DNA of 40,777 nucleotides from Litchfieldia alkalitelluris (GTDB lineage Bacteria > Bacillota > Bacilli > Bacillales > Salisediminibacteriaceae): the NCBI RefSeq assembly GCF_002153425.1, contig NZ_KZ119600.1:1244316-1285092 (forward strand). The letters run 5' to 3'. Position numbers and translations under genes: made by a program. Shown here piece by piece: positions 1 to 40,777 of the stretch. The notes beneath the pieces are model-generated. The model was not told where the DNA came from. It did no database searches and saw only the letters and a list, made by a program, of their open reading frames with translations. The stretch's first letter is position 1. Every line of letters starts with the position of its first letter.

Positions 1-762
<762 letters not shown>

Positions 763-847
763 TTTTTAAAATCTTCTTTAAGTCTTATCAATCCAATATG
801 TTATCTAGTTTTGAGAGGACAATCTATTTTGTTTTATCTCAATCAAG

Positions 848-963
848 TCCAGTGACGATAGCGGAGAGGTCACACCCGTTCCCATGCCGAACACGGTAGT
901 TAAGCTCTCCAGCGCCGATGATAGTTGGGGTTTACCCCTGTGAAAGTAGGACGTTGCTGGGCT
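848..963 (+). rRNA. rrf: 5S ribosomal RNA
   Basis: About 116 bases, matching Bacillus 5S rRNA in its core (CACACCCGTTCCCATGCCGA, then GAACACGG and AGTTAAGCTCT). The ends pair with each other (CCAGTGAC with GTTGCTGG). It lies 85 bases after the 23S end, as in rRNA operons of this group, and is followed 8 bases later by the first tRNA, so it is part of the same transcript. Confidence 0.96.
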
Positions 964-970
964 ATAGTAT

Positions 971-1046
971 TCCACAGTAGCTCAGTTGGTAGAGCAATCG
1001 GCTGTTAACCGATCGGTCGCAGGTTCGAGTCCTGCCTGTGGAGCCA
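971..1046 (+). tRNA. tRNA-Asn (GTT)
   Basis: A 76-base cloverleaf with encoded CCA and anticodon GTT in the loop CTGTTAACC. It is the first of sixteen tRNAs in the trnD-like array directly after 5S rRNA. Confidence 0.96.
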
Positions 1047-1052
1047 TTTTAC

Positions 1053-1145
1053 GGAGAGCTGTCCGAGTGGCCGAAGGAGCACGATTGGAAATCGTGTAGG
1101 CGGTTTGAAACCGTCTCGAGGGTTCAAATCCCTCGCTCTCCGCCA
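1053..1145 (+). tRNA. tRNA-Ser (GGA)
   Basis: A class II tRNA of 93 bases with a long variable arm, anticodon GGA and encoded CCA. The acceptor stem GGAGAGC pairs with GCTCTCC. Confidence 0.96.
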
Positions 1146-1154
1146 TAACATTTC

Positions 1155-1229
1155 GGCCCGTTGGTCAAGTGGTTAAGACACCGCCCTTTCACGGCGGTAA
1201 CACGGGTTCGAATCCCGTACGGGTCACCA
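1155..1229 (+). tRNA. tRNA-Glu (TTC)
   Basis: A 75-base cloverleaf with anticodon TTC in the loop CCTTTCACG and encoded CCA. Confidence 0.96.
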
Positions 1230-1247
1230 CTTATCTTAATAAGATTT

Positions 1248-1270
1248 AGCTGCGGAGGATTAGCTCAGCT
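1248..1270 (+). repeat. truncated duplicate of the tRNA-Val 5' end
   Basis: These 23 bases are identical to 1377-1399, which form the leader and first 17 bases of the intact tRNA-Val. The copy breaks off in the D loop and runs into the insert at 1271. It is the upstream half of a direct repeat around that insert, comparable to a target-site duplication. Confidence 0.85.
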
Positions 1271-1376
1271 ACGAGCGAAACTTCATGAATCAACTACGAG
1301 TTGTTTCGACGGATAAACTGCGAAGCATTACTAGTAGAGGAAGAAACAGGGAACATCACTGAATATACATCATCAA
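1271..1376 (+). other. 106-base structured insert at the tRNA-Val D loop
   Basis: The insert lies between the truncated and the complete copy of the tRNA-Val 5' end. It is homologous to 1548-1660: both begin ACGAGCG, share CTTCATGAAT, CGACGGATA and ACTAGTAGAGGAA, and end near ACATCATC. A predicted stem TGTTTC (1302-1307) with GAAACA (1343-1348) is preserved in the other copy by paired changes. A short frame starting ATG at 1285 is partly conserved between the copies, but I do not call it a gene. No known RNA family is recognised. Confidence 0.7.
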
Positions 1377-1382
1377 AGCTGC

Positions 1383-1458
1383 GGAGGATTAGCTCAGCTG
1401 GGAGAGCACCTGCCTTACAAGCAGGGGGTCGGCGGTTCGAGCCCGTCATCCTCCACCA
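1383..1458 (+). tRNA. tRNA-Val (TAC)
   Basis: A 76-base cloverleaf with acceptor GGAGGAT/ATCCTCC, anticodon TAC and encoded CCA. It is complete despite the duplicated 5' fragment and insert just upstream. Confidence 0.95.
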
Positions 1459-1523
1459 TTTTTTTATCACATCAAGTAGTTTAGTGACATAGACTACTCA
1501 GTGTGAAAAGTTAACAATAAAGT

Positions 1524-1547
1524 TTTATAACGTCGCGGGGTGGAGCA
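1524..1547 (+). repeat. truncated duplicate of the tRNA-fMet 5' end
   Basis: These 24 bases are identical to 1661-1684, the leader and first 14 bases of the intact initiator tRNA. As with tRNA-Val, the copy stops in the D loop and is followed by a related insert. Confidence 0.85.
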
Positions 1548-1660
1548 ACGAGCGTTTGCTTCATGAATATGCTGCGAGTTGTCCCGACGGATACTCTACA
1601 GAGCGATACTAGTAGAGGAAGGGACAGTCAATACTACAAAGCAATACATCATCCGTAAAC
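1548..1660 (+). other. 113-base structured insert at the tRNA-fMet D loop
   Basis: Second member of the insert family (see 1271-1376). Predicted stems are TGTCCC (1580-1585) with GGGACA (1621-1626), enclosing CTCTAC with GTAGAG. The outer stem differs from the first copy at two base pairs, both changed on both sides. The 5' edge could also form GGAGCAA with TTGCTTC, using bases of the duplicated tRNA fragment. Confidence 0.7.
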
Positions 1661-1670
1661 TTTATAACGT

Positions 1671-1747
<77 letters not shown>

Positions 1748-1750
1748 AAT

Positions 1751-1826
1751 GGTCCCGTGGTGTAGCGGTTAACATGCCTGCCTGTCACGCAGGAGATCGC
1801 GGGTTCGATTCCCGTCGGGACCGCCA
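1751..1826 (+). tRNA. tRNA-Asp (GTC)
   Basis: A 76-base cloverleaf with anticodon GTC and encoded CCA, 3 bases after tRNA-fMet. Confidence 0.96.
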
Positions 1827-1843
1827 TTTTTTTGTTTAAAAAC

Positions 1844-1919
1844 GGCTCGGTAGCTCAGTCGGTAGAGCAATGGACTGAAAATCCATGTGTCGGCGGTTCG
1901 ATTCCGTCCCGAGCCACCA
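1844..1919 (+). tRNA. tRNA-Phe (GAA)
   Basis: A 76-base cloverleaf with anticodon GAA, acceptor GGCTCGG/CCGAGCC and encoded CCA. Confidence 0.96.
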
Positions 1920-1935
1920 CTATTACATTTTACTT

Positions 1936-2011
<76 letters not shown>

Positions 2012-2072
2012 TTAAATTTTACCTTGACTAAAGCACTATTTTTTTGTAATATAAAAATTGTCTTCCTTAAAT

Positions 2073-2157
2073 GGAGGGGTAGCGAAGTGGCTAAACGCGG
2101 CGGACTGTAAATCCGCTCCCTACGGGTTCGGGAGTTCGAATCTCTCCCCCTCCACCA
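2073..2157 (+). tRNA. tRNA-Tyr (GTA)
   Basis: A class II tRNA of 85 bases with anticodon GTA, a long variable arm and encoded CCA. Confidence 0.96.
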
Positions 2158-2171
2158 TTTTTTTTATTTCT

Positions 2172-2245
2172 AGGGGTATAGTTTAATGGTAAAACGAAGG
2201 TCTCCAAAACCTTTGATGTGGGTTCGATTCCTACTACCCCTGCCA
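2172..2245 (+). tRNA. tRNA-Trp (CCA)
   Basis: A 74-base cloverleaf with anticodon CCA, acceptor AGGGGTA/TACCCCT and encoded 3' CCA. Confidence 0.96.
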
Positions 2246-2265
2246 AATAAGAAATTTTCTATTAT

Positions 2266-2342
2266 GGCGGTTGTGGCGAAGTGGTTAACGCACCGGATTG
2301 TGGTTCCGGCATTCGTGGGTTCGATTCCCATCAGCCGCCCCA
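2266..2342 (+). tRNA. tRNA-His (GTG)
   Basis: A 77-base tRNA counting the extra 5' G typical of tRNA-His. The anticodon is GTG and the CCA is encoded. Confidence 0.95.
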
Positions 2343-2349
2343 TTGATAT

Positions 2350-2424
2350 TGGGCTATAGCCAAGCGGTAAGGCAACGGATTTTGATTCCGTCATGCGCAG
2401 GTTCGAATCCTGCTAGCCCAGCCA
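2350..2424 (+). tRNA. tRNA-Gln (TTG)
   Basis: A 75-base cloverleaf with anticodon TTG, acceptor TGGGCTA/TAGCCCA and encoded CCA. Confidence 0.96.
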
Positions 2425-2431
2425 TTTATAT

Positions 2432-2506
2432 GCGGAAGTAGTTCAGTGGTAGAACACCACCTTGCCAAGGTGGGGGTCGCGAGTTCGAATCTCGTCTTCC
2501 GCTCCA
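2432..2506 (+). tRNA. tRNA-Gly (GCC)
   Basis: A 75-base cloverleaf with anticodon GCC, acceptor GCGGAAG/CTTCCGC and encoded CCA. Confidence 0.96.
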
Positions 2507-2513
2507 AATATTC

Positions 2514-2587
2514 GGCGGCATAGCCAAGTGGTAAGGCACGGGTCTGCAAAACCTTTACCCCCGGTTCGAATCCGGGTGCCGCCTCCA
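2514..2587 (+). tRNA. tRNA-Cys (GCA)
   Basis: A 74-base cloverleaf with anticodon GCA, acceptor GGCGGCA/TGCCGCC and encoded CCA. Confidence 0.96.
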
Positions 2588-2622
2588 TATTTTTATAATT
2601 GAATGTACAAGCAATAAGTCCT

Positions 2623-2711
2623 GCCGGGGTGGTGGAATTGGCAGACACACAGGACTTAAAATCCTGCGGTAGGTGACTACCGTGCCGGTTCAAGTCCGGC
2701 CCTCGGCACCA
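2623..2711 (+). tRNA. tRNA-Leu (TAA)
   Basis: A class II tRNA of 89 bases with anticodon TAA, a long variable arm and encoded CCA. Confidence 0.95.
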
Positions 2712-2748
2712 TTTTAATATTAGCAAGTTACTGCCTTTTAGTTGTTTT

Positions 2749-2835
2749 GCCGGTGTGGCGGAATTGGCAGACGCGCGGGACTCAAAATCCCGTTCCTTCA
2801 CGGGAGTGTCGGTTCGACCCCGACCACCGGTACCA
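2749..2835 (+). tRNA. tRNA-Leu (CAA), last of the array and island border
   Basis: A class II tRNA of 87 bases with anticodon CAA and encoded CCA. Fifteen bases of its T arm and acceptor (2814-2828) recur at 39835-39849 with no tRNA attached. This identifies the tRNA 3' end as the probable integration site of the island that follows. Confidence 0.95.
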
Positions 2836-2898
2836 TACATAGTTTACTTAACTCACAAGTGTTGATACATCAACGTTTGTGAGTTTTTTGTGTTTAAG
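2814..2898 (+). repeat. left direct repeat of the island (attL-like)
   Basis: An 85-base segment made of the tRNA-Leu 3' end plus the operon terminator. It aligns without gaps to 39835-39919, with about 69 of 85 positions equal by eye. The first 15 and the last 22 or more bases are identical, with a divergent stretch between. I infer an attachment-site duplication from integration at the tRNA, or an old duplication. Confidence 0.7.
2850..2890 (+). terminator. terminator of the rRNA-tRNA operon
   Basis: AACTCACAA pairs with TTGTGAGTT, with an inner GTTGAT/ATCAAC pairing, followed by a run of six T. It lies 14 bases after the last tRNA. Nearly the same terminator is found at 39871-39910. Confidence 0.88.
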
Positions 2899-2974
2899 AT
2901 AATAGGGCCATATTAAATGAGATTCATTTGGAGTGATTCAGCACATAAATTAATAGTTAAAGGAGAGGAAGAAG

Positions 2975-3222
2975 ATGGATATAATTACAAACCGTATTGT
3001 GACAAAGCACGTGAATATTTGGGATCCAGAACAGTTATTAGAAATGGGAGCTCCTGATGATGAGTATGAAATGGAGATCGAACGAATAACGAAGAAGGTA
3101 CCACGTTGCCAAGATGAAATTGAAGTGGCGGAGGCGATTTTGATGATTCGTTTGGTCAGGATTTTCCCTTTGAAGATTGTCTTGAAATAGCTAAAAAGAT
3201 TTGGAATGATTTATATAACTAG
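2975..3222 (+). pseudogene. DUF1871 family gene with a one-base frameshift
   Basis: Starting at ATG 2975 after the ribosome site AAGGAGAGG, the frame gives WDPEQLLEMGAPDDEYE, the signature I associate with the small DUF1871 (YugE-like) proteins of Bacilli, whose function is unknown. The frame leaves the family pattern near 3137-3141, in a short T run, and stops at 3190. Adding one T there restores a tail reading FGQDFPFEDCLEIAKKIW that ends at the stop 3220-3222, giving the usual length of about 82 residues. This is either a real frameshift mutation or a sequencing error in the T run. Confidence 0.6.
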
Positions 3223-3926
3223 AGTTTTAATAGGTCATGGTAGAATATAGGGAAATGCTAAAAATCGTGTATAATTAATATTGGAAAGTTATGTATATAA
3301 TTTATGAGGTAATAACAATGGATACCATTAATGCAGAAATGATTATTATACTTTTAGATGGACAGGAAACAAATCCCAAACATCTCTCTCATGAATAACC
3401 TTTGTTCACAATATTACAATGTTTAATATACTATCTAAACTAATCTGAATTATTCAATTCTTATTTTATTTTTTATTGAGTTAAAATATCAATTATGTTT
3501 TTAACTGTTCTCCGCATAACCACCCTCTTTAGATGACTCTCTTAGACCATTTGAAGTTCAATATGATTGAGGGGTTCTATCTCCTTCACTAATGATTCAA
3601 GTGCCTTCTCAAATGTAAATACCATAAATAGATTCCTTACTCCACTGTCTTCATAATATATTTTTCTCTAAACAATTTTTCAAACCATTTTGATGTTTAC
3701 TCTAGTTTACTGTTGTTCTCACATAAAGCTATTGTATTTTTACAAAAGATCACTAATAAATTGCTAGATAATATATGGTTATAAATAATCTATTAAATTA
3801 TTAAATAAACCACACTTTCAATCATTACTTTGATAGACTATAAGTGTAAACGTAAATAAACAGAAAAAGGAGGCTATGGAATAATAAACCAATTGTAATA
3901 TAACTTAAAACAAAGGTGGTTTTTAT
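3223..3926. other. intergenic, AT-rich, decayed
   Basis: Seven hundred bases without a convincing gene. A 26-residue frame begins at ATG 3319 but resembles nothing I know. On the minus strand, roughly 3547-3660, a short coding-like stretch is broken by stops on its upstream side and may be a gene remnant. The ribosome site of the next gene is AAAGGTGG just before 3927. Confidence 0.4.
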
Positions 3927-4607
3927 ATGAAATTAATTAAGAATTATATTATCTTTTTAATCATTTTTTGTATGATATTTAGTTTATTTGGTTCGAGTGT
4001 TTCTGCAAATGGAAAACCAACCTTAAATGATAATGTTAAGATTGCTAGTCTATCAGAGGAATTGGTAAAAGTAGTAGATGAACATATCACCATTATTGAT
4101 AATGCATTTGTATTAACTGATATTGATACACTCCGATCTAATATTACATCTGATGAATATGAATTAATTGTGAAAGTTATTTCAGAGACAAATGAAAGTA
4201 TTAAATTAACTAATAATTCAATGGAAACAGAGGATAATACTTTTACTGCGGAAATTACTGATCGTCAAGCACAATTGCAAATGATTAAAGCTGGTTATAA
4301 TGTTAATTTACAAACGAGTAGTGGTCTAGAATTTGGAACACTCTCAACTAACGAAGGTGTAACAAAAGTGGTTTGGAGATGGTGGGGACCGGAAATATAT
4401 CTTAGTAGAACAGTTGTTCAAAATATAATTCTACATGGAACAGGAGTTGGTCTTGCAGCAATCTCAGGTTTAGTATCAGGTGGTGTATTGACAGCTGTTG
4501 GTTTTTATATTAGAGGAGTACTAATTGGTCATTTTATTAGTGAGTCAAATATTAGACCAATAGTTATATATGTACGACCATTAATTACTACTTGGGACTA
4601 TCAGTAG
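3927..4607 (+). CDS. secreted protein of unknown function
   Basis: The product has 226 residues. Residues 1-28 form a classic signal peptide: two Lys, a long hydrophobic core, then SVSANG, with probable cleavage after the Ala. The middle (30-130) is soluble and rich in Asp, Asn and Thr. Residues about 145-150 form a Trp-rich patch (VVWRWWG). Residues 165-200 are a Gly-rich hydrophobic stretch (GVGLAAISGLVSGGV) that could insert in a membrane. The start follows AAAGGTGG at good spacing. The next gene begins about 8 bases after its stop and encodes a small membrane protein, so the pair may be an exported effector and its protector; that is inference only. No family is recognised. Confidence 0.7.
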   Translation: MKLIKNYIIFLIIFCMIFSLFGSSVSANGKPTLNDNVKIASLSEELVKVVDEHITIIDNAFVLTDIDTLRSNITSDEYELIVKVISETNESIKLTNNSMETEDNTFTAEITDRQAQLQMIKAGYNVNLQTSSGLEFGTLSTNEGVTKVVWRWWGPEIYLSRTVVQNIILHGTGVGLAAISGLVSGGVLTAVGFYIRGVLIGHFISESNIRPIVIYVRPLITTWDYQ

Positions 4608-4615
4608 GAGGGAAC

Positions 4616-4801
4616 ATGAGTTTATTAAAGAGAATTCTATTTTTAGTAACAATATATGGAATTTCTTTAACAGTGGTATTAATATTACTATGGTATTTTG
4701 AGCCTAACTTAAATGGGTTTATTAGAATTTTAATAATATCATTACCAATACTTATTTCACCTATCCTTGTACAATTAATCGAAAATAAGCAAATTAAGTA
4801 A
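4616..4801 (+). CDS. small membrane protein
   Basis: The product has 61 residues with two predicted membrane segments, about residues 6-27 (LFLVTIYGISLTVVLILLW) and 35-53 (IRILIISLPILISPILV), and a basic C-terminus. I chose ATG 4616 because AGGAGG ends at 4611. An in-frame ATG at 4592 would overlap the upstream gene and has no ribosome site. It is translationally coupled to the secreted-protein gene. The size and layout resemble immunity proteins of peptide toxins, but no family match is recognised. Confidence 0.6.
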   Translation: MSLLKRILFLVTIYGISLTVVLILLWYFEPNLNGFIRILIISLPILISPILVQLIENKQIK

Positions 4802-4831
4802 AAATTGAATGGACTAGTTTAGTTTACATTT

Positions 4832-4866
4832 CCCGTTTTAGCTTTTTTTGAATTGGCTAAAGCGGG
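4832..4866. terminator. hairpin, probable terminator
   Basis: CCCGTTTTAGC pairs with GCTAAAGCGGG (11 bp, one G-T pair), with a T-rich loop. It lies 31 bases after the small membrane-protein gene. A trailing T tract is lacking on the plus strand. Confidence 0.5.
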
Positions 4867-4930
4867 GAATTTGTAGTTACAACAAATTCATAGGTTACGG
4901 CGTGATTATCTAGAACACGGCGCTAGAGTT

Positions 4931-4973
4931 GGTTCCTGACCACCAGTACCTAGCTGGGGGCTAGGAACCTTTT
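4931..4973. repeat. REP-like palindrome with terminator features
   Basis: GGTTCCTGACCACCAG and CTGGGGGCTAGGAACC form an imperfect 16-base stem with a 7-base loop, followed by TTTT. The CCTGACC...AG core resembles the palindromes at 8327 and 40490. Confidence 0.5.
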
Positions 4974-5018
4974 CTTCAACCGAAACATGTTTCTGAGGTG
5001 AATCAGGATTGTCAAAAT

Positions 5019-5055
5019 AAAGGTCAACCAGAATTATCATATCTGGTTGACCTTT
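5019..5055. terminator. bidirectional terminator hairpin
   Basis: AAAGGTCAACCAGA pairs perfectly with TCTGGTTGACCTTT (14 bp) around a 9-base loop and is followed by T-rich sequence. It separates the secreted-protein unit from the phosphotransferase gene. The rest of 4802-5217 shows nothing else recognisable. Confidence 0.65.
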
Positions 5056-5217
5056 TACAATTTTTTAACTATTCGAAGGATTTTTACACCCTTATATTAA
5101 TGTGAATTTTTACAAAGACCTTATTCAACATCATACTAAACTGTTAATTATAAGTCTATATTTTCATGAAATTATTTATTATTCTAAGGGTATTAAATGG
5201 TTGGAGGTCGAAAACAA

Positions 5218-6210
5218 TTGAAAAAACCTTATAAGATGGATCCTAATTATCTGCAGAATTATATGCGTAATGTTTTTGGTGAAAGTTATACAATAGGCAA
5301 CATAATAGAGTTGCATGGTGGAGCACAAAAAACAGTTTACAAGATTGATTGTATTAATGGTTTTTCCTGTGTTTTGTATATATGGGATTTAGTTGATAAT
5401 TTTTTTCAGAAAGAAAAGCTTGGGGAAGAATCAGATGAACGTTCATTCGGGAGTGACTTATTTTATTTAAATAATAAATACTTATCGGAGAAAGGTATTA
5501 ACACTCCTTTTCTTTATGATTTAAAAACTGATAGAAACATTTATTCATTTGATTATGGATTGATTCAATATATTGAAGGTCATAAGCTGGAGAGCTTTCT
5601 GAAAAATTATGAAGTAACTGCTGAAAGAAAGTTAATGCAGCGAGTAGGAGATTTGATCACATGTATGCATTCAGAAAAACGTAATGAATTCGGGTGTCTT
5701 GAAAGCAAGGCAATCAACAATGGAAAGTGCCATTTATTGCAATTGAAAAAAGCTATTAAAGATTTGTCTTATACCTCTCAGTATGATACTTCGATTCAAT
5801 ACAACCATGATAAAATACTATCTATTTTAAATGAACTAGAATCAAAAATTAAACTTAGAAATGAATACCGTTTTATCCACTGGGAATTAGGTCCTGATCA
5901 TATATTAGTTAATGCTGAAAAGGAGCCCTTTATAATTGACATAGAGGGAGCTAAATTCTTCGATGTCGAGTATGAACATGCTTTTTTAAAACTACGATTT
6001 GGTAACTTTTATAGGTACTTTGAAGATAAAGACTATGATTTAGATCCGGACAGAATGTGTTTTTATCAATTCTATCACCATATCTCTTTAACTTCAGGGG
6101 GCTTAAAACTATTGAACAGAGGATTTCCTAATCAAAAATTTGCTAAAGAGTTGGCACGTTATCATACTGATTGTGTGCTGAACTTAATCAAATGTTACTC
6201 TCAACGATAA
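5218..6210 (+). CDS. APH/choline-kinase-like phosphotransferase
   Basis: A protein-kinase-like phosphotransferase of about 330 residues. A nucleotide-lid region (HGGAQKTVYKID) lies near residues 35-46. The catalytic-loop equivalent is HWELGPDHILVN (about 222-233) and the metal-binding equivalent is IIDIEGAKFFD (about 240-250). In aminoglycoside phosphotransferases the loop is usually HGDLxxxN. Here Asp is Glu and Asn is His, so the substrate and even the activity are uncertain. I chose TTG 5218 because GGAGG at 5203-5207 fits it; an in-frame ATG at 5197 has no ribosome site. The gene stands alone between hairpins. No resistance phenotype should be assumed. Confidence 0.75.
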   Translation: MKKPYKMDPNYLQNYMRNVFGESYTIGNIIELHGGAQKTVYKIDCINGFSCVLYIWDLVDNFFQKEKLGEESDERSFGSDLFYLNNKYLSEKGINTPFLYDLKTDRNIYSFDYGLIQYIEGHKLESFLKNYEVTAERKLMQRVGDLITCMHSEKRNEFGCLESKAINNGKCHLLQLKKAIKDLSYTSQYDTSIQYNHDKILSILNELESKIKLRNEYRFIHWELGPDHILVNAEKEPFIIDIEGAKFFDVEYEHAFLKLRFGNFYRYFEDKDYDLDPDRMCFYQFYHHISLTSGGLKLLNRGFPNQKFAKELARYHTDCVLNLIKCYSQR

Positions 6211-6270
6211 TGACTGAGCAATCACTAAGGTCAATAAGAACCGTCCTAATTTACCATAATCCAATGATAG

Positions 6271-6324
6271 TGCTTGACCCTCAGTGCGTTAAAATTTTAC
6301 CGTACAAGGGATCAGGCACTTTTT
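6271..6324. repeat. degenerate REP-like palindrome
   Basis: Left arm TGCTTGACCCTCAGTGCG, loop TTAAAATTTTAC, right arm CGTACAAGGGATCAGGCA, then six T. It matches the layout of the elements at 8327 and 40490, with several mismatches. It probably also terminates the phosphotransferase transcript. Confidence 0.6.
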
Positions 6325-6447
6325 TAACTTCGCGAGGATATCCTCAATGGAAAATTGGAGACAATAGAGGATTTTTTGGTTTTTTGTCAAATTATAGCAG
6401 TAAGGAATTCTGAGCTAGTATTTTGGTAGGGGGAGGGAGGCAAACGA

Positions 6448-7683
6448 ATGAGTGATAAATGGACAGAGGTTTTTGGAGAGGGAAACATTAATAGTTATTT
6501 ACAACGGACTAATACGCTGCAAGAGATGGATGATCAGATTGAAGAGTTGAAGAATTTACGGCAACGGGCGTCGAATGTCTTCAATGTGAAATTAACGACA
6601 ACGGATATTGTAGTTTCTGCATCCTCAGGTGTCTTATTAGGTCTTGCGAATGCATTATTTAAGAACTATGTGCCGACGACTGGAAAGTTCAAACATAAGC
6701 ACTCTGAAACGAGAACGGCTGTAGATTACAAGATTAATAAAACGGATGACCTCAATATGGATGGAAAAATAGGTGATCTTCATCGGCAAATTGGTCCTGG
6801 CCATGATTTATTTCGTTTTAAGGAAGCGTTAGATTTAATGAGTGGTAAAACCGATGATTTTAACTTATGGGGAGGGAAAGCAACTGATTTTCTCGGAAAA
6901 CTCAGGTCTATAGGGTTAAAAGAAAGTCATTTTAATGCACTAGGTGGCTTTAATATCCCTTCAGATCCAAAAGAAGAACTATTGAATCATTTGCTCATCG
7001 ACTTTTTCACCAAACGTAGTTTACCTATACCAGGTAGTACCTATATTGCTGATCATTCACCGCAGGCTGCAAAAGCGATGTTAACGATGTATAGAGAAGG
7101 ACTAAATTTAAAGGCTGCGACGGGAAATTTTGTAGGTTTTGCACTTATTCAAGCTATTCTTCACGGTTACTTCTTTTTATTCAAGGCAATACCACAGTCT
7201 AGTATATCGTTTGATAATTTATCCGTTGCTAGTTTTAAAGATTTAGGAGCCACATATAAGTCACTTATTCAGTCTAATGAATTCCATATGATGATGATGA
7301 TGGCACATGGGTCATCCTTTATGGTAGATACACTGATTAGTACAAACAGCCCGAATTTTACGGGGATCTTTCAACTGAATTATGCATCTTTACTGCAGTT
7401 TTCTAGACATTTAATGAAGTATCTCTTGAAAAATGGGAAAGAGTATCACTCTTTAATTGGAAAGGTCAAAGAGAAAACGGTTAGATTAGAAGAAATTCAG
7501 GGTGTTTGGGTGGAGCAAGCACGGTCAGAATTAAAAATCCAAATGTCCGACCCAAGCTTTCTCTCTATTTTTAGCGAAGAAGAATGGAAGAGAAGTGAAG
7601 GAATCGTGGACAAGTTTGTAGATAAATCAAAAGACACACTAAGTAAACGCAAAGAATTACTTACACAATTGGAGGAAATATAG
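6448..7683 (+). CDS. unknown protein, first gene of a two-gene operon
   Basis: The product has 411 residues; I recognise no family. The start at ATG 6448 follows GGGAGG. Residues 18-45 look like a short coiled coil (LQEMDDQIEELKNLRQRA). A hydrophobic Gly-rich stretch follows at about 50-70 (TDIVVSASSGVLLGLANAL), and a second lies near 230-250 (FVGFALIQAILHGYFFLF), so membrane contact is possible. The C-terminal 80 residues are charged and helical. The next gene starts immediately after its stop, with its GGAGG inside this gene, so the two are co-translated and probably act together. Placement in a defence-rich island makes a conflict role possible, but nothing in the sequence proves it. Confidence 0.7.
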   Translation: MSDKWTEVFGEGNINSYLQRTNTLQEMDDQIEELKNLRQRASNVFNVKLTTTDIVVSASSGVLLGLANALFKNYVPTTGKFKHKHSETRTAVDYKINKTDDLNMDGKIGDLHRQIGPGHDLFRFKEALDLMSGKTDDFNLWGGKATDFLGKLRSIGLKESHFNALGGFNIPSDPKEELLNHLLIDFFTKRSLPIPGSTYIADHSPQAAKAMLTMYREGLNLKAATGNFVGFALIQAILHGYFFLFKAIPQSSISFDNLSVASFKDLGATYKSLIQSNEFHMMMMMAHGSSFMVDTLISTNSPNFTGIFQLNYASLLQFSRHLMKYLLKNGKEYHSLIGKVKEKTVRLEEIQGVWVEQARSELKIQMSDPSFLSIFSEEEWKRSEGIVDKFVDKSKDTLSKRKELLTQLEEI

Positions 7684-8223
7684 ATGAATGAGATCTTACA
7701 AAAAGAAGAAGTTTCAATAAAAACTTTTGGGTCAGAGGAAGAGGTAACGAAGAACTTTCCAGAGGTCATCCGTCAAACGATTATTGATAGTACGAAGAGC
7801 TTGAATCAAATTACCATAGAAGCAGCAGGTATCAGAACACAAAATGGCTGGAAGAACTTCTGGGCTAAATCGCAAAACATCAATACTATCGCGGAACACT
7901 TGGAGCAAGTCGCCATGGTACAGAAAAAATCGTTGGACATGATCCTGTTGTTAATGGGTGCTTCTGGTCGTATGAAGACGGATTATGATGTCATTATCAA
8001 TACGATTAATGATCTAAATGAAGGTTACAAAGATAATGATATCGTTATAGAACACTTAATTAATGTGAAGATGACGATTAAGGAGCTGCAACAAAGAGAA
8101 GTGGATTTTGACGCGTTGAAGGAAGAGTTAGATAGTGTGAAAAAACGCGGGAAGTTAAATAATTGGCTCAATATTATTTGTTTGGTAGCTGTAACGGGAG
8201 TTGCTGTTGTGAGTTTGATGTAG
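7684..8223 (+). CDS. tail-anchored coiled-coil protein, partner of the 411-residue protein
   Basis: The product has 179 residues; no family is recognised. It is helical throughout, with a coiled-coil-like segment at about 120-152 (IKELQQREVDFDALKEELDS) followed by a single hydrophobic C-terminal segment (LNNWLNIICLVAVTGVAVV, about 157-176). That predicts a C-tail-anchored membrane protein facing the cytoplasm. ATG 7684 directly abuts the upstream stop and its GGAGG lies at about 7671-7675, so coupling with the 411-residue protein is clear. Confidence 0.7.
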   Translation: MNEILQKEEVSIKTFGSEEEVTKNFPEVIRQTIIDSTKSLNQITIEAAGIRTQNGWKNFWAKSQNINTIAEHLEQVAMVQKKSLDMILLLMGASGRMKTDYDVIINTINDLNEGYKDNDIVIEHLINVKMTIKELQQREVDFDALKEELDSVKKRGKLNNWLNIICLVAVTGVAVVSLM

Positions 8224-8326
8224 TTGGCGATGAGGTGGTGGATTATTTTTAATCAATGGTGACGTTTTATTAACGTAGGGTTCTCTCAAAGTAAATGAGA
8301 ACCGTTCCACTTAGCCTAGAATTAAC

Positions 8327-8380
8327 GTGCCTACCACCTGTACAGTGAAATTTTACCGTACTAGGGGTCAGGCACCTTTT
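8327..8380. repeat. REP-like palindrome
   Basis: Left arm GTGCCTACCACCTGTACAGT, right arm ACCGTACTAGGGGTCAGGCAC, followed by five T. The right arm matches the consensus GGGGTCAGGCA seen in the copy at 40490. It ends only two bases before the first usable start of the truncated helicase gene, marking a breakpoint. Confidence 0.7.
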
Positions 8381-8381
8381 T

Positions 8382-9404
8382 GTGTCTCCCACTAAATATA
8401 TTGGAGCAGGAAGCTATTATTTGAATAACCAAATTCACCAAAAGTATCGTCAAGACATTGTGGAGAAATGGAATAACTATATATGGTCAAAGCACAGTCC
8501 TCAATCTGTTCAAAATATTGTATTTGGAGATAAAGTCATCTCTAATGTAAATGGTGAGAAGGATTATTGGGATGGTGCACCGGGGAAAGCATATATTGCA
8601 AATGGTGAAATTGGAATTATGGTAAATTACCCAGGGCAATATGGCAAAAATGATAGGAATACTACTTACTATAAATTCCGTTTTGGTTCTTTCGAAGGTA
8701 AAGTATTCTCCTATAAGAAAGCTGATTTTGGTGGAGAACACAATGACTCTAAATTAGAACTTGCTTATGCCCTTACGGTTCACAAATCACAAGGCTCTAG
8801 CTTTGGAAGAACCATACTTGTCATAAATGGAAAAAGTTCATTTATTACGAAAGAACTCTTGTATACTGCATTTTCTCGTCAAAAAGAAAAACTAATTATA
8901 TTAAGTGATTTATCGATTCATGAATTGGTTCAGTATTCGAATGACTGGTATTCGGATACGAAACAACGATATACGGACTTATTTGAAGTTCCAAATATCA
9001 TTGAGATAGAGTCTAATAATCAAAAACGATACTTTGAAGAGAATTTGATCCATAAAACGATTCGTGGAGAAATGGTACGATCAAAGTCCGAAGTAATTGT
9101 AGCAAATGTACTCGATAAGTTGAAAATGGAGTATACCTATGAAGAACGTTTAAATGTAAATGGTAAAACCTATATTCCTGATTTCACGCTACGCTCCAAA
9201 GGGAAAACGGCTTATTTAGAGCATCTTGGAATGTTAGGGAATAAATCATATGAAAAGGGTTGGGAGAAGAAAAAAGCAAAATACGAAAGTGTAGGAATAT
9301 CAGAAACGCATGGAAACTTGATAATTACTGAGGATGGACTAGATGGAAGTTTGGATACAACGTTAATAGAACGTAAGGTTCAAACATGGATTAATAACAG
9401 TTGA
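8382..9404 (+). pseudogene. 5'-truncated SF1 helicase with C-terminal nuclease domain
   Basis: An open frame of 340 codons that begins at GTG 8382 directly after a REP-like palindrome and lacks a ribosome site. It carries only the C-terminal part of a UvrD/RecD-like helicase: motif V-VI equivalents ELAYALTVHKSQGSSFG (about 126-142) and LLYTAFSRQKEKLIIL (about 164-179). A PD-(D/E)xK-type nuclease region follows, with RSKSEVIV, YIPDFTL and YLEHLGM at about 225-288. The Walker A and B parts of the helicase are missing. The likely history is a deletion that removed the N-terminal half, with the junction at the palindrome. It may be untranslated. An intact version would be a typical defence or repair helicase-nuclease. 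Confidence 0.7.
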
Positions 9405-9529
9405 TGAATACCTACAAACAACATAGAAAAATAGATAGCTCTCATGTTCCCTCATACCTGTTATCTAATTCATCACCTCATTCTATTGTTACGTGTTTGC
9501 GTGTTTGGAGTAGCTTAATGATTTACAAA

Positions 9530-9557
9530 CGGATTCCGAATAGCGGAGTTCGTTTTT
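9530..9557 (+). terminator. rho-independent terminator
   Basis: CGGATTCCG pairs with CGGAGTTCG (9 bp with two G-T pairs) around the loop AATAG, followed by five T. It ends the truncated helicase-nuclease unit. Confidence 0.7.
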
Positions 9558-9624
9558 CTTTTTTTATTTTAAAAAAGCAGGGTTAAATCCGGTAATAGAG
9601 CGGGTGAGATATGTAATGAATACA

Positions 9625-9661
9625 TGCCCCAAATTTGCTATAGCTCTAGCATAACGGGGCA
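9625..9661. repeat. nested palindrome, possible mobile-element remnant or operator
   Basis: The outer arms TGCCCC/GGGGCA and the inner arms TGCTA/TAGCA lie around TAGCTC. There is no T tract, so it is not an ordinary terminator. It lies about 90 bases upstream of the CoiA-like gene. Confidence 0.45.
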
Positions 9662-9753
9662 CCGTCTTAAGTGTATTTTTTCTAATGTTGAGTGTTGTCA
9701 AAATTTGGTTTATGATTAACCTATAATCAGATATATTTGAGGGGTGATAACCA

Positions 9754-11229
9754 ATGTATAAAGCAATATTTGATGATAATATAGTTAACCTACTAAACGA
9801 TGAATACAAGGATAAGAGAGAATATTTAAAAGCAAATAATGATCACTTCAATTGTCCGATTTGTAAAGAAAAAGTTCGATTAAGGTGGGCAGAGAAGGCA
9901 ATTAGGGCTCCTCACTTCTATCATAAATCTATTAGTGAATGTATATACCATGATAGTGAATCACCAGAACACAGGGATGGAAAAATTAATTTATTTAATT
10001 ACTTTTTGGCCAACCTTCAGCATAAAACAGAAATTATTGATGTAGAGCATTACCTTCCAGAAACCAATCAAATAGCAGATATATACATAAAATTTATTAA
10101 CGGAACACAATGGGTAGTAGAATATCAACGTTCAAATATACCTTCTGAAGTCCTAATTGAGAGGAGAAGTAAATATAAAAGTTTAGGTATTCAGGACATT
10201 TGGATATTAGGTGAAAATGTAGTTACTGAAAATGGATTTCTAGAATGTAGTGTTTTGAATATTGGTCAAACCCTAGTATCTGAAACATCATTTGGAAAAG
10301 GATCATTAGTCACTTATAACCCTTTAAGTAATGAAGTTATTGTGTATAGGGGGCTATAACAACAAAATAGTAGGAGCTTTCTGATTAATGAAGGTAGATA
10401 TAAATACCAACTTGATAATGTTTGTATTAATTTATATGGGGAAGTATTTTGTTTTGATGATTACAATAAAAATAATAACAGAGTTACCTACAATTTCGAA
10501 GGTACATTTGGACTTTCTCCAATTATTCCTAATGTAAATTTAATTAAAACAAAACTTAATCCTTATAACTTTCTGGTTCAACAGGAGTCTGATGAAATAC
10601 TTATTCATGTTCCTAATGAACTAATCAAATATATACCGCTAGAAATGAAGAATATTGATGTAAAAGTAGAATGGGTAATAGAATCGCAGAATATACACGA
10701 GGAAGGAGGTTTTTTTGCAATAACACTATCCCCAAACAAATGGAACGATCTAATTAACTTATCTATGGGTAAACCAAAACAGTATAACTTTTATAAGCAA
10801 GAGGTTGTTGAAGGTACACTTTTAATGGCTATAGAAAACATTTATGAAAGTAGATTTCAAACAGTAGAAGAACTGGAAGAAGAGATTGAATTTAATAAGA
10901 CTAGGGGAGGGCTCCCCTTTTCGAAAAAAAATTATTTGTTGAGGCAGAAATACGGGTTAATATCGAGAGATTTTAGAAAAGATGAGTTAGCAAAACCTAT
11001 CTCATTAGAAGAATGCTTATCCGTGTTCTTGAAAATAGCAAAAATAGAATTTAATGAAAAAAACATTATTTCTGTAGCAATTGAGCAAGGTCTAATTACT
11101 GAAGAGCAAACCACTAGGATATTTATTTTAGAAGATCTTGAAAAAATTGTAAAACATATAAAAAAAGTAGTGTCTACAAGTAAGGACTATCATCACGCAT
11201 TTACTGGTGGGAAAGGACTTTTTCAGTAG
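9754..11229 (+). pseudogene. CoiA-like nuclease gene split by one in-frame stop
   Basis: ATG 9754 follows GAGGGGTGAT. The first 201 codons show a Zn-binding motif CPICKEKVRLRW (about 34-45), HFYHK and SPEHRDGK, and a nuclease-like core IADIYIKF...WVVEYQRS. These are typical of the competence protein CoiA family, which has an N-terminal zinc motif and a PD-(D/E)xK-like core. TAA at 10357-10359 stops it, but the same frame continues open with plausible protein (SFLINEGRYKYQLDNV) through to 11229, giving about 491 codons in all. One base change, such as CAA to TAA, explains it. The second half could restart at CTG 10381 after AGGAG (10372-10376) or at ATG 10645. It is either a recent nonsense mutation or two polypeptides. 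CoiA itself acts in transformation; island homologues are of unknown role. Confidence 0.7.
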
Positions 11230-11270
11230 AACATAATTGAAATTTTGTTAATTAGCAGGGAGAGAATATT

Positions 11271-12200
11271 ATGCAATTACCATTGAACCAAAATCAAATT
11301 GATGGTATTTGGAAGACACTCACCTTAGAACAGCAGCAATGGATAAATAATTATACTAATCAACGAAGAAGAGATAAATGGTTTGAAGCACTTGCCAAAA
11401 GAAAAGGTATTATAATTAACGCCCAAACTACAGATGAAGAAAAGAGAGAGGCAATTGATGATTGGGAACTAGTTGAAGTTCTGGATGGTGGGAAAGGCAA
11501 CACGCCATATAGATGTGAATGTGGAAGACAAATAAGGTTTCAATATATAGTTTCTCATGCTTCAAAAACTATATCCTATAAACTAGGTTCGACTTGCATT
11601 GAACATTATACAGGTTTGTCAGCTGATGTTGTGAAAGACGTAGAAAAAGGAATTTTTCAAATTAATACGAAGCGCGATGAAATTCTACTAAAAATTAATG
11701 GTAATCAACTTACTAATCTTAGTAGATACATAGATAAAGGTATCGAAATTCAAGAGAATATCCTACAACAAGTTGAGTTGGGTATTCCTTTAATGGACGG
11801 TCAAATAGATGCTTTAGAAACTCAATTGGAAGATATAGAATGGCAGTTATCATTCGAGAAGAGAAAAAAAGAGAGAACGGAATGGCAACGAAAGTGGAGA
11901 GAAAATAAAGCATCAAATAAAAACCAAAGACATCTTTCACGAGTAGACAAAATACCACAAGAAACATTAATAGAGATAAAAGAAAGAAATAAGTACACTT
12001 ACGATTCATTTATTGAAGAAAATAAAGCTAGTTTAGTCAAAATACGTGAGAAAGAGGCAATGCTATCACCTAAACTAAGTGAAGAATGGGTATGGATGCA
12101 GAATGAAGTACGTCGATTGAAAAAAGAAGGCAATATGGATTTTCATAAATTCTTTCTTCGTATGGATAATATGATGATTGCTCTAAAGATAAAAAAATAA
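11271..12200 (+). CDS. unknown protein with a CxC zinc-binding-like region
   Basis: The product has 309 residues. The start at ATG 11271 follows GGGAGAG. Residues about 80-120 contain CECGRQIRFQYIVSH and GSTCIEHYTGL, with Cys-x-Cys and Cys-x-x-x-His spaced like a small treble-clef or zinc-ribbon fold. The C-terminal half (about 150-300) is highly charged and helical, with a likely coiled coil. It lies 41 bases after the CoiA-like gene in the same direction and may be in its transcript. I do not recognise the family; a nucleic-acid-binding role is inferred only from the zinc-like motif and basic helices. Confidence 0.65.
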   Translation: MQLPLNQNQIDGIWKTLTLEQQQWINNYTNQRRRDKWFEALAKRKGIIINAQTTDEEKREAIDDWELVEVLDGGKGNTPYRCECGRQIRFQYIVSHASKTISYKLGSTCIEHYTGLSADVVKDVEKGIFQINTKRDEILLKINGNQLTNLSRYIDKGIEIQENILQQVELGIPLMDGQIDALETQLEDIEWQLSFEKRKKERTEWQRKWRENKASNKNQRHLSRVDKIPQETLIEIKERNKYTYDSFIEENKASLVKIREKEAMLSPKLSEEWVWMQNEVRRLKKEGNMDFHKFFLRMDNMMIALKIKK

Positions 12201-12304
12201 CTCTTATATTCACATCCCCCTATAAGAAATAAAATCCAACAATATTAATTCAAACATACGTTACAAAACTTGCAAGTTATTGTATCCCAAGGGAGTGAAC
12301 AATC

Positions 12305-13549
12305 ATGTCACATCGTATTATTGAAAACTATTTAAACGCGAAATACGAGGAAATTTGTTTGGATATTATGAATACGTCAACCTCTGATTACTCAATCGAT
12401 AATCAATATGGGATAAAATTTTCGAGTTATTTCGATGAACTAGTATTCACAGTTCTATATGAACCAGAAAGGTATAAAGTTACTGTAGAAAGAACTTACA
12501 GAATTATTGAAGACAAGTTTATGAACATGGAGAGAAGTGAATTAGACTTCCTTTATTTAAAATGTGAAAACTACAATTCTAACATTTCTGATGAACTTAC
12601 ATACTCTCCAAGCACGCTACATTATCTTGCTAATGAGGTTATGAAATTAATTAACGAAAAAGTGTCAGAACATATATCAAGTCTTTCTAGTGATATACTG
12701 AAGTATTATTTAGAAGAGTTGCAAAATAATATAGAAGGTTTTGCTTTTTATGGTTCACTAGAAGGAGATGACTATAACACTAGAAATTATTGGGAAGAAT
12801 TCTGTTACCAAGTACAATATGGGGATAGTTATCCCTATGAGATTACAGTTGATGTAGTAGAATCACATATAGATTCAATGTTATGTAGTATTCCAAAAAG
12901 AGATCTGTATCTTTTATATACATCTACAGATCAATTTATTTACGATGAATACGAACCGGAGGATTATTTCCCTTTCCCTTCAGAAGAAGAGATGATAGAG
13001 CCTACCGCAAATAAATTAATGGAAGAGATAAAAAGTGTTGCAACAAATACTTATGTACCCGATTTTTCTAGTGGAGAAGATTGGGAGGATTATGATGAAG
13101 AATATGAAGATGAATGGATTCTACAATCTTTATCTAAAGAGCCAATAATTCCTGAAATTAAAGAACTTTTACAACTTCAGGAATATGTTTTACAAAATGA
13201 AGGGGAAAAAATTAAAATACCAGATGGTTTCATTCTTGGTGGAACCTTTACCCAAGTTGCATTTCCTGCTGACGTTTCAGTTTCATACTTAGCAAAAGGT
13301 CCTGCCGGTCCAGATAGAGAATCGTGGGACCTGAACAAAAAAATAGAATACTTTGAAGAGGTCATATTAAATAAAATAAATGAAATTGAACCTGAGTATT
13401 TTAGAGATGCCTTTGAAGAACAACTTGAAATAACATTTGGATGGGTAATAGAAGAGTATGATGAATTAGACCCAGAAGAAAAAGTTTTTACATGCACCCA
13501 AATTCTATTTGATTTGTTCTTAGGTGGAGAAATAGTGTTCAAGATATAA
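12305..13549 (+). CDS. acidic unknown protein
   Basis: The product has 414 residues. The start at ATG 12305 follows GGGAGTG. It is strongly acidic and rich in Tyr, for example the run EDWEDYDEEYEDEW near residues 259-272. It has no signal peptide or membrane segment. The C-terminal part, IPDGFILGGTFTQVAFPADV, looks like an ordinary folded domain. No family is recognised. Acidic, Tyr-rich proteins in islands can mimic DNA or act as antitoxins, but there is no specific support for this here. It stands 104 bases after the preceding gene and is followed by two inverted repeats. Confidence 0.6.
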   Translation: MSHRIIENYLNAKYEEICLDIMNTSTSDYSIDNQYGIKFSSYFDELVFTVLYEPERYKVTVERTYRIIEDKFMNMERSELDFLYLKCENYNSNISDELTYSPSTLHYLANEVMKLINEKVSEHISSLSSDILKYYLEELQNNIEGFAFYGSLEGDDYNTRNYWEEFCYQVQYGDSYPYEITVDVVESHIDSMLCSIPKRDLYLLYTSTDQFIYDEYEPEDYFPFPSEEEMIEPTANKLMEEIKSVATNTYVPDFSSGEDWEDYDEEYEDEWILQSLSKEPIIPEIKELLQLQEYVLQNEGEKIKIPDGFILGGTFTQVAFPADVSVSYLAKGPAGPDRESWDLNKKIEYFEEVILNKINEIEPEYFRDAFEEQLEITFGWVIEEYDELDPEEKVFTCTQILFDLFLGGEIVFKI

Positions 13550-13608
13550 CTCTACAAATGAATGTGAAACACCACAATATTATAAATATGATTATGTCGG
13601 TAAATAAT

Positions 13609-13632
13609 GAATAATAGAAAAATCTATTATTC
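13609..13632. repeat. perfect inverted repeat
   Basis: GAATAATAGA, loop AAAA, TCTATTATTC: a 10-bp perfect stem without a T tract. It could end the upstream gene or serve as an operator for the large helicase gene that begins about 95 bases later. Confidence 0.5.
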
Positions 13633-13657
13633 AAAATTAAAAATATATTCCTTGTCC

Positions 13658-13689
13658 ACTCCCTTTACTGTAAAATAAAGTAAGGGAGT
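13658..13689. promoter_or_regulatory. inverted repeat before the large helicase gene
   Basis: ACTCCCTTTACT and AGTAAGGGAGT form an 11-bp near-perfect stem with an AT-rich loop, 39 bases upstream of ATG 13728. It may be a terminator-like element or an operator; the following TTTCTT is weak as a T tract. Confidence 0.45.
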
Positions 13690-13727
13690 ATTTCTTATAA
13701 CATAAGACTTTTGGAGGGGATGTTAGT

Positions 13728-16700
13728 ATGAACTCTTCTAATATAGATCAAGATAGGGCTTTACGCTTATTTACATATTTGAAGGAATTTTCGATGTTGA
13801 AGACTCCTTTAGTTCGTAATGTGGAAAACTACGACGATGTTTTGTGGTTTTCTGAAGTTCCTGAAGAAAAGGAATGTAACACCCCATTACAAGATGGAGA
13901 TTTTCATGATGTATGGGTAGAAATCGAAAAGCCAATTAAGCCTCCTGTCCCTTCGCCATCTGAGAAAATAGTTACTTGGTTAGAGTCAGAAGATGAATTA
14001 AATAATGAAAATAAAGAGCCTAAGCTGGTTGAGCAAATTCCTAATCCTAACTATGTTGAAGATGATGAGGATGAATCACCAGAATCAAGATACATAAATG
14101 TAAACGACTATCCTGAAATTATTAATGAATTTCAAAAATACATGGAAAATGAGTGGATGCCTTGGAAAGAAGAGGTATTGCGCTTTAAGAAAGTTCAATC
14201 GATCTATACAAATTTATTCTCCATTTATCAAAAGCAAAAAAATTTAGGAGAACAATTTGAGCTGATTGTAGGTGTCGGTTTATTGAACTGGAAGACACCG
14301 AATGGGCAGATTGTCCATCGCCACCTATTAAGTGTTCCGGCAACATTTGATTTTGATGCCGACACAGGTGTAATACGGGTTGTTCCTTCTGCTCAAGGGA
14401 TTAATCCAGATTTAGAACAAGATATGTTGGAGTTAGAAGATCGGCTCGATAGTACTTCACTTCAGCCAGTTATTGAATTGATCCATTTATTACAAGAAAA
14501 CTTCTGGGACAAGACCACACAAGATTCCATATTAAGATCCTACGTGCAATCATTATCAGCAGAAGGAGTTTATTACGAAGAAGAAACAGAAAATAAACAT
14601 AATTTTGCAGCTGAACCTATTGTCTTATACAGTCCAGCATTAATCTTAAGAAAAAGGGTGGAAAAAGGCTTTCAACAAGCTTGTACGAAAATAATAGATA
14701 ATATAGAGAGTGATCCAAGTTCCATACCACAAGGAATAACCCGCATTTTTAAAACTATGGATGACTTACAACCAAATGGTGTAGCTGGAATGGACACTGG
14801 TGTGGAAGCAGAGGACAATATTATCTACTTTCCGAAAGAAGCGAATGAAGAACAAGAAAAAATTATTTCCAGGTTAAGTAGTCGAAATGGAGTGATCGTT
14901 CAAGGTCCACCTGGGACGGGGAAAAGTCATACCATTGCTAACTTAACCTCTCACTTACTAGCAACAGGAAAAAGAGTGCTTATTACTTCAGAAACGGACC
15001 GTGCTTTAAAAGTTTTAAAGGCTAAACTTCCTGAAGAGCTGCAAGGTCTTTGTGTGAGTTTATTAGGGGCTGATTCACAATCCTTTAAGGATTTAGAACA
15101 TGTGATACATATGATTTCTAATGAACGTGATGATTGGGATCCGGATGTGACAAAAAAAGAAATCGACCACCTGATTAATAAGTTCCATGATTTAAAAGAG
15201 CATGAAGCGGCTTTAAAACATCAACTTCGATCAATAAGGGAAAGTGAAACGTATACGCATTATCTAATAGATGGAGCTTATGTAGGTACTGCTCAAAACA
15301 TAGCCCAACAATTACGAAAAGATAGTGATCAGTACGGGTGGATTTCGGATAATGTTCCTTTAGATTATAAATTTCCATTAACTAATGATGAAATGATGGA
15401 ATTAGTTAGTCTTTTCGATGAAATTGATTTGAACATAGAGGAACAGTTAAAACGTACCTTTCCAGATTCTAAGAGTTTATTGACTCCCGAGGAATTTACT
15501 GGACTCACATATAGGGAATATTCGCTACGGGAACAACTAACTAAACATCAGCACATTTCTGAAGAAGAGCTAGAGCCGTTTTATCGTTACTCTAATACAG
15601 CAAGAAATGAGTTATTTTCAACTACTGAGGAAGTTCTTTCTACTATAAAACTACTGGAAAGTAAGAGTGAAACATGGATTCAGCGTGCATTAGATGATTT
15701 TTCAAATAAAAAAGCTCAAGAGTGGAAAGAATTTTATCAGCAAGTTGAGGCACTACTTAATGAAGTTAGTGAATTATCAAAAAAACATAGTCTTGTAGAA
15801 GTAACTGGTCTATCTGATGGCTCACTAAATGACGTTAAGTCAGATACATCTTTACTACGTAAACACCTAGAGAGTGGTAAGGGGTTAGGCTTTCCATTAA
15901 TTCGTCCTAAAGTCGTAAAGGATTCTTGGTATATCGTAAAAGATGTAAAGATAGATGGAAGGAAATGCGATAACCTCGAAAGCCTTATAAGGTTGGAAGA
16001 AGTGTTAACAGTCGATTGTGCGATTAATTTAATGAATCATTTAATGAATGACCAACTGAACATAGAGCTTCCTAAGAAAACAGGTCGAGGATTAATGATA
16101 GCAGCTATAAAAAATGAATTAGAGATTTTTAATGAAATAATGAAGTTGGGAGATTTGCTTAAAGAAATTCCATTAGAGTTATCAAATAATCTATCGAAAG
16201 ATTCCCTTTTATCCTTAAGAAACAAACTTGAATTACTAGCTGTTAAAGATGAAATAAAAACTATCGAAGAATCGATAAATAATATGCTGGATAATTTGAA
16301 TCGAGTAGAGACAGATACTCATGATGTTGTTGAACGAATTAGGATGTCGATTACAAATAGGAACATAGAAGAGTATGTTACTTTCTTTAATCAATTATTA
16401 CAATTAGAACATTATGCCACTAAATCTAATCGTTGCAGTGAATTAAAAATGCTATTAAAAGAAAGTCTACCAGCCCTTTACGATGAACTTAGCCATTCCA
16501 CAAATTATGTTGAATGGAAAAACAGGATAGAGTATTTCAATAAAGCATTGAATTGGGCGAAGGCGAATACTTGGTTAAATAACTTTATCAATTTAGATGT
16601 GGAGCAATTAACAAAAGACCTAGAAAAAGTTGCGAAAGATATTAAAACAACACTCACAGAACTAGGTGCTAATAAAGCATGGAGTTCTACTTTAATGAAA

Positions 16701-18608
16701 ATGACAGAGACACAACGGCAGCATTTAATGGCTTGGTCAACCTCAATTAGGAAAGCTGGGAAAAAGACAGGAAAGCACGCACCTAAACATCTGAAAGACG
16801 CTCAATATCATATGAGTTTCTGTCGAGATGCCATACCAGCGTGGGTGTTGCCATTGTATCGAGTTTGTGACACATTTGAAATGGAACCGAATTTATTTGA
16901 TGTGGCCATTATTGATGAAGCGAGTCAATCAGGTCCAGAAGCTGTTATTCTAAAGTATCTATCTAAAAAATTAATTGTCGTTGGTGACGATAAGCAAATC
17001 AGTCCTGAGTATGTTGGTTTAAATAGGGATGATGTTAATTATTTGAGAAAAGAATTTCTATCTGACTTCGAAATAGCAGATATGCTGGATGGGGATACTT
17101 CATTCTTTGATCTTGCAAACGTTCTTTTTGGAGGAAGAATTACATTACGAGAGCATTTTCGATGTATGCCGGAAATCATTGAATTTTCAAATAAAATAAG
17201 CTATACAAATACCCCATTAACACCTTTACGGCAATATCCGCCCAATAGGCTGGAACCAATAAAGACTAAACAAATAGCCAATGGCTATCGTGAAGGATCA
17301 GGACAAAAAGTTTTAAACCGTCTAGAAGCTGAGGCTGTCGTAGAACAAATAAAAAGATGTATAAATGACCCACGTTATAATGGTAAAACGATGGGAGTAA
17401 TTAGTCTTCAGAGTACTGGACAAGCACAAGAGGTCCAGCGATTGTTAGTGAATGAGATTGGAACAGAAGAAATGGAACGAAGAAACCTTATTTGCGGTGA
17501 TGCATATGCATTCCAAGGGGACGAACGAGACATCATCTTTTTAAGTCTAGTTGCTGCACCAGGTGAAACTGGGATGCGAGCATTAACATCAGAAAAAGAT
17601 AGACGCCGATTTAACGTTGCAGCTAGTCGTGCAAAAGATCAGCTTTGGTTATTTCATACTCCTACAGTTAATGACTTTAGAAATAAATCATGCTTACGTT
17701 ACCAATTAATAGCTTATTGCCAAGATCCTTGTAAAAAAACAATGGAATCTAATCGTGAAAAATGTGAATCAGACTTCGAAAGGGCAGTATTTGATCAAAT
17801 ATCAACAAGAGGATTTAAAGTAGTTCCTCAACATGAAGTTGCCGGCTTCCGAATCGATTTGATTGTTGAGGGTACAACTGGAAGAATTGCTGTTGAATGT
17901 GATGGGGATCAGTGGCACGGACCAGAACGATATGAGTACGACATGAATAGGCAAAGAATTTTAGAAAGATGTGGTTGGAAATTCTGGCGTGTTAGAGGTA
18001 GCGAGTATTATCGAAGTCCTGAAACAGCACTTGATTCACTGTGGAAAACATTAGACTTATATGACATAAGGCCAGAAGGTTACGAACAAGAGCCTAGGGT
18101 AGAAGGCAATTCTGATGAAAGGAGTTCATCAAAGAAACAACAAAACAGTGATAAATTGGCGAGCTCTATTAAAACAAAAACCATAACTTTAAAGAAAAAG
18201 AGTACACATAATAAAGACAAGAAGAAAGATAAAATATTTCAGGAAACCCAGGATGAGCCAAATAAGGTTGAACAAATGTACCTATTCTCCGGAGACGAAG
18301 AAGAGCAACTAACTTTATTTGAGGAAGAAACTAGTACACCAATTATTACCATATCAGAAGATGAGTCTGTTAAGACGGACGATATGAAGGTTAGCCAGTC
18401 ACCGACTCTAAAGTCATATTTAGAAAATGAAGGTTTCGAAGTTATTGATAAGCGACCAAAAGGTGGTGCACTATGGGTAATTGAAGCACAAGAATTAACA
18501 CCGATAATACAACAGCTAAAAAGGCAAGGTATTGAATTTACCTACTCCAAAAATGGTGGTCGCGCAACAAGGAAGAAACCTGCTTGGTTTACATCATATA
18601 AAGATTAA
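13728..18608 (+). CDS. large SF1 helicase fused to a Vsr-like nuclease domain
   Basis: The product has 1626 residues. The start at ATG 13728 follows GGAGGGGA. The Walker A motif VQGPPGTGKSH lies near residue 391. Walker B, VAIIDEASQSG, lies near 1060, followed by VVGDDKQISP (motif III). AFQGDERDIIFLS lies near 1261 and NVAASRAKDQLWLFH (motif VI) near 1295. The helicase core is therefore split by a 650-residue helical insert, as in AAA_11/AAA_12-type proteins. Residues about 1345-1450 form a PD-(D/E)xK domain of the Vsr or MTES_1575 kind (FRIDLIV, AVECDGDQWHG, CGWKFWRVRG). A basic low-complexity linker leads to a small C-terminal domain (about 1560-1626). The layout resembles single-protein antiphage helicase-nucleases such as Hhe. 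It stands just upstream of BREX and is transcribed alike, but a palindrome at 18623 and a promoter-like site separate them. Confidence 0.85.
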   Translation: MNSSNIDQDRALRLFTYLKEFSMLKTPLVRNVENYDDVLWFSEVPEEKECNTPLQDGDFHDVWVEIEKPIKPPVPSPSEKIVTWLESEDELNNENKEPKLVEQIPNPNYVEDDEDESPESRYINVNDYPEIINEFQKYMENEWMPWKEEVLRFKKVQSIYTNLFSIYQKQKNLGEQFELIVGVGLLNWKTPNGQIVHRHLLSVPATFDFDADTGVIRVVPSAQGINPDLEQDMLELEDRLDSTSLQPVIELIHLLQENFWDKTTQDSILRSYVQSLSAEGVYYEEETENKHNFAAEPIVLYSPALILRKRVEKGFQQACTKIIDNIESDPSSIPQGITRIFKTMDDLQPNGVAGMDTGVEAEDNIIYFPKEANEEQEKIISRLSSRNGVIVQGPPGTGKSHTIANLTSHLLATGKRVLITSETDRALKVLKAKLPEELQGLCVSLLGADSQSFKDLEHVIHMISNERDDWDPDVTKKEIDHLINKFHDLKEHEAALKHQLRSIRESETYTHYLIDGAYVGTAQNIAQQLRKDSDQYGWISDNVPLDYKFPLTNDEMMELVSLFDEIDLNIEEQLKRTFPDSKSLLTPEEFTGLTYREYSLREQLTKHQHISEEELEPFYRYSNTARNELFSTTEEVLSTIKLLESKSETWIQRALDDFSNKKAQEWKEFYQQVEALLNEVSELSKKHSLVEVTGLSDGSLNDVKSDTSLLRKHLESGKGLGFPLIRPKVVKDSWYIVKDVKIDGRKCDNLESLIRLEEVLTVDCAINLMNHLMNDQLNIELPKKTGRGLMIAAIKNELEIFNEIMKLGDLLKEIPLELSNNLSKDSLLSLRNKLELLAVKDEIKTIEESINNMLDNLNRVETDTHDVVERIRMSITNRNIEEYVTFFNQLLQLEHYATKSNRCSELKMLLKESLPALYDELSHSTNYVEWKNRIEYFNKALNWAKANTWLNNFINLDVEQLTKDLEKVAKDIKTTLTELGANKAWSSTLMKMTETQRQHLMAWSTSIRKAGKKTGKHAPKHLKDAQYHMSFCRDAIPAWVLPLYRVCDTFEMEPNLFDVAIIDEASQSGPEAVILKYLSKKLIVVGDDKQISPEYVGLNRDDVNYLRKEFLSDFEIADMLDGDTSFFDLANVLFGGRITLREHFRCMPEIIEFSNKISYTNTPLTPLRQYPPNRLEPIKTKQIANGYREGSGQKVLNRLEAEAVVEQIKRCINDPRYNGKTMGVISLQSTGQAQEVQRLLVNEIGTEEMERRNLICGDAYAFQGDERDIIFLSLVAAPGETGMRALTSEKDRRRFNVAASRAKDQLWLFHTPTVNDFRNKSCLRYQLIAYCQDPCKKTMESNREKCESDFERAVFDQISTRGFKVVPQHEVAGFRIDLIVEGTTGRIAVECDGDQWHGPERYEYDMNRQRILERCGWKFWRVRGSEYYRSPETALDSLWKTLDLYDIRPEGYEQEPRVEGNSDERSSSKKQQNSDKLASSIKTKTITLKKKSTHNKDKKKDKIFQETQDEPNKVEQMYLFSGDEEEQLTLFEEETSTPIITISEDESVKTDDMKVSQSPTLKSYLENEGFEVIDKRPKGGALWVIEAQELTPIIQQLKRQGIEFTYSKNGGRATRKKPAWFTSYKD

Positions 18609-18622
18609 GAGTTAGATGAATT

Positions 18623-18670
18623 TGGACCCCTAGAGTAGTAACATTTTAATGCACTGGGGTACTAGGTCCA
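18623..18670. terminator. imperfect palindrome after the helicase gene
   Basis: TGGACCCCTAG and CTAGGTCCA define a long imperfect stem including GGGGTA. It begins 15 bases after the helicase stop and is followed by CTAAAAAAAT. It probably separates the helicase and BREX transcripts. Confidence 0.5.
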
Positions 18671-18720
18671 CTAAAAAAATGATGTACTTAGCAATTAATT
18701 AGGAGATTTTATATACTACA

Positions 18721-18776
18721 GACTTTCCATAAAGTCATGGTCATTCCTTTTTTATCCTTTGGAGAAAAGGTATAAT
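18721..18776 (+). promoter_or_regulatory. candidate BREX promoter with inverted repeat
   Basis: TATAAT at 18771-18776 is a perfect -10 box. A -35 at 18748-18753 (TTTTTA) is weak. Just upstream, GACTTT CCAT AAAGTC (18721-18736) is a perfect 6-bp inverted repeat that could bind a regulator. No regulator gene of the BrxR kind is seen nearby. Confidence 0.4.
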
Positions 18777-18828
18777 TGTCCTAGAGCCCTTCTAACTAGA
18801 GGGTGAAAAAAAGAGGGTGTTACTAACG

Positions 18829-19419
18829 ATGAATTATGCTGCAACATTTATGACGGAAGCTTGGTTTGAAACAGAAATGCGTACGGTGATTCAACTGAAA
18901 AAAGAAGAGCTTACTCGTGCGGAGATTCTTGAAAAGCTTATTGAAGAAAACACCTTCCAAATGAGAAGTGTAGATAGTATTAAAGCTCGTTTTCAGTTGG
19001 TATATAGACGAGTCAATTCATTAGATAAAGAGTTATCGAATTTATTCCTACAAAGTCATGCATACGACATGAAGGCAATCAATCTATATACCTTTTTAAA
19101 AATATATCGAATCCCGTATGAATTCTTTTTAGAAGTAATTGTACCTAACTCTCAAACAAATCAGCAAACATTTGTAAGAAGTGACTTTTATTATTTCTTT
19201 GAGAAGAAAGAAGTCCAGTCAGAGATAGTGATGAAGTGGAAAGAATCCACGAAGAAGCGTCTTATTAGTGCGATGTTACAATTCTTTAGAGAGAGTAATT
19301 TAATTACTCAAGAAAATAAAAATACATTTAAAATTGCTCCTTTACATATGAGTTCAGAACTAAAAGAATATGCCGGGAAGAACGATAGACTTCTTTCTCT
19401 TATGGCGACGTTAAAGTAG
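18829..19419 (+). CDS. brxA: BREX protein BrxA (DUF1819)
   Basis: A product of about 196 residues of the BrxA/DUF1819 type: a small helical protein of the BREX core, known from structural work to bind DNA. The N-terminal signature includes TEAWFETEMRTVIQLKK and FQMRSVDSIKARF. I prefer ATG 18829, with GAGGGTG about 9 bases upstream, over GTG 18817. It is the first gene of the BREX operon, with brxB 8 bases downstream. The order brxA-brxB-brxC is the strongest support for the name. Confidence 0.85.
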   Translation: MNYAATFMTEAWFETEMRTVIQLKKEELTRAEILEKLIEENTFQMRSVDSIKARFQLVYRRVNSLDKELSNLFLQSHAYDMKAINLYTFLKIYRIPYEFFLEVIVPNSQTNQQTFVRSDFYYFFEKKEVQSEIVMKWKESTKKRLISAMLQFFRESNLITQENKNTFKIAPLHMSSELKEYAGKNDRLLSLMATLK

Positions 19420-19427
19420 GTGAGAAG

Positions 19428-19973
19428 ATGAGTGAAGTATACAAACGATTACAACGGTTAGAAAAACGAATACATGAGGAAGGTTTCACGACCCCTACTG
19501 GAATAGGTAGTGAAATTCCTCATTATGTATTTGACTATCCACCAGAAGAAGAACTGCAAGTCCGTTTATATGTTCCAAGTTTAATCCAGCGGTCAACAGT
19601 GGACATTAAAGAGATTAATTTATTTCAATTCTTATTAAACCTGTTTGAAGATGAGTTGGACGAGTTGTTAGAGATTAGTGAGGAAGAAGGATATGAAGGT
19701 ATCGTTGATGTCGTGGAAACGATGTTAGATGAGCAAGATACATTAGTAGATACATTTATTGAAGAAGCAGGAGAAGCAGAGATTCTATTTATTACAGGGG
19801 TAGGGAACTCATTTCCATTTTTACGATCAAGTCAAATTTTAAAAATGCTTTCTAATGCTGCTTACCGGAAGCCAATTGTTTTATTTTATCCTGGTCATTT
19901 CACTGGATTAGAGTTACGACTATTTAATCGATTAAATAATGAAGACCAATATCAATTGTCACGTATTTCTTAG
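19428..19973 (+). CDS. brxB: BREX protein BrxB (DUF1788)
   Basis: The product has 181 residues and the BrxB/DUF1788 pattern: an N-terminal helix (YKRLQRLEKRI), a central acidic helical part, and a C-terminal core ILFITGVGNSFPFLRSSQIL followed by PIVLFYPGHFTGLELRLF. The family is required in BREX type 1 but its biochemical role is unknown. It begins 8 bases after brxA with GGTGAGA as ribosome site and ends 10 bases before brxC. Confidence 0.88.
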   Translation: MSEVYKRLQRLEKRIHEEGFTTPTGIGSEIPHYVFDYPPEEELQVRLYVPSLIQRSTVDIKEINLFQFLLNLFEDELDELLEISEEEGYEGIVDVVETMLDEQDTLVDTFIEEAGEAEILFITGVGNSFPFLRSSQILKMLSNAAYRKPIVLFYPGHFTGLELRLFNRLNNEDQYQLSRIS

Positions 19974-19983
19974 GGGGGATATT

Positions 19984-22900
19984 ATGCGTGTTGAAGAGCT
20001 ATTTAGAAAGAGTATACACCGTCCTATAAATGGTGTCGTCCAAGCTGGTCAGCTTGATGAAGTAACGATTAAAAATGAGCTTGAAGAATATGTTATGACC
20101 GAAGAGGGTTCATTTTATTTAGAAACTTTCTATAAGAACTATCTTGCTGTATTCAAAAATCCGTCAACAAATATCGGTGTGTGGGTATCTGGTTTCTTTG
20201 GTTCTGGTAAATCGCACTTTCTTAAAATCTTATCCTACTTGTTAGATAATAAAGAGATTGATGGGAAAAAGCCAGTTAGCTATTTTGAAGAAAAAACATC
20301 AAAAGATGACTTACTTTCAATGATGCATGAAGTAGCGGAAAAAGAATCAGATGCGATTCTCTTTAACATTGATTCTAAATCTTCTTCTTCATCTACTGAT
20401 AAAGAACGCATTGTTGAAGTGTTTTTACGTGTATTTAATAGACATCTTGGTTACTCTGATACACTTTGGGTTGCGGAGATGGAACGACAACTAGCTGCCG
20501 ATGGGAAGTACGGGGAATTTCGTGACGCAATTCAATCGATATCTGACACGAGCTGGGAGCAATTCCGTCTAAAAGTTACATTAAGAAAGAAAAAAATAAT
20601 TCAAGCACTTGTAAAAATAGGCTATGACGAAGATACTGCAACAGACTTTTTCGATATTAATCGGAAAACGTTTGAAATGAATTCAGAACGTCTTTCACAG
20701 TTAATTGCAGATTATTGTGAAAATCGGGGAAAAGAGTACCGTTTGACATTCCTAGTCGATGAAGTTGGACAATATATTGGTACGAATTCAAGTTTAATGT
20801 TGAACCTACAGACAGTCGTAGAAGACATCGGAAACCGGTGTAAAGGACAAGCATGGGTTATTGTAACATCGCAAGAAAAAATCGAAAGCTCAGTATCAAA
20901 TCTTGATAGTACGAAGGATTTCTCAAAGATCCAAGGACGTTTTGCGACTCGAATTAATTTATCGAGTGCCAATACAGATGAAGTAATCAAGCGTCGTTTA
21001 CTTGAGAAAACAGATGTGGGAGCAGATACACTACAAACGATGTATGACCAAGAAGAACAAATGATTCGTAATCGTCTGGCGTTCGATAACAAGACCCAAT
21101 TACGTTCAGGATATCGCTCATCGAGTGAGTTTGTATCACTCTATCCATTTGTTCCTTATCAAGTAGAACTACTACAAAAAATCTTTAATAAGATTCGTCA
21201 TCAAGGAGAAGGTGGGGCTCACTTAGCTCACGGGGAACGGTCGTTACTGAAAGCTTTTCAAGAGGCTGGACAGTTAAATGCAAGCTATGATGTAAAACAT
21301 ATGGTCACACTTGAAGAATTCTACCCTTCTATTCGTGGTTTTCTAGAATCCTCAATCACAAGTACCATTGCACGAGCAGAAGACCGCGCTAGGAATAATG
21401 AGGGATTAGAAGTAGGAGACGTAGCGGTATTAAAAGTTCTTTATTTAATCAAAGGAATTGATGAAATTAAAGCTACTGCCAACAATATTGCAACCTTGTT
21501 ATTAGAAACAATTTACGATGAAAGACAACCATTAGAATACAGAGTGAAAGAGTCATTAAATCGCTTGCAGCAGACAATGTTTATTGAGCAACATGCTGAT
21601 GGAACATACTCATTCTTATCAGATGAAGAACAAGAAATTAATCGCGAAATCAGGGTAGAAGAGGTGAATCATATTGCGATTAAATCTCAACTTGGTGATA
21701 TGTTCTTCCGTAAGATGTATCCTAAAGTGAAGTTTGATTATAAAAAAGATGCGCTGCATATACCGTTTGAGTTTAATAAGCGCTTTGATAATTATACGAA
21801 AGGACAAATGAATCACCCTCTAACGATGCAAGTGTACTCTGTGTTTATGTCGAACGAAGCGGCTGCATTAGAGGCTAATGAAGGGCATTTAATTATTTGT
21901 TTAAACGAGGAAGTTGTAGCTCAAGCAGAAAGTGCTTTGAAGTACATCGAACAAGTACAAAGCTATATCAAACGAAAAAGAACAACAACGACAACACAAG
22001 CGCAATCAAGAATTTACGATGAAAAAGAATCGCAAATCGATGAATTTGCACAAAAAGCAGAAGAGCTACTTGTAAAGTCTTGTGAAGGTGCAAGGTTCTT
22101 TATACAAGGGCAAGAGCGTGTATTCAAAGGTTCATTTGAAACCCAAACAAATAGTGCCTTAGAAATGCTCGTAAAAAACACATATCGTAAGCTTGAATAT
22201 GTCGATACACCAATATCATTTAAAAACCAAAAGGAAGAATGGAAAAAAGCTGTAACAGAAGGGCTTCAAGGGAACCTATTTGGTAAAACAAACAACAAGA
22301 ATGCCGTTGAGGAGGTTGCGTTTGTACTCGACGATTTAGCAAGATTGAATGATAAAATGACGGTCAAAGCTCTTTTAGAGAAGTTTCGTGGTATTCCGTA
22401 TGGTTGGAGTGATCAAGATACTATCGGGATATTGTTAGCTTTACTAAAAGATGGAAAGTGTAAGCTGACATATTCAGGTGAAACATTTACTCCTTTAAAT
22501 AATTCTTTCTTTGACCGTCTGACGAGGGTTACAGAACTTGAGAAAATAATGATTTTACCAGTAGTTGAAATGGATCGACAAGTAAAAATCAATGCGAATG
22601 AATTAATTCGGGATTTCTTTGGGCGAAACGATACGTTTGATACGTATGAAGATTACGATCAATTTATCAAAGCGCAACTAAAAGAGCGTTTTTTAGACCC
22701 ATTAGATGCGATTCGAGATCGTAAAAGACAAGCTCCTTCACATAATTATCCTTACCCCGGGGATAACATGCTAACTCAAGTAGCGACAGGCGTACAAAAA
22801 GTTGTAGCCATACGTGAACCTGAACAGTTTGTTAAAGAGTTTATCAATTTAGAAGATGAGTTAGAAACATGGCTCGGTAAAATCGAGCAATTAAATAATT

Positions 22901-23601
22901 TTTATCATAAATCTGCAATTCAAAGATTTGATGATGCTGTAAAAGCGATTGAGCAGAACAAGCAGGACTTGGCGATTATCCGTAATGAAGAATTAAAAAT
23001 AATTGAAAACGAAATTAATCGTATTTTAATTGCAGATGAGCCATATCGTGAGATACCCTCACTATCAAAATTGATCGTTCAATTAAATGAAAAACTTACT
23101 GAGGAAGTAGAAGAACAAAGACAAGCATCTATTGTACAACTAGGAAAAATGGAAGAACGTATTTCATCCACAAAAGAGTTTTATTCAGCTGAGGAATCAA
23201 TAGTTGCATTTATTGAGAAAGAAGAACAAGAAGTTGGAAATTTGAAGAAACGTATTGAGGATGAAACTAAGTTAACTACAATTCGTCTCTTATTACAAGA
23301 AGTTCAACATCTTACAAACGATATAGAGTCCAAAGCAAAGAGCTTGGAAGAAAAGCTTCGTAAACAAGTGATAAATGTTCAGCCGGAAGATGAGGAAAAT
23401 GAAGGCCAATCTACTCAACCATCGCCCCCAACTATGGTCAGGGAAAAACAAGAAAAAGTAATCAGCCCAGCCGTGCTTTCAAATATTTTCTTTAAACAGA
23501 AAGCAACGATAGAGACGCAAAATGATTTAGATAATGCAATACAAACACTAAGACAAGAATTGCTAAAGGAATTGAAAGACCATAAGTTAATGAAAGAATA
23601 G
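19984..23601 (+). CDS. brxC: BREX ATPase BrxC (PglY-like)
   Basis: The product has 1205 residues from ATG 19984, which follows AGGGGGGA; a frame start at 19939 would overlap brxB and lacks a ribosome site. The Walker A motif GFFGSGKSHF lies at residues 70-79. A Walker B-like FLVDEVGQYIG lies at about 252-262, and IRHQGEGGAHLAHGERSLLKAF at about 400-420 as two adjacent conserved blocks. The second half is helical with long coiled-coil segments (about 950-1130). The size and motifs match the BrxC/PglY P-loop ATPases (DUF499-related) that are needed for BREX defence and, in several systems, for methylation. It is followed by a perfect hairpin before pglX. Confidence 0.9.
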   Translation: MRVEELFRKSIHRPINGVVQAGQLDEVTIKNELEEYVMTEEGSFYLETFYKNYLAVFKNPSTNIGVWVSGFFGSGKSHFLKILSYLLDNKEIDGKKPVSYFEEKTSKDDLLSMMHEVAEKESDAILFNIDSKSSSSSTDKERIVEVFLRVFNRHLGYSDTLWVAEMERQLAADGKYGEFRDAIQSISDTSWEQFRLKVTLRKKKIIQALVKIGYDEDTATDFFDINRKTFEMNSERLSQLIADYCENRGKEYRLTFLVDEVGQYIGTNSSLMLNLQTVVEDIGNRCKGQAWVIVTSQEKIESSVSNLDSTKDFSKIQGRFATRINLSSANTDEVIKRRLLEKTDVGADTLQTMYDQEEQMIRNRLAFDNKTQLRSGYRSSSEFVSLYPFVPYQVELLQKIFNKIRHQGEGGAHLAHGERSLLKAFQEAGQLNASYDVKHMVTLEEFYPSIRGFLESSITSTIARAEDRARNNEGLEVGDVAVLKVLYLIKGIDEIKATANNIATLLLETIYDERQPLEYRVKESLNRLQQTMFIEQHADGTYSFLSDEEQEINREIRVEEVNHIAIKSQLGDMFFRKMYPKVKFDYKKDALHIPFEFNKRFDNYTKGQMNHPLTMQVYSVFMSNEAAALEANEGHLIICLNEEVVAQAESALKYIEQVQSYIKRKRTTTTTQAQSRIYDEKESQIDEFAQKAEELLVKSCEGARFFIQGQERVFKGSFETQTNSALEMLVKNTYRKLEYVDTPISFKNQKEEWKKAVTEGLQGNLFGKTNNKNAVEEVAFVLDDLARLNDKMTVKALLEKFRGIPYGWSDQDTIGILLALLKDGKCKLTYSGETFTPLNNSFFDRLTRVTELEKIMILPVVEMDRQVKINANELIRDFFGRNDTFDTYEDYDQFIKAQLKERFLDPLDAIRDRKRQAPSHNYPYPGDNMLTQVATGVQKVVAIREPEQFVKEFINLEDELETWLGKIEQLNNFYHKSAIQRFDDAVKAIEQNKQDLAIIRNEELKIIENEINRILIADEPYREIPSLSKLIVQLNEKLTEEVEEQRQASIVQLGKMEERISSTKEFYSAEESIVAFIEKEEQEVGNLKKRIEDETKLTTIRLLLQEVQHLTNDIESKAKSLEEKLRKQVINVQPEDEENEGQSTQPSPPTMVREKQEKVISPAVLSNIFFKQKATIETQNDLDNAIQTLRQELLKELKDHKLMKE

Positions 23602-23607
23602 GATAAG

Positions 23608-23648
23608 GAGGCTGTCTCGAATGTATTTTACTAAATTGAGACAGCCTC
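23608..23648 (+). promoter_or_regulatory. perfect hairpin between brxC and the first pglX
   Basis: GAGGCTGTCTC pairs with GAGACAGCCTC (11 bp) around a 19-base loop, followed by TTCTT. It starts 7 bases after brxC and ends about 20 bases before the pglX start. It may be an attenuator or mRNA-processing site setting the methyltransferase level; the T tract is too poor for a strong terminator. Confidence 0.6.
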
Positions 23649-23668
23649 TTCTTAAGAGGAGGGTTATC

Positions 23669-24328
23669 TTGAATAAAGCAGAGTTAAAAACATTTGCAAT
23701 AGAAACGAGAAGAGATTTATTAGAAAAAGTAGCGCTTCGAGGGAAATTATTTGGGATAGATAAGGATACAAGTTCCCTGTCCATGAACGAGCAATTCGGT
23801 CAGCTTACAGTTAATGAAAAACAATACCCATTACATACGAAACATGCCTTTACATCGCTTGAAAGAGAGCTAAACTCAAAAGGCTATGAGCAGTTAATTG
23901 AAGAAGTCGCATATACATGGTTTAACCGAATCATTGCGATTCGTTATATGGAAGTACATGGTTACCTACCTGAACGAGTTCATGTGTTATCAAGTAGCAC
24001 AGGAAAAGCAGAACCAGATATATTAAATCAATATGATTCAATGGATTTACATGTAAAAAGAGAAGAGGTTGCTGAAGACATTCGTAAGGGTGACACGGAA
24101 GCAGCCTATCGCAAGCTTTTTATTGCTCAATGTAATGCCTTAAACTCAATCCTCCCGTTCTTATTTGAGAAAATTAATGATTATACAGAACTATTACTAC
24201 CGGATTTTTTACTTGATAGTGAATCAGTGATTAGTAAGCTGGTTAATAATGATAAATTGACAGAGAGCTTTAATGAAGTAGAGGTCATTGGTTGGTTGTA
24301 TCAATTCTATAATACAGAACCAAAAGAT
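23669..24328 (+). repeat. pglX N-terminal repeat, copy 1
   Basis: These 660 bases align without gaps to 27177-27836 (offset 3508) and encode nearly the same N-terminal domain. The many silent differences show this repeat is older than the C-terminal one. Confidence 0.85.
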
Positions 24329-27115
24329 AAAGTGTTAGAAGGGTTAAAGAAAAACAAAAAAATAACAAAAGCTACTTTACCATCAGCTACTCAATTATTT
24401 ACTCCAAAATGGATTGTGAAATATATGGTAGAAAATACATTAGGGAGATTATGGCTGGACAATTTTCCTGATTCTGAATTGAAAAAAGAAATGGATTATT
24501 ACATTAATCCACAGGAACAAAAAATTAAGGGTCATACAAAACAAATAAACCTAGAAGAAATAAAAATTTTAGACCCGTTTTGTGGTTCAGGTCATATATT
24601 AATTTATGCTTTTGAATTGCTTTTTAATATGTACGAAGAAGCAGGGTATCCAACAAGTGAAATACCAAAAAGTATAATTGAAAACAACCTAATTGGAATA
24701 GACATTGATAAAAGAGCTGCTCAGTTATCGAGCTTTTCGTTATTAATGATAGCTCGTTCTAAATCAAGGTCAATTTTCAGAAAAAGAATTCAACCAAACA
24801 TTATAATCATTGAGGAGACAAATGAAATTCCTAAAAAAGAATTAGCTAATTTATTTTTTAGTGACAATCAAAGAATAAACGAATTATTTATTGAATTCCT
24901 TGATGAATTTGATAATGCAAAAATTTTTGGTTCTCTCATTAAACCGAATGAATACCCAATTGATTTATTTCAAACTGGTATTGACGAATTTAAAAAGGAA
25001 GAATCATTTAATTTATTTAATTTAGAATTATTAAGTTATGTTGAAAATATTAAACATTTTCTAAAGCAGTACAAGCTACTAAATTCAAAATATGACATTA
25101 TTATTACTAACCCTCCTTATATGGGGACGAAAGGTATGCAAAAAATACTTTCTGATTTTGTATACAAGATTTATCCAAAAAGTAAATACGATTTGTATAC
25201 TTGTTCAATAGAAAGAATTTTTGATCTAGGACATACAGAAACGTATTATTCCTTAGTAACTCCATTTACGTGGATGTTTTTAAAAAAATATGAGTCATTT
25301 AGAGAAAATATTGTTAGTAATAAGGATATTTTATCACTTATACAGCTGGAGTATAATGCCTTTGAAGTTGCTATGGTACCAGTCTGTACCTTCACCTTGA
25401 AAAATAGTCAGGAGGGTATTAAGGGAGACTTTATACAATTAGCAGAATTTAAAGGATCACAAAATCAACCAATAAAAACTCTAGAAGCCATAAAGAACCC
25501 TGATATATATTACAGATATTCTGTTGAAACATCTAGATTTTCAATGATTCCTGGTTCACCTATTGCTTTTTCAGCAAGTGATAAATTGCGTGAAACATTT
25601 TTAGAAAATAAAAGTATACATGATTATACAATTTCAGCGAGTCAAAATGTTACAGGTAATAATAATAAATACTTAAGACACTTCTGGGAAGTGAATAATA
25701 AAAATTATATAGCGAATGAGGGGAAATGGAGATTTTATGCAAAGGGCGGTGGTTTTAAAAAGTGGTATGGGAATTTAATTGAATTGGTTGATTGGTCTCC
25801 AGAAGCGAGAGAGCAATATAAAACTGGACACGCTTCACAGATAATACCTGAGAAATACTGGTATAAAAAAGGTATTACTTGGGGATTAATTACAAACTCT
25901 AAGCCGAGTTTTAGAGTTTTACCTCAAGATGCAACCTTTGATAAGGGTGGATCATCAATTTTTGTAGAGAATAATGAGAATTATAATTTAATCATCGGTA
26001 TTTTAAATTCTAAGGTAAGCCAGCTATATCTTGAATACCTGGCACCAACACTTAATTTTCAAGTTAGTGATATAAGAAAAATACCTGTAATAGAGCCTAT
26101 GAATAAAGATGGATTTAGAGAAATTGTTGATAAATGCATTGAAATATCGACTATAGATTGGAACTCTTATGAAACGTCTTGGGATTTCACTTCTCATCCG
26201 TTTGTAAAGTATAAAAATAATTATGATAAAATACCTTACATTTTTTCTAGCTGGGAAAAGAGAACGGAGATACAATTTTCTAATATGAAAAAATATGAAG
26301 AACAGTTAAACAGTCTCTTAATTGAATTATATTCACTTCAATATGACCTTACTCCAGAGGTGTCAGATAAAGATATTACAATAAACAAAGCTGATCGAGT
26401 CAGTGACACCAAATCCTTCCTCTCCTACTTCATCGGATGCATGATGGGGCGTTATTCTCTAGACGTTGAAGGACTTGCTTATGCTGGTGGGGAATGGGAT
26501 GAATCTAAGTATCAAACATTCAAACCTAATAACCATGGGTTAGTACTACTAACCGACGATCGTTACTTTGACGATGACATCATCACCCGCCTACGTGAAT
26601 TTTTATCTGTTGCTTTCAGTCCTGAAACTGTAGATGAGAACATGGAGTGGATTGCTGAGTCATTGACAATGAAGAAAAATGAATCTGCTGAAGAGCGCTT
26701 GCGTCGTTATTTTATCGATGAATTTTTCAAAGACCATATTAAGGTTTATCAAAAGCGACCGATCTATTGGCTTGTTGATTCTGGAAAACAAAAGGGCTTG
26801 CGTACACTTGTTTACTTGCATCGTTATCAACCAGACACAATGGCTACGATTAGATTTGAGCATTTACAAGAGATACAAGCAAAGTATAACAATGAAATCT
26901 CATCTATTGATAGTCGTATCGTAAACCCTAGCTTAAGTGCAACAGAAAAGAACGAATTAGATAAGAAAAAGACTCTCTTCCAGAAACGTTTAGATGAGCT
27001 AGTAGAATTTGATAAAGATCTTGCGATGTATGCAAATGAACAGATTGATATTGACTTAGATGATGGCGTGAAAGTGAATTATTCTAAATTTGACAAGGTA
27101 TTGGCTAAAATATAA
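23669..27115 (+). CDS. pglX: BREX adenine methyltransferase PglX, copy 1
   Basis: The product has 1148 residues, starting at TTG 23669 because AGGAGGG lies 5 bases upstream and the second copy starts at the equivalent ATG. S-adenosylmethionine motif I, LDPFCGSGHIL, lies near residue 300, and catalytic motif IV, ITNPPYMG, near 480, as in gamma-class N6-adenine methyltransferases. PglX marks a host motif and is needed for defence in BREX type 1. Residues 1-220 and the last 230 are nearly identical to copy 2. The middle, with the methylation domain and target-recognition part, is clearly different. This gives the operon two specificities. A hairpin precedes the gene and another follows it. Confidence 0.92.
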   Translation: MNKAELKTFAIETRRDLLEKVALRGKLFGIDKDTSSLSMNEQFGQLTVNEKQYPLHTKHAFTSLERELNSKGYEQLIEEVAYTWFNRIIAIRYMEVHGYLPERVHVLSSSTGKAEPDILNQYDSMDLHVKREEVAEDIRKGDTEAAYRKLFIAQCNALNSILPFLFEKINDYTELLLPDFLLDSESVISKLVNNDKLTESFNEVEVIGWLYQFYNTEPKDKVLEGLKKNKKITKATLPSATQLFTPKWIVKYMVENTLGRLWLDNFPDSELKKEMDYYINPQEQKIKGHTKQINLEEIKILDPFCGSGHILIYAFELLFNMYEEAGYPTSEIPKSIIENNLIGIDIDKRAAQLSSFSLLMIARSKSRSIFRKRIQPNIIIIEETNEIPKKELANLFFSDNQRINELFIEFLDEFDNAKIFGSLIKPNEYPIDLFQTGIDEFKKEESFNLFNLELLSYVENIKHFLKQYKLLNSKYDIIITNPPYMGTKGMQKILSDFVYKIYPKSKYDLYTCSIERIFDLGHTETYYSLVTPFTWMFLKKYESFRENIVSNKDILSLIQLEYNAFEVAMVPVCTFTLKNSQEGIKGDFIQLAEFKGSQNQPIKTLEAIKNPDIYYRYSVETSRFSMIPGSPIAFSASDKLRETFLENKSIHDYTISASQNVTGNNNKYLRHFWEVNNKNYIANEGKWRFYAKGGGFKKWYGNLIELVDWSPEAREQYKTGHASQIIPEKYWYKKGITWGLITNSKPSFRVLPQDATFDKGGSSIFVENNENYNLIIGILNSKVSQLYLEYLAPTLNFQVSDIRKIPVIEPMNKDGFREIVDKCIEISTIDWNSYETSWDFTSHPFVKYKNNYDKIPYIFSSWEKRTEIQFSNMKKYEEQLNSLLIELYSLQYDLTPEVSDKDITINKADRVSDTKSFLSYFIGCMMGRYSLDVEGLAYAGGEWDESKYQTFKPNNHGLVLLTDDRYFDDDIITRLREFLSVAFSPETVDENMEWIAESLTMKKNESAEERLRRYFIDEFFKDHIKVYQKRPIYWLVDSGKQKGLRTLVYLHRYQPDTMATIRFEHLQEIQAKYNNEISSIDSRIVNPSLSATEKNELDKKKTLFQKRLDELVEFDKDLAMYANEQIDIDLDDGVKVNYSKFDKVLAKI
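26423..27115 (+). repeat. pglX C-terminal repeat, copy 1
   Basis: These 693 bases align without gaps to 29949-30641 (offset 3526). The first 600 or so are identical except for about four bases. Such identity beside a divergent central part points to recent gene conversion or recombination. Confidence 0.9.
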
Positions 27116-27125
27116 TCTTTATTGC

Positions 27126-27154
27126 TAGGTGTTTGTTCTGAGGACAAACACCTA
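27126..27154 (+). promoter_or_regulatory. perfect hairpin between the two pglX genes
   Basis: TAGGTGTTTGT pairs with ACAAACACCTA (11 bp) around the loop TCTGAGG, without a T tract. It is unrelated in sequence to the hairpin before copy 1 but occupies the same place, 22 bases before the start codon. Confidence 0.6.
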
Positions 27155-27176
27155 TATAGAGGGAGGGTATGTATTA

Positions 27177-27836
27177 ATGAACAAAGCAGAGTTAAAAACA
27201 TTTGCGATAGAAACAAGAAGGGATTTATTAGAAAAAGTAGCGCTTCGAGCGAAATTATTTGGAATAGAAGAGGGTACAAGCTCCCTGTCCATGAACGAAC
27301 AATTCGGTCAGCTTACAGTTAATGAAAAACAGTATCCATTACATATGAAACATGCCTTTACATCTCTTGAAAGAGAGCTAAGTATGAAAGGCTATGAACA
27401 ACTAATTGAAGAAGTCGCTTATACATGGTTTAACCGCATCATCGCGATTCGATATATGGAAGTACACGGCTTTCTACCTGAACGAGTCCATGTGTTATCG
27501 AGTAGCACTGGAAAAGCGGAACCGGATATATTAAATCAATATGAGTCAATGGATTTAAATATAAAGAGAGAAGAGGTTGCTGAGGATATACGTAAAGGAG
27601 ATACGGAAGCTGCTTATCGAAAGCTTTTTATTGCTCAATGTAATGCGTTAAACTCAATCCTCCCGTTTTTATTTGAGAAAATTAATGACTATACAGAGCT
27701 ATTGCTACCTGATTTTTTACTTGATAGTGAATCAGTGATTAGTAAGCTTATTCGAAATGACGAATTGACTCAGAGCTTTTATGAGGTAGAAGTCATTGGT
27801 TGGTTGTATCAGTTCTATAATACAGAACCGAAAGAT
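27177..27836 (+). repeat. pglX N-terminal repeat, copy 2
   Basis: Partner of 23669-24328; same length, direct orientation. Confidence 0.85.
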
Positions 27837-30641
27837 CAAGTATTTGCAAATTTAAAGAAAAACAAAAAGATAGAAAAATACGATATCCCAGCTGCTACCC
27901 AGTTATTTACACCAAAGTGGATTGTTAAATACATGGTAGAGAATTCACTAGGACAAATTTGGCTTGAGTCAAACCCTGATTCACCATTAAAGGATTCACT
28001 GAAATATTATATCGAGCCTGCTGAACAAGAAGAAGAAGTAAAGAATAAATTAGAGGAAATTGCATACAAGAATATAAGTCTTGAAGATATTAAAATAATA
28101 GACCCATGTGTTGGTTCGGGGCATATCCTTGTTTATGCATTTGATTTATTAAGTCAAATGTATGAAGAATCAGGATACCCAAGTGATGATATTCCACAAC
28201 TAATTCTCGAGAAAAATTTGTATGGTTTAGATATCGATGACCGCGCAGTTCAGCTTGCTTCCTTTGCATTAATAATGAAATCACGTGCAAATTCTCGTCG
28301 TTTTTTTAGGAAAAAAATTAAACTAAATATTTTCTCAGTTAAGGAATCCAATTATTTAAATAAAGAAGGTATTATAGATATTTTCTCTTCTAATCCTGAA
28401 GAAAGGGTTGAAATACATGCATTGCTTGATTTATTTCGGAATGCAAAGAATTTTGGCTCAATACTACCAACAATTAATATAGATTTCGAAAAATACTTGA
28501 AAATGTTATCTGAAAAAGACAAAATTGAGACGACACTCATGAATTATGGGGTAGTGGATCAATTGGATGATTTGCAAGAATTATTAAACGTTGCAAAAAT
28601 TCTATCAGATAAATACGATGTTGTTATAACAAATCCTCCCTATTTAGGATCTAAAGGAATGAATTCAGAATTACTTGAGTTTTTAAAGGTTAATTTTCCA
28701 AATTCAAAAGGTGATTTAAGTACTGTAATTATGGAACAGTCTATGAATCGTCTGAAAAATAATGGTTTTATGGCTGTGATAAATATTCCATCATGGATGT
28801 TTTTATCTTTATACGAAAAAATGAGGGTAACTATTATAGACAAATACATGATCCATAATTTAGTTCATTTGGGTAGAGGTATATTTGGATCAGATTTTGG
28901 TACAGTTACATTTGTTTTTAGAAATTCTCACTTGAATTCCTATAAGGGATATTATAAAAAATTAATAAATAAACAAGGTGAAGTTGACTCTGTTGAAAAA
29001 AAAGAACAAAAGTACTTTGAAATGGAAAAAAATTATTACGTTTGCCAAGAAAATTTTAAGTTAATAAATGGTAGCCCTTTTGCCTATTGGGCCTCTGAAA
29101 GGATATTAAATTTATACAAAGTTCAAAATAAAGTTGGCGAATTATATGACGTTAAACTTGGCACTACCACAGGTAATAATGATTATTTTTTAAGACTTTG
29201 GCATGAGGTAGATGCCAATAACTTTGTAGTGAAATCTCCCTTCATTACGACTAAAAATAAAAAGTGGTATCCAGTTGTAAAGGGTGGTGATTTTCGTAAA
29301 TGGTTTGGAAATCTATTTTATGTAGTTCTTTACGAAAATGACGGTTATGAATTAAAGAATTTTAAAGGATCAACTTTTAGAAATGCCGATTTTAATTTTA
29401 GAGAGGGGATAACTTGGACAGCTTTAAGTTCTTCCAAATTTGGGGTGCGTTATCTTCCCGAAGGATTTGTATTAATAAATGGTGGATCAGCCTTGTTTCC
29501 ACAAGATCGGAATGAGATACAGATAACTTTAGCTTTTTTAACAACTAAAGTAGCACATTATTTGCTAGGTTTTGTAAGCCAGACTTTTCAATTTGAAGTC
29601 GGACATATAAAATCAATCCCTTTGATAAATGTTATTAATAAGGAAGTTGAAAAATTATCCTCCGAGAATATAAATATATCTAAACAAGATTGGAATTCAT
29701 TTGAAACATCTTGGGATTTTGTAAACCATCCACTATTACAATATAGAAAAGTAAAACTTAACGAATCATTCAAGCATTGGGAAATGAATAAAGAAATTCA
29801 TTTTAAAAAAATGAAGGATAATGAAGAAAAACTTAATCGTATTTTTATTGAGTTATACAATTTAGAAGAAGAAATAACACCAGAAGTTTCTGAATCGGAT
29901 ATTACTATTTATAAAGCGAATCGTGAACGTGAGGCAAAATCATTATTGTCCTACTTCATCGGATGCATGATGGGGCGTTATTCTCTAGACGTTGAAGGAC
30001 TTGCTTATGCTGGTGGGGAATGGGATGAATCTAAGTATCAAACATTCAAACCTAATAACCATGGGTTAGTACTACTAACCGACGATCGTTACTTTGACGA
30101 TGACATCATCACCCGCCTACGTGAATTTTTATCTGTTGCTTTCAGTCCTGAAACTGTAGATGAGAACATGGAGTGGATTGCTGAGTCATTGACAATGAAG
30201 AAAAATGAATCTGCTGAAGAGCGCTTGCGTCGTTATTTTATTGATGAATTTTTCAAAGACCATATTAAGGTTTATCAAAAGCGACCGATCTATTGGCTTG
30301 TTGATTCTGGAAAACAAAAGGGCTTGCGTACACTTGTTTACTTGCATCGTTATCAACCAGACACAATGGCTACGATTAGATTTGAGCATTTACAAGAGAT
30401 ACAAGCAAAGTATAACAATGAAATCTCATCTATTGATAGTCGTATCGTGAATCCTAGCTTAAGTGCAACAGAAAAGAACGAATTAGATAAGAAAAAGATT
30501 CTCTTCCAGAAACGTTTAGATGAGCTAGTAGAATTTGATAAAGATCTTGCGATGTATGCAAATGAACAGATTGATATTAACTTAGATGATGGTGTGAACG
30601 TGAATTATGCCAAATTTGATAAGGTGTTAGCAAAAATATAG
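27177..30641 (+). CDS. pglX: BREX adenine methyltransferase PglX, copy 2
   Basis: The product has 1154 residues from ATG 27177, with GGGAGGG upstream. Motif I, IDPCVGSGHIL, lies near residue 308 and motif IV, ITNPPYLG, near 486, so the enzyme looks active. Its N-terminal and C-terminal domains match copy 1, while residues about 225-920 differ widely, with only the core motifs conserved. In PglX that region contains the target-recognition part, so a different DNA motif is expected. It lies 61 bases after copy 1 in the same operon and is followed by a gene remnant and a strong terminator-like hairpin. Confidence 0.92.
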   Translation: MNKAELKTFAIETRRDLLEKVALRAKLFGIEEGTSSLSMNEQFGQLTVNEKQYPLHMKHAFTSLERELSMKGYEQLIEEVAYTWFNRIIAIRYMEVHGFLPERVHVLSSSTGKAEPDILNQYESMDLNIKREEVAEDIRKGDTEAAYRKLFIAQCNALNSILPFLFEKINDYTELLLPDFLLDSESVISKLIRNDELTQSFYEVEVIGWLYQFYNTEPKDQVFANLKKNKKIEKYDIPAATQLFTPKWIVKYMVENSLGQIWLESNPDSPLKDSLKYYIEPAEQEEEVKNKLEEIAYKNISLEDIKIIDPCVGSGHILVYAFDLLSQMYEESGYPSDDIPQLILEKNLYGLDIDDRAVQLASFALIMKSRANSRRFFRKKIKLNIFSVKESNYLNKEGIIDIFSSNPEERVEIHALLDLFRNAKNFGSILPTINIDFEKYLKMLSEKDKIETTLMNYGVVDQLDDLQELLNVAKILSDKYDVVITNPPYLGSKGMNSELLEFLKVNFPNSKGDLSTVIMEQSMNRLKNNGFMAVINIPSWMFLSLYEKMRVTIIDKYMIHNLVHLGRGIFGSDFGTVTFVFRNSHLNSYKGYYKKLINKQGEVDSVEKKEQKYFEMEKNYYVCQENFKLINGSPFAYWASERILNLYKVQNKVGELYDVKLGTTTGNNDYFLRLWHEVDANNFVVKSPFITTKNKKWYPVVKGGDFRKWFGNLFYVVLYENDGYELKNFKGSTFRNADFNFREGITWTALSSSKFGVRYLPEGFVLINGGSALFPQDRNEIQITLAFLTTKVAHYLLGFVSQTFQFEVGHIKSIPLINVINKEVEKLSSENINISKQDWNSFETSWDFVNHPLLQYRKVKLNESFKHWEMNKEIHFKKMKDNEEKLNRIFIELYNLEEEITPEVSESDITIYKANREREAKSLLSYFIGCMMGRYSLDVEGLAYAGGEWDESKYQTFKPNNHGLVLLTDDRYFDDDIITRLREFLSVAFSPETVDENMEWIAESLTMKKNESAEERLRRYFIDEFFKDHIKVYQKRPIYWLVDSGKQKGLRTLVYLHRYQPDTMATIRFEHLQEIQAKYNNEISSIDSRIVNPSLSATEKNELDKKKILFQKRLDELVEFDKDLAMYANEQIDINLDDGVNVNYAKFDKVLAKI
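29949..30641 (+). repeat. pglX C-terminal repeat, copy 2
   Basis: Partner of 26423-27115; same length, direct orientation. Recombination between the copies would delete about 3.5 kb and leave a single pglX with the middle part of copy 1. Confidence 0.9.
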
Positions 30642-30810
30642 GTAGGTTCACCCTAAAAGTCAAAAGTATATACCTGAAGAAGAAAGTTCCGATTCTGTTT
30701 TAACAGACAGGAGATCAACGAACTAGAAAGTATCAACAAAAAGGCTGATAATAGTTCAGTTGTACGATGGAGAGAATTAAGAAGGACATTAACCTATAAA
30801 AATACAGTTG
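30642..30810 (+). pseudogene. coding remnant between pglX copy 2 and pglZ
   Basis: No intact gene. A protein-like stretch PEEESSDSVLTD is followed, after a one-frame shift near 30710, by EINELESINKKADNSSVVRW and RELRRTLTYKN. The remnant is too short to assign. It may be the tail of a lost gene that once stood between pglX and pglZ. Confidence 0.4.
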
Positions 30811-30845
30811 AAAAGGCAAAGCTTACAATAAGTGCTTTGCCTTTT
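30811..30845. terminator. strong hairpin upstream of pglZ
   Basis: AAAAGGCAAAGC pairs with GCTTTGCCTTTT (12 bp) around an 11-base loop; it looks like a bidirectional terminator. It would separate pglZ and the helicase gene from the upstream BREX genes unless read through. A TACAAT at 30874-30879 could be part of a new promoter, but I see no good -35 box. Confidence 0.7.
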
Positions 30846-30954
30846 CTTGCGAGATTTTATATATCAATAATGATACAATATAAGGAAGTAACACTTAATT
30901 TTAACATTTAATTATAAATTATAGATGAACAACTACCTAGTTCGAGGTGATTAT

Positions 30955-33456
30955 ATGGATGTAATTGATTCGTTAAAGGAAAAGATTCAACAAGAGAAAG
31001 AGAAGAAAGGTAGAGCGATTGTTTTTTGGTACGATCCAGCGATGCAAGTTTTATTAGATGAACTACAAGAATCGTTAAAAGATGAAGAGGTTGTTGTTCG
31101 TGAATTAACGGAAAATAATTTCTTTACGACGAAAGTAGAGCTTGAGATCAAACAGCCTAAGCAATCATATTTATTATATGCACCGTTCCCACAGCCGAAG
31201 GAACAGCATAATTATTTACTTGATATTTTATTATATAGTGCAGAGTTTAAAGCGGATGAAGTAGCAGTATTAGCAGAACGATTAGGGGTTAAAGATAACG
31301 TCCTTCGTCCGATGATGGAGCAATACCCATTGTTTTTCCGTAGCGCAAAACGAAAAGAAAGGCTTGGACGTTTCGTATCGCAGCAATCCGATGTACGCGA
31401 TTTAGAAATTGCAATGGTGGCAGTACTCGTTAACTCTCCATCACCTACTATTTCTAGAATTACAAGAAGTCTTTTAGTTGCTGGGATTGAAGAGGAAAAT
31501 AATAAGTACATAGGTGATGTTAAGAAATACTTTTTACTTGAACGAATGTACGAACTAATTCAGCAGTATTTCGGTATTTCGATTCAAATTCATGAAAATC
31601 CCCTTACATACATACTTGAAATCATGTTATATCAACACGTGAAACGAGATGCGTTGTTGTCAGCAAATTCATTAGATGAACAGTATCCATCTACATTACC
31701 AAATGTTTGTGCCATACTAGTTGATGATTGGATGCGTTCCAGTGAAAAAGAAACTTTGGTTCTTGAGCAATACATTAAGGATACAGAGGCAACATTCCAA
31801 CTTCGTCCGTTAATGATGGAGCATGAGTTAGACCAGTTTGAGAAGGTATCAACTTTCCCGACGATAGATTACTTATTAATTGAAAAGCTTATTGATGAAT
31901 TAGAGCATGACATCTCTAATGTGAAGCAATGGCAAAAACGTCTTCTATACAGGAAGGGTACCTATTGGGGTAAGAAGAAGCATATTCAACAACTTTATGA
32001 CGTTTTGATAGAGTCAGTTCGTTTCACTGAAAGAAAGTCATTCCTAAAACAATATGACAGTCGTTCAGAGGTATATGGTCAATATGCGACAACCTTGCAT
32101 CTAATTGACCAATCATATCGTCGGTTTATGTTTTATTATACGAAGCTACAATCAAGGGAAATCGTTGATTCATTGGCACAGTCTTTAACCAATTGGTATG
32201 AAAACGTATTTTTATTAAAAATGGCAACAGAAAGTAATTATTTTCTTGAAAACAACGAAAGCACACATGTACCGAAACAACGCTCGTTCTTTTCTTCTTC
32301 CATTAAGCCGATTCTTGATAAAGAACAAACAAGGGTGTTTGTCATTATTTCAGATGCCTTACGTTATGAGGCAGGGGCAGAATTAAGTGAACGGTTAAAC
32401 AAACGAATTAATGGACAAGCATCTGTTTCACCATTATTTGCTAGTCTACCTTCTTACACACAGCTTGGCATGGCGTCGTTACTACCAAATCGTCGTTTTT
32501 CGATTGACAATAAGGTCGTGTACACTAGTGAACATTCAACAAGTGGATTAGTGAATCGCAATAAAATTCTACAGCAAGCTCATCCTGATGCTAGTGCATA
32601 TCACTTGAATGATTTACTTGATTGGAAGAGTGAGGCAAACGAACATTTAAAAGGAAAACGTCTTGTTTATTTTTATCATGATGTCATTGATGCGACGGGA
32701 GATTCAAAGAAATCTGAACGTGAGACGTACGATGCTGTAGAGAGAGCTCTTGAGGCAATCGAACGTGCTGTTGACCGTTTATCTGCGTTACAAGCGAAGC
32801 GAATTTTTATTACGTCTGACCACGGTTTTTTATTCCAGCTAACAAAGGTTGAAGCAGATGCAAAGGTAGAAGCAGTGACTGGTGATGTTGTCGACCAAAG
32901 TCGTCGTTTTGCGATTGGTTCTTCTCTTTCTGTTCCAGAAGGAGCGATTAAATTATCTGAAAGTCAAACTCTGTTTGAGAATGCAGAAGTTGTACTTGCT
33001 AAAGGGGTTAATCGATTTATAACGGGTGGTGGCTTACAGTTCATTCATGGTGGTGCGATGCCACAAGAAGTGATTACACCTCTTATTGATTATCGAAGAA
33101 CAGAAATGGCAGAACAGGTGAACGTTAGTGTTGCGATGCTTGACAAGACGATTACCAACTATCGTATTCCTGTTTCATTCTACCAAGAAGAGAGTATCTC
33201 AACTGATTATGTACCACGACAATTAAAAGTGGCGTTTTATCAAGATGATGAACGTATTTCAAATGAAGTAACCGTGACGTTTGATTTAGTGGGTGAAACA
33301 CAGGATCGTAATCAAACGATTCCATTCAACCTTGTCGAGAAGTATTATGCAATTGGTGAGACATGTACGCTAAGAGTCGAAACGATACAAGGGAACAAAT
33401 CCCAAATTTATAAAGAGGAACGATTTACTATTCGAATGTATGATGCAATCTATTAA
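30955..33456 (+). CDS. pglZ: BREX protein PglZ (BrxZ)
   Basis: The product has 833 residues from ATG 30955, which follows GAGGTGAT; an earlier ATG at 30925 lacks a ribosome site. The PglZ domain is an alkaline-phosphatase-superfamily fold. Its metal-binding motifs are visible as VIISDALRYEAG near residue 463 and FITSDHGFLF near 619. PglZ is the hallmark protein of all BREX types and is essential for defence; its substrate is still debated. The N-terminal half is helical. It stands 12-30 bases before the helicase gene and forms a unit with it. Confidence 0.93.
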   Translation: MDVIDSLKEKIQQEKEKKGRAIVFWYDPAMQVLLDELQESLKDEEVVVRELTENNFFTTKVELEIKQPKQSYLLYAPFPQPKEQHNYLLDILLYSAEFKADEVAVLAERLGVKDNVLRPMMEQYPLFFRSAKRKERLGRFVSQQSDVRDLEIAMVAVLVNSPSPTISRITRSLLVAGIEEENNKYIGDVKKYFLLERMYELIQQYFGISIQIHENPLTYILEIMLYQHVKRDALLSANSLDEQYPSTLPNVCAILVDDWMRSSEKETLVLEQYIKDTEATFQLRPLMMEHELDQFEKVSTFPTIDYLLIEKLIDELEHDISNVKQWQKRLLYRKGTYWGKKKHIQQLYDVLIESVRFTERKSFLKQYDSRSEVYGQYATTLHLIDQSYRRFMFYYTKLQSREIVDSLAQSLTNWYENVFLLKMATESNYFLENNESTHVPKQRSFFSSSIKPILDKEQTRVFVIISDALRYEAGAELSERLNKRINGQASVSPLFASLPSYTQLGMASLLPNRRFSIDNKVVYTSEHSTSGLVNRNKILQQAHPDASAYHLNDLLDWKSEANEHLKGKRLVYFYHDVIDATGDSKKSERETYDAVERALEAIERAVDRLSALQAKRIFITSDHGFLFQLTKVEADAKVEAVTGDVVDQSRRFAIGSSLSVPEGAIKLSESQTLFENAEVVLAKGVNRFITGGGLQFIHGGAMPQEVITPLIDYRRTEMAEQVNVSVAMLDKTITNYRIPVSFYQEESISTDYVPRQLKVAFYQDDERISNEVTVTFDLVGETQDRNQTIPFNLVEKYYAIGETCTLRVETIQGNKSQIYKEERFTIRMYDAIY

Positions 33457-33483
33457 TGCTCATGAAGCTTGTGGAGGGGTAAT

Positions 33484-36400
33484 ATGCTAGATGTTGGTGA
33501 CATAGTCAAAGGACCGTTCTGGTCTGAAATTGTAGAGATAAAAAAATGTGAGCTGATTGATGATGCTTTATATGTTGTTGAAGCAATTGGAAGACAGAGT
33601 AGTCAGTTCTATGAGACCTACCTCGAAGATTATCAACTAGAGCAATTAGAACGATTGCAACAAAGGACGAATACATCCTTTAATAAAGAACGTCTGCAGC
33701 ATTTTTTACAATATTATGTGCTACGAGCAGATGAGAAATATTCAGAGTCTCAGGCACGAGGTAATAATAAAATGATGCCACTACCTCATCAAATAGAAGC
33801 CGTTTACAGTCGAATGCTTCAATCACCTCAAGTTAGATATTTACTTGCAGATGATCCTGGTGCAGGGAAGACAATCATGTCCGGAATGCTTTTACGGGAA
33901 TTAATGGGTCGTGACATGGTTGAACGTGTTCTAATTCTAGTGCCACCTCTTGTCTTAAAGCAGTGGCAGGAAGAGCTTCGTGAAAAGTTCTCAGAGGACT
34001 TTGTTATCGTCAATCGTACCCTTTTAAATAGCGCTGGTGACATGAATCCATTTGAAACACATGATAAGCTACTTACCTCTCTCTATTGGGCTTCAAGAGA
34101 AGAGGTTAAGAACTTAATTTTAAAAGCAAACTTTGATCTGGTTATTGTAGATGAAGCACATAAAATGGCAGCCTATACTCATGGTGTGAAAAAGAAAAAG
34201 GTGCAAAGGACAAAGATGTTTCAATTAGGTGAGACGTTGCTTCGACATACGGAGCATTGCTTGCTTTTAACTGCCACACCACATAAAGGAGACAAGGAAA
34301 ATTTTCGCCATTTGATGAGCCTGATTGATCACGATATTTTTTCAAAGTTAAACAGTAGCGAGTCGTTATTTGAAAAGAGCAATCCATTCGTTATTCGTCG
34401 ATTAAAAGAGGTGATGGTAAAGTTTGATGGTACACCATTATTCCCTAAGCGAACAACGAAAACGCTTGGCTTCGACCTGAGTAAAGAGGAAATTGAATTG
34501 TATGAGGAGGTAACAGAGTATGTAAGGGAGCACTTTAACCGCGCAAAGCAAAATAATAAACCGAGTGTGGCCTTTGCAATGATGCTTCTTCAACGGCGCC
34601 TCAGTTCATCAGTAGAGGCGATTTATTTATCACTAGTCCGAAGAAAAGAAAGGTTAGAAGAAGTGATGACGCAAGAACGGAAGTCCCACCAGTTAGATAT
34701 TGACCCGTATGAAGAGTTGTCACCAGAAGAACAAGAGGAGCTTGAAATGAATGTAGAAGGCGAAACGGATACATTAGACTTAGCTGAACTGCAGCTGGAG
34801 ATTGATGTACTTAGTCGTCTTATCAGGAAAACAAATCAAGTTCGTCAAAGTGGCACTGAACGAAAGTATATGGAATTAGAGCGAACATTATTTGGACCAG
34901 ATGGACTTCTAGCAAAAGGGGAGAAAATCTTAATTTTTACCGAATCAAAAGATACGCTACATTTCCTAGAGCAGCGTCTACTTGGATATGTTCCAGAAGT
35001 GACAAAAATCATAGGAAACTACTCAATGGATAAACGACGTGAACAAGTGGAAAGATTTCGCAATGAGGCTCAAGTAATGCTTGCAACAGATGCAGGGGGA
35101 GAATCGATTAATCTCCAATTTTGTAACCAAATGATTAATTACGATATTCCTTGGAACCCTAACCGCTTAGAACAAAGGATGGGGCGTATTCATCGTATTG
35201 GACAAAAGAATGAAGTGTTTATTTTTAACTTAGTTGCAACTAATACAAGAGAGGGCGATGTATTGTCGCGCTTACTGACAAAGCTAGAGATGATGCGTGA
35301 AGACTTAGGACAAGAGCTTGTCTATGATTTTATTGGGGATGTCTTAGAAGAACAGTCTGTCGATTTATCCTCATTAATGGAAGAAGCCATTAGTGGACGA
35401 GAACACCTTGATGATATCATCGCACGTATGGAGAAAGCGTTATCAGAAGAACATAAACGATTGTTAGAGCTAACCAAAAATGAACGGGTAGACGAGCAGA
35501 GTTTTGATTTGCCAGGAATGAGAAGAGCTCACCATGAACGCACAATTACGAGCTTGCCAGCAAGAGTCTATGGAGAATTTGTAGTTAAGCAATTTGAAAC
35601 GTCTCGTATAAGGTTGAATGTATCTCACGACCGTAAGATAGCTAGAATTGAGCGTTTTCCAAAAAATATTCGTGAATTTGCAAGGAAACAGAAAATTATG
35701 ATTAATACTGAAGAATCTACGCGCTTTGCCCTTAAATCTAGAGCACAAAAAGAAAATTTAGAACTAATAAAGAGCAGTGATCCTGTCTACAAGTTATCGA
35801 TGATATTAACAGCTAACGAAGTACAGCAAATTGTTTTGCCTGTATGTGTACTTAATGGAAATGTGACTGAGCCTCTAACTGTCGAATTAAGTGAGGTACG
35901 TATAGTCGATGGAACAGGAAGAGAACTTGAACAAAAGCTATTATTACTAGCGAAAAGAGATGATGGTCGAAGAGTAACGATTAGCCCGTATCTTCTTTTT
36001 GAAAGTGAATTACGTCTAACTAATGCAAATATTCCGGAAGAACAGGGCTTCAAAGGAGAAGTGATTCAACAAGCAAGAAAGCTTCTTAGAAGTGTTCAAC
36101 TAAAACGTGACCATTATGTGAACCGAAAAAGTATGTATTTACGTAAAGCCTTCGACGAGCAAATGAACACGCTTCAAAAGCGCCTGCAACAATACGAAAG
36201 TAACAACGATGACAATCGAAATAGTGCCTTAATTAATCAAACATACACTCAAATAGAAGACTTAGAAGAACGCAGCCGTGAACGTTTGGATGAAATGGAA
36301 CGAGAGCGTAGCATCCAGCTCCGTCCTGTTAAACGACTAGCCCAAATAAGAATTGAACCACTAACAGAGGCTTATCCAAGGCTGATTCCAGAAGATGTGT

Positions 36401-36669
36401 ATTCTCTTATCAAACAGTATGAACTTGAAAATGGTAGAGTGAATGTTACTCCACAAAGTGCTTTTGGACTTATTGATTTTACATCTGAAACACCAGATGG
36501 GGAGATTCGTCTCATTTTATTTACAACTAACATAAATGAGTTATTAAACCATCTTCGAATAGAGGACTATGAACATATAAGGGATAGTGTGTATGTATAC
36601 GAGCTAGATAGTGATTCAATTATGGTAGATAAGCCATTATCATTGTTAATTAGCGAGTCACTGCTTTAA
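33484..36669 (+). CDS. SNF2-family helicase of the BREX operon
   Basis: The product has 1061 residues from ATG 33484 with GGAGGGG upstream. Walker A, LLADDPGAGKTIMSG, lies near residue 119. DEAH, LVIVDEAHKMAAY, lies near 220, and motif III, LTATPHKGD, near 261. Motif V, TDAGGESINLQFCN, and motif VI, RLEQRMGRIHRIGQ, lie near 540-570. These define a SNF2/RapA-like translocase, related in kind to BrxHII of BREX types 3 and 5 and DrmD of DISARM. A coiled coil at about 885-950 and a C-terminal beta-rich domain follow. It takes the place where BREX type 1 operons have brxL. The gene follows pglZ after 27 bases. Confidence 0.88.
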   Translation: MLDVGDIVKGPFWSEIVEIKKCELIDDALYVVEAIGRQSSQFYETYLEDYQLEQLERLQQRTNTSFNKERLQHFLQYYVLRADEKYSESQARGNNKMMPLPHQIEAVYSRMLQSPQVRYLLADDPGAGKTIMSGMLLRELMGRDMVERVLILVPPLVLKQWQEELREKFSEDFVIVNRTLLNSAGDMNPFETHDKLLTSLYWASREEVKNLILKANFDLVIVDEAHKMAAYTHGVKKKKVQRTKMFQLGETLLRHTEHCLLLTATPHKGDKENFRHLMSLIDHDIFSKLNSSESLFEKSNPFVIRRLKEVMVKFDGTPLFPKRTTKTLGFDLSKEEIELYEEVTEYVREHFNRAKQNNKPSVAFAMMLLQRRLSSSVEAIYLSLVRRKERLEEVMTQERKSHQLDIDPYEELSPEEQEELEMNVEGETDTLDLAELQLEIDVLSRLIRKTNQVRQSGTERKYMELERTLFGPDGLLAKGEKILIFTESKDTLHFLEQRLLGYVPEVTKIIGNYSMDKRREQVERFRNEAQVMLATDAGGESINLQFCNQMINYDIPWNPNRLEQRMGRIHRIGQKNEVFIFNLVATNTREGDVLSRLLTKLEMMREDLGQELVYDFIGDVLEEQSVDLSSLMEEAISGREHLDDIIARMEKALSEEHKRLLELTKNERVDEQSFDLPGMRRAHHERTITSLPARVYGEFVVKQFETSRIRLNVSHDRKIARIERFPKNIREFARKQKIMINTEESTRFALKSRAQKENLELIKSSDPVYKLSMILTANEVQQIVLPVCVLNGNVTEPLTVELSEVRIVDGTGRELEQKLLLLAKRDDGRRVTISPYLLFESELRLTNANIPEEQGFKGEVIQQARKLLRSVQLKRDHYVNRKSMYLRKAFDEQMNTLQKRLQQYESNNDDNRNSALINQTYTQIEDLEERSRERLDEMERERSIQLRPVKRLAQIRIEPLTEAYPRLIPEDVYSLIKQYELENGRVNVTPQSAFGLIDFTSETPDGEIRLILFTTNINELLNHLRIEDYEHIRDSVYVYELDSDSIMVDKPLSLLISESLL

Positions 36670-37303
36670 ATAAGGCTCCGGTTACTGAATACATTGAAGT
36701 CCTAACTGAATTACCAAAAAGTTGTACGAAAAAATAGAAATTTAATAGTTGAAATGGTCATAAACTGAAGTGCGTCATTCTGGTTGGGACCGTACCATAA
36801 AAGATTGGTAAAAGTGTTCGTTTCATAGTGGAATTAGGCAAAATGTTGGAATATTATCGACAAAATCCGGGGAGTGACACAGGCACTTTTACTTTTTCGA
36901 TAGGTACTAAGATTTAGTGGTTTGGGCACCTATTCCCTCCCCTTGGGCTACAGAGGATTACATTCCCTCCTATCAGGGAAGAGAAAGTAATTTCCACAAG
37001 TGAGAACTTTATTACTAAGCTTATAAATCGACGATGCTACTTTTTATTCCAGATTCATATCCTACATTACTTTCTTATGGAAGTGTATTTAATTCCACGC
37101 ATAGATCATGTATGTATCATTGGCAGTAACTCAATTGAGTAGCTCTGGTTTTACGGTTTGGTTTGCTAAAAAATTTTCAAGGAACATAACATAGCTTATT
37201 AATCTAATTACAATATATTTCTAATAGAGAAATAATTAATTTGATATAATCTGGTAATACGGTAAATTATATTTATAAATGCTTTTGAATGGAGGGGCAA
37301 AAA
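36670..37303. other. intergenic region after BREX
   Basis: No gene is supported. A short frame right after the helicase stop (APVTEYIEVLTELP) and a later fragment may be decayed coding sequence. There is a REP-like inverted pair at 36869-36942 and a small perfect repeat TTCCCT/AGGGAA near 36964-36981. The sequence TTGATATAAT at 37241-37250 contains a possible -10 box for the next operon. Confidence 0.45.
36869..36942. repeat. REP-like inverted pair
   Basis: GGGGAGTGACACAGGCAC on the left faces GGCACCTATTCCCTCCCC on the right across 38 bases. The arms match imperfectly. The unit resembles the GTGCCTGTCACTCCC type of palindrome that I recall from Bacillaceae genomes. Confidence 0.45.
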
Positions 37304-38128
37304 ATGGGGAAACCACTAACACCTGCTCAAGAAAAGATAAGAGATGATCAAATCTTAAAAAATGAAAATTTTATTGAAATGATTGATTCTTTGCTAGAAG
37401 AAATTGAACCATTTTACATAGAAAGCAATAAATATAATACCTATTTAGTAGACTTGTTTGACAAATTAAATAATGCCCATGGAATGCTAATGCAGGGGGA
37501 ATACGCCAATCTATATACAAAAAATCTTGCTAGCCCAGTATCTGCAGTATTTGATTTTTATAATAGTGTTAGTGATGAATTCTGTATCTTAGATGAAAAA
37601 CTGCAAAAGGAACTTCTGAAGGATTTACCAGATTTAGATAGATTTCAAGATAAAATAAATTATTTCTTTAATAAAATTAAGCCACTATTTGATGATGTAA
37701 ATGCTGAAAATTCAATAATCGTTAGGTTTGAAGGTTTAGAACAAATCTACATCGAACTTAAACGTCTATCAGAAGATTATTGGAGTTATCCTAAAGAACT
37801 TGCAGTAAGACAAGCATTACATAATCGAGAGTTTATTCAGCCTGTTATGTTGCATGGTATTCCTAGAACTAATCCATTTCATATTAAAATATATATTGAT
37901 TACTCACCTAAACTAAACACTGCTCTATTGTTAAAAGGCAAACTGTTAAAACTAAAACCATTACTTAAGACAATTAATGCTCAACTACCTTTTGCCGAGT
38001 TAAATGAAAAAGTACCTCATATTCAAAATATTGTAAATGGCATTGACAAAAGTACATCTATTGGAGAGCACACAAGTATTGGGAATAATAATGCTATAGG
38101 AGATAAATCTTCTGTAAGGGGAGAGTAA
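37304..38128 (+). CDS. helical protein with a C-terminal Gly/Asn-rich motif
   Basis: The product has 274 residues. I chose ATG 37304 because GGAGGGG precedes it; an in-frame ATG at 37289 overlaps that site. Residues 1-235 look all-helical and soluble, with no recognised family. The last 25 residues change character: STSIGEHTSIGNNNAIGDK, short repeats with Ile-Gly every six or so residues, as in beta-solenoids and amyloid-like signalling motifs. The next gene starts 1 base after the stop and its product begins with the same motif, VGDNNAIGNNASV. The two probably interact through it. The pair and the following DUF6602 gene form a likely defence cassette; that role is inference. Confidence 0.75.
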   Translation: MGKPLTPAQEKIRDDQILKNENFIEMIDSLLEEIEPFYIESNKYNTYLVDLFDKLNNAHGMLMQGEYANLYTKNLASPVSAVFDFYNSVSDEFCILDEKLQKELLKDLPDLDRFQDKINYFFNKIKPLFDDVNAENSIIVRFEGLEQIYIELKRLSEDYWSYPKELAVRQALHNREFIQPVMLHGIPRTNPFHIKIYIDYSPKLNTALLLKGKLLKLKPLLKTINAQLPFAELNEKVPHIQNIVNGIDKSTSIGEHTSIGNNNAIGDKSSVRGE

Positions 38129-38129
38129 A

Positions 38130-38357
38130 ATGCCAGTGAAAATTGAGAAAGGCGCTAAAGTTGGAGATAATAATGCCATTGGAAATAATGCAAGTGTGAA
38201 AATTAACCATAACAACGACTCAACAAAAGCGGATAAAACATGGTTTGGAAAGCACCCTTGGTTGTCAGCAATTATTTGTTCGTTAATAGCTGGTATTATT
38301 TTGCTTTTGGATTGGGATAAAATTTTTTCTTTTATAAAGGGGCTATTTGGCAGCTAG
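38130..38357 (+). CDS. small membrane protein with an N-terminal matching motif
   Basis: The product has 75 residues. Residues 3-24 carry IEKGAKVGDNNAIGNNASV, nearly the same as the tail of the preceding protein. A short polar linker (NHNNDSTKADK) follows, then one membrane segment at about 46-63 (AIICSLIAGIILLL) and an amphipathic end (FSFIKGLFGS). The layout of motif plus transmembrane helix suits a small effector that is nucleated by a partner and then acts on the membrane; this is hypothesis. The ribosome site GGGGAG lies inside the end of the upstream gene, so the two are coupled. Confidence 0.75.
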   Translation: MPVKIEKGAKVGDNNAIGNNASVKINHNNDSTKADKTWFGKHPWLSAIICSLIAGIILLLDWDKIFSFIKGLFGS

Positions 38358-38373
38358 GTGTTATTTAGCTGTC
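38350..38373 (+). terminator. weak hairpin after the small membrane gene
   Basis: CAGCTA pairs with TAGCTG around a loop GGTGTTATT, followed by T-rich sequence. It may attenuate transcription into the DUF6602 gene. Confidence 0.4.
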
Positions 38374-38466
38374 AGTTTAATTTAATATATGATGTTAAAA
38401 AACATATAGAAAGATTAGTTGTTTATAGGCAATTAAATTAAATTAATTAAACAAGGGGGCAGAAAT

Positions 38467-39591
38467 TTGGCAAACTCTCAATTTCAGTATTACATTGATG
38501 AACATGCACAAAACTTTAAAAGAGCTTTTGAAAGTTCGAAATCACTTTTTAAGAAGCATCCCGATGCAATGAGTTTTCATAATCATGAATTTGGAACTTA
38601 CCGTGAAGAACTGGTTAGACAATATTTAAGGTCTTTTATTCCTGAATTTCTTGACTTAAGTCATGGTTTTATTATTACTCCTTCTGATAACAATAGTCCT
38701 CAATGTGATGTAGTTGTATACGACAAAGGAAACAGTACGTTAATTCAAGCAGGGGGTCTACAAAGGTTCTTTACTGTAGAAAGTGCAGCAGCAATTGGAG
38801 AAGTGAAGTCTGATTTAGCATTAGGTGCTGAAAAGAATTCTTTGAAAAGTAGTTTGTTAAAACTCGCAAATAAAGTGAAGTCTCTTAGAGAAGATGTGAA
38901 TTTAAATTCTGTAGTTATATTAAAAGGCAATTCACACAGGAAACAAACTGATTTCTTTTATAACAGATTACTTGAAAATGCTGCGGTACTAAAAAAGTTA
39001 ATCGGTAGTTTGGATGAAGAAAAGCAAGAAAATTTTAAGGATATATTAAAGGAAGTAGACGAGAAAATAAAACTATTTTCTAAAAATACTGAGGAAATAA
39101 AAATTGAGTTGGAATTGGAACAGGATGTTGAAGTTAAATTAGAGCGAGCGATAAAAGATTTTAACACCATGTATAAAAGTTATGTGGCAATGAGATATAA
39201 TCCCCAATCATATCATTTTGACCACCTAGCAACTTTTCTAGTTTGTAACAAATTAAATTTTGGTGATACTGATGAAAAAAATGAAAAAAATAAAAACAGT
39301 TTAATAGAAAATATTAAGAATTGGTACGGAACGACAGAACAGTATAACTGGAATAATATGGTCCTAAGTATTGAAGATGGAATAATTTTATATAGAAGTA
39401 AAAAAGGAGAATTTTGTCCATACCCTGTTTGGTGGGGGGAAAATACTGAGATGGTGTTTGTGCCAGCTAATGAGGGTAATGATCATATTAAATTGTTTTT
39501 CTATTTTATGTATCAAATATCAAGTAATGCAACGATTTTATGCCCAGAAATTAATGAATATATAACAATTCCAGACATGAAATATATATAA
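38467..39591 (+). CDS. DUF6602 protein, nuclease-like
   Basis: The product has 374 residues starting at TTG 38467, with AGGGGG 7 bases upstream. Residues 41-120 carry FGTYREELVRQYLR, QCDVVVYD (Asp81) and ESAAAIGEVKSDL (Glu112-x-Lys114). This is the D...ExK arrangement of the restriction-endonuclease-like fold found in DUF6602. Residues about 165-240 form a charged coiled coil. The C-terminal part is a mixed domain with CPYPVWWGENTEMVFVPA. I place it in DUF6602 from the motif pattern; whether it cuts DNA or RNA is unknown. It follows the motif-sharing pair by about 110 bases in the same direction and could be the sensor or a second effector of that cassette. Confidence 0.72.
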   Translation: MANSQFQYYIDEHAQNFKRAFESSKSLFKKHPDAMSFHNHEFGTYREELVRQYLRSFIPEFLDLSHGFIITPSDNNSPQCDVVVYDKGNSTLIQAGGLQRFFTVESAAAIGEVKSDLALGAEKNSLKSSLLKLANKVKSLREDVNLNSVVILKGNSHRKQTDFFYNRLLENAAVLKKLIGSLDEEKQENFKDILKEVDEKIKLFSKNTEEIKIELELEQDVEVKLERAIKDFNTMYKSYVAMRYNPQSYHFDHLATFLVCNKLNFGDTDEKNEKNKNSLIENIKNWYGTTEQYNWNNMVLSIEDGIILYRSKKGEFCPYPVWWGENTEMVFVPANEGNDHIKLFFYFMYQISSNATILCPEINEYITIPDMKYI

Positions 39592-39834
39592 TCACAAAGG
39601 AAGTCTTTTTATGTATCAAAAACAAAGCGCATTTTATATAAGAAATTAACTAACACCCCATGTATTGCCACATACACTCCGGACATGTGGATTATAGAAA
39701 CATTTATTCATTAACAAAATATAGATAAAAAAAAGTGAAAACATCTTCCCCCTTTTTTACATTCAAATCATTTTACACAAATTTTACACACGACTCTACC
39801 AAAACTTCATAATATCAATACTTAAAGCCCTATA

Positions 39835-39919
39835 TCGACCCCGACCACCAGGATCATTAGCTTATAATAAAACTCACAAGTGATGCTACATCAACGTTTG
39901 TGAGTTTTTTGTGTTTAAG
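39835..39919 (+). repeat. right direct repeat of the island (attR-like)
   Basis: The first 15 bases equal the tRNA-Leu(CAA) T arm and acceptor part at 2814-2828; the CCA end is not preserved. The last 39 bases match the tRNA-operon terminator, with two differences. Weak similarity continues beyond 39919 (compare TTTGGATTGATTCA here with TTTGGAGTGATTCA near 2930). Confidence 0.7.
39871..39910 (+). terminator. second copy of the tRNA-operon terminator
   Basis: AACTCACAA pairs with TTGTGAGTT, then six T. It has the same stem as 2850-2890, with the inner stem weakened by two changes. Confidence 0.75.
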
Positions 39920-40023
39920 CGGAGCAGATTAATAAGGTTAGATTTGGATTGATTCATATTCTTAAAGTGATAGTAGGTCTTATAGAATGTTAATATAATG
40001 AATAATAATTTGAGGTGGGGCTT

Positions 40024-40482
40024 TTGGTTAAGAACAGTTGGGTGAATGGGGATTATCTTATTACTACTGATAAAACTGATTTAGAACTGGACGTTATTTA
40101 TGATTTCTTGAGCAATGAATCCTACTGGTCAAAAGGAATTTCCAAAGAAGACGTTATTAAATCTATTGATAATTCTGCAATATGTTTTGGCTTGTATTAT
40201 ATAAACCCTATTGATAGAAAGAAGAAACAAATAGGTTTTGCACGGGTAATTTCTGATTTAGTTACCCATGCATATTTACAAGATGTTTTTGTTTTAACTC
40301 CTTTTAGAAATAAAGGATTGGGAAATTGGTTACTTGATATAATCACAAATTATGAAGAATTAAATATTCGTAGAATGATGTTAAGCACAGATGATGGACA
40401 TTCATTTTATGCGAAATTTGGTTTTACCCCACTCGATAAGCCTGACTTATTTATGCAAATAAAGGGGAAGGGTGCAATTTAA
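40024..40482 (+). CDS. GNAT family N-acetyltransferase
   Basis: The product has 152 residues from TTG 40024, which fits GAGGTG at 40012-40017; GTG 40015 lies inside that site. The GNAT fold is evident. The beta4-alpha3 acetyl-CoA motif is VFVLTPFRNKGLGNWLL at about residues 92-108 (R/K-x-x-G-x-G/A as NKGLG), preceded by IGFARVISD and followed by FYAKFGFTPL. Proteins of this kind acetylate small molecules or peptides; the substrate cannot be told. It lies outside the island's right repeat, so it is probably the ancestral neighbour of the tRNA array. A REP palindrome ends its transcript. Confidence 0.85.
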   Translation: MVKNSWVNGDYLITTDKTDLELDVIYDFLSNESYWSKGISKEDVIKSIDNSAICFGLYYINPIDRKKKQIGFARVISDLVTHAYLQDVFVLTPFRNKGLGNWLLDIITNYEELNIRRMMLSTDDGHSFYAKFGFTPLDKPDLFMQIKGKGAI

Positions 40483-40489
40483 TATAATA

Positions 40490-40545
40490 AAGCTGCCTGA
40501 CCCCCAGTACGGTGAAACGCTACCGTGTTGGGGGTCAGGCAGCTT
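40490..40545. repeat. REP-like palindrome, best-preserved copy
   Basis: AAGCTGCCTGACCCCCAGTA and its partner ending GGGGGTCAGGCAGCTT form a stem of about 24 bp with only two or three mismatches around the loop GAAACGCT. It begins 8 bases after the acetyltransferase stop and can act as its terminator. Confidence 0.8.
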
Positions 40546-40630
40546 TATGCAAAAAACACACACATTTTTTCCCAACAATTGATAATCCTATAAAAGGCTG
40601 AATATAAAGTATGAGATAGGAGGAACATTC

Positions 40631-40774
40631 ATGTCTGAAAAACCATCAATCACATCATCAGAACTTGGTACGTTATGGCTTACTTATCAAGAAAAGACAA
40701 TGACTTTAAGAATTGATTATTGCAATTTAATTGAGCCACATATGCGTTGTTTTGAGCCAGTAATTGCGGAGTAA
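40631..40774 (+). pseudogene. short DUF3231-like reading frame, probably truncated
   Basis: ATG 40631 follows a good AGGAGG. The 47-residue product starts SITSSELGTLWLTYQEKTM, which matches the beginning of DUF3231 proteins of Bacilli, normally more than 300 residues long. The frame then diverges and stops at 40772-40774, three bases before the window ends. A frameshift or deletion near 40700 is likely. More of the gene may lie beyond the window. Confidence 0.5.
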
Positions 40775-40777
40775 AGA

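What the first reader, a model, noticed from the sequence alone, without database searches (positions are those of the whole stretch)
37304..39591. Three-gene cassette in which two proteins share an amyloid-like or beta-solenoid motif
A helical protein ends with SIGNNNAIGDK, and the next gene, 1 base away, encodes a 75-residue protein starting with KVGDNNAIGNNASV and ending in a membrane helix. A DUF6602 nuclease-like gene follows. Matching motifs on adjacent proteins are the hallmark of amyloid signalling pairs (for example BASS motifs of NLR-effector pairs), where one nucleates the other. Here no NLR is present, so this could be a distinct minimal signalling system with a membrane effector and a nuclease.
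Basis: partly seen in the sequence, partly recalled or inferred. Interest (0 to 1): 0.78.

Follow-up and report, generated by a model that had tools for sequence, protein, structure and literature searches.

The report
Motif-paired sensor and membrane-protein defence module
Two neighbouring genes next to a phage-defence (BREX) operon encode a soluble protein and a tiny membrane protein that carry the same short repeat, and relatives of the membrane protein are elsewhere paired, through a matching repeat, with the abortive-infection protein AbiTii, which suggests a way for bacteria to wire a phage alarm to the cell membrane.

Summary
The shared motif is real: P1 (37304-38128) ends STSIGEHTSIGNNNAIGDKSSVRGE; P2 (38130-38357) begins MPVKIEKGAKVGDNNAIGNNASV and has one membrane helix. 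It is no recent DNA duplication (36 of 60 bases; 4 of 9 shared codons identical). P1 fits no known family; one relative was found (Paenibacillus agricola, 51% identity), again followed by a motif-bearing P2. P2's membrane part belongs to a small family: in 20 further distinct loci such proteins pair with AbiTii (PF18864), whose C-terminus carries a similar motif in 20 of 20, also where gene order is reversed. P1 and AbiTii resemble each other only at the motif. So the unit is two genes, AbiT-like in layout, but P1 is not AbiTii and P2 is not matched by an AbiTi model. P3 (DUF6602 nuclease) is probably separate: terminator-like hairpin between, different neighbour in Paenibacillus, 0 of 21 other DUF6602 matches beside a motif pair. 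Most likely: a motif-coupled abortive-infection pair.

The parts
37291..37297 (+). Ribosome-binding site of P1 (GGAGGGG, 6 bases before ATG 37304)
   Evidence: read from sequence; the start MGKPL is shared by the Paenibacillus relative
37304..38128 (+). P1, 274 aa, no known family, no membrane helix; proposed soluble sensor/regulator
   Evidence: ORF; Pfam, PADLOC and NCBIfam: nothing above cut-off, only chance-level hits; PHROGs only E 0.036; one relative, L066 3154-3978, 51% identity over the full length
38051..38125 (+). C-terminal motif of P1 (STSIGEHTSIGNNNAIGDKSSVRGE), period-six [IV]G repeat
   Evidence: identical to the relative at 17 of 25 residues; residues 231-274 together 32 of 44, residues 1-230 107 of 230
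38118..38123 (+). Ribosome-binding site of P2 inside the last codons of P1 (GGGGAG)
   Evidence: read from sequence
38130..38357 (+). P2, 75 aa: N-terminal motif, linker, one membrane helix, short tail; proposed membrane effector
   Evidence: ORF; family of 22 distinct loci
38142..38201 (+). N-terminal motif of P2 (IEKGAKVGDNNAIGNNASVK) matching P1's C-terminus
38259..38315 (+). Membrane helix of P2 (WLSAIICSLIAGIILLLDW, mean hydropathy 2.12)
   Evidence: membrane part homologous to AbiTii-paired proteins (33.8 bits; 0 of 4923 scored shuffles reach it)
38347..38375 (+). Terminator-like hairpin over the stop codon of P2 (13 pairs, 4 of them G-C)
   Evidence: 2 such sites in 3.4 kb, mean 1.0 in shuffles: weak on its own
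38467..39591 (+). P3, DUF6602, NucC/PD-(D/E)xK-like; neighbour, probably not part of the unit
   Evidence: not beside the motif pair elsewhere
18817..36669 (+). Upstream BREX operon (BrxA, BrxB, BrxC, two PglX, PglZ, DrmD/BrxH-type helicase): defence-island context

Best explanation
P1-P2 is a two-gene abortive-infection type defence module. P1 is the soluble sensor or regulator; P2 is a small single-helix membrane effector; they are coupled by cognate short beta-solenoid-like motifs (C-terminus of P1, N-terminus of P2). In an infected cell P1 would change state, its motif would recruit or template P2's motif, P2 would cluster in the membrane and disturb it, stopping the phage together with the cell. 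Shown by sequence: gene order, matched motifs, membrane helix, a second P1-P2 pair in another genus, homology of P2's membrane part with AbiTii-paired proteins, matched motifs in those pairs. Inferred: defence function (from AbiTii, BREX and prophage company), which protein senses and which kills, and beta-solenoid assembly.
For: In 22 of 22 distinct pairs the best local alignment of the two proteins lies on the motifs. The motif goes with the protein, not with the gene border: in L059, L062 and L065 the membrane gene comes first and the motif is still at AbiTii's C-terminus. In an AbiTii survey of 299 genomes (10 places), 5 have motif and membrane partner and 5 have neither within the fetched stretch, one of these being a truncated frame. 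The partner type switches (AbiTii or P1, alike only at the motif) while the membrane body stays; in L067 the membrane body is not detectably the same while the motif stays. AbiT is a two-gene abortive-infection system, and an AbiTi from C. catus was toxic to E. coli (PMC3985639, passages). Context: BREX upstream; of the four pairs from viral contigs, three (L070, L071, L072) follow a phage-type amidase gene, L070 also a holin.
Against: No experiment and no structure. P1 has a single relative, so the P1 type rests on two loci. Three pairs (L060, L063, L070) match only weakly (2, 12 and 10 of 500 shuffles reach them) and the window pair itself is reached by 4 of 5000. Within AbiTii pairs, motif matching does not exceed shared descent. 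The P1 profile has two rows only, so one search has little power to see distant kinship with AbiTii. P2's family is not matched by the AbiTi model, so the toxicity of AbiTi does not carry over by homology; and in the same paper the L. lactis AbiTi and AbiTii were not toxic in E. coli. The letters G[DN]NNAIG alone are not diagnostic: 67 viral stretches encode them, and none of those with the letters near a protein end had a motif-bearing neighbour.
Confidence: 0.55

Rival explanations
1. Toxin-antitoxin reading: P2 is a constitutive membrane toxin and P1 holds it inactive through the motif; infection breaks the complex.
For: Two-gene, tightly spaced layout; small hydrophobic proteins are common toxins (established knowledge); an AbiTi from C. 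catus was toxic in E. coli (PMC3985639, passage).
Against: In that paper AbiTii did not neutralise that AbiTi, and the L. lactis AbiTi was not toxic (passage); motif matching is equally expected for activation.
Confidence: 0.2
2. Anchor reading: P1 is the effector and P2 only tethers it to the membrane through a static shared solenoid.
For: P2 is tiny with a single helix; P1 is the larger protein.
Against: P1 has no recognisable catalytic family; tethering does not obviously need two near-identical motifs.
Confidence: 0.15
3. Three-gene system in which the DUF6602 nuclease is the second effector.
For: P3 follows on the same strand 109 bases downstream; NucC-like PADLOC hit E 1e-14.
Against: Terminator-like hairpin at the end of P2; the Paenibacillus pair has another neighbour; 0 of 21 other DUF6602 matches lie beside a motif pair in stretches with up to about 1.5 kb on each side.
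Confidence: 0.07
4. The motif is a chance low-complexity or duplicated stretch without function.
For: 4 of 5000 shuffles reach the score for the single window pair.
Against: 22 of 22 pairs; the C-terminal 44 residues of P1 are better conserved (32 of 44) than the rest (107 of 230); the DNA of the two motifs has diverged.
Confidence: 0.03

Closest known systems
[quoted passage not shown]
   Same: Two co-directional genes; one partner soluble, one with a hydrophobic segment (the essential hydrophobic C-terminus of AbiTi is recalled from Bouchard 2002, not held); the membrane family of P2 is mostly found with AbiTii (20 of 22 distinct loci).
   Different: P1 is not AbiTii (no PF18864 hit; profile comparison aligns only the motif). 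P2 and its family are not matched by PADLOC's AbiTi model (0 of 19).
BASS amyloid signalling pairs (NLR plus Bell-domain effector)
   Same: Adjacent genes, one with a membrane-type effector, sharing a short motif at protein termini (PMC7889193 and PMC8086366, passages).
   Different: No NLR or NTPase; motif at the C-terminus of the soluble protein and the N-terminus of the membrane protein, the reverse of NLR N-terminus and Bell C-terminus; Bacillota rather than mainly filamentous actinobacteria and cyanobacteria.
Bacterial hexapeptide (left-handed beta-helix) repeats, PF00132
   Same: Period-six [IV]G pattern; only Pfam hit at E<=1 for both proteins.
   Different: Only three to four repeats, below the family cut-off, no acyltransferase domain.

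Membership tests
AbiT system | AbiTii domain (PF18864) in the larger protein | tested here: not met
   No hit at E<=1 for P1 or at E<=0.1 for its relative; no PF18864 match at E<=1e-6 in the window's genome G000
AbiT system | AbiTi partner (PADLOC PDLC02333) | tested here: not met
   0 of 19 membrane proteins, window included; in two genomes with pairs the model rings only elsewhere and weakly, as it does in 6 of 14 control genomes at that threshold
AbiT system | Two-gene layout with a hydrophobic partner | tested here: met
   (co-transcription not tested)
AbiT system | Phage protection by abortive infection | not testable with these tools
   needs a plaque assay
BASS amyloid signalosome | Shared short motif on two adjacent proteins | tested here: met
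BASS amyloid signalosome | NLR (NTPase) receptor | tested here: not met
   P1 (274 aa) has no Pfam family but the sub-threshold Hexapep hit
BASS amyloid signalosome | Motif forms amyloid and templates the partner | not testable with these tools
   structure prediction off; no fibril assay
Hexapeptide repeat (PF00132) | Score above curated cut-off | tested here: not met
   12.1 and 15.5 bits against 27
Membrane family of P2 (AbiTii-paired) | Homologous membrane body | tested here: met
   33.8 bits; 0 of 4923 scored shuffles reach it

The most novel reading that the evidence does not exclude
An NLR-free class of motif-templated immune signalling in Bacillota: different soluble sensors (AbiTii, P1 and perhaps more) carry a C-terminal beta-solenoid seed that nucleates a like motif on one family of single-helix membrane killers, so that sensor and killer are exchangeable modules wired by the motif. 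P1 would be a sensor family on which the searches made here found nothing in print.
Probability: 0.3. Interest if true: 0.85.

Novelty: new variant of a known kind. Interest (0 to 1): 0.62.

Why it matters
How AbiT works is not settled (my knowledge; [quoted passage not shown] The pairs found here suggest how AbiTii-type proteins could talk to a membrane partner: through a matched terminal motif. If the motif templates, amyloid-type immune signalling would extend beyond NLRs to some of the smallest two-gene defence modules, with a killer of about 65-75 residues, and this could be tested directly by swapping motifs.

Tried and rejected
Relatives of P1 by whole-protein search: none in 35 family genomes (1 of 35 = self), 398 phylum genomes (1 of 398 = self), plasmids (9; relative as query 58), phages, genome contigs with the single protein, viral contigs (17; two-row profile 57), and 162 genomes of the family of G799 with the two-row profile (62; no positive control in that search). 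The relative L066 came in only through P2. Solved structures: no match for P1 or P2; profiles gave only E 0.12 and above. The Paenibacillus P1 has one PHROG hit, phrog_30568, E 6.2e-4, with no stretch passing on its own; not pursued.

Weak hits dropped: one search counts 222 of 299 genomes at E<=1 (table capped); the window and four places at E<=5.1e-4 were kept, L031 and L038 were read and rejected, the rest was not read; 29 of 398 genomes at E<=0.01; six with E<1e-20 kept; L108 is the AbiTii motif of a kept locus; L085, L087, L089, L090 and L101 were read and rejected, the others not read. Of 26 plasmid records with AbiTii six were fetched (41-46); none has the motif or the membrane family (104). 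The six plasmid hits of P3 were not opened. Duplicates removed before counting pairs: L027=L055, L028=L061, L029=L060, L079 and L080 (near-identical to L057), L081=L026, L111-L115 (the AbiTii side of loci already listed), and L001, L002, L011, L025, L084 = window. One AbiTii (L059) is split into two reading frames in a metagenome-assembled genome; only its C-terminal piece was used.

The motif letters as DNA patterns in viral contigs (78, 79; 67 stretches) gave no pair (82; only matches within 40 residues of a protein end and same-strand neighbours were examined). The P1-type membrane pair as query in viral contigs found nothing. Literature: six searches on AbiT, amyloid and defence terms and one on beta-helix amyloids (100); none of the titles and abstract starts listed pointed to shared motifs in AbiTii pairs, and Bouchard 2002 is not held. 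Of PMC3710099, PMC3985639, PMC8086366, PMC7889193, PMC4759559, PMC6458302 and PMC10984412 I saw passages only (of the last, only its reference list); of PMC12261475 the abstract and section list, its passage search being empty; of all others the listing.

In one search the script cut the Paenibacillus membrane body 14 residues longer than the others; the window's cut was as intended.

Full report
What is there. Downstream of a BREX operon (BrxA, BrxB, BrxC, two PglX, PglZ and a DrmD/BrxH-type helicase, 18817-36669) lie P1 (37304-38128, 274 aa), P2 (38130-38357, 75 aa) and P3 (38467-39591, 374 aa) on the same strand. A ribosome-binding site for P2 sits in P1's last codons (read). P2 has one clear membrane helix (residues 44-62, mean hydropathy 2.12); P1 has none (maximum 0.75).

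The motif. P1 ends STSIGEHTSIGNNNAIGDKSSVRGE and P2 starts MPVKIEKGAKVGDNNAIGNNASVK. The best local alignment between the two proteins is here (score 49; 4 of 5000 shuffles reach it). Both read as [IV]G-x-x-x-x repeats; the only Pfam model at E<=1 for either is the hexapeptide repeat, well below its cut-off. The two DNA stretches share 36 of 60 bases and only 4 of 9 codons for identical residues, so a recent duplication does not explain it.

Relatives. Whole-protein searches with P1 found only itself in the sets searched. P2 was the way in: in 299 genomes of the order it found four small membrane proteins besides itself at E<=5.1e-4, each preceded by a 225-236 aa protein that Pfam names AbiTii (E 2e-27 to 3.8e-32). 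A five-row profile then gave 14 loci in genome contigs and 4 in viral contigs, and a 19-row profile six strong matches in 398 genomes of the class. After removing duplicates there are 22 distinct pairs: 20 with AbiTii and two with P1 (window and L066, Paenibacillus agricola). All 19 AbiTii partners tested match PF18864 (the split L059 was left out). The L066 protein is 51% identical to P1 over 274 residues: 107 of 230 before residue 231, 15 of 19 in residues 231-249 and 17 of 25 in the motif.

Matching. The collection was made through the membrane gene, its motif included, but not through the partner's motif; yet in 22 of 22 pairs the best local alignment of the two proteins falls on or includes the motifs. 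Four pairs are individually reached by shuffles (window 1, L060 2, L063 12, L070 10 of 500). In most AbiTii partners the domain ends near residue 190 and the motif begins near 205. In L059, L062 and L065 the gene order is reversed and the motif still sits at the C-terminus of AbiTii; in L065 the membrane protein has an extra N-terminal part before its motif. In an AbiTii survey of 299 genomes, 9 have it at 10 places: 5 places have motif and membrane partner (two of them nearly identical), 5 have neither in the fetched stretch (L109, L110, L116, L117 with a fused Ymh-type domain, and L118, a truncated frame). Six AbiTii plasmid loci also lack both.

Modularity. P1 and AbiTii profiles align only at the motif (235-259 against 209-231, probability 0.9%, E 0.06; the P1 profile has two rows, so this test is weak). 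The membrane body of P2 is homologous to that of the AbiTii-paired proteins (33.8 bits; best of 4923 scored shuffles 13.3), whereas in the Clostridia locus L067 the membrane body is not recognisable as the same (0 bits) though the motif is; L068 is marginal (6.7 bits, 2 of 1906 scored shuffles reach it). Between types the motifs differ: P1 motifs average 27 against AbiTii-type membrane motifs (maximum 36) and score 39-60 against the two P1-type ones; AbiTii motifs average 32 against P1-type membrane motifs (maximum 49) and 50 among their own, 58.75 for cognate pairs. No permutation of 20000 reached the cognate mean within AbiTii, but once the relatedness of the AbiTii body is taken into account the excess is not significant (partial Mantel 0.13; 18% of 2000 permutations reach it). 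The between-type difference is a single evolutionary contrast.

The nuclease. P3 has a DUF6602 domain and NucC-like similarity. A terminator-like hairpin (38347-38375) covers the end of P2 (weak on its own); P. agricola has another gene there; of 22 DUF6602 places found in 19 of 398 genomes, only the window's own lies near a motif pair in the fetched stretches (up to about 1.5 kb each side). I take P3 as a neighbour in the island.

Mechanism. Best reading: a two-gene abortive-infection type module, P1 sensing, P2 acting at the membrane, coupled by cognate solenoid-like motifs (0.55). Whether coupling is by amyloid-like templating or a static joint solenoid is open. AbiT is a two-gene abortive-infection system; an AbiTi from C. 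catus was toxic in E. coli and not neutralised by its AbiTii, while the L. lactis AbiTi and AbiTii were not toxic there (PMC3985639, passages). AbiTii is described as a novel alpha+beta domain with homologues fused to HEPN domains (PMC3710099, passages). The passages read do not mention a shared motif.

Membership. P1-P2 is not AbiT by its defining domains (no PF18864 in P1; no AbiTi model hit in P2) and not a BASS signalosome by its defining NLR. In layout it works like both. I call it a new variant of a known kind, with an undescribed P1 family.

Noticed in passing
window 23621-27115 and 27129-30641: Two tandem PglX genes: DNA identity 81-90% over the first 750 bases, 52-75% in the middle, 97-100% over 600 of the last 645 bases; a layout that invites recombination between target-recognition parts.
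   Followed up: partly
L109, L110, L073, L077, L078: Longer AbiTii proteins without the small membrane partner have repetitive polar or beta-rich stretches after the AbiTii domain and a hydrophobic-looking C-terminal segment, perhaps single-chain versions of the same idea (judged by eye).
   Followed up: no
L075 3001-4198 and L116 1489-2495: AbiTii without the motif is followed by another kind of partner, in L075 with an N-terminal hydrophobic helix (Enterococcus faecium plasmid).
   Followed up: no
L073, L074, L076: AbiTii genes beside TIR-domain genes (divergent in two Lactococcus plasmids, adjacent and co-directional in a Lysinibacillus plasmid); the motif was not found in these loci.
   Followed up: partly
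L070, L071, L072: AbiTii-membrane pairs a few hundred bases behind phage-type amidase genes (L070 also a holin) in viral contigs, as expected for prophage-carried defence.
   Followed up: partly
window 971-2835: Cluster of 16 tRNA genes near the start of the window, upstream of the defence island.
   Followed up: no
window 13728-18608: 1626-aa protein directly upstream of the BREX genes matching the candidate defence model PDC-S37 (E 1.6e-60).
   Followed up: no
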